DNA of 41,521 nt from Sedimenticola thiotaurini (lineage in GTDB: Bacteria > Pseudomonadota > Gammaproteobacteria > Chromatiales > Chromatiaceae), in assembly GCA_007713595.1 (NCBI GenBank), contig VMRY01000058.1:1-41521 (forward strand), given 5' to 3'. The translations under genes and the position numbers were made by a program. Below are positions 1 through 41,521 of the stretch, one piece after another. Below the pieces are notes generated by a model. It had not been told where the DNA came from and made no database searches. It saw only the letters and a program-made list of their open reading frames with translations. How positions within the stretch are numbered: the stretch's first letter is position 1; the number at the start of each line of letters is the position of its first letter.

Positions 1-1
1 T

Positions 2-82
2 TTCTACAAGAAAACCATCGGTTACGGACTGCCGGACTTCGCAGAGGAACTCAACTACGGAGTCGATCTATCAACCATCTGA
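2..82 (+). CDS. C-terminal end of an unidentified protein (cut by window edge)
   Basis: Reading frame 2 is open from the window edge to a TGA and encodes 26 residues ending in GVDLSTI. It is followed by a hairpin and a good intrinsic terminator, which supports a real gene end. I do not recognise the family. Because a type III Res gene follows on the same strand, a Mod methylase tail is possible, but the terminator and the rep/Fic debris in between argue against a simple mod-res operon. Identity is a guess. Confidence 0.4.
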   Translation, partial: FYKKTIGYGLPDFAEELNYGVDLSTI

Positions 83-95
83 GGGTGGTATCAGA

Positions 96-121
96 TTGAT
101 GGGGTGAAGGTGCCCCATCAA
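96..121 (+). repeat. Inverted repeat / hairpin after the first gene
   Basis: TTGATGGGG (96-104) and CCCCATCAA (113-121) form a perfect 9-bp stem with an 8-nt loop. It lies 14 bases after the stop codon of the partial gene and just before the T-tailed terminator, so it is probably part of the same 3' end structure. Confidence 0.55.
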
Positions 122-149
122 CCATTAAATCCGTATACCCAAAATTATT

Positions 150-173
150 AGGGGCGCTTAGCCCCTCTTTTTT
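150..173 (+). terminator. Rho-independent terminator
   Basis: AGGGGC-GCTTA-GCCCCT hairpin (stem 6 bp) followed by CTTTTTT. A classic intrinsic terminator for the partial gene ending at 82. Confidence 0.8.
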
Positions 174-202
174 GCTCCGGGATTATTTGTGCATGGTGCC
201 CG

Positions 203-418
203 CTAGATGCCCAAGGCTAATTGTTGTTTCTCTTGGAAGTCGAAAGCTACCCCAGTGACCTTTCTCCCTTGAGTCACCTTCTCCCACTCGACCTTGTAAA
301 TGGATCTTTCGTTGATTTCTTCTGTCGCGGGTTCGATCACGCGCTTTCTGAAATCCGCGAACTTTTCATATTGCTTTGCTCCGATCTGTAGAATCTCCCG
401 TAGCTCGCCAATTTCAAA
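203..418 (-). pseudogene. Truncated replication initiator (Rep_3 family) C-terminal fragment
   Basis: The minus-strand frame encodes about 72 residues that match the C-terminal winged-helix region of Rep_3 initiators. The pattern F..R.RVI.PA..E.N......EW.....GR.V....F.F.EK.Q.AL is shared with the complete initiator at 34816-35541 of this window. Everything N-terminal of this is missing, and the frame runs straight into Fic-coding DNA of the opposite strand at about 418-424. The fragment is similar to but clearly different from the intact Rep, so it comes from another replicon rather than from duplication of the local rep. It cannot be a functional initiator. Confidence 0.7.
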
Positions 419-423
419 CTGCC

Positions 424-618
424 TTTTTCCGAACTTCCGATCTGGCTCAAAAGCTGTCTGTTGACTATGGCATCCACGAGAAGACCGCCCCGGCACTGCT
501 GCGACAGCTGAAGGAGGCCGGCATTCTATTGGAGCTGCAGCCGGGTAGCGGCCGCCGTGCGGCCACCCTGTGCTTTCCCAGGCTGATCAACCTTGCCGAA
601 GGTCGGGAGGTGCTATGA
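424..618 (+). pseudogene. Truncated Fic-family protein, C-terminal winged helix only
   Basis: The plus-strand frame starting FRTSDLAQKLSVDYG and ending in GREVL* resembles the C-terminal winged-helix domain that follows the Fic core in Fic/DOC proteins (helix, S....TAP.LLRQL.EAGIL, basic wing). The Fic motif HPFxDGNGR and all N-terminal parts are absent. The 5' boundary abuts the truncated rep fragment of the opposite strand, with no start codon or ribosome site of its own in a sensible place. Probably the remnant of a Fic gene that once sat upstream of the restriction gene. Confidence 0.6.
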
Positions 619-637
619 ACCGCTTGAGTAACGCCCG

Positions 638-670
638 GACTCCACAAAACTCGTTGTGGAGTCTTTTTTT
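638..670 (+). terminator. Rho-independent terminator after Fic remnant
   Basis: GACTCCACAA (638-647) pairs perfectly with TTGTGGAGTC (654-663) over a 6-nt loop, followed by seven T. Strong intrinsic terminator separating the upstream debris from the res gene. Confidence 0.8.
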
Positions 671-718
671 AGTTTTGCACTCCACTAATGTGGTAGCGGT
701 GTATGGCGACTCCACAAA
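638..718. repeat. Direct and inverted repeats of a CTCCAC motif upstream of res
   Basis: GACTCCACAAA occurs at 638-648 and again at 708-718. Between them CTCCAC-TAAT-GTGG (about 680-693) forms a small palindrome. The second direct copy lies 16 bases before the res start codon. It could be a regulatory site for res or a by-product of the terminator sequence. Confidence 0.45.
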
Positions 719-733
719 CAACAAGGCAAGCAC

Positions 734-3700
734 ATGAAGCTACACTTTGAACCCAACCTCGACTACCAGATGCAGGCCATCGAGGCCGTGTGCGACCTGT
801 TCCGCGGCCAGGAAATCTGCCGTACTGAGTTCACCGTGACCATGAAAGCCCCGGCTACTGCGGATAGCGACCTGTTCCCCGGCACCCAGCCCGAACAGAT
901 GACTCTGGGCATGGCCGAATCCGATCTGGGCGTGGGTAACCGCCTGACCCTGCTGGACGACGAGCTGCACAAGAATCTGGCGGATATCCAGCTACGAGGC
1001 GGCCTGCCGCCCTCCGGCAGTCTGACTTCCGGTGATTTCACCGTGGAGATGGAAACCGGCACAGGCAAGACCTATGTCTACCTGCGCTCGATATTCGAGC
1101 TGAACAAGCGCTATGGCTTCAGCAAGTTCGTGATTGTGGTGCCTTCGGTGGCGATTAAGGAGGGCGTCTACAAGACCCTGCAGATTACCGAAGATCACTT
1201 CAAGGGCCTGTATGCCGGCGTGCCCTTCGATTACTTCCTGTATGACTCCAGCAAGCTCGGCCAGGTGCGTAATTTCGCCACCAGCTCCAACATCCAGATC
1301 ATGGTGGTTACGGTCGGGGCCATCAACAAGAAGGATGTGAACAACCTCTACAAAGATAGCGAAAAGACTGGTGGCGAGAAGCCTATCGACCTGATCAAGG
1401 CCACCCGGCCGGTGCTGATCGTAGACGAGCCACAAAGCGTGGACGGCGGCCTGAAGGGCGCTGGCAAGACCGCGCTGGACGCCATGAACCCGCTATGCAC
1501 CTTGCGCTATTCCGCGACCCATGTGGACAAGCATCACATGGTGTTTCGCCTGGATGCGGTGGATGCCTACGAGCGCAAGCTGGTCAAGCAGATCGAGGTG
1601 GCCTCGGCCACGGTAGAAAATGCCCATAACAAGCCCTATGTTCGGCTCGTGGCGGTCAGCAACAAGCGCGGCACCATCAGCGCCAAAATTGCGCTGGATA
1701 TGCAAATGGCAGGTGGTGTACAGCGCCAGGAAGTCACGGTGCAGGATGGCGACGATCTGGAGCAGACCAGCAAACGGGCGATCTATGCCGATTTTCGCGT
1801 CGGCGAGATCAACACCGCCAAGGGCGAGGAGTTCATGGAGTTGCGCTATCCTGGCGGGGAAGCCTTTCTTGCCCCGGGACAGGCCCACGGCGATGTGGAC
1901 GCCCTGGCCGTGCAGCGGGAGATGATTCGCCGCACTATCCGCGAACACCTGGACAAGGAAAAGCGCCTGCGCCCGCTGGGCATCAAGGTGTTGTCGCTGT
2001 TTTTTATCGACGAGGTGGCTCGTTACCGTACCTATGACGCCGACGGCAACGCGGTGAAAGGTGACTATGCCCGCATCTTTGAAGAGGAATACCGTCGTGC
2101 CGCCAAGCTACCGGCCTACCAGAGCCTGTTTACAGAGATAGATCTGGACAGTGCCGCCGAGGAGGTGCACAACGGTTATTTCTCCATCGACAAGAAGGGT
2201 GGTTGGAGCGATACCGCCGAGAACAACGCCGGTAATCGAGAGAATGCCGAGCGGGCCTACAACCTGATCATGAAGGAGAAGGAAAAGCTGCTTGGCTTTG
2301 AAACGCCGCTGAAGTTCATCTTCTCCCACTCCGCGCTGAAGGAAGGTTGGGACAACCCCAATGTATTCCAGATCTGCACACTGCGCGATATCCAGACCGA
2401 GCGCGAGCGCCGCCAAACCATCGGGCGAGGTCTGCGACTGTGCGTCAACCAGAAGGGCGAACGAGTGCGTGGCTTCGAGGTCAACACCCTGACCGTGGTG
2501 GCGACGGAGAACTACCAGCAGTTTGCCGAAGCACTGCAGAAAGAGATCGAGGACGATACCGGCATTCGCTTTGGCGTGGTCGAACCGCATCAATTTGCCG
2601 CCATTACCGTGGTGGGTGAGGATGGCGAGGCTGCACCACTCGGAATGGAGCAGTCCCAGGCGCTGTGGAATCACCTGAAAGCCGCCGGCCACATTGATGC
2701 TAAAGGAAAAGTACAGGATTCCCTTAAAACAGCGCTCAAGGACGGTACCCTGACCCTGCCTGCCGAGTTTGATGCCCAGAAAGGGCAAATCGCCGAAGTA
2801 CTACGCAAGCTCTCCGGCCGGCTCGAAATCAGGAATGCGGACGAGCGCAAACAGATTGCTCTACGCAAAGGTCAGGACGGCAAGGCGATCTACCTCAGCG
2901 AGGAATTCAAGGCGCTGTGGGATCGCATCAAACACCAGACGACCTATCGCGTGCAGTTCGACAACGACAAACTGGTGACTGATTGCATCGCTTCGCTGCA
3001 AAAGGCCCCGTACATCGCCAAGGCACGTCTGCAATGGCGCAAGGCCGATATAGCCATTGGCAAGGCGGGCGTGGAAGCCACCGAAAAAGCCGGGGCCGCG
3101 ACGGTGGTCCTGGACGAATCGGATATTGAACTGCCAGACGTACTGACCGACCTGCAGGATCGGACACATCTGACTCGCCGCACGATCACTAGCATTCTGA
3201 CGGGCAGTGGGCGACTGGATGACTTCAAACGCAACCCGCAGCAATTTATCGAGCTGGCCAGTGGCATCATCAATCGCTGCAAGCGACTGGCCCTTGTGGA
3301 TGGCATCAAATACCAGAAGCTCGGCGATCAGCACATCTATGCCCAGGAATTGTTCGAGCAAGAGGAACTGACGGGCTACCTGAAAAACCTGCTGCTGGAT
3401 ACGCAGAAATCAATATACGAGCATGTGGTCTACGACTCTACCACCGAGCACGACTTTGCCGATGCGCTGGAGAAGAATGACGCCATCAAACTCTACGTCA
3501 AGCTGCCAGGCTGGTTCAAGGTGCCGACCCCGCTAGGTAGTTACAACCCGGACTGGGCGGTACTGGTAGAAGAAGATGGCACCGAGAGGTTGTACTTCGT
3601 GGTGGAAACCAAGAGCAGCCTGTTTACTGACGATCTGCGCGACAAGGAGAGCGCAAAGATCGAGTGTGGTAAGGCGCACTTCGCGGCGCTGGCCGAAGGC

Positions 3701-3769
3701 GACAATCCGGCACGTTATGTAGTGGCACGTTCGCTGGATGATGTGCTGAATGAAGCCGCTGGTACGTAG
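734..3769 (+). CDS. res: Type III restriction enzyme, Res (helicase-nuclease) subunit
   Basis: The 1011-residue protein has the layout of type III Res subunits, which translocate or slide on DNA with a Mod methylase and cut unmethylated DNA. Visible motifs: Walker A TGTGKT at residues 108-113, DEAD-like box DEPQ at 231-234, motif III SAT at 260-262, motif VI QTIGRGLRL at 561-569, and a C-terminal PD-(D/E)xK nuclease with D940 and E958-T-K960. All are intact, and the length is typical. The ATG follows a weak AAGG. No adjacent mod gene is seen; upstream lies a terminator and gene debris, and downstream an unrelated minus-strand gene. Res needs Mod for activity in known systems, so either the methylase lies outside the window, has been lost, or this is a Res-like stand-alone protein. 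Confidence 0.9.
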   Translation: MKLHFEPNLDYQMQAIEAVCDLFRGQEICRTEFTVTMKAPATADSDLFPGTQPEQMTLGMAESDLGVGNRLTLLDDELHKNLADIQLRGGLPPSGSLTSGDFTVEMETGTGKTYVYLRSIFELNKRYGFSKFVIVVPSVAIKEGVYKTLQITEDHFKGLYAGVPFDYFLYDSSKLGQVRNFATSSNIQIMVVTVGAINKKDVNNLYKDSEKTGGEKPIDLIKATRPVLIVDEPQSVDGGLKGAGKTALDAMNPLCTLRYSATHVDKHHMVFRLDAVDAYERKLVKQIEVASATVENAHNKPYVRLVAVSNKRGTISAKIALDMQMAGGVQRQEVTVQDGDDLEQTSKRAIYADFRVGEINTAKGEEFMELRYPGGEAFLAPGQAHGDVDALAVQREMIRRTIREHLDKEKRLRPLGIKVLSLFFIDEVARYRTYDADGNAVKGDYARIFEEEYRRAAKLPAYQSLFTEIDLDSAAEEVHNGYFSIDKKGGWSDTAENNAGNRENAERAYNLIMKEKEKLLGFETPLKFIFSHSALKEGWDNPNVFQICTLRDIQTERERRQTIGRGLRLCVNQKGERVRGFEVNTLTVVATENYQQFAEALQKEIEDDTGIRFGVVEPHQFAAITVVGEDGEAAPLGMEQSQALWNHLKAAGHIDAKGKVQDSLKTALKDGTLTLPAEFDAQKGQIAEVLRKLSGRLEIRNADERKQIALRKGQDGKAIYLSEEFKALWDRIKHQTTYRVQFDNDKLVTDCIASLQKAPYIAKARLQWRKADIAIGKAGVEATEKAGAATVVLDESDIELPDVLTDLQDRTHLTRRTITSILTGSGRLDDFKRNPQQFIELASGIINRCKRLALVDGIKYQKLGDQHIYAQELFEQEELTGYLKNLLLDTQKSIYEHVVYDSTTEHDFADALEKNDAIKLYVKLPGWFKVPTPLGSYNPDWAVLVEEDGTERLYFVVETKSSLFTDDLRDKESAKIECGKAHFAALAEGDNPARYVVARSLDDVLNEAAGT

Positions 3770-3908
3770 GACGGCTCACGGCCGGAGTAACGATGCCGCT
3801 TTGTTGCTGCCACCAAAGGGTATGTCTGCACGGGCGGTCATATGTCTGCCCTACAACAAAGTCCATATGCGATTGCCCTACAAATCAATAAAGGAGAACA
3901 GTTTAGAA

Positions 3909-4550
3909 TTAACTATCAGATTTAAACTCAACAACATTACTATTATCTTTTTTATTTTCGAGAACCAAGCCTTCATCATCAAGCATACTCATATCTCCAG
4001 CTGCATTTTTGAGAATTTCCATCACCTTGTGAATCTTCTTTGCTCTCGCTCTAGATTTTTCTATTTGTTCATCTCCACCGAGAATATTTAATATAGATTT
4101 TGAGTTTTCAAGCCTATCGATACTATTTTCCAAAGAACTTAGCAATGTTTTTAGTAGATAAGTATTTGCTGACTCTGTTCCTAACACGCCTTTCCTCATT
4201 AGTTCATCAACAAACTTTATTTTTAGTTCAGGATTACTGTCAGGATGAATATATGAACCCTTTTTATGATCTAACTTCAGAGCAAAGTCTAGAAACATAG
4301 AACTTACATTAATACAATCCTCTATCGTCATTTTATAAAACATAAGCGAAATTTGATTGTTCTGTGCACGGCTGGTTTTTGAAGTAGAACCTTTTATTTC
4401 TAGACAATCGTAATATGGTCGCCGACCAGCTGTAGAAATTCCATCTTCTACAATTTCGTACGATGAATTCAATTTTCCTCGAAGAGTCTTAAAGGCTTTA
4501 GTTTTACTTTTATCGTACTTATGCCCATATCCAGATAACAAAAAATCCAT
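3909..4550 (-). CDS. Hypothetical protein, AT-rich accessory gene
   Basis: 213 residues, mostly charged and helical, with no signal peptide or membrane segment and no motif I recognise. A GRRPYYDCLEI segment near residue 43 and a Lys/Arg-rich helical stretch near residues 165-185 are visible. The start is well supported by AAGGAGA six to seven bases before the ATG on the minus strand. Base composition is distinctly more AT-rich than the res gene, as expected for a recently acquired gene. It is convergent with res and has no operon partner. Function unknown; defence or toxin-related roles are possible from location only. Confidence 0.6.
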   Translation of the reverse strand: MDFLLSGYGHKYDKSKTKAFKTLRGKLNSSYEIVEDGISTAGRRPYYDCLEIKGSTSKTSRAQNNQISLMFYKMTIEDCINVSSMFLDFALKLDHKKGSYIHPDSNPELKIKFVDELMRKGVLGTESANTYLLKTLLSSLENSIDRLENSKSILNILGGDEQIEKSRARAKKIHKVMEILKNAAGDMSMLDDEGLVLENKKDNSNVVEFKSDS

Positions 4551-4787
4551 CTATCTCTCCTTAGTTATTTCACTCTAATTTAAAAAACTAATTTCACCAT
4601 CACTACTTTTCCATTCAGTGATTAAAGGCCTACGCAGCAATCGGATCATTACCAATCTAGTTGCAAGACCCGAAACCCCAGAACCGAAATTGACGCTTAT
4701 CCGGGAGGGAGTCTCGCCCGGCAGAATATACAGCATTATCAATCCGCTTCTGACCCCATTGCCTTTGTCGTCAGCTGAAGCGAGGTA

Positions 4788-5222
4788 TTAGGGGCTCTCT
4801 ATGGATGCGAACTTGGTATTGAGTTCAGCCAAGCATTCTATTAACTCGCGGTGAAGACAGTCAGCCGTTATATATTGTGCCTCCACCTTGAAATCACTAG
4901 CAGCACCATAGCGGAGCATGTGTTGCTTGTAATAGGAGTTGAGAATCTTCAACTCTTTCATCGCCTCCTTGGAGAACAAGGCCTCGGTAGAGCCCTCATT
5001 TATTTCGTTAATGAGCAACTCAAGATCGTGCCCATAGTCACCTTTCAGTTTTTGTTCGAACTTTTCATAGTTGCGTGAAAGAAGGAGTGCCTTGCCGATG
5101 CATTCAATACCTTGACACACAAGGTGCAGATAGACGAACTTGTGACCTTCGTAAGCCTTGACCAATCCACCGGCCATGACGAAGCTGCGGCCCTTTTCGA
5201 ACATCGGAAAAGTGATGTGCAT
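4788..5222 (-). CDS. HEPN-like domain protein (small helical protein)
   Basis: 144 residues, all-helical in appearance. The core, HLVCQGIECIGKALLL followed by a YGHDLELLI segment, resembles HEPN-type helical proteins (Y.HL..QGIE...KALLL......GHDLE.L). The typical catalytic Rx4-6H of HEPN RNases is not obvious, so it may be a structural or antitoxin-like HEPN. GAGGG about ten bases before the ATG supports the start. The gene is flanked by GGGTCAGA-type motifs in inverted orientation (4749-4757 and 5246-5253), suggesting it moved as a unit. Family assignment is by eye and moderate. Confidence 0.5.
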   Translation of the reverse strand: MHITFPMFEKGRSFVMAGGLVKAYEGHKFVYLHLVCQGIECIGKALLLSRNYEKFEQKLKGDYGHDLELLINEINEGSTEALFSKEAMKELKILNSYYKQHMLRYGAASDFKVEAQYITADCLHRELIECLAELNTKFASIESP

Positions 5223-5245
5223 GGATGATCCCTCGTAAATACATA

Positions 5246-5284
5246 GGGTCAGACTTGATCGATCGCTTTAATCGCGTCTGCCCC
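5246..5284. repeat. REP-like hairpin (GGGTCAGAC ... GTCTGCCCC)
   Basis: GGGTCAGAC (5246-5254) and GTCTGCCCC (5276-5284) form an imperfect stem enclosing GATCGATC. A matching TCTGACCCC lies at 4749-4757 on the far side of the HEPN-like gene. GGGTCAGA-type motifs are familiar from palindromic repeats and insertion-sequence ends in proteobacteria. No transposase remains nearby. Confidence 0.45.
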
Positions 5285-5319
5285 ACTTATTTTCAGTCTT
5301 TGGGGTTGAGTGACACCCA

Positions 5320-5538
5320 TTATTGTTTGTTTTTAGAGATTCCCATAATAGAAAAGCCTTCTCTCTGAAAAGAACCGTTTTCTTGGAGTACTTTTATTGG
5401 GTGCACGTACCGCAATTCAAGGCGAGGACGATAGAAATTATTATATGCTTCCTCCCATTCCTTGCTTGATCCACCAACAACAGGACTAGCGCTAAAATTA
5501 GTTACTACTCTACTTCTTTCATAGCATTTTACGCGTAA
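5320..5538 (-). pseudogene. Gene remnant, C-terminal coding fragment without a start
   Basis: The minus-strand frame ending at 5320 is open for 72 codons and reads as natural protein, for example SSKEWEEAYNNFYRPRLELR followed by a hydrophobic beta-like HPIKVLQENGSF. It has no ATG, GTG or TTG with a ribosome site at its upstream end, where it meets a stop at 5539-5541. I read it as the tail of a broken gene of unknown family. Confidence 0.35.
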
Positions 5539-5640
5539 TTAAATCAATGACATACATACGCCCTAGGCGATTCTAGTTCTAAACGCAGCGTGACACAACC
5601 GAAATGAAACATTTTTGGACGAACATTATGTGTCTCCACC

Positions 5641-5781
5641 ATCCCCATACAAATCCAAAGGTATTACAGCGGCTATCAGATCAAACTGGCCGCGCTGCAG
5701 ATGAATGGCGAATCGTTCTCCTGGCGCCTAAAGAATCAGAGTAAAGAACCAGCCGTGCTCCAGCCCGGCTTACTCATCTAA
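5641..5781 (+). pseudogene. Gene remnant, short C-terminal coding fragment
   Basis: A plus-strand frame encodes YYSGYQIKLAALQ and continues through SFSWRLKNQ and AVLQPGLLI before the stop at 779-781. The residue pattern looks coding, but there is no initiation site. It overlaps the stop of the VirB1-like gene tail-to-tail by 8 bases. Family not recognised; the remnant marks the left boundary of the transfer module. Confidence 0.3.
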
Positions 5782-6337
5782 AATCAACGGCCATATCGTC
5801 CAGACTTTCCTCATCCCTCCCGACAGTAAACACCACCTCCATGGTGGAAGCAGCGGGATCGACGCCATATCTAATATAGTGTGTCACTCGCTCAACATAA
5901 CCATTCGAGAAGCCTTTCCAGGTGCTTCCAGTGTTGTACAGCGACAACGCGCCTTGCATCTGCGAATAGGGGGAGGGGAATACGTTACCCTGACCGTTGA
6001 CCTGTGCCACTGCATCCAGGTATATCTGGCTTCCCAGCTGGATATTCCGACAAGGCTCAAAGGCCTCTGCAATGGAAGCACCCATCCGAGCCAAGTTGTC
6101 GCTATTCACCTGCATCAACCCCACATCGACGCTATAGCCCCGAGACACCAGGTCAACTGCCACCATGACCGCCTCGGTCAGACTCTTGGGCCGTACCCAT
6201 CGAGGGGCAGCCTGTCCCCTCCGTGTATTAACGCCCAGAGCATAGGGCAAACGCCGGGATTCCACCTGGACAATGGCCTCGACTACTTCCGCCGGCGCAC
6301 CTAAATTGCACTCTTCTATGAGGAGAGGTAAGTCCAT
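5774..6337 (-). CDS. VirB1-like lytic transglycosylase of the transfer system
   Basis: 187 residues with the fold pattern of SLT/lysozyme-like transglycosylases: the catalytic Glu in VQVESRRLPYALGVN (E26), the GLMQVNSDNL helix, and the C-terminal ALSLYNTGS segment. Such enzymes (VirB1 of Ti, TrbN of RP4) locally open peptidoglycan so the conjugation channel can cross the wall. No clear signal peptide is seen, which is odd for an exported enzyme. It is the last gene of the leftward tra run; its ATG overlaps the TAA of traB (TAATG), so translation is probably coupled. Confidence 0.85.
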   Translation of the reverse strand: MDLPLLIEECNLGAPAEVVEAIVQVESRRLPYALGVNTRRGQAAPRWVRPKSLTEAVMVAVDLVSRGYSVDVGLMQVNSDNLARMGASIAEAFEPCRNIQLGSQIYLDAVAQVNGQGNVFPSPYSQMQGALSLYNTGSTWKGFSNGYVERVTHYIRYGVDPAASTMEVVFTVGRDEESLDDMAVDFR

Positions 6338-7512
6338 TATCGATTCACCGCATAAATCAATGATTTATCAAAAAGCGAGGCCCAGGCCTTCAGCGCAGAC
6401 ACCTGTATCGCCGGGATATCGCCGCCCCTGGCCCACCAGTCATTACTCATACCGATCAGGACATCCGGATCGGTGGACATGGCCACCAGGGGAGGCCAGA
6501 ACAGCAGCTGTTCATAACAGATCAAAAACGCCGACCGCCTACCATCAATCTCAACCGACTGCGGAGCAAACCAGGCGGGGAGGGCGCTCTGATCACTCCA
6601 GGGTCGCCACATCGACACCGGCACCGGCATCAGTTGCTGATACACCGGATCGCCACCGGCACTGGTCAATCGGACAGCGGCGTTTTTATAGCCCTTCTGC
6701 GTGGGCAGCTCAGCACCAAACAGGATGGTCTGACCGCGACCCTCGGCGCGTCGCGCCAATTCATCCCAAAGAAAAAGAGACGCGTCACTCCACTGACCGA
6801 CGATGGTTTCAGGTAAGATCAGGACTCGCTCATTTCGGCGCATCAACTGATCAACAAGTGATTGTTGACGTTGTGCCGCCGTCAGTCCGGACGTCGATCC
6901 AGAGGCCATCAGGTAGGAAGTATTGACGGCCGCCCAGTGCGGAGGAGGGGCCTTCACACTTAGCGGTGTCACCATTGAGACCATAAACCAGAGGATGGCT
7001 AAGAGCGGGAAGCGAGAGGCTAGGCACACCGCCACAAACGTAGCACCCAGGCCAAACCACCCCCAGCCTGGCAGTAACACCCCGGCAGCGGTTAAGGGAT
7101 TGGTCCAGCCCACTATGCCGATAGGTGGCACCGATACCAGCACCAAAATCACCGCAAAACGCCAGATCGCCGGATTACGCCGCCACAGCAAGGCGTAGGG
7201 CAAGGACAGCAGCAGCGAGGCCCCGATCAACAGCAGCCAACCATTTTGGGTGCCCTGCCCAAAAAACACTGCCGCGCCGGCGGGGATGTCTCGCGCCGCC
7301 ACCAGGTAATAGGTCAGGGCGATCAACCAGGCGAGCAAACGGCTGTGCGCGATGCCCCAGAAGGACGGCAAAAAGAGCGCGGCACCCAACAAGATCACCT
7401 CGCCATGCCACGCCAGATAGGCGGTCAAGCCGGTGAGCGTTAGGAGCGTTCCCGCGTAGACGAGTCGGTGGGTTAACAGCTCTTGACGGCCAACTAAGGC
7501 GATTCCGTCCAT
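6337..7512 (-). CDS. traB: Conjugal transfer protein TraB (nitrilase-like membrane protein)
   Basis: 391 residues. The N-terminal half has several hydrophobic segments (roughly residues 17-185), and the C-terminal half is a carbon-nitrogen hydrolase domain. The usual Glu-Lys-Cys triad is readable: LPET (Glu, around residue 235), GYKNAA (Lys) and FLICYEQLLF (Cys). This is the arrangement of TraB of Ti plasmids, related in layout to apolipoprotein N-acyltransferase. Ti TraB affects transfer efficiency but its substrate is unsettled. It overlaps traF by 19 bases. GAGG ten bases before the ATG supports the start. Confidence 0.85.
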   Translation of the reverse strand: MDGIALVGRQELLTHRLVYAGTLLTLTGLTAYLAWHGEVILLGAALFLPSFWGIAHSRLLAWLIALTYYLVAARDIPAGAAVFFGQGTQNGWLLLIGASLLLSLPYALLWRRNPAIWRFAVILVLVSVPPIGIVGWTNPLTAAGVLLPGWGWFGLGATFVAVCLASRFPLLAILWFMVSMVTPLSVKAPPPHWAAVNTSYLMASGSTSGLTAAQRQQSLVDQLMRRNERVLILPETIVGQWSDASLFLWDELARRAEGRGQTILFGAELPTQKGYKNAAVRLTSAGGDPVYQQLMPVPVSMWRPWSDQSALPAWFAPQSVEIDGRRSAFLICYEQLLFWPPLVAMSTDPDVLIGMSNDWWARGGDIPAIQVSALKAWASLFDKSLIYAVNR

Positions 7513-8033
7513 AGGGGGGTTACCTCACTAATCAGATCCTTGATAGGAGTGGTGCCAAAATACCGTCCATCGAATGAGCGGGGGTGATAGTCGGAGAGCA
7601 AGAGAACATGGCCAACCGGGACGATGCCGCCCGTCTGTACCGGCATCGAACGTCCGGCGCTATCTTCGGTCAATGGCTGCGTATTGGGTACCAGCTGGCC
7701 GTTGACCTCGATACCTGCGTCAGTCACGGTCCAGCGATCCCCGGCCACCGCCCAAATGCGCTTTAACAGGGCCTCAACCCCGTCGCAGTCGAAACCCCAG
7801 GGTAGATACCCCCGCTCAATAAATTCACGGCGTACTGACTTGCCCGGCGCACAGGCCAACACATAGGGATGCTCGCCGGCATGGGTCGGGTCATAGTCGC
7901 CAGACTTCTGCCATAACCCGCGGGGGTAGCTTGCGGTGTGATTCAGATACAGTCCGCCGGCGCGGGCTATACCGATCACAGCCAGGACAGCCAGCAACGC
8001 CGCCAGCGCCTTAATCAATCGACGTTTAGCCAT
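7494..8033 (-). CDS. traF: Conjugative transfer signal peptidase TraF
   Basis: 179 residues with an N-terminal hydrophobic segment (residues 8-25) and an S26-type signal peptidase domain: SYPRGLW with the catalytic Ser, KRIWAVAGD with the general-base Lys region, and the closing SFDGRYFG box. In RP4, TraF trims and cyclises the TrbC pilin. Here the target pilin is not in the window. It overlaps traG by one base and traB by 19, within a tightly packed leftward operon. Confidence 0.88.
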   Translation of the reverse strand: MAKRRLIKALAALLAVLAVIGIARAGGLYLNHTASYPRGLWQKSGDYDPTHAGEHPYVLACAPGKSVRREFIERGYLPWGFDCDGVEALLKRIWAVAGDRWTVTDAGIEVNGQLVPNTQPLTEDSAGRSMPVQTGGIVPVGHVLLLSDYHPRSFDGRYFGTTPIKDLISEVTPLWTESP

Positions 8034-9949
8034 TAGCTTGGCTGAAAAAGCGCGTAGATCTGCGACTGTGCCCGATTCATGTCTGAATCGGTCGAACGCT
8101 TTTGCGGCTCCATGTAGAGACGATCAGATACGGCAGGCGCGGGAATCTTGGAGCGATCGGAGAGAACGGGATCAGCAAAGTACAGCGGCTGCTTGCCATA
8201 GATAGCGTTGAATCCGGACGGCATAATCAACATGTCGCCGGGTTCAACGATCTTGGTCCCATCGCTGTTCTTGATGGCCGCCGGCAAGCGCATGCACTCG
8301 TCAGCGGTGAGCAGGGGGCGCTCCACCTCTTGTATCGTTTCCGATACCCGGTTCAGCATCCCGCCAAAACGCGAGCCGGAGGTGGAGACCGCTTTTTTGA
8401 TCACCGTGGTTTTACCCGTCATGCGTGACAGCAGTTCAGCGGTTTCGATTTTATTGGGCGCAAAGGCCACCCGGACCTGGCAAGCGGAAATGATCGACTC
8501 GTCCTTGGAATAACTCTTATGTAGCTGGGCAAGGTCTTGCAGAATCAGGTAGGCCTTGATGCCGTAGCCGGCCAAATAAGAGAGCGATTCCTCCATCACA
8601 TCCAGTTTGCCAAGACTCGCAAACTCATCCAGCATGAGCAAAAGGCGGTGTTTGTAGTGCTGTTTGGTGCCGCCGTCTTCAAACTCCATCTTTTCGGTTA
8701 GCCGGCGGATGATCTGAGTCAGGATGATGCGGATCAAAGGCCTCAAGCGGTCTTTATCGGATGGCTTAACCACCAGGTAAAGTGACACCGGATCACTGTG
8801 ATTCATCAGGTCCGAAATAGAGAAGTCGGACTCCGTTGTGTTCTGGGTAATCACCGGATCACGATAGAGCGTCAGAAAAGAGACCGTAGTCGAATGTACG
8901 GAAGAGCGCTCACGCTCTTCCCGATTTAGCATGTCCCGTGCGGACTGGGCAATGGTGGGATGTGTGCCGGTATGTAAGTGTCGGTAGTGCAACATTGCCT
9001 GCAGGGCGTCATCCATTGTCCGGGTGGGATCGGACAGGAACAGGGAGAGATCGGTAAGCGAAGCGGACCGACCATCATCCCGCGCCACGTAGAGACAGTG
9101 CAGGATGATCCCGACCAAAAAGGCGTGGCCGGTTTTCATCCAATGGTCATTGAGGCCTTTCCCCTCCGGATCCGCAATAATGGTTGCCAGATTCTGCGCG
9201 TCGCCCACCTCTTCGGGCTTTCCGATCCGGATCTCCTGCAGGGGGTTGAACCGGGCGCCCAAACCGGTTGAATCGCTCGGTTCAAACCGCAACACCTTGT
9301 TATGGGCATACTGCTGACGCCAGCCAGCCGTCAACGCCCACGCCTCGCCCTTCAGATCATACGCAACCAGAGAGTGGGGCCAGGAAAGAAGGGTAGGCGT
9401 TACCAGGCTCACACCCTTACCCGAACGGGTTGGGGCAAAGGCGGCGATATGCTCCGGACCATTGTGCCGGAGATAATGGAGCTGGCGCTTTTCCACCCAG
9501 CCGCCCACAAATACACCCTGGGCTGTTTCCCCTTTTTTGGGTAACAGGCCTGACTCCTGGATCTCTGCCTGGGTCGCCCACCGGGCTGTGCCATGCAGCG
9601 CCCGGTGGGGTTGGCCCTTGCGTCGAAGCATAAAGTAAACCAGTCCAAACAGGGAAAAGGCGATCACCCCGGCAGCGGCAACCAGCATCGTCGCCTTTTG
9701 ATAGAGCTGGGGATCATTGTCAGACCAGGCGAGCGACCATTGAACGACTTTCCAGGGGCCGTACATGCCTCCGATCAGCGGTTCGCCTAGAGCGGGCGAA
9801 TGGTTGTATTGCCAAGCCAGGTACTGAGTACCGGCCATGAGCGATATTAAGGTACAAACCACCAGTAAGGCTAAAACGCCTTTCAGGCCAATGCCGTGCT
9901 GTACCGGGCCGGTACCGGCGCCGATCTGTGCAGGTATAGGGGTGCTCAT
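8033..9949 (-). CDS. traG: Type IV coupling protein TraG/VirD4
   Basis: 638 residues. Two N-terminal membrane segments (about 21-42 and 86-108) are followed by the cytoplasmic ATPase: Walker A PTRSGKGVS (173-181) and Walker B LLMLDEFASLG with D441-E442, then the ILQDLAQLHKSY segment of VirD4 proteins. It would connect the relaxosome at oriT to the secretion channel and pump the transfer strand. The length matches RP4 TraG (635). The ATG shares one base with the end of the relaxase gene. Confidence 0.95.
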   Translation of the reverse strand: MSTPIPAQIGAGTGPVQHGIGLKGVLALLVVCTLISLMAGTQYLAWQYNHSPALGEPLIGGMYGPWKVVQWSLAWSDNDPQLYQKATMLVAAAGVIAFSLFGLVYFMLRRKGQPHRALHGTARWATQAEIQESGLLPKKGETAQGVFVGGWVEKRQLHYLRHNGPEHIAAFAPTRSGKGVSLVTPTLLSWPHSLVAYDLKGEAWALTAGWRQQYAHNKVLRFEPSDSTGLGARFNPLQEIRIGKPEEVGDAQNLATIIADPEGKGLNDHWMKTGHAFLVGIILHCLYVARDDGRSASLTDLSLFLSDPTRTMDDALQAMLHYRHLHTGTHPTIAQSARDMLNREERERSSVHSTTVSFLTLYRDPVITQNTTESDFSISDLMNHSDPVSLYLVVKPSDKDRLRPLIRIILTQIIRRLTEKMEFEDGGTKQHYKHRLLLMLDEFASLGKLDVMEESLSYLAGYGIKAYLILQDLAQLHKSYSKDESIISACQVRVAFAPNKIETAELLSRMTGKTTVIKKAVSTSGSRFGGMLNRVSETIQEVERPLLTADECMRLPAAIKNSDGTKIVEPGDMLIMPSGFNAIYGKQPLYFADPVLSDRSKIPAPAVSDRLYMEPQKRSTDSDMNRAQSQIYALFQPS

Positions 9950-11811
9950 TATTCACGTCCTCTGTCTTTAATTTGGATGCAAGTTCCATCTGCTTCGACC
10001 ACACTACCTACCCGGCACTGTTTGAGTTTAGAAGCCTGTTCCTGGTTGATGGGACGAACCAACATCGTCCCTTCCTTTTCTAACAGGGCGACCTTTGGCC
10101 CACCCTTTATCGTTCTCTGCCCGCGATACACCAGCGTCCCGGCATCGCTCTCTTGATAGCGCCGATGGTGCAACAGGTCGGCTACCTTATCGGTGGTTGC
10201 ATTCCGCTGATCAACGTACTGTTGCACGGGGTCTTTGCGATAGGCGTAGCGTTGGTGGGCGCCCTTGACTTGCTCAAGCGCGGAGTCGGTAAAGGTGATA
10301 TTCATGCCCAAGCGTCCGGCCACTTCTGCAGCCTGGCGCTGAAAGATCTCCGAACCGTTGATCTTCAAACGATTGCCAAACTGATTTTGCGCCATTCGCA
10401 AGGCAATCTGAATACTTCGCTCGTCGAAGGCCTCGCCCACACGGATACGCTTGCCTTCATCCGTGACCGCCTTGCCGTCCATATAATAGGTGACGTCCCC
10501 ATTCCGATGCACCTGGTACTTCATTTGATAGAGCAGGGCGTCCGGTGCCGCCTCGGCAGTACCGGAGAGATACGACGCCTCCTTATGATCAGTGCGTTTC
10601 TTCGCCCGTCTCAGCGCATCGACGGCCACGGTGTTGCCGCTATTCGCCTCTCGCTGCAGAAACTGTATCCAGGTCTCTTTACGATGACCTTGCATCGCCG
10701 CCTGTCGGAGGCCGTTATAGTGACGTTTCAGCGCCTGCTGTGCCTGTACCCGCTCCATTCTCAACAGGGAATTAGCGGCCCGCTTTTTCCGTCCGCTGAC
10801 ATCCTTACGCGTAAAGATCACTTGGCGTCTGGCGCGAAACGTCGCGGTCAATTCCCGGTACGCCTTACTGGCCTCCGCCTTGATCGTCTGCAGCGCTTGC
10901 GTCTTTTCCGACAGTTGCCGCTCGCTGGTCGTCTTGTATTGGTTCCACAGCTCGGCACGGGCCTGGTCCTGGATGGTCTGGGGTGCGGGTTCATACTGCT
11001 GGGAGGGATCAGGAAGACTGGCACCGGCAGGTGTGTAATCGCCCAGCTGTCGCTCCAGCCCACCTTTTGAAAAGCGTCTCCCCAGCTGAGAGGCCTTAAT
11101 CGAAAACTCTGCATTGCCTTGATCCCGTACCACGAAGCCGTTGCCACGCGGGGCAATCATCAGGCCGTACTCATTCAGCGTCTGGTGGACATCGAACCAA
11201 GTGGGGTCGGGCCGGTCCAGTAACGCGCTCAACCTCGCCTGTGGCTCTCCCTGTGCCCAGCGCTGAAACGATTCGATGCCCTGGTGCGCTTCCAGATCCT
11301 GGACCGGGGCCGTGAGGAGTTGGCCCTTCTCTTCGCCGGCATCGACCACCAGCCCATGCCGCGCCTCGAGTAGCCGACAGGCTTTTTGCAGTTCATGAAA
11401 ATCATTGAACGGCGTAACCGTGCACAGGGTTTCGGGATGTACCTTGTTGATCGCGATGTGGATGTGCAGATGATCGGTGTTGTCATGCACGGCGGAGACA
11501 CGTTGGTGATCGCCCAGTTTGATGGCTTCACACAACCGCTGCTCGATGTCGTCTAGGGCTTCCCGGCTGGGCCGCTCGCCCTCATGGAACGAGGCGATCA
11601 GGTGATAGGTCTTATCGACTTGTGAGCGCGTATTGAGGGCCTGAGTCGCCTCGATTTCCTTGATAACCAAATCCATGTCATCGCTTAAACAGTTGGTGGG
11701 TGTCGAATATAATAGCCTTTCTTCAGAGGAATGGGAATCTTGTATATAACGGACCAGTGCCGCAAAACTCGATTTGCCGTCCTTCCTGGACCGGGATCGT
11801 TTAGCGATCAC
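9949..11811 (-). CDS. traI: Relaxase TraI, MOB-P family, with LPD7-type C-terminal domain
   Basis: 620 residues. Motif I is FAALVRYIQ with Y22, the position of the nicking tyrosine in RP4 TraI. Motif III is HDNTDHLHIH (H109, H114, H116, H118), the metal-binding histidine cluster of HUH relaxases. The middle is coiled and basic (about 290-400). Residues about 405-510 look like the LPD7 domain often joined to these relaxases. It is shorter than RP4 TraI (732) and has no primase or helicase. It should nick at the oriT 470 bases upstream of its start. It overlaps traJ by 4 bases (ATGA) and traG by 1. Confidence 0.93.
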   Translation of the reverse strand: MIAKRSRSRKDGKSSFAALVRYIQDSHSSEERLLYSTPTNCLSDDMDLVIKEIEATQALNTRSQVDKTYHLIASFHEGERPSREALDDIEQRLCEAIKLGDHQRVSAVHDNTDHLHIHIAINKVHPETLCTVTPFNDFHELQKACRLLEARHGLVVDAGEEKGQLLTAPVQDLEAHQGIESFQRWAQGEPQARLSALLDRPDPTWFDVHQTLNEYGLMIAPRGNGFVVRDQGNAEFSIKASQLGRRFSKGGLERQLGDYTPAGASLPDPSQQYEPAPQTIQDQARAELWNQYKTTSERQLSEKTQALQTIKAEASKAYRELTATFRARRQVIFTRKDVSGRKKRAANSLLRMERVQAQQALKRHYNGLRQAAMQGHRKETWIQFLQREANSGNTVAVDALRRAKKRTDHKEASYLSGTAEAAPDALLYQMKYQVHRNGDVTYYMDGKAVTDEGKRIRVGEAFDERSIQIALRMAQNQFGNRLKINGSEIFQRQAAEVAGRLGMNITFTDSALEQVKGAHQRYAYRKDPVQQYVDQRNATTDKVADLLHHRRYQESDAGTLVYRGQRTIKGGPKVALLEKEGTMLVRPINQEQASKLKQCRVGSVVEADGTCIQIKDRGRE

Positions 11812-12149
11812 AGCGACATGATCCTCGCTTTTAATGACTGCTGTGTCTGCTCGATCTCTTTGAGCAAGGCGCGGATGTCAGGCACCAGGTCTTTTTCTGC
11901 GCCTTTGCCCTGTAACCAATGTTTGAGCAAGCCACCGAGTCGCCCCTGATCGGCGTTTACTCTCACCAGTTCCAAGATGGCTTGCTGGTCCAAGGTGCTC
12001 TTGGGTTCGATGTCCATGAGGAGATCCCGCACCAGGGCGGCGGGGGAGGCATAGCTGAAAGCCTTTACCTTTTCCTCCGCGGCGGCCTTCTCTTCAGGGG
12101 TGCACCTGACCAGGATGTGGGCGGTTCGTTTGCGTGTTTCTGATCCCAT
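11808..12149 (-). CDS. traJ: TraJ/MobC-like relaxosome protein (ribbon-helix-helix)
   Basis: 113 residues. The N-terminal RTAHILVRCTPEEKAAAEEK is typical of RHH-type relaxosome accessory proteins, followed by a helical region with the QGRLGGLLKHWL segment seen in MobC/TraJ proteins. In RP4, TraJ binds an inverted repeat at oriT and recruits TraI. The gene starts just left of oriT and is transcribed away from it, the same arrangement as in RP4. Its position and size (RP4 TraJ 123) support the call; sequence identity to RP4 is only inferred. Confidence 0.82.
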   Translation of the reverse strand: MGSETRKRTAHILVRCTPEEKAAAEEKVKAFSYASPAALVRDLLMDIEPKSTLDQQAILELVRVNADQGRLGGLLKHWLQGKGAEKDLVPDIRALLKEIEQTQQSLKARIMSL

Positions 12150-12222
12150 CGATTTTGTCTATTCCATTCCTTTGGCGGTAGCCATCACCCCGCAGGGCAG
12201 GAGGCCTCGTTGAGCACGGCAG

Positions 12223-12290
12223 TGCGAATAAGGGGCGGGTTTGTATGCGGTCGCCTTCGGCGGCGGTATATCAAACACCTATCCTGCCCT
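12223..12290 (+). other. oriT: Origin of transfer (oriT), IncP-like, with nic site
   Basis: CACCTATCCTGCCC at 12276-12289 matches the RP4-type nick region; the expected cut is after the G of TATCCTG, between 12286 and 12287. To its left an imperfect inverted repeat (GGTTTG-TATGCGG-TCGCC against GGCGGCGG-TATA-TCAAACACC, about 12238-12279) corresponds in place to the TraJ-binding repeat. GCGAATAAGGG at about 12225-12235 resembles the TraK-side or start-of-nick elements in RP4. It lies exactly between divergent traJ and traK. Nick position is by analogy, not shown. Confidence 0.85.
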
Positions 12291-12464
12291 ACTTCTAATT
12301 CGCAGTATATTACTACCCTTGTGCAGTTTCTAGTCTGCTGTGGTAATTACAGGTAAATCGTGGGTGAAACCCCTGTGTTAACTTGTTACTACCTGTTTTA
12401 TACCTATTTTAAATCTAGTAATGATTATGTATTTATCTATAATTACCCTGTCGTTTGGGAAGGT

Positions 12465-12854
12465 ATGAATAGGGCACCTAAGGTGAAAAAGACGGATTTG
12501 CTTGAGGAGTTGCGCCGGACAAAGTCCAGCAATAAGTCGCTCATCATCAGTCGCTGGCCGGAAATAGCGGCCGCCTTGGAAGCGGGCTATACCAAAAAGG
12601 ATGTTTACGAGTTGCTACAAAAACAGGGTTTGAATGTCACCTATACGCACTTCACCCGGTTCACGAAAAAGCTACAAAATAAGGGTAAGCAGGTTGAACC
12701 CGAACAGAGTCCCAAAGCTGGCCAGGTGGCCGCTATTTCCAAGCAGCGGGCCAAAAAACCAGAGCAAGACGGCCCGATCACCGTGGGCGCCGATCAGGGT
12801 GAAGGATTCAGTTACAGCCCCATTCCCAACGAAGAGGAGCTTTACGGGAAATAG
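12465..12854 (+). CDS. traK: TraK-like oriT-binding protein
   Basis: I chose the ATG at 12465 (MNRAPKVKKTDLL), preceded by GGGAAGG, over an upstream in-frame start because the upstream residues are unlike the family and lie in promoter-type DNA. The 129-residue product has RWPEIAAALEAGYTKKDVYE and FTRFTKKLQ segments of TraK/DUF5338 proteins, a small basic helical N-terminal domain and a loose tail. RP4 TraK (134) wraps oriT DNA and helps the relaxosome. It is divergent from traJ across oriT, as in RP4. Confidence 0.85.
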   Translation: MNRAPKVKKTDLLEELRRTKSSNKSLIISRWPEIAAALEAGYTKKDVYELLQKQGLNVTYTHFTRFTKKLQNKGKQVEPEQSPKAGQVAAISKQRAKKPEQDGPITVGADQGEGFSYSPIPNEEELYGK

Positions 12855-13061
12855 CGAAACCGGGACCAGCCGGTCATGGAGGTGGCGACATTGGGCGTGA
12901 GCTCTCCAAGTTGACTATTCACCATCCGGTGGTAAAAATGATGGCGAATATTAGTTACATTCACTTCACCCATTTTACGTAGGAACACCTGGCGCGGAAA
13001 GTCGCCGGTTTTTATCGTCCCAAGGATCTGCTGGGCGATTTGGAAACAACCAAGGAGGGGA

Positions 13062-13145
13062 GCCGGCTTGCCGGCGGATGGATCTCATTACAAGGTGCAA
13101 CCGCATGCGGTTGCTTATTCGGGTTCGCGCTTGGCGCGAATCCCC
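13062..13145. repeat. Three consecutive palindromes between traK and traL
   Basis: GCCGGC-TT-GCCGGC (13062-13075), the perfect 18-base palindrome GCAACCGCATGCGGTTGC (13097-13114), and GGGTTCGCGC-TTG-GCGCGAATCCC (about 13121-13145) follow one another in the 322-base traK-traL gap and end 20-30 bases before the traL ribosome site. They would fold in the tra mRNA leader and could act in regulation, processing or polarity. The rest of the gap (12855-13060) shows nothing clear. Confidence 0.6.
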
Positions 13146-13176
13146 ACAGGGAAGACAGAATATTCGGAGATTCATT

Positions 13177-13917
13177 ATGTCTGATACCCATTTCACCATG
13201 CAGGGTAAAGGTGGCGTTGGCAAAACCTTTACCGCCTCGATCTTGGCGCAGTTTTTTGCCGCCGGCCTTCAAGAAGGCCAATCACTGAAGCTGATCGATA
13301 CCGATCCGGTGAACGCCACTTTTTCTCAGTACAAGGCGTTTGAGGTGGTGCGACTTGAACTGCAAGAAGGCTCGAATTCCCAAATCACCACCCGAAAGTT
13401 CGATCAGCTCTTGGAAATGATGCTGACAGACGATCAATCCACTTTTGTGGTGGATAACGGGGCAGCCTCTTTTCTCCCGCTTTCTCACTACATGATCGAG
13501 AACAAGGCGATTGAAATGATGCTCGATGCAGGCCGCACGGTTTGGATTCATCCAGTCATTACCGGCGGCCTAGGGCAAGACGATACGCTATCGGGGCTAG
13601 ATCATTTGGCTCGTCAGATGCCCGCAGCGGTCAAGATCGTGGTTTGGAAAAATCCCTATTTTGGCCGGATCGAAAAGGGCGGAAAACCCTTTGAAGAGAT
13701 GCCGGTATACAAGAACCACGCAAAGCGGCTCCATGCGGTGATCAATATACCCGATCAATCCGCGGATACCTTTGGTGAAGATGTCAAAACCATGCTGCAG
13801 CAGAAGATGACGTTTGACCAGGCGATTGGCTCGGATGCCTTCGGCATCATGAGCCGCCAACGCCTGAAAATCACCAAGGAAAAGCTGTTCAGTAGCATTG
13901 CTCCTGTATTCGCATGA
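13177..13917 (+). CDS. traL: TraL-like P-loop ATPase (ParA/MinD fold)
   Basis: The start at 13177 (MSDTHFTMQ) has CGGAGA six bases upstream; longer in-frame starts run through the palindrome leader. The 246-residue protein opens with a deviant Walker A QGKGGVGKTF (residues 9-18), followed by LIDTDPVNATF and VVDNGAASFLPL, the ParA-fold switch segments. RP4 TraL is 241 residues and of the same fold; its exact role in transfer is not settled. It overlaps traM by 4 bases, between traK and traM as in RP4. Confidence 0.85.
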   Translation: MSDTHFTMQGKGGVGKTFTASILAQFFAAGLQEGQSLKLIDTDPVNATFSQYKAFEVVRLELQEGSNSQITTRKFDQLLEMMLTDDQSTFVVDNGAASFLPLSHYMIENKAIEMMLDAGRTVWIHPVITGGLGQDDTLSGLDHLARQMPAAVKIVVWKNPYFGRIEKGGKPFEEMPVYKNHAKRLHAVINIPDQSADTFGEDVKTMLQQKMTFDQAIGSDAFGIMSRQRLKITKEKLFSSIAPVFA

Positions 13918-14345
13918 GTCTGGATAGAAACACGCTGATTACCGAGGTGGCCAAGCGATGGGGGATCATCCTAAAAGAGGATGATCCCATTATCGCGGTC
14001 ATTGCCTTGAATGATTTAGTCCTGGAACAACACACCCTGCGACTGGAAGCCGCCTATAAGGCGTTGGAAAACCACCTGGAAAAAGTAAACAAAACCTACG
14101 TGGATCAGAGCCGGGTAATTGCCAAAACCGTGGTGGGGGACGCCCTGGTGCATGCCACCAGGGAGATCCGGAGAGAGGCGGACCAGGCCACTCAGGTGAT
14201 AGGCCATGCCAACTCCCAGCAGATCGAGGGAATCAGTCTTGGGTTAAAGGAGCGTGAGGTCCTGAAACAGTCAGCAACAATCGCCTGGACAGTAGCCGGT
14301 ATTTCAAGCTTGGGATTGGTCGGAGCACTGTTCTGGTTCACCTGA
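13914..14345 (+). CDS. traM: TraM-like conjugal transfer protein
   Basis: 143 residues (RP4 TraM is 145). A helical, coiled-coil-like body (about residues 28-110) is followed by one C-terminal membrane segment (about 120-141) ending FWFT*, giving a tail-anchored topology. The ATG overlaps the traL stop. The family has no known enzymatic function, and the call rests on size, topology and the traK-L-M order. Confidence 0.75.
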   Translation: MSLDRNTLITEVAKRWGIILKEDDPIIAVIALNDLVLEQHTLRLEAAYKALENHLEKVNKTYVDQSRVIAKTVVGDALVHATREIRREADQATQVIGHANSQQIEGISLGLKEREVLKQSATIAWTVAGISSLGLVGALFWFT

Positions 14346-14355
14346 CCACAAGAGC

Positions 14356-14444
14356 CCACAACCAGACCGCTGCGCGGTCTCCCTCGCTTTGCCTCCGTTG
14401 GCCCTTGTTGGGGCCACTCCGGCAGTCTCGGGCAGGGGTTGTGG
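14356..14444. repeat. Long-range inverted repeat with internal hairpins after traM
   Basis: CCACAACC (14356-14363) and GGTTGTGG (14437-14444) enclose AGACCGC-TGC-GCGGTCT (14364-14380) and a GGCC...GGCC stem-loop near 14398-14415. It marks the end of the transfer module. It could be a terminator-like or boundary structure. It lacks the GTTRRRY core of an integron attC site. Confidence 0.5.
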
Positions 14445-14513
14445 ACTTTGTGGACAGCTTCCGTGATAACCAGCACAATTTAGGCTGTATCGACATAAGG
14501 AAAGGAGAGCCTC

Positions 14514-14996
14514 TTGAAAGTATATCCTCCACTTTATCTGATGGGGAGAAAGATCAACTGTTGGCGATGTGACGCCAAGACATCGGTTGTGGGTATATTG
14601 GCTCCAGCCGTAGATTATCCGGAAGAATTCAAGGACCCAGAGTATCCTGACGACGAGGAAGAGCCGCTAATTTTCGTATCCATAGATCATATCCCCGCCA
14701 CCATCTTATCCTTCATTCAGGCACTTGTTCCCGGATATAAATTACAAGACTCCCGCACTGCAGGACATGAATACTATGGTAATTCATGTAGGGCTTGTGG
14801 AGCTCTCATTGGCGATCACTACATCCATAGCGAACCTGGCGGGGCATTTTTTCCAACAAATGCTGAAGAAGCGCAACGGATCTATCTAACGGAGATACCC
14901 CTTTTGGAGGCAGATGAAATCAGTGCTGAGTTAAGTATCGGAAGGGGAGGTTTAATCCTGGATAATGCGCAACGTGTTGTACGTAAACTGGAATAG
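14514..14996 (+). CDS. Unknown zinc-ribbon protein
   Basis: 160 residues from a TTG start with AGGAGAG five to six bases upstream; no in-frame ATG has a better site. Two Cys pairs, NCWRCDAK (C16, C19) and SCRACGALIG (C92, C95), make a likely zinc ribbon. An acidic stretch (PEYPDDEEEP, about residues 42-51) lies between them. The layout suggests a small nucleic-acid or protein-binding factor. It follows the tra genes and is convergent with the ImmA-like gene. I do not recognise a named family. Confidence 0.7.
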   Translation: MKVYPPLYLMGRKINCWRCDAKTSVVGILAPAVDYPEEFKDPEYPDDEEEPLIFVSIDHIPATILSFIQALVPGYKLQDSRTAGHEYYGNSCRACGALIGDHYIHSEPGGAFFPTNAEEAQRIYLTEIPLLEADEISAELSIGRGGLILDNAQRVVRKLE

Positions 14997-15043
14997 ATCA
15001 TGTTTATCTGACAATTGGTATTAGTGGCCGGAATTGGTTTAGT

Positions 15044-15862
15044 CTAATATTCTTCCTCAACACCTACCAGGCAGTCGTCATCATAGGCCAGAAGTGTGTA
15101 GCTGAAACCATCATTAAGGAGGATCGAGCTGCAATAAATTGTAGATAGACGTCCATATTTTGAAGAAGGGTTCACCCAGTCTATAGCGTCTACTTCGTCA
15201 AAATAAGTGGGGTAGTTTTCAGATCTCACATCGGTAAGGCTTGCTTGTTGTTCCCTTGTAAGTGGGCTTTGCTCTATAAAATAGGCAAAGTTATTCATAG
15301 GAACAAATCTTACAAAATGCCCGTTCTGATGAATGATGAGAGCCGAAGGTGATTTATTGGAATAGGCCATTTTTCTGTAGGTGGCTTCCAGAGATGCCTC
15401 ACAAGCTCTGGAGACAATATCAATATTTGACCAATTGATATCTCCATCGGTCAGCTTAGAGGTTAATGGTTGAGGTATTAATAGTCCCGAGGCAAAACCG
15501 TTCGCTTCTTGTTCGATGGGGTCATTGAACTGATTCGATAGTTCTTTTGTCCCGCACTCGAAAGAAGACTTCACCATGGGCATGATGTGCATACATACGT
15601 GTCCGAGTTCGTGGGCAGCAGTAAAGTTTAGCCTGCCCGGATCGGGAATATTGGAATTGATGTAAACCAAAGCACCTTTGATGTTCCCTTCGGCGCGCCC
15701 GAGAATCTTATCGGAGTCGAAAGACTGAAGCTCCATGCTAAGCTTGAAATCATCGGAGTGAATAGACCGGGCGACATCAAACGGTCGTACTGGCAGCGTA
15801 TCGTAACCGAGGTCCTCTAATAAACTTTCGGCTTCTGCGATTCCTTTCTGAATTTGTATCAT
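15044..15862 (-). CDS. ImmA/IrrE-family metallopeptidase
   Basis: 272 residues. The zinc-metalloprotease motif is AAHELGHVCMH (HExxH), with a downstream PIEQEANGFASGLLIP segment supplying the third ligand Glu, as in ImmA/IrrE (DUF955, M78) proteins. Such proteases cleave a partner XRE repressor and so release a controlled operon. The ATG overlaps the stop of the XRE gene (ATGA), so the two form a repressor-protease pair. The C-terminal 110 residues are beta-rich and could sense the inducing signal; that is inference. Confidence 0.88.
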   Translation of the reverse strand: MIQIQKGIAEAESLLEDLGYDTLPVRPFDVARSIHSDDFKLSMELQSFDSDKILGRAEGNIKGALVYINSNIPDPGRLNFTAAHELGHVCMHIMPMVKSSFECGTKELSNQFNDPIEQEANGFASGLLIPQPLTSKLTDGDINWSNIDIVSRACEASLEATYRKMAYSNKSPSALIIHQNGHFVRFVPMNNFAYFIEQSPLTREQQASLTDVRSENYPTYFDEVDAIDWVNPSSKYGRLSTIYCSSILLNDGFSYTLLAYDDDCLVGVEEEY

Positions 15863-16218
15863 TCCTTCGTCATTTTCCTTAGTCGTCCTGCCATACCGAT
15901 AAGCATTTCCTGATCGTCTTCGCTCAACTCCTCAAGCATACCCCATTTCCGGTGGAAAGCCCTGGTTTCTTCGTCTTCCGGTGAGACAGTATCCACCCTT
16001 TCCCCTGTGATCTCATGCACGGAGACTTTCAGTGCTGACGCGATTTTTCTCAGGACAACAATGGTAGGTATCCGCTTTTCGCCTTGTTCAATTTTACTTA
16101 AGGCGGCACCAGTGATACCAGCTTCCTCAGCAAGCTTAGCCTGCGTCCAATTGACAGAAGACCTTAACCTCTTGATATTACTGCTAATAATTGCAGCCTG
16201 CTGTTCTTTATCACTCAT
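15859..16218 (-). CDS. XRE-family transcriptional repressor
   Basis: 119 residues with a helix-turn-helix at about 13-66 (TQAKLAEEAGITGAALSKIEQGEKR) and a C-terminal helical tail. It is translationally coupled to the ImmA-like protease downstream and divergent from the ubiquitin-like operon. Its ribosome site AGGAG lies inside operator O1 of the shared intergenic region, so autoregulation is expected. It probably represses both directions until its partner protease cuts it. Confidence 0.9.
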   Translation of the reverse strand: MSDKEQQAAIISSNIKRLRSSVNWTQAKLAEEAGITGAALSKIEQGEKRIPTIVVLRKIASALKVSVHEITGERVDTVSPEDEETRAFHRKWGMLEELSEDDQEMLIGMAGRLRKMTKE

Positions 16219-16222
16219 TGCG

Positions 16223-16322
16223 TTAACTCCTGTTAATTTTTATTTTAACACCAGTTGACATCCATGCCTAGGTAGCCCTATCATATTAACTGTAGTTAAT
16301 ATTTATGTGTAACACGAGTTAA
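16223..16322. promoter_or_regulatory. Array of four TTAAC-N4-GTTAA operators
   Basis: Four 14-bp sites: TTAACTCCTGTTAA (16223-16236), TTAACACCAGTTGA (16245-16258), TTAACTGTAGTTAA (16286-16299) and GTAACACGAGTTAA (16309-16322). Two are perfect inverted repeats in their five-base arms; two have one mismatch. Start-to-start distances are 22, 41 and 23 bases, close to whole helical turns. The first covers the ribosome site of the XRE gene, the last touches the ribosome site of the 57-aa gene, and the middle two bracket the rightward promoter. Very likely the binding sites of the XRE protein. Confidence 0.85.
16255..16284 (+). promoter_or_regulatory. Promoter of the ubiquitin-like operon
   Basis: TTGACA (16255-16260) and TATCAT (16279-16284) with an 18-base spacer. 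The -35 overlaps operator 2, and operator 3 starts two bases after the -10, so repressor binding would block it. The predicted transcript starts near 16291. Confidence 0.7.
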
Positions 16323-16333
16323 AGGAGACCGAT

Positions 16334-16507
16334 ATGGCAACAAATCCACCGAAAGGTGACGGGCATCGCAACGGAGCAGTGAAAGGCCGCTCCCAAACGA
16401 AAACCCTGTCAGGACACTACGTGAAACGCGACGCGGATACGGGGCGTTTCATGGATGTGAAGACTTCGTCCAAGACGCCGTTCAAAGGCGTTCGTAAAGA
16501 AAAGTGA
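16334..16507 (+). CDS. Small basic protein, first gene of the ubiquitin-like operon
   Basis: 57 residues, basic and rich in Gly, Lys and Arg, with a GHYVKRDADTGRFMDVK segment and a PFKGVRKEK end. The start has AAAGGAG seven bases upstream. Small proteins of this look, ending in FKGVRKEK, recur on plasmids; I know of no function. It is the first gene of the operon controlled by the four-operator region and stops 10 bases before the ubiquitin-like gene, whose ribosome site overlaps its stop codon. It may be a partner or a conjugation target; that is inference. Confidence 0.75.
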   Translation: MATNPPKGDGHRNGAVKGRSQTKTLSGHYVKRDADTGRFMDVKTSSKTPFKGVRKEK

Positions 16508-16517
16508 GGGAATTGAA

Positions 16518-16766
16518 ATGAGTAGTGAAAAATCAAAACGTCCCGAGTTATTCATCGACAATCAGCGCTTTGACTGGAACGAGGGGATCATCACCGGCGC
16601 AGAACTGAGAGAGTTGGGTTCATTACCGGACGATGTAGAAATCTTCTGGAAGGTTCCGGATCAACCTGACGTGCCGGTTGAAAATGACACGATCATCGAC
16701 CTAACCGAGCATCCAGGTCCGGACCGTTTTTCAACCCAGTCCGTTGGCTCACAAGCTGGCGCATAA
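16518..16766 (+). CDS. Ubiquitin-like protein (single multiubiquitin-type domain)
   Basis: 82 residues. The pattern LFIDNQRFDWNEGIITGAEL and then VEIFWKV...VENDTIIDL fits the beta-grasp multiubiquitin family that accompanies bacterial E1/E2/JAB operons. Only one domain is present, where relatives often carry two or three. It ends SQAGA, so a Gly is followed by one extra residue; JAB cleavage after Gly could expose a conjugatable C-terminus. GAGGG eight bases before the ATG gives a firm start. It is followed directly by the E2 gene. Confidence 0.82.
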   Translation: MSSEKSKRPELFIDNQRFDWNEGIITGAELRELGSLPDDVEIFWKVPDQPDVPVENDTIIDLTEHPGPDRFSTQSVGSQAGA

Positions 16767-16770
16767 AGAT

Positions 16771-17175
16771 ATGCCTTTACTGCTGGACGAAGATTACAAG
16801 GAGTTAGAAGCGCAAGGCTTTTCGTACACCGAGGATGAAGCCCAGCGTTTTCTGGTACTGCTTAACTACAAGCTGCCGAAAGGCATTTACGATCACGAAG
16901 TGTGTGATGTACTGGTAGTCATTCCCAGTAATTACCCGCAAGCAGGTAATGACATGCTCTGGACAAATCCCCGGCTATCCCGCCTGGATGGAAAGCTGAT
17001 CCCCGCCACCAACAATGTGGGTGGTGGGGACAACAGAATTTATCAGGGAAAGGAGTTTTGCCGCTGGTCTCGGCACTGGAATCAGGGTAAATCTGTCTGG
17101 AGACCTGGTACAGATGGTATTGAAACAATTTTGCGGAGAATTGACTGGGCATTCCGGAGGCCCGATGCACAATGA
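16771..17175 (+). CDS. E2-like ubiquitin-conjugating protein (prokaryotic E2 family E)
   Basis: 134 residues from the ATG at 16771, four bases after the ubiquitin-like stop; a TTG at 16744 inside the preceding gene would add nine residues but has no ribosome site. The pattern LPKGIYDHEVCDVLVVIPSN, PRLSRLDGKLIP, CRWSRHW and WRPGTDGIETIL is that of Prok-E2_E proteins. Two Cys are present, one in the HEVCD strand and one in EFCRWSRHW; the latter is the better candidate for thioester formation, but this is not certain. It overlaps the E1 gene by 4 bases. Confidence 0.85.
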   Translation: MPLLLDEDYKELEAQGFSYTEDEAQRFLVLLNYKLPKGIYDHEVCDVLVVIPSNYPQAGNDMLWTNPRLSRLDGKLIPATNNVGGGDNRIYQGKEFCRWSRHWNQGKSVWRPGTDGIETILRRIDWAFRRPDAQ

Positions 17176-18620
17176 ATGCAGCAAGATTGACGTTACTTGG
17201 TTCCCAGCATGATGAGCTTGTAAATTATCTGGAGGCACATCCGGAAGGAAACGAAAGAGCTGCCATAGTGTTGTTCCGCAGGCTTCATATCAGTGTGGAT
17301 GGCTTGCCGGACTCGGACCGCTATATTGCCCAGGACGTGATACCTTTTGATGAAGCGTGGATCAATAGTAGCTCCCCTACTCATTTTGATTTCAAACTAG
17401 CTCCATTAAGAGAGATATTCCGGAGGTGTGAGGAAGAAAAGCTTGTTTTTGGCTTTATCCATAATCATCCCGAGGGGCCGGATGAGTTTTCAATCAAGGA
17501 TGACGAAAACGAAATCACCCTGTTAAGAGCGATTAGCAACCGGAATGGAAAAGACATTACTTTCGTAGCAATGCTTTGGGCTAACAATGTATGGAAAGCC
17601 CGAGTCAGAGCAGCAGCTATGCCTGAGAATACCGTACCCGTCAGGCACACTCTTGTCACGACTGACCCGCTAAAAATCTATGGCTACAAGGAAAGCAGCG
17701 AAGACCACTCTGAAACCCACAAGCGGGGAGCCGCTGCATTCGGCCAGCCTTTTGTAGACATGCTGCAATCCTTGCGTGTCGGCGTGGTCGGCACAGGAGG
17801 AACAGGCAGCCCATTTGCCACGTTGGGAGCACGAGCAGGTATTAGCGAGCTGGTGCTGATAGATGACGATGATCTGGCATTGAGCAATCTCAACCGCGTG
17901 AGAGGTCTGAAAAGAGGCGATGTCGGCGATAAAAAAGCCCGCAAACTAAAAGATTTTATTGATGATATTGGTGTGTCAGTGAAGGTCGGAGTTTGCGAGT
18001 CAAAGATTGATTCGGACCCGAACGCGCTAGATGCCCTGGCCAGTTGTGATGTGGTCGTGGGCTGTACGGATGACTTTATTGGCAGGGACGTGATGAATAT
18101 TGCCCTCTATGCCTATGCCCAGCTATATATCGACCTCGGTCTTGGCGGACGTGTTATGGATGACAAGACGGGTCAACCTGGACTTCGTTATCATTTTGGT
18201 CGGATCAGTACCATTCTGCCGGAAAGCGGGGAGTGTCTTTTTTGCCAGGGTGTGATTCATGAAAAGTGGATACAAACCCAACTTCTCAAACGTGAAAACC
18301 CCAACATAACCAAAGAAGAGCTAAAGGAAAGATATCTTGAAGATGGCGGCGAGGAAGCGCCCGGTGTAGGACCTTTTACCAGCGCCACAGCAGATTTTGC
18401 ATTGGCAACGCTGTTTGATCTGATTAAACCGTATCGGCGTTATCCTCCTGTACTTCGAAAAGACATGATTCAAGTCGATTTTGTGAATATGGAATTTAGA
18501 AGCCGCCAGACCAAATCTGATAATGAATGCCCGTATTGTAGGCATCGCAAATTTTTATTAATGAAAGAGACTTACAGGCTGAAACGGCCTGTATTGGGAA
18601 AACGTGATGAATATGTTTAA
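17172..18620 (+). CDS. JAB-E1 fusion: deubiquitinase-like plus ThiF-type activating enzyme
   Basis: 482 residues. The N-terminal JAB/JAMM domain has E28 and FIHNHPEGPDEFSIKD (H97, H99, S107, D110), the zinc-protease signature. A ThiF/E1 adenylation domain follows: GVVGTGGTGS (glycines 207-212), LVLIDDDDLALSNLNR (228-242) and GCTDD. CLFC (C355, C358) and CPYC (C453, C456) make a structural zinc site. It would process the ubiquitin-like protein, adenylate it and pass it to the E2. ATGA overlap with the E2 gene. No separate E3 is seen. Confidence 0.92.
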   Translation: MNAARLTLLGSQHDELVNYLEAHPEGNERAAIVLFRRLHISVDGLPDSDRYIAQDVIPFDEAWINSSSPTHFDFKLAPLREIFRRCEEEKLVFGFIHNHPEGPDEFSIKDDENEITLLRAISNRNGKDITFVAMLWANNVWKARVRAAAMPENTVPVRHTLVTTDPLKIYGYKESSEDHSETHKRGAAAFGQPFVDMLQSLRVGVVGTGGTGSPFATLGARAGISELVLIDDDDLALSNLNRVRGLKRGDVGDKKARKLKDFIDDIGVSVKVGVCESKIDSDPNALDALASCDVVVGCTDDFIGRDVMNIALYAYAQLYIDLGLGGRVMDDKTGQPGLRYHFGRISTILPESGECLFCQGVIHEKWIQTQLLKRENPNITKEELKERYLEDGGEEAPGVGPFTSATADFALATLFDLIKPYRRYPPVLRKDMIQVDFVNMEFRSRQTKSDNECPYCRHRKFLLMKETYRLKRPVLGKRDEYV

Positions 18621-19023
18621 TAAAATAATTAGCTGGTTGAAGGGACTATTACGGTCAGCGGAAACCGAGTTCGCACCCAAGAGATCATTACCGCCCGTCC
18701 ATTTTGCTCGCATAACTTCAGTGCAAAAACCGCCAAAGAATGAAGAAATCGAGGAAAGAACGCTTTACTACGTTGCCCCTTCCGGAAAGCCGAAGTGGAG
18801 CTTATTTCAGTGCCCGTGCGGATGTGGAAGCGTAGTCACCTTATCGCTACAGGCTGTTCATACCCCCCAGTGGAGACTGACAAAATCTGTTTCCGGACAC
18901 CCGACACTGCACCCTTCTGTGTGGCGTGATAAAGGATGTTTAAGTCATTTCTGGGTAAAGGAAGGCCGTGTATTCTGGTGCCCGGATACCGGCACTCATC
19001 CGGATTTGAGGAGGTTTAACTAG
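18607..19023 (+). CDS. DUF6527-like zinc-binding protein ending the ubiquitin-like operon
   Basis: About 138 residues; the ATG at 18607 overlaps the end of the E1 gene (a GTG at 18604 is also possible). A C-terminal core with FQCPCGCG, then SVWRDKGCLSHFWVKEGRVFWC, has the Cys/His pattern of DUF6527 proteins, which commonly end ubiquitin-like E1/E2/JAB operons. The N-terminal 20 residues are amphipathic or hydrophobic (FNKIISWLKGLL) and may attach to a membrane. Biochemical role unknown. The stop codon lies inside an inverted repeat. Confidence 0.8.
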   Translation: MNMFNKIISWLKGLLRSAETEFAPKRSLPPVHFARITSVQKPPKNEEIEERTLYYVAPSGKPKWSLFQCPCGCGSVVTLSLQAVHTPQWRLTKSVSGHPTLHPSVWRDKGCLSHFWVKEGRVFWCPDTGTHPDLRRFN

Positions 19024-19043
19024 TCAGGTCAACCTAGTTAAAC
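19014..19043. repeat. Perfect inverted repeat over the operon's stop codon
   Basis: GTTTAACTAG (19014-19023) and CTAGTTAAAC (19034-19043), 10-nt loop. The left arm contains the last codon and TAG stop of the DUF6527-like gene. There is no T-run, so it is either a weak terminator or a protein site. The next 285 bases (19044-19328) show no gene I can support. Confidence 0.55.
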
Positions 19044-19328
19044 TATGGCCTTGTGCACAAAGGTAAATTTATCAAATTAAATCCCGCCCCAGCCCCTTTG
19101 CTAGAATATTGGTGAACATCGGCTTTCTGCTGCGATATCTACCTAGGCTTGCTCACTTCAGCTTTGGGTCGATTTATGCCTATCGCTGGAAGAATCCAGT
19201 GGCAGCTTCATGTCGAAACCCTCCGAAGACACCTGCCATCCAGAAGCAGACGCTCCAACCAATACTTGGCTTGACCATAAAAATATTAAACCATCTCCTT
19301 TTCTTCGAGTCGCCATTACTTCGAATTG

Positions 19329-22298
19329 CTACTTGTCCAGCGATGCCCCAGCCAAACCCCAGGGCGATTCATGCAACCATCTCTCGACCTCGCTGGCGGG
19401 CATTGGACGACCCATATAGTAGCCCTGGCCTGCATCACAGCCGAGCGCCTTGAGCTGCGCCCACACGGCTTCGTCCTCCACGCCCTCTGCCACCACGGTG
19501 AGCGCCATATCGTGTGCCAGGGTGATGGTGGAGCGCACAATACTCGCCGAATCGGCGTCATCCAGCATGTCGGCGACAAACGACCTGTCTATTTTGATGG
19601 TAGCTACCGGTAGCTTCTTAAGATAACTCAGCGACGAGTAACCGGTACCGAAGTCGTCAATGTAGAGCGGCATACCAAGATCGCTTAAGCGTGACAGGAT
19701 CTCCAGCGCACCCACAGGATCTGCCATGACCGCGCTTTCGGTGATCTCCAGTTCAAGCATCCCTTTCTCCATATTACAAGCCGCGCACATCTCCTGGATC
19801 TTATCCAGCAGGCGTGGATCCTGGAGGTTGATGGCGGAGAGATTGACCGCAATCGGTAGATGGATGCCAGCCTGCCGGAGCGTGGTTAACTGGCGTAGCG
19901 CGGATGCCAATACCCAGTCCGTGATAGCCCGGATCATGCCGGTACGCTCCGCCAGCGCAATGAACTCATCAGGAGGAATCATGCCATGGGTTGGGTGTGA
20001 CCAACGCGCCAGGGCTTCGAAGCCATTGACGTGGCCGGACCGCATGGAGATCTTTGGCTGGTAATACAACTCCAGCGCATTATCTTGCAATGCCCGGTTC
20101 AGGTCGGAGGCCAGTGCCAGATGACGTTTCTTGTCAACATCCTGCTCGGGCGAGTAAAAGGCGTAACCGTTTCCGGACAGCTTGGCCAGCTGCATCGCCA
20201 AATTCGCGCGACGTATGATCTGTTCCCCGTCGGTTCCGTGCTCAGGAAACAGGACGATGCCTACATTCGCCCTGACAACCAGCGAGAAATCATTTACGCT
20301 GAAGGGTTGATTCAAAAGCGCCAGGATACGGAGTACTGTCTGCTCGGCGTGATCGGCATCCGATTCCGGTAACAGCAATGCAAATTCATCGCCGCGCATA
20401 CGGGCAACGAATTCGCCCTTTTCCGTTTCTTGCGCTATACGTTGCGCCGACACCTGCATCACTTTATTGCCGGCCTCAAAACCCAGAGTATCATTGATGT
20501 CACGCAATCTCTCCAGATCAAACAACAACAGGGCGAGACTGTGATTCCGCGAGTGCACGCCAGTGATGGCGTCATCCAGATGCTCTTCTAAAGAAGCGTG
20601 ATTGGGCAGGCCGGTCAATGCATCGAAGTACGCCATACGCTGGATCGTCGCCTGCGCCGCATCGTGCTTGATGCGGGTGCGCAGGGTGGCGATACCATAG
20701 GCCAGGTCTTCCGCCATTTCCGACAGGAGTTCGATCTCAGCGGCATCAAATGCGCCGTCGTCTTCCGCATAAATGGTAATAGCGCCCATCACTTCCTGAT
20801 CCACCTGCAAGGGCAGCGACAAGGCCGACTCGATTCCCTGCTCACGGGCCGCCGTATGCCATGCCTGGTATCGTGGATCACTCTGGAGCCCATGCGCCAC
20901 GCAGTGCCTGCCGGTTCGGATCGCTGTACCGGTGGGGCCATTGCCCTGTTCTGTTTCGTCCCAGGTGATGTGGAGTGTGTCGAGGAATGCCTTATCGGTA
21001 CCGGCCTGCGCCACCGGCCGTACCGTCTTTTCCGCGTCATGTTCCGCGAAACCGACCCAGGCCATGCGATAGCCGCCGAGTTCCACCGCTACACTGCACA
21101 TCTTTTGCAGTAAGGATGACTCATCAGCAGCCCTCACCAGCGTGCGGTTACCGGCGCTCAGAGTACGCAACGCAAGGTTGGTACGTTGCAGTTCCTTGTC
21201 ATGAGTTTCGGCTTCATCTCGCTGCCGTTGCAGCGAAACGGCCATCTGATCAAAGGATTGTGCCAGTTGTCCGAACTCATCCTGCGTCCTCTGCAATGCG
21301 GTTCTGGCGCTGAGATCGCCATTGCCGAGGCGTTCGCTGGTACGTGCGAGAATCCTGAGCGGATGCAGGACAAAGGTGTTACTGCCCTTCCATGCCACGG
21401 TGGTCACCACCACCACAATCAGAAACAGCAAAAGCAAATCACGTTTAAAACGCGCGTCAAGATCAGCATAGGCGACGTCACGTGGAATACCGACACTGAC
21501 ATAGGCGCTGTCTGAACCCGCCTGGTGCAGGGGCGTGAAGGCATAAAGCCGGTGAATACCCTCCGGATCGATCGATTCATCGGTGCCTTCCATGCCGCGT
21601 TCGAGGATCATCCGGACGAACGGCGTATTCCGGATCGTCTTGCCGAACCATTTTTCCGGATCGGGCTGATGCGCCAGCACCGTACCATTTCCATCCAGAA
21701 TGGTGATGGTCGTACCTTGCGGGAGCGGAATATCGGTCAACTTGCGACTCAACCAGGCAAGATCGAGCGCGGCGAAGACCACCCCATCGACACGGCCATG
21801 ATCATCGCGTAGCGGGTAACCGAAATTGATAGCGCTCTTACCGGTGATACGTCCGACCTGGTAGCCACCGATGGCAAAGTCACCGGTCTCCATGGCGCGG
21901 CGAAAATAGTCCCGATCCTCGATTCGAACCGGTGTCGGCATGGGTAAACCGCTGCAACGCATCAGGCCATCACGGCCACTGACGCCGAAGTTGGCATAAT
22001 AAGGATATTGCACGAGAAGGTTGGCAAATTCGCGGTTACAGACGGGCCCTGCATCCGGTACACGCACACTCGGCAACTGCGCCAAACCAGGCAATAACTG
22101 CCGCGCCCCAGCGATGAGCTCCCGTTGCTCCAGCAGAATCAGACGGGCCAGCCTCAGCGCGACGCTCTGCATATGCAGGGTCTCTTGCTTGCGCGCCTCG
22201 AGAGCGTTATGCAGCAACAGCCCAAAGACCGGCACGATGATCAGCATGAGCAGAAACAACAGTCGCACTCGAAGACTGGAAAGCAGGTTCTTTGGCAT
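19329..22298 (-). CDS. Membrane c-di-GMP enzyme: CACHE-HAMP-GAF-GGDEF-EAL
   Basis: 989 residues. Domains in order: membrane segment (about 11-30), periplasmic double-CACHE sensor (about 40-275), second membrane segment (287-303), HAMP (305-357), GAF (375-540), GGDEF (552-720), EAL (735-975). The EAL catalytic set is intact: E761-A-L, N819, E851, D881-D882, K902, E938. The GGDEF loop reads RGDEF (635-639) and the metal strand FDLERLRDIND has Glu for the second Asp, so cyclase activity is doubtful. Most likely a c-di-GMP phosphodiesterase controlling surface or biofilm behaviour. Monocistronic, cargo-type gene. Confidence 0.92.
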   Translation of the reverse strand: MPKNLLSSLRVRLLFLLMLIIVPVFGLLLHNALEARKQETLHMQSVALRLARLILLEQRELIAGARQLLPGLAQLPSVRVPDAGPVCNREFANLLVQYPYYANFGVSGRDGLMRCSGLPMPTPVRIEDRDYFRRAMETGDFAIGGYQVGRITGKSAINFGYPLRDDHGRVDGVVFAALDLAWLSRKLTDIPLPQGTTITILDGNGTVLAHQPDPEKWFGKTIRNTPFVRMILERGMEGTDESIDPEGIHRLYAFTPLHQAGSDSAYVSVGIPRDVAYADLDARFKRDLLLLFLIVVVVTTVAWKGSNTFVLHPLRILARTSERLGNGDLSARTALQRTQDEFGQLAQSFDQMAVSLQRQRDEAETHDKELQRTNLALRTLSAGNRTLVRAADESSLLQKMCSVAVELGGYRMAWVGFAEHDAEKTVRPVAQAGTDKAFLDTLHITWDETEQGNGPTGTAIRTGRHCVAHGLQSDPRYQAWHTAAREQGIESALSLPLQVDQEVMGAITIYAEDDGAFDAAEIELLSEMAEDLAYGIATLRTRIKHDAAQATIQRMAYFDALTGLPNHASLEEHLDDAITGVHSRNHSLALLLFDLERLRDINDTLGFEAGNKVMQVSAQRIAQETEKGEFVARMRGDEFALLLPESDADHAEQTVLRILALLNQPFSVNDFSLVVRANVGIVLFPEHGTDGEQIIRRANLAMQLAKLSGNGYAFYSPEQDVDKKRHLALASDLNRALQDNALELYYQPKISMRSGHVNGFEALARWSHPTHGMIPPDEFIALAERTGMIRAITDWVLASALRQLTTLRQAGIHLPIAVNLSAINLQDPRLLDKIQEMCAACNMEKGMLELEITESAVMADPVGALEILSRLSDLGMPLYIDDFGTGYSSLSYLKKLPVATIKIDRSFVADMLDDADSASIVRSTITLAHDMALTVVAEGVEDEAVWAQLKALGCDAGQGYYMGRPMPASEVERWLHESPWGLAGASLDK

Positions 22299-22459
22299 AA
22301 AAATACCTGATTATCCCTGAGGCTCAGCTATTATGCCGCTGGGCACAAATATCGTAAAATATCGCCAAAATTTCTATATTAAGCTCTATGTAGGTTCTAT
22401 GTTTAGGGATAATTTTGGAGTAAGGCATCCCGCTCATAGAAGCAAATTCCTTAATATTC

Positions 22460-22627
22460 TTGAGTTTATCAGCCGTCAACCTTGTTGAACAGCCACAGCC
22501 ACAAGACGAGCGTCCGCTTCATGCCCTGAGTCACTCTGTCAAGACATTTCTATCGGTTCTGGAGAGCAAAGGAGCTTCGATCCATGGCCGCTTTGGTCGC
22601 AACAGAAACATTAGAGTGGACCGCTAA
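22460..22627 (+). other. Possible small ORF or gene remnant in the 478-base gap
   Basis: From TTG at 22460 the frame reads LSAVNLVEQPQPQ, then LHALSHSVKTFLSVLESKG and ends RNRNIRVDR*. It is open back to 22424. The LHALSHSVKTFLSVL helix looks coding, but no ribosome site precedes the TTG, so it is probably the tail of a lost gene. The left part of the gap (22299-22420) is AT-rich leader of the GGDEF-EAL gene with nothing definite. Confidence 0.3.
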
Positions 22628-22712
22628 GCGCATTTAACATAAAATAGATTATGCGCAATAAGTTATTGATAGTAAAGAAGTTTTAATAATTATACCCCAT
22701 AGACTATTCTAT

Positions 22713-22762
22713 GCCCAAGGCCTCAATAAATCCCGCATAGGCGGGATTTATTGAGCATGGGC
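22713..22762. terminator. Strong long hairpin downstream of the Fic gene
   Basis: CTCAATAAATCCCGC (22722-22736) pairs perfectly with GCGGGATTTATTGAG (22741-22755) over a 4-nt loop; outer GCCCA/TGGGC arms extend it to 22713-22762. It lies 15 bases after the Fic stop on the minus strand. There is no T-tract, so it may act as a 3'-end stabiliser, a factor-dependent terminator or a recombination structure. Confidence 0.55.
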
Positions 22763-22776
22763 GGCCCTATGACCAT

Positions 22777-24537
22777 CTAATGAGAATTTCCCCGATCCCG
22801 CTCTTGTGCTAGGGGCCGCTCGACTTTCTCCGCATCACCTACCTCATTGACATGCACATAATCACCTACAGCGATCTGATCCAGTAGCTTTTCAACTTGG
22901 TCCGGTGACATTTGGTTAAGTGCGTGTGCAGATACGCTGTTCTCACTCAACTGCAAATAAAGATAGTTCTGATCAAGACGAACCACATCACCGACATAGT
23001 TGACTCCCTGATTAGCCTCCCAAACATCACTGTCCAGCTCTTTGCCAACGGCTTTAAAAAGATTATCTTTCAGCTGGTGACTGGCACTCCCGGTGGCCTG
23101 GTCGTGGCGTTCTTTGAACGCTTCGTGATCCATACTTACGACTCGCCACTCAGAGGGGGCTATGTCCGCCAACAGGTCATTGAACCGAATATCCATATCT
23201 GTCAAACGCTCTAAAGCTGCTTCAATCTGTGAGATATCCGCGCTCTCTAGCGCCTGCATTACCGTCGTGTCATCCGATGGATCGGTATACTCATATATTT
23301 CGGTTATTTTTTCCTCAAGGGATTCAATCTCTTTGTCACTGAATGTATTTGGTGCTAAACCCATTTCTCTATCTCCATGTTGTTTTGAATTTTCACGGTT
23401 CCATCCTGTCGGCAATGTTGATTCAACCTTAGCAAGTTCGTAGCGGGTGCCCCGCCCTACTCCAGTCTGTGTCACTGCCCCTTTTTCCAATAGATCATTC
23501 AAATCACGAAACGCGGTGCCTCTGCCACACTTCGTTATCGACATATATTTTTTGGTGGTCAATCCTCCCTCGAATCCTTTAGTCCCTTCCGCAAATATAC
23601 GCCCAACCGCCTTTAACTGGCGCTCATTGAGCTGACTATGGAATTTGTCGTAGTACCTGGTTTTACCTACAATGAACTCGACTTCATTTTTGGTCAGCTC
23701 TTGTGCCCTACTGACGATACCCACAAAAAAATCCAGCCAGTCGTTGGCATCTAACCCCCCTTTTCCGGAAGCCTCTAAATGCTCATAGTACGCCCTACGC
23801 TCTTGCTCTATGGAGGTTGAAAGACTTGCCAATGCTGGGAAGCGCTCAGCCTGTGAGAGCGCATGATCGACAATGGCCCGCCCTACCCTGCCGTTGCCAT
23901 CTTCGAACGGGTGTATGTGTTCAAAACGAGCGTGTGCGATACCAGCCCGGATAGGTCCGGGTATCTGCTCTACCCCATCTATGGGCGCCGTAGCGTTGTA
24001 CCACTCGATGAATCTCGCCATTTCTGCGGGCACCTGACTGGAGGGCGGTGCCTCGTAATGCACCTGCTCATAACCAATCGCACCGGAGACTACCTGCATG
24101 GGTGATTCATGGCTTCGGTACGCACCACGCAAAGGTGAATGCAATATCCCCTCTTGAACCACCATACTTTGCCAGTTGCATAGCAACTCCTCGGTCAAGG
24201 GATCATTCCAATGCTTTCTAACATCGACCATCAGCGCGGCGACACCTGCCGCCTTGGGATCCCGCGACTGTGTGCCTTTAGGTGCAAATCCCAGATACGC
24301 CTTGATGGAGGATCGGACAGACTCTCTATCAAGCTCCTCGCCTTCAATTGAGCTTGTTTTGATAGCTTCAGATACCAACAGATCCACAATGGTCTCTGCC
24401 TGAGCTTCGCCGGATAAGGCTTCTACACTTCCAATCAGCCGATCTGCCTGGCGCTGAATTTCCTCCACACGAGATTGAAATCGCTCCTCATCAAAGCGAA
24501 AGTCAGGCCAATCTTTATGTTCCCATATCCAAGACAT
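22777..24537 (-). CDS. Fic-family AMPylator with HTH and KfrB-like C-terminal domain
   Basis: 586 residues. The N-terminal DUF4172-type segment carries the inhibitory motif TSSIEG (61-66, S/TxxxEG). The Fic core has HPFEDGNGRVGR (209-220) with catalytic H209. A winged helix follows at about 310-370 (TKKYMSITKCGRGTAFRDLNDL). The last 90 residues (about 490-575: GDVVRLDQNYLYLQL, SVSAHALNQM, IAVGDYVHVNEV) resemble the KfrB domain of plasmid proteins. Fic enzymes transfer AMP to target hydroxyls, with the TSSIEG helix holding back ATP. No ribosome site precedes the ATG, and the -10 box predicts a leaderless message. Confidence 0.9.
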   Translation of the reverse strand: MSWIWEHKDWPDFRFDEERFQSRVEEIQRQADRLIGSVEALSGEAQAETIVDLLVSEAIKTSSIEGEELDRESVRSSIKAYLGFAPKGTQSRDPKAAGVAALMVDVRKHWNDPLTEELLCNWQSMVVQEGILHSPLRGAYRSHESPMQVVSGAIGYEQVHYEAPPSSQVPAEMARFIEWYNATAPIDGVEQIPGPIRAGIAHARFEHIHPFEDGNGRVGRAIVDHALSQAERFPALASLSTSIEQERRAYYEHLEASGKGGLDANDWLDFFVGIVSRAQELTKNEVEFIVGKTRYYDKFHSQLNERQLKAVGRIFAEGTKGFEGGLTTKKYMSITKCGRGTAFRDLNDLLEKGAVTQTGVGRGTRYELAKVESTLPTGWNRENSKQHGDREMGLAPNTFSDKEIESLEEKITEIYEYTDPSDDTTVMQALESADISQIEAALERLTDMDIRFNDLLADIAPSEWRVVSMDHEAFKERHDQATGSASHQLKDNLFKAVGKELDSDVWEANQGVNYVGDVVRLDQNYLYLQLSENSVSAHALNQMSPDQVEKLLDQIAVGDYVHVNEVGDAEKVERPLAQERDRGNSH

Positions 24538-24587
24538 GGAGCGATTATATCAATTTATCGCTCCATATATAAGCTATTATTGGAGCG
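24536..24587 (-). promoter_or_regulatory. Fic promoter with inverted-repeat operator; leaderless start predicted
   Basis: ATGGAGCGAT (24536-24545, covering the start codon on the opposite strand) and ATCGCTCCAT (24557-24566) are perfect inverted arms; a third TGGAGCG lies at 24581-24587. On the minus strand TATAAT occupies 24549-24544, between the two arms, with a weak TTATAT 17 bases upstream. A transcript starting seven bases after this -10 would begin at the A of the Fic ATG (24537). Autoregulation through the Fic winged helix is a reasonable inference. Confidence 0.65.
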
Positions 24588-24687
24588 CAATAATACATGT
24601 TTCATCCCAGATAAAATGGCGCTATCGGTGTTATATTACCTACATTGAGGAATATTCATCCTATAACTCAGAGAACAAGGAGGTCCC

Positions 24688-25779
24688 ATGCCATACGTCA
24701 AGCCACTGATAATTATAATATTAGTTGTTTTTTCGTCACTCGTACATGCCGACCGCATAGTACCAAGTGAGCGAGTGGAGTCGCGCCTAATTGTGCGAGA
24801 CGCTCCCGGTGGTGACCGCATCAGCTCGTTGGAACCAGGTCAGTCTGCTGATTATATTGCCAGCGTACCGTATTGGTATGAGATACGGCTTCAAAGTGGA
24901 GCAACGGGGTTTGTCAGTAAGGCTTGGTCCCGTGTGGTTCCAGACCTAACCACCTCGGAAACGTTAAGGCTGGGGAGCTGGAATATTAAAAAGCTGGGCC
25001 ATGGTAATCAGAAAAATTATCCCTTAGTCGCCGGAATTATTGAAGGCCATTTTGACATTCTTGCGGTTGTAGAGGTCATGCAAAAGCAAGGGGGACATCC
25101 TGGATACAACCAGTTACTCGTAACACTAGGATCTGGCTGGACAGGGATTGTCACTGATAAACCGCGGCCGGACACCAGCTCAGGGAGTGCAGAATACTAC
25201 GCGATTCTCTACAGACCCTCGATCATCCAGCCCTGCCAAGGTTGGAGTGGTCTTCGGTATCACCAAGACAATTCCGGTGGTCCCAATGGTGTTGGAGAAG
25301 ACAGATTTTCTCGCGAGCCCGCATATGGCTGCTTTAGGACCGTTGGAAGCACGGGAAGATTCGATTTCATGCTAGCGGCCTACCATGCTCGCTGGGCCGA
25401 AGGCGATATCGAAGATATCCAGATGGAGGTGAAACACCTCAATGAGGTATTTTCCGAAATGAGATCTGCCAATCCCACCGAGAAAGACCTACTGATAGCC
25501 GGCGACTTCAATCTAGTTCCGCTCGACTTAGATGACGCGATCAATATTGAAGTGCCCACCCTGGGTAGCGGCTCAACTCTAAATGGACAGGGCGAACGCA
25601 CAGGGAACTTATACGACCACCTGGTGGTGTTCGACGCAGCCGAGACCAAGGAACTCATTGGTTCAGCAGAAGTGATAGATGTGCGAAACGTCGCCACTAA
25701 TCCACGCAAATTCTTTCAAACAGTGAGCGACCATCTGCCCATCATGGCCAAATTTCGAGTAGGTACCGACGACGACTGA
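24688..25779 (+). CDS. Secreted SH3-domain endonuclease/exonuclease/phosphatase-family protein
   Basis: 363 residues with a signal peptide (about 1-21, cut after HA), a bacterial SH3 domain (about 22-90), and a DNase I/EEP domain (about 95-358). EEP motifs are clear: LGSWNIKKLG, ILAVVEVM (Glu metal ligand), AAYHARWAEG, IAGDFNLVP (Asp-Asn) and TVSDHLPIMAKF (Asp-His). It should cut phosphodiester bonds, probably DNA, in the periplasm or outside the cell. AAGGAGG six bases before the ATG. A decayed copy of its last 60 residues lies at 26.9-27.1 kb. Confidence 0.88.
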   Translation: MPYVKPLIIIILVVFSSLVHADRIVPSERVESRLIVRDAPGGDRISSLEPGQSADYIASVPYWYEIRLQSGATGFVSKAWSRVVPDLTTSETLRLGSWNIKKLGHGNQKNYPLVAGIIEGHFDILAVVEVMQKQGGHPGYNQLLVTLGSGWTGIVTDKPRPDTSSGSAEYYAILYRPSIIQPCQGWSGLRYHQDNSGGPNGVGEDRFSREPAYGCFRTVGSTGRFDFMLAAYHARWAEGDIEDIQMEVKHLNEVFSEMRSANPTEKDLLIAGDFNLVPLDLDDAINIEVPTLGSGSTLNGQGERTGNLYDHLVVFDAAETKELIGSAEVIDVRNVATNPRKFFQTVSDHLPIMAKFRVGTDDD

Positions 25780-25950
25780 TCAGAAACGACCCAAAATCCG
25801 GAGGCTAGGTTAATCTGGGGATGTGTCAATTACGATTGACAATCACTAGCGTATAATAAAGCCTATGTTAAATGACACAGGCTCTGGTAATTGCATCTAG
25901 TTTGATAGCAAGCAATCCGCCCTGTTCGACACTGCGAGGCCCATATCTGG

Positions 25951-26586
25951 ATGTGTGGACGTTACGCAAATCATATCGAGGCCGTGCACGAGTGGCTGGA
26001 GATTCTAAAGGATTGGCCAGCCGGCATCGCGACCGGGTTCAATGTTGCACCGACGCAGATCATTCCGGCCGTTCAGGCACAGGGGACCTTTCCAATGCGC
26101 TGGGGCTTGGTGCCGACCTGGTCGAAAGAGGCCTCCCCCAAGTACGCCACCTTTAACGCCCGTTTGGAATCGGTGAGCGATAAACCGGCCTTTCGCAATG
26201 CCTGGCGCCATTCCCAGACTTGTCTCATTCCGGCGCGGGGTTATTACGAGTGGCGTACTGAGCAAGGGGTGAAGCAGCCTTACTTTATCCACGCGCCAGA
26301 AGATCCAGGATTGTTGGTATTTGCCGGCCTGTGGGAACTCCGCGAGGGGCAATACTCCTGCACCATTCTGACCCGGGAATCGGCCGGAGCGCTTTCACAG
26401 CTCCACAGCCGGATGCCGGTGATGCTTTCACCTGGGGATGCCCGGAGTTGGCTGACCGAGGGTACCGGTGGTGCCGAACGACTCGGCGAGTCAAGGGTGC
26501 ATCTCGATGTGCAGTTTCACGCCGTGGATCGCACCGTGGGTAACCCGCGCAGTCAGGGTGAAGCCTTGATCCAGCCGATCCGATAG
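25951..26586 (+). CDS. yedK: HMCES/YedK-type abasic-site DNA-protein crosslinking protein
   Basis: 211 residues of the SRAP family, which shields abasic sites in single-stranded DNA by a covalent bond to Cys2. All active residues are visible: C2 after Met removal, N69 (TFNARLE), E100 (GYYEW) and H152 (LHSRMP). Length is normal. No clear LexA box lies upstream; TATAAT at 25852-25857 is a possible -10 without a good -35. Plasmid copies could protect single-stranded DNA during conjugation, which is inference. Confidence 0.93.
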   Translation: MCGRYANHIEAVHEWLEILKDWPAGIATGFNVAPTQIIPAVQAQGTFPMRWGLVPTWSKEASPKYATFNARLESVSDKPAFRNAWRHSQTCLIPARGYYEWRTEQGVKQPYFIHAPEDPGLLVFAGLWELREGQYSCTILTRESAGALSQLHSRMPVMLSPGDARSWLTEGTGGAERLGESRVHLDVQFHAVDRTVGNPRSQGEALIQPIR

Positions 26587-26655
26587 CGACTCAACGACGA
26601 TCCAGCAACTGAATATTCTGCTCAATATTTGGATAAATTTTCTGCAGGACACTGA

Positions 26656-26904
26656 TTATTCCGTCGGGGTTGATTCCCCTAATGAGACAGCTGTATTTGT
26701 AGCAACTGACCCAGAAATGCCACCTTTACAACTCCCGCTCTTTATACCCCTGGTAATACAGAAGTCATACTCAATCGTAACACCTCGAAAACCGATGGCT
26801 ATTGGCCTATCGTAAACTCGCCGTAGCCCAACAGAGTGATCACTATAATTGAGTAGCGGATCCACACTAAAAGGGCAAGTCATATAGATTACTGGTACGA
26901 CCAC
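26656..26904 (-). CDS. Doubtful small ORF
   Basis: 82 codons on the minus strand with a plausible middle (PIAIGFRGVTIEYDFCI) but no ribosome site, no known family, and its 5' end overlapping the decayed nuclease fragment of the other strand. It may be debris of another gene. Listed so the gap between yedK and the CoiA-like gene is accounted for. Confidence 0.2.
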   Translation of the reverse strand: MVVPVIYMTCPFSVDPLLNYSDHSVGLRRVYDRPIAIGFRGVTIEYDFCITRGIKSGSCKGGISGSVATNTAVSLGESTPTE

Positions 26905-27061
26905 CTGTTGTTATGCGACCCAACGAAGACCAACGACCTCGTCGGTTCTACAGCGGTGATTGATGTACTAAACGCCGCTACCAATTACTACACTTTTTTG
27001 CACTACACATGATCGCCAACCGATCGTGGCAAAGTTTTTGGTAAGAATAAATAATGACTGA
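26869..27061 (+). pseudogene. Decayed duplicate of the EEP nuclease C-terminus
   Basis: Frame 1 reads WYDHLLLCDPTKTNDLVGST then AVIDVLNAATN, matching YDHLVVFDAAETKELIGSAE and VIDVRNVATN of the intact nuclease at 24688-25779. It stops at 27007-27010; after a shift, DRQPIVAKFLVRINND* continues the match to DHLPIMAKFRVGTDDD. The active-site SDH is now DRQ and no N-terminal part is left. A diverged second EEP gene has been truncated and frameshifted here. Confidence 0.75.
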
Positions 27062-27118
27062 TTGCCATGGATCGGAGCAGAGTGGTTGGTATCCCCTCTT
27101 ACCAAAGCAAGAGATACG

Positions 27119-28207
27119 TCACGAGATACCCCTGTCCTCGTTTGCCTTTGTAGTGCTTCCGATTTTTGGAACAACGGCCAAGGATTTTTCGGCATAATTC
27201 CAGCACCAGTACTTCTTTTCAAGACTTGAGAGATAGGCCGATGTTATGGGCACAACGGTGTATGCCTTATGCCCACAATAGCTACAAATATCACTATGCG
27301 GCTTACGCATGATTTTACAGGCCTCACAGAGATATCCAGACGTGACATTTTGAGCATTTAATTTTTGCACTATATGAACCAATTCTGAAACTCGCTGCAT
27401 TAATCGATCACGCCCAATGCTCACGTTTCCAGCTGCTAACGGCTGTTGATTTACTGATCGGACCTCTGATGAGGATTGTCGCAGCGTCCCTGAATTTAAT
27501 CGGCGTGTTCGCTCATTCTCCTGCTTTGCAAACGCTTGCACTGCAGCCTCAAACTTCGCTTTGAATGACTCTGCCAGTGCTTCTTGGGTAGGATAGTAAG
27601 TCCAACGCTTGCCTTCCAGAGAGCTCAACAAAAGCGATTCCATAAGTAGGCGAAAGCCGGTCTTGTGATTATCAAATAGCAGTTCGATAGGACGCATTTC
27701 AATAACCACATGAGCTAATGCCTGCTCCTGATACACAAATGCCCCTGGAGTATCTATTCCGCCAAATACCAAGGTTACAGCTAAGGTGTATTCGCCGACA
27801 TTTAGTAGTGCAACATCATATGCCAAGTTGCTAAGAAAGTATGGAAATATTATCGAATCGTATTTCAGTCGCTGTTCATCGACAAGAGTCGATGATTGGC
27901 GCAGACCATAGTGGGGTTCATCGAAGGTGAGGTCATAGCTCGGTAGACTGATTTCTCTCGACTCAGAGAGGATTCTTCGTGCCATCCAAAAGATGGATCG
28001 CTGAAAACTGGCTGGACAATAATGCTCATCATCCACGAGTCTAGGTTGATGTGAAAAGTGTTCTCGGTTGATCCCACCTTTTCTCGCCTGCATCGGTACA
28101 TCACAAAATATGCACACACAACCACAGGCGTTTCCGCGCGGGACTTCGTCCACAGAGACTACCCGATTAGTCGCTACATGTTTGGCAAAAGGTATAAGTA
28201 CATCCAT
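27119..28207 (-). CDS. CoiA-like protein with N- and C-terminal zinc ribbons
   Basis: About 362 residues from ATG 28207 (MDVLIPFAKH); a TTG at 28261 adds 18 residues but lacks a ribosome site. The N-terminus is CoiA-like: GNACGCVCIFCDVPMQARKG, then REHFSHQ and a YCPAS segment. The middle resembles the restriction-like fold of CoiA-type proteins but I cannot point to a full catalytic set. The C-terminus has a second Cys cluster, LCEACKIMRK and CSYCGH. CoiA proteins act in transformation; on plasmids and near restriction genes the family is of unknown role. Its neighbour upstream is the RM pair. Confidence 0.65.
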   Translation of the reverse strand: MDVLIPFAKHVATNRVVSVDEVPRGNACGCVCIFCDVPMQARKGGINREHFSHQPRLVDDEHYCPASFQRSIFWMARRILSESREISLPSYDLTFDEPHYGLRQSSTLVDEQRLKYDSIIFPYFLSNLAYDVALLNVGEYTLAVTLVFGGIDTPGAFVYQEQALAHVVIEMRPIELLFDNHKTGFRLLMESLLLSSLEGKRWTYYPTQEALAESFKAKFEAAVQAFAKQENERTRRLNSGTLRQSSSEVRSVNQQPLAAGNVSIGRDRLMQRVSELVHIVQKLNAQNVTSGYLCEACKIMRKPHSDICSYCGHKAYTVVPITSAYLSSLEKKYWCWNYAEKSLAVVPKIGSTTKANEDRGIS

Positions 28208-28409
28208 TTCAGCATCACTTCTTATACATTTAAATGTTACCGGCCTAGGGTAATCCTCCAATATTTAGCTGACGCTAAAGGTTGAATACCTAAATTACAA
28301 CACTAACTTCTGCTTTACTGCGCGGTGGGTCAGCACCAATGAGGACAGCCCTCCTGGTTGTACGATCATAGCCGGCTTGTAGCAAACTCCCCTACCCTTT
28401 TCAGGCGCC

Positions 28410-29150
28410 CTACCCCAACCGCGCAGCTTCAGCAGCGACATGGCCCGCTAGTGTAGCAACAAACGTCCTGAGGCCAGTCATAGAAGACAGCTCGGAGAAC
28501 TTACCTGATTCTGCGGCACTCCGTTCCGCAGTAATGACAGCAGCTGTTGTGTAAAGCTGTTCCTGCACCAAACGCTGGCAAAGCAGGTCATACCGTTTGA
28601 GGTACGAGGCTCCCTTGAACTCTTCGAACACTGGAAAGTGTGGCGACGCATCACGCACCGGCTTACGAGAGCCTGGCGCATCCTCAACCATCATTAGCCA
28701 CCCAACAAATGGACGTGGTTGTTTACCAAACGCCTCCTCTCGATAAGCAGTCCAGAGATCATGTGCCGTACCGATAGCCTCCTCTGTACGGTTATTGAAG
28801 TTGTTTCCGAAGGAAGGGCCAACTTGACTTTTCAGCTCAATCGCCGCAATCAGCTCTCCCTTGCTGATCACGAGAAGATCCCAGAGCTTTGTTGGTCGAA
28901 AATAACCCGGCAGCGTAAGCACCGCGCGCTTCTGGTGAACCTCAGCATCAGCTAACCCGTTTGCCTTGATAATATCGATAATCAAGGCTAAAAAACCGTC
29001 CATGTTCTTTCCAGAGGTGACCCCCGCTCGTTCACCTTGATCGGGCTTCCCTGACTCAACCTGTTTCAGCTTTGCCGCGTTTCTGTTACCCCAAAAAACT
29101 TTCACCGCCTCCCGGGCTTTTTTCTCGTAATTGACTAGATCAAGAGCCAT
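28410..29150 (-). CDS. paeR7IR: Type II restriction endonuclease, PaeR7I/XhoI family
   Basis: 246 residues, the length of PaeR7I. The nuclease core is [20 protein letters not shown] with D91, E105 and K107 (PD-(D/E)xK), and the [16 protein letters not shown] and [16 protein letters not shown] segments are typical of the family. PaeR7I and XhoI cut CTCGAG; the same site is expected here but is inferred. The ATG follows the methylase stop directly (TAAATG), so expression is coupled. No C-protein is seen. Confidence 0.9.
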
Positions 29151-30875
29151 TTATTCTCCATTGCCACCTAGGGCAGATCGTTCTTCTTGATTAAGGCCAT
29201 AGAGCTTGAATGTGGCACAGTTGCAGGCCTGTATGTCACGCCTGACAGCGGCATCAATCAACTCTCGGCGTAGTTGCTCGGATACATCTGCCCACGGCGG
29301 AATGCGTATTCTGCGTAAATACTGCGCCTGGAATCGTAGAAAGCCTCCTCGCATTTTGGTGGAGTACGTCGCCACGAAAAGGCGAGTAACAGCGGATAGC
29401 AGCACCGCTTGTAAAGCCCGCAGCTCCCAGTCTTCAGACGTGACGAAATAAAGGTTGTGGTGCGGATACAACTCCCCACCCTCAAAAACGATGTGAGCTT
29501 CCCCTTTAATGTCAGGTATCAATAGCTTTGGTTTTAAGGCCAACGCCGGTGTGATGCGATCAATAGTTCGATACCAACGTGCTGGTGATTTCTTGGCACA
29601 GTGGCGGGTAGCGATAATATCTCGATGAGCTTCAAGGAAACGCTTAAGACGCGGATAATCCTTAAGATCAACGAGCCCGCCGGTTTCAGCAAATGGATTA
29701 ATAACCCCTTGGCCACGCCACTCAACTTCCCCCGATAGGATGTCTTTCGTCATTACCAGCGGTAACTTACGGTCTGGCTCGACATCCAACGAATTATATT
29801 CGCCAATAAACACCCTGTCCGCACCAGTAGCAACGCCAATTCCCACTTTGCAGCCGACCTCTTCCAGGGAAGGAAAATATTGTTCTAAACGGCGGATAAC
29901 AGCCATCTGGTCAGAAGATTCCAACAGCCAGGGCTCAGAACCTTTCATCACACTGGCTAATTCGCGTACGCCACTCTCCTCTTGCGGTAGCGTCGGAGCA
30001 CGAAGCGAATCCGCGAGTGCAGTCAGTGTTGCCTGCTCAATATCAGGGCGGTGTGCAATACGGGTCGCACCTGGATCTTCACGACTGATAATCGTTATTG
30101 CAGGATATGACATCACATCCGATTGAAAAGCGGGGGTATCCACCATATCGACATACACTTTCAGGTGATACCGTTCTGCCACAAGGTTTCGAAGAGGTCC
30201 ACCATATCGGTTCTTCATCCATCGGTCTGCGCAAATGAAACCCATATGTCCCCCATCAGACAAGACAGAAAGCGAACGCTCGATGAAGGGAATATAGATG
30301 TCTGCCCTGTCATACATCGTCTGGTACCGGTTGCGGTACTCAGCCAATAAGGGCCCTGGGATTAACTCTTGACGGACGTAGGGCGGATTACCCACTACAA
30401 AATCAAACTCCCCTTCAAGCGAAGCTAGCAGGAAGTCTCCCCTCGACAACCAGCGATTAGCGATAACAGTCGCCTTATTGGACGCTACCCCCTCACTCTT
30501 GAGGAGAGCTACAACATCGGCATGGGTGCTATGAAAGGTATCGTGGTGAAGCTCTACAGCCCTAATCGCATCACTCAGATCCTCTAAGGCATCCCCATTC
30601 GGTTTTGCAGCCCGCCAAGCTTTTAGCAACCGCATAATAATTGGAAGCAGGAAATCACCCGCGCCAAATGATGGCTCTAACAGCCGCAAATTATACAGAG
30701 GCTGACTCTCGGTATAACCTGCCAGATCCAGGATGAAATTCACAACCTCAAGGCGCGTAAAAATAGCTCCACGTGCTTCTAGCCCACCATTCGTAGCCAA
30801 TGCCTCGGTCGCCGCCGTAATAGGGCAAGCAGGAGCTAAAATGGTCTTCTGGACAACGGTCGGCGTAAATGCCAT
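29151..30875 (-). CDS. paeR7IM: N6-adenine DNA methyltransferase of the PaeR7I-type RM system
   Basis: 574 residues, ATG at 30875 with GAGG nine bases upstream (a TTG precedes it). Motif [14 protein letters not shown] (66-78) binds AdoMet and motif IV NPPYVR (163-168) is the adenine-methylase catalytic loop, in the order of Eco57I/M.PaeR7I-type enzymes. The C-terminal half is the target-recognition part. It protects the host and plasmid from the downstream nuclease. The gene order M then R ensures methylation first. Confidence 0.92.
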
Positions 30876-31083
30876 CAATTAAACCTCAATAAATCATCGA
30901 AGATACGCTATGTTCACGCACTACCTCGGCAATGCTGCTCGACCAATATGGTCCGGCAACAAGTAACGACACCCAAAGTCGATAAGATACTACGCCTTTG
31001 ACAAGGTAAGACTGTGCAGAGCACCTCGGTAACGCTGTTTCTGAATAGATATTTATCATCATATAATACAGAAAAAGCAGATC

Positions 31084-31099
31084 AATCAAATGTTTGATT
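31084..31099. repeat. AATCAAA-TG-TTTGATT palindrome in the parB-methylase gap
   Basis: Seven-base arms around TG, in AT-rich DNA 210 bases upstream of the methylase start. It could be an operator for the RM promoter. The 489-base gap (30876-31364) otherwise holds the parS-like site at 31126-31148 and no gene I can support. Confidence 0.4.
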
Positions 31100-31125
31100 A
31101 TGTAATATAATCAATATGTTATGTA

Positions 31126-31148
31126 GATAATTCGCAGGTGCGAATTTC
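31126..31148. other. parS: parS-like centromere site, copy 1 (downstream of parB)
   Basis: A 23-base sequence centred on AATTCGCAGGTGCGAATT (31129-31146; palindromic except for the four central bases AGGT). The identical 23 bases occur at 32418-32440 upstream of parB. Placement on both sides of parB is typical of ParB-binding sites. Confidence 0.7.
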
Positions 31149-31364
31149 ACATGTGCCCCCTACCCTCTTTTTGTCAGCTATTCCAACCTTTAACTAGCAG
31201 GTCAGATTGTACATTTGTGTAACAGAGAAACAACATCAAGCTTTTCACACTCAATAGCCTCAGTTGCGAAGCATCTGTGGAGCGCTTATAGAACACCTCG
31301 CCAATAGTTCAGTCTTGATCTATTGGCTCATCCCAACGACCCCACTCCCCTATGGTGCCCATCC

Positions 31365-32342
31365 CTAAATATTCTCTCTCACAGCGTCATTAATCAGACT
31401 TAACAACGCATCCAGGTTACCTTCAAACTTAGGATCTATCTTGATATGCAATCCACTCTTGCCCGATTTTGAAACAGAAAAGGCTTTCTGTTTATCCAGT
31501 GTGTAATCTTTACTAAAATTCACCCCCCCTCCCCTTTTCGGTTTTGCTGCCTCGAGTAGGGCTTTCAGGATCCCTGCCCCATCAAGCGACTGTCCCTTGA
31601 TTGCTTTCGCCCGCTCTAGAACTTTTGGGCGCAGCTTTGAATCTTTCAACAGCGGCGTTAATTTACGCGCATGGGTGACCTTGATGTCAGTGATGTCCTT
31701 GTAACAATCGACCACCTCTTTTGGAAAAGCTGATAACGCGATGTACTCATTGAGCCACGCCTTCGAGGTCTTCATCGCTTCAGCCATCTCTTTCTGGGTC
31801 GAGTAAAGTTGCTTTAAAGCATTGGCATAGAACACGGCACGCTCATAATCAGATATGTCTTTTCGCTGCCTGTTCTCCGCATCAACCAGAACAAACGCCT
31901 GTTGATCCGTCAGACTCTGGACTTCAACCAGATAAGGGACACCCAAATAGGATGCGGTCCAGTGGCGCCGCGTCCCGACGATGATCTCGTAGTCATGGTC
32001 TGGATCGTCAGCGATCTCACGAACAATCGCCGGTATCTGCTGACCCTGCGCCTGGAAGCCTTCTATCAGATCCGAACAATTATCTTCATTGAGAAGATCG
32101 TAACGTCGGTCATGGTCGGCCCAAATCCGACAACGTTTGGGATCAATCTTGAGCTGAACCTTCAGTTCATTTTTTCGAGGCGTTGCGTGCGTTGGCAAGG
32201 TTTCCAACCGATGGCGAAACGCCCCAGGTGTTGTGCGTTGTTTTTCCTCATCAGCATCCTTTGAGTTGCTACTACTTTGCTCATGGACATTGTCCCGCAA
32301 CGCATCCATGAGTCCCTTCATCTTAGATTTTGAGCCGGCCAT
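31365..32342 (-). CDS. parB: Plasmid partition protein ParB
   Basis: 325 residues from the ATG at 32342 (GGAG seven bases upstream); a TTG at 32354 would add four. The ParB domain shows RIWADHDR (about residue 70), VGTRRHWTASYLG (CTP-binding GxRRH, about 123-129) and VDAENRQRKDISDYERA (ENxxR). The KEMAEAMKTSKAWLNEYIAL helix-turn-helix follows. The C-terminus has a beta-rich tail of the RepB/ParB plasmid type. Partners ParA and binds parS. It is 110 bases downstream of parA with a parS-like copy between. Confidence 0.9.
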   Translation of the reverse strand: MAGSKSKMKGLMDALRDNVHEQSSSNSKDADEEKQRTTPGAFRHRLETLPTHATPRKNELKVQLKIDPKRCRIWADHDRRYDLLNEDNCSDLIEGFQAQGQQIPAIVREIADDPDHDYEIIVGTRRHWTASYLGVPYLVEVQSLTDQQAFVLVDAENRQRKDISDYERAVFYANALKQLYSTQKEMAEAMKTSKAWLNEYIALSAFPKEVVDCYKDITDIKVTHARKLTPLLKDSKLRPKVLERAKAIKGQSLDGAGILKALLEAAKPKRGGGVNFSKDYTLDKQKAFSVSKSGKSGLHIKIDPKFEGNLDALLSLINDAVRENI

Positions 32343-32417
32343 ATTCGTCTCCAATTTTGTCGAAAATACGCAATCAATAGAAATACGTTTTTCATATATA
32401 CATCATATAGTTATGGT

Positions 32418-32440
32418 GATAATTCGCAGGTGCGAATTTC
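32418..32440. other. parS: parS-like centromere site, copy 2 (between parA and parB)
   Basis: Exact repeat of the 23 bases at 31126-31148, with core AATTCGCAGGTGCGAATT at 32421-32438. It lies between the parA stop (32452) and the parB start (32342), so bound ParB could also affect parB expression. Confidence 0.7.
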
Positions 32441-32451
32441 CACATATATCC

Positions 32452-33621
32452 TTACAAAAGTCCCTCTTCTCGCAACACCTCGGCATGGGAGGGCCAGGAC
32501 TGGCGGATAAGCAGCAAAAGCTCCTCGTTCGCTTTATTGAAATGATTAACCGCCCGCTTCCATGTTTTCCGGGGAACACTATCAGGCAACACTTCATACA
32601 GACTACGACCATACATGCCGGCACGATCCAGTGCGGCAGTCTTCGTCACCGAATGGCGCATCAAGGTATTGCCCATCACTTCGGGAAGCAACTCCACCAA
32701 TTGCTGCTGTGTTTCGGAATTCATATCCAGGCGCGTCACTAGCAAGCGCACAAACTTGTAGTCAACCTCACCAAAGTGACGCTGCAGCGTCTCTACTACC
32801 TCGACCAACATTGAGAAAAACGCACGAGTGGAGAAAATATCGTAGAGCGCCGGCGGAGTGGGGACCACCAACGCATTGGCTGCCTGCATCACACTCAATG
32901 AAATCATTCCCAGTGCCGGTGGAGGGTCAAGTAGGATCACATCATAGTTTTGCTCTATGGACTGCAGGCCAAGTAATAACCGGAGGAGGGCGGTTGGATT
33001 CTTGTTAGCCTCAACCGCCAGTCCATACTCGGCGTTGTAAAGCATTAGGTTGGACGGAATCAGATCCAGTGAATCCCAATAAGTCTCCCGAATCGCATAG
33101 GCAAGTGAAGATTGCTCACCATCGAGGAGCGGTAGAAGCGTATTTGAAACGTTGACATCATCATCAGGGACATAACCAAAAGCGGCGGTTGAACTGGCCT
33201 GCGGATCGCAGTCAACCAACAGTACCCTTAACCCATGCTCGGCCAGGTACTGAGCCGCATGGACGGTGGTTGTGGTTTTTGCAGACCCACCCTTAAAGTT
33301 GGAGACGGCAATCCGGATCGGATCATCACCAGCGCCGCGACGAAGGCGGGTTCCGAACACTTCCCGCGCACGGTTGATATCGGCCAGCGTATACCCTGTT
33401 CTCCGGCCATCCGCCAGCGTCTCCCGCGGCTGGAGCCGGCCTTCTTTCTCGGCCGCACGTATCGTATGATATTTCCGTCCGATGAGAGGTTCCGCTTCCT
33501 TCATGGTATAGATCTTTGGTGCCATCTTCCCAGGTTTGGCATTAATGTTACGATCATTAATGGCCCGGATTAGCCGATGCATCCGTTCGCTTAAATCCGA
33601 CAACGTCGATAATGATGTCAT
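32452..33621 (-). CDS. parA: Plasmid partition ATPase ParA (type Ia, with HTH)
   Basis: 389 residues from the ATG at 33621 (ACGGAG six bases upstream), which fits better than an upstream in-frame start at 33681. An N-terminal MerR-like helix-turn-helix (about 38-90: YTMKEAEPLIGRKYHTIR) is joined to the ParA ATPase: deviant Walker A FKGGSAKTTTT (about 110-120), VDCDPQASST and ILLDPPPALG. Type Ia ParA both moves plasmids and represses its own promoter. AT-rich palindromic elements at 33640-33720 are the likely operator. Confidence 0.92.
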   Translation of the reverse strand: MTSLSTLSDLSERMHRLIRAINDRNINAKPGKMAPKIYTMKEAEPLIGRKYHTIRAAEKEGRLQPRETLADGRRTGYTLADINRAREVFGTRLRRGAGDDPIRIAVSNFKGGSAKTTTTVHAAQYLAEHGLRVLLVDCDPQASSTAAFGYVPDDDVNVSNTLLPLLDGEQSSLAYAIRETYWDSLDLIPSNLMLYNAEYGLAVEANKNPTALLRLLLGLQSIEQNYDVILLDPPPALGMISLSVMQAANALVVPTPPALYDIFSTRAFFSMLVEVVETLQRHFGEVDYKFVRLLVTRLDMNSETQQQLVELLPEVMGNTLMRHSVTKTAALDRAGMYGRSLYEVLPDSVPRKTWKRAVNHFNKANEELLLLIRQSWPSHAEVLREEGLL

Positions 33622-33720
33622 GAAGTACTCCGTTAGGTGATGAGTTACGTAATTAACTAATATTGGCGAATATTCACACAATAACTAACGAAAAACAAAA
33701 AATAACGTAAATAGCATTAT
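33622..33720 (-). promoter_or_regulatory. parA promoter/operator region
   Basis: AT-rich stretch with TTACGTAA at about 33645, AATATT-GGCG-AATATT near 33659-33674 and a second ACGT-containing element near 33705. Such short repeats before type Ia parA are bound by the ParA HTH. Exact -10/-35 elements are not certain. Confidence 0.45.
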
Positions 33721-33758
33721 TGGGCATGAATTCTCAAGAATGGCGAAGCTCAATAAGA

Positions 33759-33791
33759 GGGGCATAGAGCCCCAAAAAAGAGGGGGGCTCT
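33759..33791. repeat. Overlapping alternative hairpins
   Basis: GGGGC-ATAGA-GCCCC (33759-33773) shares its right arm with AGAGCCCC (33766-33773) / GGGGCTCT (33784-33791). The two stems are mutually exclusive, an arrangement found in attenuators. No coding region is clearly linked. Confidence 0.4.
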
Positions 33792-33904
33792 CGAGGCTGC
33801 AAACGAGTCAAGATTGTATAGATCGGCGGGTAGGAGAACGCACAAGGCATGAGAAGGCGTAAAAAGGAGAGTGCCCGCCGGCCCTTACTTGTAGACGCTT
33901 TTTG

Positions 33905-34062
33905 GTGAGCGATTAGCGAACCGGTTTTATTGGTTGTGTGAGCCAGAGGCGAACACTCATTAAAGTATTTATTTTGTGGTGGCTGTGAATTGGATAAGTG
34001 GTGGAAGGTACGGGTGAACGTAGTGAACCTATTTGGATTATTTCTGTGAGTCGGAGACGAAC
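33905..34062. repeat. Three degenerate 17-bp direct repeats GTGAG-N7-CGAAC
   Basis: GTGAGCGATTAGCGAAC (33905-33921), GTGAGCCAGAGGCGAAC (33938-33954) and GTGAGTCGGAGACGAAC (34046-34062), with a weaker GTGAAC-GTAGT-GAAC near 34014-34027. Similar gtgagcgaagcgaac-like words occur in many intergenic regions, so the function could be trivial; here they sit beside the origin. Confidence 0.5.
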
Positions 34063-34132
34063 AGTCCTTAGAAGATGTTGGGAAAAGAATGGAGATTGGA
34101 ATTTCGTATCTAAATTTATTTAGAGAACGGAA

Positions 34133-34182
34133 GCACACCATGGATGGTGTGCAAAGGCCGAAGGGGCGAAGCCATGGATGGC
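34133..34182. repeat. Two CCATGGATGG palindromic hairpins
   Basis: GCACACCAT-GG-ATGGTGTGC (34133-34152) and GCCAT-GG-ATGGC (34171-34182) share their centre and are 38 bases apart. They lie between the partition and replication segments of the origin region. Confidence 0.5.
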
Positions 34183-34237
34183 GAAGGGTAGGCGTTGTTA
34201 TGTGAAAAGGGCGTCCTTCTTTTGAGTATGATTTGAG

Positions 34238-34246
34238 TTATCCACA
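34238..34246 (+). other. DnaA box
   Basis: TTATCCACA, a perfect DnaA-box match about 100 bases left of the first iteron. Confidence 0.75.
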
Positions 34247-34338
34247 GCCGCAGGACTCTTTCTTGTTTTTTAATGTTTTTATACTTGTTTTTAAGAGGTG
34301 TTTTTACTCAGTAAATACAACAGGTTAGGCTGGCCACG

Positions 34339-34740
34339 TGCTACAATTTTACGGTGGGATGCTACAAAAATACGGTTTAATACTACAGTTAAGCGGCTTG
34401 ATGCTACAAATTTACGGCGTTATCCACAGGAGGAAAAAAGCCAGTAATGGCGCTGGTTTCAGGCTATTAAAGAACAATATTCACATATATCAGGAATTTA
34501 AAGGCGAATTATTTTAAATAATCTCTAATGCTACAAATTAGCGGCCAGTGATGGGGTTCCAAATGCTACATATTTACGGTGTTCGTTGAAGCAACCTATA
34601 CAGATACCCATACCCCAAATAATTCAAATGCTACAGATTTGCGGTTAATGCGCTTGAACTGAAATGCTACAAATTGACGGCATCCCCTCAACCCCCTCTA
34701 TATGAGGCCTGGAATTCACTTTGCTGCTACAGATATCCGG
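34339..34740 (+). other. oriV: Iteron origin of replication (oriV)
   Basis: Nine direct copies of a 16-bp iteron, consensus TGCTACARATTTRCGG, start at 34339, 34360, 34381, 34402, 34529, 34564, 34629, 34665 and 34725. The first four are exactly 21 bases apart (two helical turns). A DnaA box lies directly after the fourth, and an AT-rich stretch (34460-34525) follows, a likely unwinding region. The others are more spread and lead to the rep gene. Typical of Rep_3 plasmids, where Rep binds iterons to start replication and control copy number. Confidence 0.93.
34420..34428 (+). other. DnaA box adjoining the iteron cluster
   Basis: TTATCCACA, three bases after the fourth phased iteron and just before the AT-rich stretch. 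Confidence 0.8.
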
Positions 34741-34743
34741 CTA

Positions 34744-34771
34744 ATGCTACATGCGTTTACATTTGTAGCAT
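34744..34771. promoter_or_regulatory. rep operator: inverted half-iterons
   Basis: ATGCTACA (34744-34751) and TGTAGCAT (34764-34771) are half-iterons in inverted orientation, 45 bases before the rep start codon. In Rep_3 plasmids a Rep dimer binds such a site to repress rep, while monomers bind the direct iterons. TTGCCA at 34773-34778 is a candidate -35. Confidence 0.75.
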
Positions 34772-34815
34772 ATTGCCATAGACTAGCCCAAATTACATAT
34801 CGCCTAGGAACAAAC

Positions 34816-35541
34816 ATGACTAATCACAAGGAGGTAGGAAAGGTTGCCAGATCTTCTATCTCGAGTCGTTTAGTTACGAAGGCGAACGCGCTGATCGAGG
34901 CATCATACAGCCTCACGCTCAATGAACAGCGAATTATCCTTGCCTGTGCCGCTCAATTGGATGGGCGAAAGCCATTACCCAAGGACAACCTATTCACGCT
35001 CTCGGTGGACGAATTTAGCGACCTGTTCAATACCGACATGAAGAGCGCCTATAGGGAAATGGAAGACGCCGTGAACAAGCTGTATGAACGGGATATCCGC
35101 AAGATCGAAGGCGAAGTAAAGAAAAGGATGCGCTGGGTCTACTCAGCGGAATATCGAAAAGGGGAGGGCAAGGTCAAGCTGGGATTTTCGCCAGAGATAG
35201 CACCCTATATCACAATGCTACACAAGCGTTTCACCAGCTACCGCCTGGCCGAGGTAGCGGAACTCTCCTCCACCTATTCGATCAGGCTTTATGAAATGCT
35301 GGCCCAGTTTACCGGGACCGGGCTTTTCATTATCACGGAGCAAGACCTGAGAAATCGCCTGCAGCTGCAGGGCAAATATGACCGTTTCACCAACCTGAAG
35401 GCACGGGTGATCCAGCCCGCGGTGAATGAGTTGAACCAGAAAACATCGCTGCATATTGAGTGGAAACCGATCAAGAAGGGTAGGGCGGTAGACCGCCTTG
35501 AGTTCAGATTTGAAGAGAAGGCTCAGATGGCGTTGTTGTAG
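34816..35541 (+). CDS. rep: Replication initiator protein, Rep_3 family
   Basis: 241 residues from the ATG at 34816 (MTNHKEVGKVAR; AGGAA six bases upstream). A longer frame from 34702 would cross the last iteron and the operator, so it is rejected. The two winged-helix domains are visible: NALIEASYSLTLNEQRIIL (about 22-40) at the N-terminus and YSIRLYEMLAQF to RVIQPAVNEL (about 155-215) at the C-terminus. It binds iterons and loads host replication proteins. A truncated cousin lies at 203-418. Confidence 0.94.
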   Translation: MTNHKEVGKVARSSISSRLVTKANALIEASYSLTLNEQRIILACAAQLDGRKPLPKDNLFTLSVDEFSDLFNTDMKSAYREMEDAVNKLYERDIRKIEGEVKKRMRWVYSAEYRKGEGKVKLGFSPEIAPYITMLHKRFTSYRLAEVAELSSTYSIRLYEMLAQFTGTGLFIITEQDLRNRLQLQGKYDRFTNLKARVIQPAVNELNQKTSLHIEWKPIKKGRAVDRLEFRFEEKAQMALL

Positions 35542-35635
35542 TGAATAGAGTATAGACTCTCGAATTGGCATCCATCTTCAGGCTTTGTAATCAGCAGGTC
35601 GCGGGTTAGACTTCTTTCGTCAGCTAAATTTGTGG

Positions 35636-35794
35636 ATGGCCCGTCCCACAGAGTGGGACTTCTATCCTTACCTGCCGGACCCACATACTGAGAAATTTGC
35701 CGATGTATACGAGGCATCAATCCGAACGAATGTGCAGTATTCACTGCCCGACGTACTAATGACTCTTAACGGAATGCAAGAGGCGCAAAGGTGA
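35636..35794 (+). CDS. Small unknown ORF overlapping the CBASS cyclase start
   Basis: 52 codons from ATG 35636, reading MARPTEWDFYPYLPD and later FADVYEASIRTNVQYSL, ending EAQR. The TGA overlaps the GTG of the cyclase gene (GTGA), which suggests translational coupling. The frame is open for a further 15 codons upstream, so it could instead be the tail of a truncated gene. No ribosome site is strong. Not recognised; not a standard CBASS component. Confidence 0.45.
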   Translation: MARPTEWDFYPYLPDPHTEKFADVYEASIRTNVQYSLPDVLMTLNGMQEAQR

Positions 35795-36789
35795 CTCCAA
35801 ACTCTCGATTTTCCGAATTCCTGGCCGACATAGAGCCCAGCCCAACCACAAAAAGTAACGCTTCGAGTGCACAAAACCGCTTACGTGAAATACTCCAGGC
35901 GGATGTCGACTTCGGTTCACGCCATCGCACCACCTTCTTGTCAGGCTCATATAAAAGGGAAACCGCCATTCGGCCACAAATTAAGGGCGGCAGAATTAAG
36001 CGTCCGGACGTCGATATTATCGTAGTTACCGACTATCGGTTCAATGATCACCCTGGTGATGTGGTCGACGCAATTCACAAGGCATTGACACGGCATTACA
36101 CGCCGACCAACCGCCAGGCTCGCTCAGTTTCAGTATCTACCCAATTGGTAGATATGGATGTGGTACCACTAATTGACCCAACCGGGACAGGCGAGTATTA
36201 CATCGCTGATCGGCAACAGCAGCAATGGCTCAGAACCAATCCGCCTGGACACACACATTGGACAAGTGACATAAACAATCGCTGCAGCATGCGCTTTAAA
36301 CCCCTCGTCAAACTATTTAAGTGGTGGCGCCGAGAAAATGGGACAGTTGGCAAGAGGCCGAAAGGGTTTGTGCTTGAAGTGATTGCTGCGGAGTGCATAA
36401 ACCCAGATGAAAAACATTATGGTGAGCTATTTGTTCAAATGCTGGAGAAAATTGTGGTGCGCTATGCCAACGACATTCGCTACTACTCAGTACCCTGGCT
36501 GGAAGATCCGAGTTTGCCGGGCAACAACGTCCTTGCAGGCGTAAGTTTCGATTCTTTCAACGGCTTCTATAACAAGGTGGTAGAACATGCCGCTATCGGA
36601 CGCAAGGCGCTGTCACTGGTAGACCAGGAGCAAGCAACGGAAGGGTGGATGAAGCTCTTTGGTAAACGTTTTCCCAAGCCATCGGTCGGAAAGGAATCCG
36701 GACTTATGGAGTCGACCACTGTTGGAGCTGGCCTGACTTTCCCTGATCATCCCGTGCGTCCGCGAAACACACCGGAGGGGTTTGCGTAA
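35791..36789 (+). CDS. CBASS CD-NTase (cyclic oligonucleotide synthase)
   Basis: 332 residues from GTG. The nucleotidyltransferase core has GSYKRETAIRP (G52-S53), PDVDIIVV (D73, D75) and LVDMDVVPL (third acidic residue D121 or D123). This is the SMODS pattern of cGAS/DncV-like enzymes, which make cyclic di- or trinucleotides on phage infection. The C-terminal helical domain (about 165-290) is complete. It is first of the standard operon cyclase-Cap2-Cap3-Cap4. Clade is not assignable by eye. Confidence 0.9.
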   Translation: MTPNSRFSEFLADIEPSPTTKSNASSAQNRLREILQADVDFGSRHRTTFLSGSYKRETAIRPQIKGGRIKRPDVDIIVVTDYRFNDHPGDVVDAIHKALTRHYTPTNRQARSVSVSTQLVDMDVVPLIDPTGTGEYYIADRQQQQWLRTNPPGHTHWTSDINNRCSMRFKPLVKLFKWWRRENGTVGKRPKGFVLEVIAAECINPDEKHYGELFVQMLEKIVVRYANDIRYYSVPWLEDPSLPGNNVLAGVSFDSFNGFYNKVVEHAAIGRKALSLVDQEQATEGWMKLFGKRFPKPSVGKESGLMESTTVGAGLTFPDHPVRPRNTPEGFA

Positions 36790-36791
36790 TT

Positions 36792-38576
36792 GTGTGGTTC
36801 TTAACCGATCTGGCTCGACTGGAAAGAGAGCGTGCGACGGTCGAGGAGCTAGCGACAGAAACCTCATGGCTTGACTCAGTTTACTGGCAGATCGATGGTG
36901 CAGACGTAACTCTCGATTGCTCTATATGCTTACACTCAGGGGAGCGATACGAGGTTAGAGTCCGGTTCCCCTCCCATTATCCCAGTGCACCCCCGTCAGT
37001 GCGACCTCGCCAGCCGGCTTGCTGGTCCAGTCATCAATATGGTGTGGGTGGTGACCTTTGCCTTGAGCTTGGACCAGACAATTGGCACCGCGATCAGAAT
37101 ACTGCTGCAGATATGCTTGTGAGTGCCCATCGACTTTTGGCTGATGAAGAGGCGCGTCGAACTGAAGGCGCGACTGTCATTCCATCTCGCCATTCCGTAA
37201 CTCAAGGGCAAGAACAGCGCGGAAAGTACGTCAGGTTTATCATAACGCCCGCAGCATTGGCAGAGCTTGGTGGCGTCAAAGACGGCGATTGGGCGATTGC
37301 ACACTTTAGACAGATATACCATAACGAAGCCTCCATCGTGTTTCTCTTCAAGCTTGAGATTCAGGGCAATGGTCCGTTAGTTTTTAGCGAAGTTCCTGAA
37401 GAACTCTCTCGTCACGGATTTAGCGTCATAGGACTAGTAAAGGGAGGCAATCAGGAGGCGGCGCTAACTGATGCTCTTTCGAATGCAGAGGCGCTAGCAT
37501 CCTATCTTGATGGGGAGACATTACCGATTCTGGATGGCGAATCCGACCCACTGTGTGAAACCCGAGTTGATTTTGTGCTGATGCGCTCGGCAGATAGCTC
37601 ATGGCAGCTCACAATGCGCTGGGGTAGTCGCCAGAAGCTTTGGTTGTGTTCAACGGTTATTGCTGAAACATCACCCGCCAGCGTGCGTTTAGGCCCAGAC
37701 AGCGCTGAATTATCTGACACGACCGTTGCTATTGTTGGGCTTGGATCAGTAGGCAGTAAGATCGCAACGTCTTTGGCACGTTCAGGCGTGAATAGGTTTG
37801 TCTTGATCGATGACGATCTCCTGCAGCCAGATAATTTAGTCCGGAATGACAGTGACTGGCGCCATGTTGGCCAGCATAAAGTAGATGCTGTTGCGGATCG
37901 GTTAGCCTTAGTCAACTCCAAGATAGAAGTTTACCGTCACCGCGTGCGGTTGGCCGGGCAAGAATCAGCAACTACAGCCGCATCGGCAACAGCGGCCATG
38001 GGGAACGCCTCGGTGATTATTGATGCGACTGCAAACGCTGATGCGTTTAATCTGTGTGCACATATTGCAAGGCAATCGCGCCGCCCGCTGGTTTGGTTGG
38101 AGATTTACGCGGGTGGTATAGGTGGTCTAATTGCACGTGCGAGGCCCGATAGAGACCCCGAACCATTCACTCTTCGCCAAGCGATCAACGATGCGGCGGG
38201 GCGCATTGCTAAGGAGAAAAACGCCATATCTCCGGAAACGGGAGCCAATTATGCGATTGAGCGGAGCAATCAATCACCAATTATTGCCACGGATGCCGAA
38301 GTATCAACTATTGCACACCTGGCTTGCCAGCTCGTAGCCGATACTCTGCTCGAGCGGGAACCGAGCAGGTTTCCAAATCCGGCTTATCTTGTTGGCCTCC
38401 AAAGACAATGGATCTTTGACCAACCGTTGCAGGTGTTCCCCATCGATTCTCACGATATTGGGTCATGGACATCCGATTCCCCCATGGACAGCTCAACACA
38501 CGCAGCCGGACTCGACTTTGTTAAGCAACTATTTGAAGACCTTGTGAGCCGTGGTAAAACTGACACTGCCAGCTGA
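36792..38576 (+). CDS. cap2: CBASS Cap2: E2-E1 ubiquitin-transferase-like fusion
   Basis: 594 residues from GTG, two bases after the cyclase stop. The N-terminal E2 domain (about 1-125) has FPSHYPSAPPSVRP and GGDLCLELGPDNW with C90 as catalytic Cys. The E1 domain (about 290-530) has VAIVGLGSVGSKIA (313-326) and FVLIDDDLLQPDNL (336-349). Cap2 attaches the C-terminus of the cyclase to target molecules and primes it. No Cys lies between residues 423 and 511, where an E1 crossover-loop Cys would be looked for. Overlaps Cap3 by 26 bases. Confidence 0.92.
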   Translation: MWFLTDLARLERERATVEELATETSWLDSVYWQIDGADVTLDCSICLHSGERYEVRVRFPSHYPSAPPSVRPRQPACWSSHQYGVGGDLCLELGPDNWHRDQNTAADMLVSAHRLLADEEARRTEGATVIPSRHSVTQGQEQRGKYVRFIITPAALAELGGVKDGDWAIAHFRQIYHNEASIVFLFKLEIQGNGPLVFSEVPEELSRHGFSVIGLVKGGNQEAALTDALSNAEALASYLDGETLPILDGESDPLCETRVDFVLMRSADSSWQLTMRWGSRQKLWLCSTVIAETSPASVRLGPDSAELSDTTVAIVGLGSVGSKIATSLARSGVNRFVLIDDDLLQPDNLVRNDSDWRHVGQHKVDAVADRLALVNSKIEVYRHRVRLAGQESATTAASATAAMGNASVIIDATANADAFNLCAHIARQSRRPLVWLEIYAGGIGGLIARARPDRDPEPFTLRQAINDAAGRIAKEKNAISPETGANYAIERSNQSPIIATDAEVSTIAHLACQLVADTLLEREPSRFPNPAYLVGLQRQWIFDQPLQVFPIDSHDIGSWTSDSPMDSSTHAAGLDFVKQLFEDLVSRGKTDTAS

Positions 38577-39048
38577 ATGGCGAGTGCGCCTAATTGACGA
38601 GCTTGAGAGAGCCGGTAGCCACGAGATTGGTGGAATCGTGATGGGGGAGCAATTGGCACCAGGTGAGTTCCGGATAGCTGAAATGACTTTTCAGCGACGA
38701 GGAGGTTTGGTGGCGAGTTTCGTACGAAATGCAAAGTGGGCACTATATTCTCTCTGCAATTTCTTTTCACGAACGGAGCACCGATATCAACAATTTAACT
38801 ATCTTGGGGAATGGCACTCACACCCACTGTTTGCACCGGCCCCAAGCAAGCGAGACCATGCCACAATGATTGATCTCACTTGCCATGGGGAGACGGGCGC
38901 AAACTTCCTCATCTTAATGATCGCACGCTTAGATGCCTCTAGGTCCCTGGAGGGTAGCGTTACAGTGTATCTACCCAATGGTACCGTGGGAGCGGGCATT
39001 CTAAGAGACGACGAGAGCCTAGGTCGAAGAGGCCGGGCTATTGAATGA
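38551..39048 (+). CDS. cap3: CBASS Cap3: JAB/JAMM isopeptidase
   Basis: 165 residues from GTG 38551, which lies inside the end of cap2. JAMM residues are complete: E25 (HEIGGIV), GEWHSHPLFAPAPSKRD with H89, H91, S99 and D102. Cap3 removes the cyclase from its conjugates and so counteracts Cap2. Length is typical. Confidence 0.92.
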   Translation: MVKLTLPAEWRVRLIDELERAGSHEIGGIVMGEQLAPGEFRIAEMTFQRRGGLVASFVRNAKWALYSLCNFFSRTEHRYQQFNYLGEWHSHPLFAPAPSKRDHATMIDLTCHGETGANFLILMIARLDASRSLEGSVTVYLPNGTVGAGILRDDESLGRRGRAIE

Positions 39049-39059
39049 GGTAGACCTCT

Positions 39060-40574
39060 TTGGCAAACACGACGACGGCAATTCACAATGGCTTTAACTA
39101 CCAAGCGCGTATTTTTTGGTTGCACGCGTTTAAACTTCTTAGGCCAGAAACCCATGTTCACGAGGTGATATTTGAATCTGCCAGCCCCAAAGGGTTTGAT
39201 GATGTTGTCGTGCTATATGACACGCCAATTCCCCGTGGCGGGACGGAGCGTATTACCGAGGAATGCTATCAGATAAAGTGGCACGTCAGTGCTGGTGGTC
39301 GTTTTGGTTTCGAACACCTCACTGATCCTCAATTTATCTCTGCCAAAAGTGTGTCCTTGCTCCAAAGGCTGAGGGATGCCGTGACCAGAAAGCCAGATGG
39401 ATCTGCATTCGTTTTTCTGACCACCGACCGGATCGCCGACTCCGATCCATTGTCAGGCCTGATCTCTAAGAATGATCATTCCATCCTGTTGGAGAAGTTA
39501 TTTAGCACCAGGACGGACAATAGCTTAATGGGAAGTGTTCGCGCCTGCTGGCGCAAGCACCTGAAATTAGAGAGTGACCAGCAACTCAAACCGATCTTGT
39601 CCAAGCTGCGAATATTTGACGGTTACCGATCGCTCGAGGAGCTTCGGCAAGAAGTTAATACTAACGCGGTTGCTGTTGGCCTAAAGCCTGACAATGATGC
39701 AAGGTCAGATTTTCGTTACGACGATCTAGCTCAAAAACTAAATGGGCGCAAGATTGATACTTTTAATAGGGGGAATTTGGTAGAGGTGGCCAAGGAAGAA
39801 GGGCTATGGGTTGGGACACCAATTGAGCCGGTGGGATCGTTATTAATTGCGATTCACAGTTTTTTAGGGCTCGCAACTGATCTGGTTTCGGCGGAACCGG
39901 ATAACACACTGCATCTCAATCACTTGTTTCGGCAACGCTACCTTGAAGAGGGTAGGGAATGGCAGGCCGACATCAAACCTCTTGTTGAATCTTTCCTTAC
40001 AGATATGGCGCATCGATCATCTGACCTTCGTCTTGTGATGAACGCACACGCGTCGATCGCTTACCTAGCAGGCACGGTTTATCATGTGAAATCAGGCATT
40101 CATTTAGAGCTAATGCAAAAGGGCATAGTTGGCGGTCTCAGGGCCTGGTGCGCGGACGACAGGACCGCGGGAGATGCATTAAAGATTACGAACAATACCC
40201 TGGGCGGCTCACCTGATATTGCGGTCGGCATCAGCATTACTCAGTCTGTTGAAGCGCACATGCAGCGCTATATTGATGCATCTTTGCCTAGTGTGGGGCA
40301 CATGGTAACAGCGATGCCGCATTCGGGCCCCGGGCAGCAATGTATTTCCGGAGGACAGCATTCTTCCAAGCTCGCGCAGCAGCTGGCTCAATTTATTCGT
40401 GAAGTAAAGATCGATAATTTCGGAGCAACTGTGCATGTATTCGCTGCATGCCCAAATAGTTTCCTTTTTTACCTTGGCCAACAGCACCAGGGGATAGGGC
40501 CTGTAATTGTTTATGAATTTGATTTTGATGGACAAGGAAACAAAGGCTATCAACCATCATTTTTGATTGAATAG
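39060..40574 (+). CDS. cap4: CBASS effector Cap4: nuclease-SAVED protein
   Basis: 504 residues from TTG 39060, GAGG nine bases upstream. The N-terminal DUF4297-like nuclease begins GFNYQARIFW, with FDDVVV (D47/D48) and CYQIKWH (Q71, K73) as the restriction-like active site. The C-terminal SAVED domain (about 290-500) ends HVFAACPNSFLFYLGQ, IGPVIVYEFD. Cap4 senses the cyclic nucleotide through SAVED and then degrades DNA, causing abortive infection. It follows cap3 by 11 bases and closes the operon. The 3' end overlaps the convergent small membrane gene by 18 bases. Confidence 0.9.
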   Translation: MANTTTAIHNGFNYQARIFWLHAFKLLRPETHVHEVIFESASPKGFDDVVVLYDTPIPRGGTERITEECYQIKWHVSAGGRFGFEHLTDPQFISAKSVSLLQRLRDAVTRKPDGSAFVFLTTDRIADSDPLSGLISKNDHSILLEKLFSTRTDNSLMGSVRACWRKHLKLESDQQLKPILSKLRIFDGYRSLEELRQEVNTNAVAVGLKPDNDARSDFRYDDLAQKLNGRKIDTFNRGNLVEVAKEEGLWVGTPIEPVGSLLIAIHSFLGLATDLVSAEPDNTLHLNHLFRQRYLEEGREWQADIKPLVESFLTDMAHRSSDLRLVMNAHASIAYLAGTVYHVKSGIHLELMQKGIVGGLRAWCADDRTAGDALKITNNTLGGSPDIAVGISITQSVEAHMQRYIDASLPSVGHMVTAMPHSGPGQQCISGGQHSSKLAQQLAQFIREVKIDNFGATVHVFAACPNSFLFYLGQQHQGIGPVIVYEFDFDGQGNKGYQPSFLIE

Positions 40575-40703
40575 GAGATTGCTGAAAATGCTATTCAACC
40601 CTTCTCCAAGCAGCAACCAAATAGCACCCAATATAAGACCGACCATGAATCCCACCAAGTAGGCCATGGCAACAATAATCGTAATGGTCAGCAGAATTCC
40701 CAT
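40557..40703 (-). CDS. Small single-membrane-segment protein
   Basis: 48 residues from the ATG at 40703 with AGGAGA six bases upstream; a longer frame lacks support. One long hydrophobic segment (about residues 4-35: ITIIVAMAYLVGFMVGLILG) and a short polar tail. Similar tiny membrane proteins follow small plasmid genes, with no known role. Second gene of a two-gene minus-strand unit. Confidence 0.6.
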   Translation of the reverse strand: MGILLTITIIVAMAYLVGFMVGLILGAIWLLLGEGLNSIFSNLLFNQK

Positions 40704-40720
40704 CTCTATCTCCTTTTTCT

Positions 40721-40740
40721 GGCCGGGCCGAAGCCCGGCC
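40721..40740. repeat. Very stable hairpin with UUCG loop between two small genes
   Basis: GGCCGGGC (40721-40728), loop, GCCCGGCC (40733-40740). In the minus-strand mRNA the loop is UUCG closed by C-G, a specially stable tetraloop. It sits ten bases before the ribosome site of the membrane-protein gene; no T-tract follows, so it more likely stabilises or separates the two messages than terminates. Confidence 0.7.
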
Positions 40741-40749
40741 GTTGTGCTG

Positions 40750-40932
40750 TTATTCCTCTTTAGGCGGCAGGAGAACGATTTCACCATTCACCGGAAGCGC
40801 AGCCAGTTTGATCTGATAGCCGCCCTTGCTGTTGGACCAGGCAGCACCGATCTTGTGGAAGAAGGTGTTTTCTCCCTCTCCGGTCACGGTGTAGGCGATC
40901 AGTGAGGGTCTTTTGGATTTGTTTGTGCTCAT
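40750..40932 (-). CDS. Conserved small plasmid protein of unknown function
   Basis: 60 residues: KRPSLIAYTVTGEGENTFFH, IGAAWSNSKGGYQIKL, LPVNGEIVLLPPKEE. Short proteins of this plan (xxTGEG...W.rIGaAW.....G..i.L...P..G.ivL) are common on proteobacterial plasmids. AGGAG upstream (minus strand) supports the ATG at 40932. Probably made with the membrane protein downstream. No function is known. Confidence 0.7.
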   Translation of the reverse strand: MSTNKSKRPSLIAYTVTGEGENTFFHKIGAAWSNSKGGYQIKLAALPVNGEIVLLPPKEE

Positions 40933-41280
40933 GGTGTAGCTCCTTTTGCAGTGTGAATGTGCAACCAGGTCAACCGGCAGGAAAGGCGAGGGGCCAGGGG
41001 TCAGGCCAGTGGATGGAGCGGCCCGCAGCGCAGCGAGGACACGGGAACGCAGACTGAACGAAGTGAACCCCTTGCGCGTCGTCGAGGCCGGTTAGGGTTT
41101 GCATACAATTCACACGGAAGGAGGCACTGAAGCACCATCATAAATATCAAGTACGCCAATGAGATACCGTGATATTTCGAAGAGAAAACAGTACTGGAAA
41201 CCGGAGAGCGGTTTCATGGACAATAAGCGTATCAGATAATCATAAAAACGGGGCAAGAACCCGGCCGTGGGAGCATGACA
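40933..41280. other. Intergenic region before the XRE gene
   Basis: 348 bases without a supportable gene. It holds a GC-rich part with several short imperfect repeats (about 40970-41095) and then a more AT-rich leader. The two flanking genes diverge, so promoters for both are expected, but I cannot point to clear boxes. Confidence 0.5.
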
Positions 41281-41499
41281 ATGTCCGAAACAAGAGACGT
41301 ATTGGCACAAAACATCCGGCGACTCAGAAAAATAAAAGGGATGCAGGTGAACCAGCTGGCGGAGGCATCCGGACTCTCTCGATCTTTTGTCGGCATGGTG
41401 GAGCATTCCAAGGTGAATATCTCCATCGACAAAATAGAGGCTATCGCCAAAGTGTTGGGTGTTGAGGTTTATGTGTTATTCGTCACACAACAAAAATAA
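41281..41499 (+). CDS. Small XRE-family DNA-binding protein
   Basis: 72 residues from ATG 41281; an ATG at 41275 is also in frame, but GGGAG (41269-41273) is seven bases from 41281 and only one from 41275. A single helix-turn-helix: LAQNIRRLRKIKGMQVNQLA, EASGLSRSFVGMVEHSK, ISIDKIEAIAKVLGVEVYVL. Likely a plasmid-control regulator. Confidence 0.85.
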   Translation: MSETRDVLAQNIRRLRKIKGMQVNQLAEASGLSRSFVGMVEHSKVNISIDKIEAIAKVLGVEVYVLFVTQQK

Positions 41500-41521
41500 T
41501 CGGGGATCCTGAATAGTAAAA

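Follow-up and report, generated by a model that had tools for sequence, protein, structure and literature searches.

CapH/CapP-like regulators and a four-site operator array beside a putative Bub operon on mobile DNA of Sedimenticola thiotaurini

Organization of the locus

The window, i.e. the whole stretch of 41,521 bases that was analysed, carries a pair of regulatory genes facing away from an operon (Table 1). By their sequence matches the regulators are CapH/CapP. The M78 protein matches the PADLOC capP model (7.8e-38, model positions 7-240 of 242) and the XRE protein matches capH (1.8e-14, residues 10-115 on model positions 6-100 of 103), both over the full length, and the two genes, with the end of capH overlapping the start of capP, lie beside the candidate promoter of a putative immune operon. 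The profile of the CapP alignment A1, throughout which HExxH is kept (HELGH in the window protein), matches PDB 7t5t, named CapP (1e-11). The N-terminal HTH region of CapH is well conserved, and three aligned CapH proteins share, for example, the stretch T-x-A-A-L-S-x-I-E, which would cover the recognition helix.

The original prediction placed a ubiquitin-like conjugation operon under the control of this pair. Judged by sequence, it is a Bub (bacterial ubiquitination-like) operon, comprising a ubiquitin-like protein of the multi-ubiquitin type (matching PDB 9d59, a multi-ubiquitin domain protein, 2.9e-9), a BubB-type E2 and a BubCD-type JAB-E1 fusion, with conjugation itself being a prediction; however, the gene that directly follows the array (16334-16507) does not belong to the ubiquitin system. 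A profile of seven E2s, that of the window included (A3), matches Citrobacter BubB (PDB 9eae, 5.8e-23), and in this alignment WSRH is invariant and no Cys is. Residues 57-426 of the JAB-E1 protein match Citrobacter BubCD (PDB 9ea4, 5.7e-16). A BilABCD identity was rejected, as it needs separate JAB (BilC) and E1 (BilD) genes (PMC11354881) and a single 482-aa ORF is present here. The DUF6527 gene is annotated immediately after E1 in six of nine plasmid Bub loci (L022, L023, L024, L025, L027 and L028). Scanning of genome contigs with JAB-E1 yielded one relative, the near-identical L002.

The locus is located inside an 18.2-kb block with conjugation genes, and a second genus carries this block at 99.8% identity. 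Next to the locus lie relaxase, coupling-protein, NikA-like and TraM-like genes.

Table 1. Features of the regulatory region and the adjoining genes
Feature	Coordinates	Strand	Remarks
capP-like M78 (ImmA/IrrE) metallopeptidase, 272 aa	15044..15862	-	HELGH motif; Pfam Peptidase_M78 2.6e-11
capH-like XRE repressor, 119 aa	15859..16218	-	Pfam HTH_3 3.5e-14
Putative operator A	16223..16236	.	TTAACTCCTGTTAA, exact match; encloses capH ribosome-binding sequence
Candidate capH promoter TAGGCA-17-TAAAAT	16242..16270	-	9/12 matches; TG before -10
Putative operator B	16245..16258	.	TTAACACCAGTTGA, 1 mismatch; overlaps -35 of operon promoter and -10 of capH promoter
Candidate operon promoter TTGACA-18-TATCAT	16255..16284	+	11/12 consensus matches
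Putative operator C	16286..16299	.	TTAACTGTAGTTAA, exact match; at expected operon start point, inferred from -10
Putative operator D	16309..16322	.	GTAACACGAGTTAA, 1 mismatch; adjoins ribosome-binding sequence of first operon gene
57-aa basic protein P0001, first operon gene	16334..16507	+	phrog_12550 1.5e-20, function unannotated
Ubiquitin-like protein, BubA-type	16518..16766	+	single Multi_ubiq domain; Pfam Multi_ubiq 1.5e-6, one stretch
E2-like protein (Prok-E2_E), BubB-type	16744..17175	+	Pfam 8.9e-36
JAB-E1 fusion, BubCD-type	17172..18620	+	Pfam ThiF 1.6e-28; Prok-JAB 0.0018, below cut-off
DUF6527 protein, operon end	18604..19023	+	Pfam 4e-21

The putative operator array

Four copies of TTAAC-N4-GTTAA, a motif that is its own reverse complement, had been claimed for the region between capH and the operon, and our analysis confirmed them, with A and C being exact and B and D carrying one mismatch each. 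They are the sole matches with at most one mismatch in the window, and when the 115-bp region was shuffled 5000 times with dinucleotides preserved, four such sites were never reached (the shuffle maximum was 1). With up to two mismatches allowed, the motif shows no enrichment over the window as a whole (16 observed vs 11.4 expected, with 13 of 100 shuffles reaching 16), therefore it is the clustering that constitutes the signal. The site centres are spaced 22 (A-B), 41 (B-C) and 23 bp (C-D) apart, symmetrically about position ~16272.

The promoter expected between the inner sites is indeed present as a consensus match, with B covering 4 bp of its -35 and C beginning one base past its -10. The candidate capH promoter is weaker and divergent from that of the operon, and its -10 (TAAAAT, 16247-16242) also overlaps B. 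The outer sites had been described as overlapping the ribosome-binding sequences of both transcripts; this is true of A, which encloses the AGGAG preceding the XRE gene, whereas D merely shares 2 bp with the AAAGGAG of the first operon gene.

Relatives of the regulators and conservation of the sites

Close CapP relatives are rare, as they were found in two of 369 genomes of the class (its own and a fragment), one of 398 in the phylum sample (its own), two of 98 in the order sample (its own and G831) and one of 394 genomes of another order. One relative was present among the 24 genomes of the G218 family and one among the four of the G916 family; that of G218, a 92-aa open frame at a contig end adjoining an ORF that by eye resembles an IS200-type transposase, was set aside. 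Searches for the pair in phages gave one weak M78 match, and those in viral contigs gave no match with the single protein and one weak match each with profiles A1 and A2. The E. coli-like search centre (G444) was found via rpoB (78% identity), and the complete genomes of E. coli gave no match to the E. hormaechei module used as a DNA query.

Among plasmids, the pair is matched best (XRE 59%, M78 53-54%) in those of E. hormaechei and Shewanella, where the matching genes are divergent neighbours of operons annotated as CBASS. Outside the family, the complete CapH/CapP pairs found to be closest (52-60% identity) are divergent from CBASS operons. Two such plasmid loci, L010 and L011, have three of the four sites at exactly the window offsets from the capH start (5, 27 and 68), with site A carrying two mismatches in both. 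Site B occupies offsets 27-40 in L010, L011 and the third CBASS locus, L037 (G916), in which B, C and D lie at 27, 67 and 85. The position of D varies slightly (91 in the window, 86 in L010 and L011). Site A was not found in L037 at up to three mismatches, and a blind palindrome search of this locus gave a two-site repeat only, which 8% of 200 shuffles reach.

Four sites with at most two mismatches were reached by two of 5000 shuffles of L010 and by four of 5000 of L011. The arms of the sites are identical to the window at 27 of 30 positions in both loci, compared with 23 of 52 elsewhere in L010 (Fisher P 4e-5) and 22 of 52 elsewhere in L011 (Fisher P 2e-5). As the offsets are kept and the arms are conserved above the rest, the operator array seems to move with its regulator. 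L010 and L011 resemble each other closely, sharing 183 of 200 intergenic bases, and L010 partly agrees with L037 (53 of its first 66 bases), which effectively reduces the CBASS evidence to a single lineage.

Bub loci with distant regulators were also considered. On plasmids, an ImmA gene lies up to 4 kb upstream in six of nine loci, five of which have an annotated HTH neighbour, and in genomes an M78 match lies within 2 kb in two of seven. None of the 11 loci scanned (nine plasmid, two genome) has the four-site TTAAC array; L019 contains one site with a single mismatch and the other 10 have none at up to two mismatches. Other operator arrays were sought at the distant Bub pairs by a blind palindrome search against 200 shuffles. 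The Acidiphilium locus L030 has a three-site array of different sequence, GTCTT-N6-AAGAC, which none of the shuffles reached. The remaining palindromes are unconvincing, namely three sites in L018 (6% of shuffles) and L019 (27%), two sites in L024 (6%), L025 (8%), L027 (14.5%) and L023 (35.5%), and four in a downstream stretch of L028 (8%), which has one site upstream. The conservation of the sites in homologous loci, proposed earlier as a check, thus holds for the close relatives of the regulator but does not extend to the 11 distant Bub loci scanned, which lack the four-site array.

The small first gene

The 57-aa protein matches nothing in Pfam and NCBIfam. Genes of phrog_12550 lie directly behind a CapHP, WYL or CapKS-like regulator in 13 of 22 loci, a count for which the regulator profiles were partly built from the counted loci themselves (the seeds were six of the nine WYL loci together with the two CapKS-like and the two CapHP loci). 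The non-seed matches are L049, L051 and L061, where Pfam WYL is above the cut-off in the first two and below it in the third. The CapKS-like label (L038 and L053) is based on gene order, sub-cut-off HATPase_c matches and winged-helix matches, one of which is above the cut-off. In the other nine loci (L024, L042, L050 and L055-L060) the profiles detect no such regulator beside the gene; these include both phage loci examined (2 of 16 phage records) and L024, a Bub operon that has a distant HTH/ImmA pair upstream, yet is counted as being without an adjoining regulator.

A gene of unassigned function thus recurs behind three unrelated damage-type regulators. It is conceivable, though rather doubtful, that the mobile module extends beyond regulator and operators, with the operator array and the 57-aa protein forming a portable induction cassette that accepts different defence systems. 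If so, a small protein common to CapHP, CapW-like and CapKS-like operons would be the first one made on damage and would represent an unrecognised shared factor of damage-induced defence, acting for example in host protection, nucleic-acid binding or effector tuning.

A proposed switch and its alternatives

CapP is an ssDNA-activated protease that cleaves CapH (PMC13373217). It is very probable that the Bub operon is under the control of a CapH/CapP switch turned on by ssDNA. CapH would bind the four inverted repeats, which share roughly one face of the DNA helix, and since these cover both divergent candidate promoters, we propose that it represses both the operon and its own gene. A build-up of ssDNA, caused by DNA damage or perhaps by attacking phages or by transfer of the element on which the locus lies, would activate CapP, which would cleave CapH and so turn the Bub operon on. 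The original prediction of an XRE repressor sitting on four operators and cleaved by its ImmA-type partner, which frees the ubiquitin-like operon, is therefore partly supported.

It is improbable that the pair is instead an ImmR/ImmA-type controller of the excision or transfer of the mobile element, with the Bub operon as a mere neighbour. The adjoining conjugation genes and the block shared with another genus would suit such a role, and the ICE TnSmu1 has a related module of repressor and protease as its controller (PMC10233336). However, operators of such a controller would be expected at excision or transfer promoters, whereas all four sites lie between capH and the operon, with no further site of at most one mismatch within the 41.5-kb window; moreover, the nearest complete pairs from outside the family adjoin CBASS operons and PADLOC labels the pair capH/capP. 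Slightly less credible still is a stand-alone stress or toxin-antitoxin-like unit whose four sites are only autoregulatory: M78 relatives are indeed found in many different settings (with matches in 60 plasmid records) and A and B lie on the capH-promoter side, but C and D are at or downstream of the candidate operon promoter, B is on its -35, and the geometry of B and C is kept in the CBASS loci. That the sites serve another regulator, e.g. a host XRE or LexA-like protein, is the least probable, since they accompany the same type of CapH, with its well-conserved HTH region, across different hosts and different operons.

Comparison with known systems

Regulators of this kind are already known to turn on anti-virus operons after DNA damage. 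In the CapH/CapP control of CBASS (Lau et al. 2022, via PMC13373217, PMC10904395 and PMC10233336), an XRE repressor and an M78 protease likewise lie beside a defence operon, and three or four operator positions are common to the window and its closest CBASS relatives; the target in the window, in contrast, is a Bub operon. Induction by protease had been thought undescribed for this class of operon, a view that is not borne out, as 219 of 544 Bub operons adjoin either CapW or CapH+CapP, the two not being counted apart (Chambers et al. 2026, PMC13373217). These operons share with ours the BubB/BubCD class and the class of regulator. The subject of that study is CapK/CapS, and its available text describes neither operators for CapH nor the 57-aa gene; according to the same text, phage protection by Bub operons has not been shown to date.

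In the IrrE(PprI)/DdrO system of Deinococcus an ssDNA-activated M78 protease also cleaves a repressor (PMC10904395). Unlike the switch proposed here, it governs the DNA damage response and not a defence operon of a mobile element. ICEBs1 is an ICE with an ImmR/ImmA repressor-protease pair. ImmR/ImmA of ICEs such as TnSmu1 (PMC10233336) resembles our pair in its location on mobile DNA but controls the element, while the window has no second operator cluster. RptR of restriction-modification islands is similarly a defence-island repressor with several palindromic promoter sites, but it differs in its fold and in having a 6-bp site arranged as three direct repeats, and the available text mentions no protease partner (PMC12255303).

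The control mode is thus already in print as the Bub-CapHP association, and the mechanism is ordinary, with the comparative evidence being moderately useful. What is added here is the conservation of operator positions with the repressor across Bub and CBASS operons, the recurrence of the 57-aa gene and the mobile block. As the positions are conserved between two unrelated kinds of operon, CapHP together with the array is predicted to be exchangeable between them, and the offsets 5, 27, 67-68 and 85-91 from the capH start may provide a signature for the targets of this type of CapH.

Identity of the operon and its regulator pair

The operon encodes, in order, a 57-aa protein, Ubl, E2, JAB-E1 and DUF6527. 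An E2 profile (n=7, the window E2 among them) matches Citrobacter BubB (5.8e-23), JAB-E1 as a single query matches Citrobacter BubCD (5.7e-16), and Ubl matches multi-ubiquitin domain proteins; judged by these similarities, the operon is a member of the Bub (bacterial ubiquitination-like) class. The seven aligned E2s share an invariant WSRH motif and have no invariant Cys; Bub enzymes may use a hydroxyl in place of a thiol.

Both upstream regulators match PADLOC profiles over nearly their full length, the XRE protein capH (1.8e-14) and the M78 protease capP (7.8e-38). PDB profile searches returned 7t5t (an entry named CapP) for the CapP profile, and only general XRE-type proteins for the CapH profile.

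Candidate operators between the pair and the operon

The four TTAAC-N4-GTTAA sites that the original prediction placed between the pair and the operon are present, two exact and two with one mismatch (see the table), and no other site with one mismatch or none occurs anywhere in the 41.5-kb window. The 115-bp region yielded at most one such site in each of 5000 dinucleotide shuffles; when two mismatches were allowed, no whole-window enrichment was seen (16 found, 11.4 expected). From centre to centre the sites lie 22, 41 and 23 bp apart, which corresponds to roughly 2, 4 and 2 helical turns, and the arrangement is symmetric about 16272. Site A contains the capH ribosome site, B overlaps both divergent promoter matches, C lies at the expected operon start, and D touches the ribosome site of the first operon gene.

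Coordinates of candidate regulatory features and associated genes
Feature	Locus	Position	Strand	Remark
Site A	window	16223-16236		exact
Site B	window	16245-16258		one mismatch
Site C	window	16286-16299		exact
Site D	window	16309-16322		one mismatch
Candidate operon promoter, TTGACA-18-TATCAT	window	16255-16284	+	consensus match
Candidate divergent promoter	window	16270-16242	-	consensus match, weaker
57-aa basic protein gene	window	16334-16507		phrog_12550
57-aa basic protein gene	L037	11048-11218		phrog_12550
57-aa basic protein gene	L038	5001-5174		phrog_12550
57-aa basic protein gene	L039	4001-4177		phrog_12550
SRAP gene	window	25951-26586		SOS response associated peptidase
GTCTT-N6-AAGAC sites	L030	3026-3174		three sites
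DUF2188 gene	L022	5769-6014		in or adjoining Bub operon
DUF2188 gene	L028	3040-3267		in or adjoining Bub operon
DUF2188 gene	L057	3671-3892		beside 57-aa gene, Clavibacter

Conservation of the array beside CBASS operons

Among plasmids, the best-matching counterparts of the pair (identity 59% for XRE and 53-54% for M78) lie on Enterobacter hormaechei NZ_OR497351 (L010) and Shewanella ANA-3 NC_008573 (L011), where both pairs are divergent from genes annotated CD-NTase, ThiF, JAB and SAVED, that is, from CBASS. Measured from the capH start, the sites stand at 5, 27, 68 and 91 in the window and at 5, 27, 68 and 86 in both plasmids, with two mismatches in A, one each in B and C, and none in D; four sites at this tolerance (two mismatches or fewer) were reached by 2/5000 (L010) and 4/5000 (L011) shuffles. 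Within the first 82 bases, 27/30 bases of the site arms are identical to the window in either plasmid, against 23/52 (L010) and 22/52 (L011) outside the arms (P 4e-5 and 2e-5). A third CBASS locus (L037, genome G916), whose cyclase, E1-E2, JAB and effector were confirmed by PADLOC, retains three sites, B at 27, C at 67 and D at 85, and has lost A; taken alone, its repeat content is not significant, as 8% of 200 shuffles reach it. As 183/200 intergenic bases are identical between L010 and L011, and L037 is a relative of both (53/66 bases agree), the window is in effect compared with one CBASS lineage and its variants.

With offsets and arms kept beside CBASS operons, the array seems to follow the regulator rather than the operon. 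The position of the fourth site varies, and in both plasmids (intergenic region 200 bp) this site lies about 100 bp ahead of the CD-NTase start, which makes it unlikely that it acts mainly by blocking a ribosome site; its function would more likely be cooperative repression.

Distant Bub loci

The sites recur in L010 and L011 and, apart from A, in L037; among distant Bub loci the four-site array was found in 0 of 11 scanned (the chromosomal locus L019 has one single site). JAB-E1 matches occur in 113 plasmid records, and among the nine neighbourhoods examined an ImmA/IrrE gene lies within 4 kb upstream in six (L023, L024, L025, L027, L028, L030), each except L023 with an annotated HTH neighbour; none was found within that distance in L022, L026 and L029. 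The protease matches PADLOC capP in all four plasmid pairs tested (L024, L025, L028, L030; 2.9e-6 to 2.3e-14), and capH matches, weak ones, were obtained in three of them. Both matches are strong for L019 of G074 (7e-18 and 2e-49). Within the class, Prok-E2_E was detected at E <=0.001 in 8/369 genomes (counting the window's own genome, and with one match short of the curated cut-off), and in two of the seven others, G074 and G179, M78 is matched no more than 2 kb away; among those without such a match, the G042 locus has a contig end some 2 kb away.

The Acidiphilium plasmid operon L030, with its own HTH/ImmA pair, carries a three-site repeat of another sequence (0/200 shuffles), suggesting multi-site operators with changed specificity. 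DUF2188 genes were also observed at several loci.

A recurrent 57-aa gene

In L037, the phrog_12550 gene stands directly behind the array, ahead of a hydrolase-like gene and CBASS. Searches with the 57-aa product matched 75 plasmid and 16 phage records, and 4/5426 E. coli genomes carry the gene according to a DNA search that used the Klebsiella copy as query. In 13 of 22 distinct loci, which were hand-picked and from which most of the regulator profiles were seeded, the gene directly follows CapHP (window, L037), CapKS-like (L038, L053) or WYL (L039, L040, L041, L043, L049, L051, L052, L054, L061) regulator genes, and is itself followed by Bub, CBASS, nuclease or other genes; in the remaining nine it is not directly behind such a regulator. 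Matches occur in 4/198 genomes of the class, three of them (own included) with such a regulator. In L024 the gene comes after DUF6527, closing a Bub operon. The Streptococcus and Staphylococcus phage loci examined have it within the repressor/antirepressor region.

Mobile setting

Positions 415-18644 (18.2 kb) recur at 99.8% identity in G831, a genome from a different genus of the window's family. This block carries coupling-protein, relaxase, NikA-like and TraM-like genes together with the CapHP-Bub locus, and the identity breaks off within DUF6527, where 99 bases of the G831 contig remain. At E 1e-20 the protease is absent from the two other searched genomes of the window's genus. The SRAP gene lies downstream of the locus, beyond the shared block.

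Relation to known regulation

Protease-triggered induction had been thought undescribed for such operons; this does not hold, since PMC13373217 associates CapW or CapH+CapP with 219/544 Bub operons. It also reports that ssDNA activates CapP, which cleaves CapH, and that phage protection by Bub operons is not demonstrated so far. The same ssDNA-activated cleavage is described for CBASS-linked CapHP in PMC10904395 and PMC10233336. Protease-triggered induction of the window operon is plausible, as a mostly known mechanism. Neither a four-site CapH array nor the 57-aa gene was found described in a literature survey at listing level, outside which the primary CapH paper lay. What is useful beyond the known mechanism is the set of operator positions common to CBASS and Bub loci, together with the recurrent small gene.
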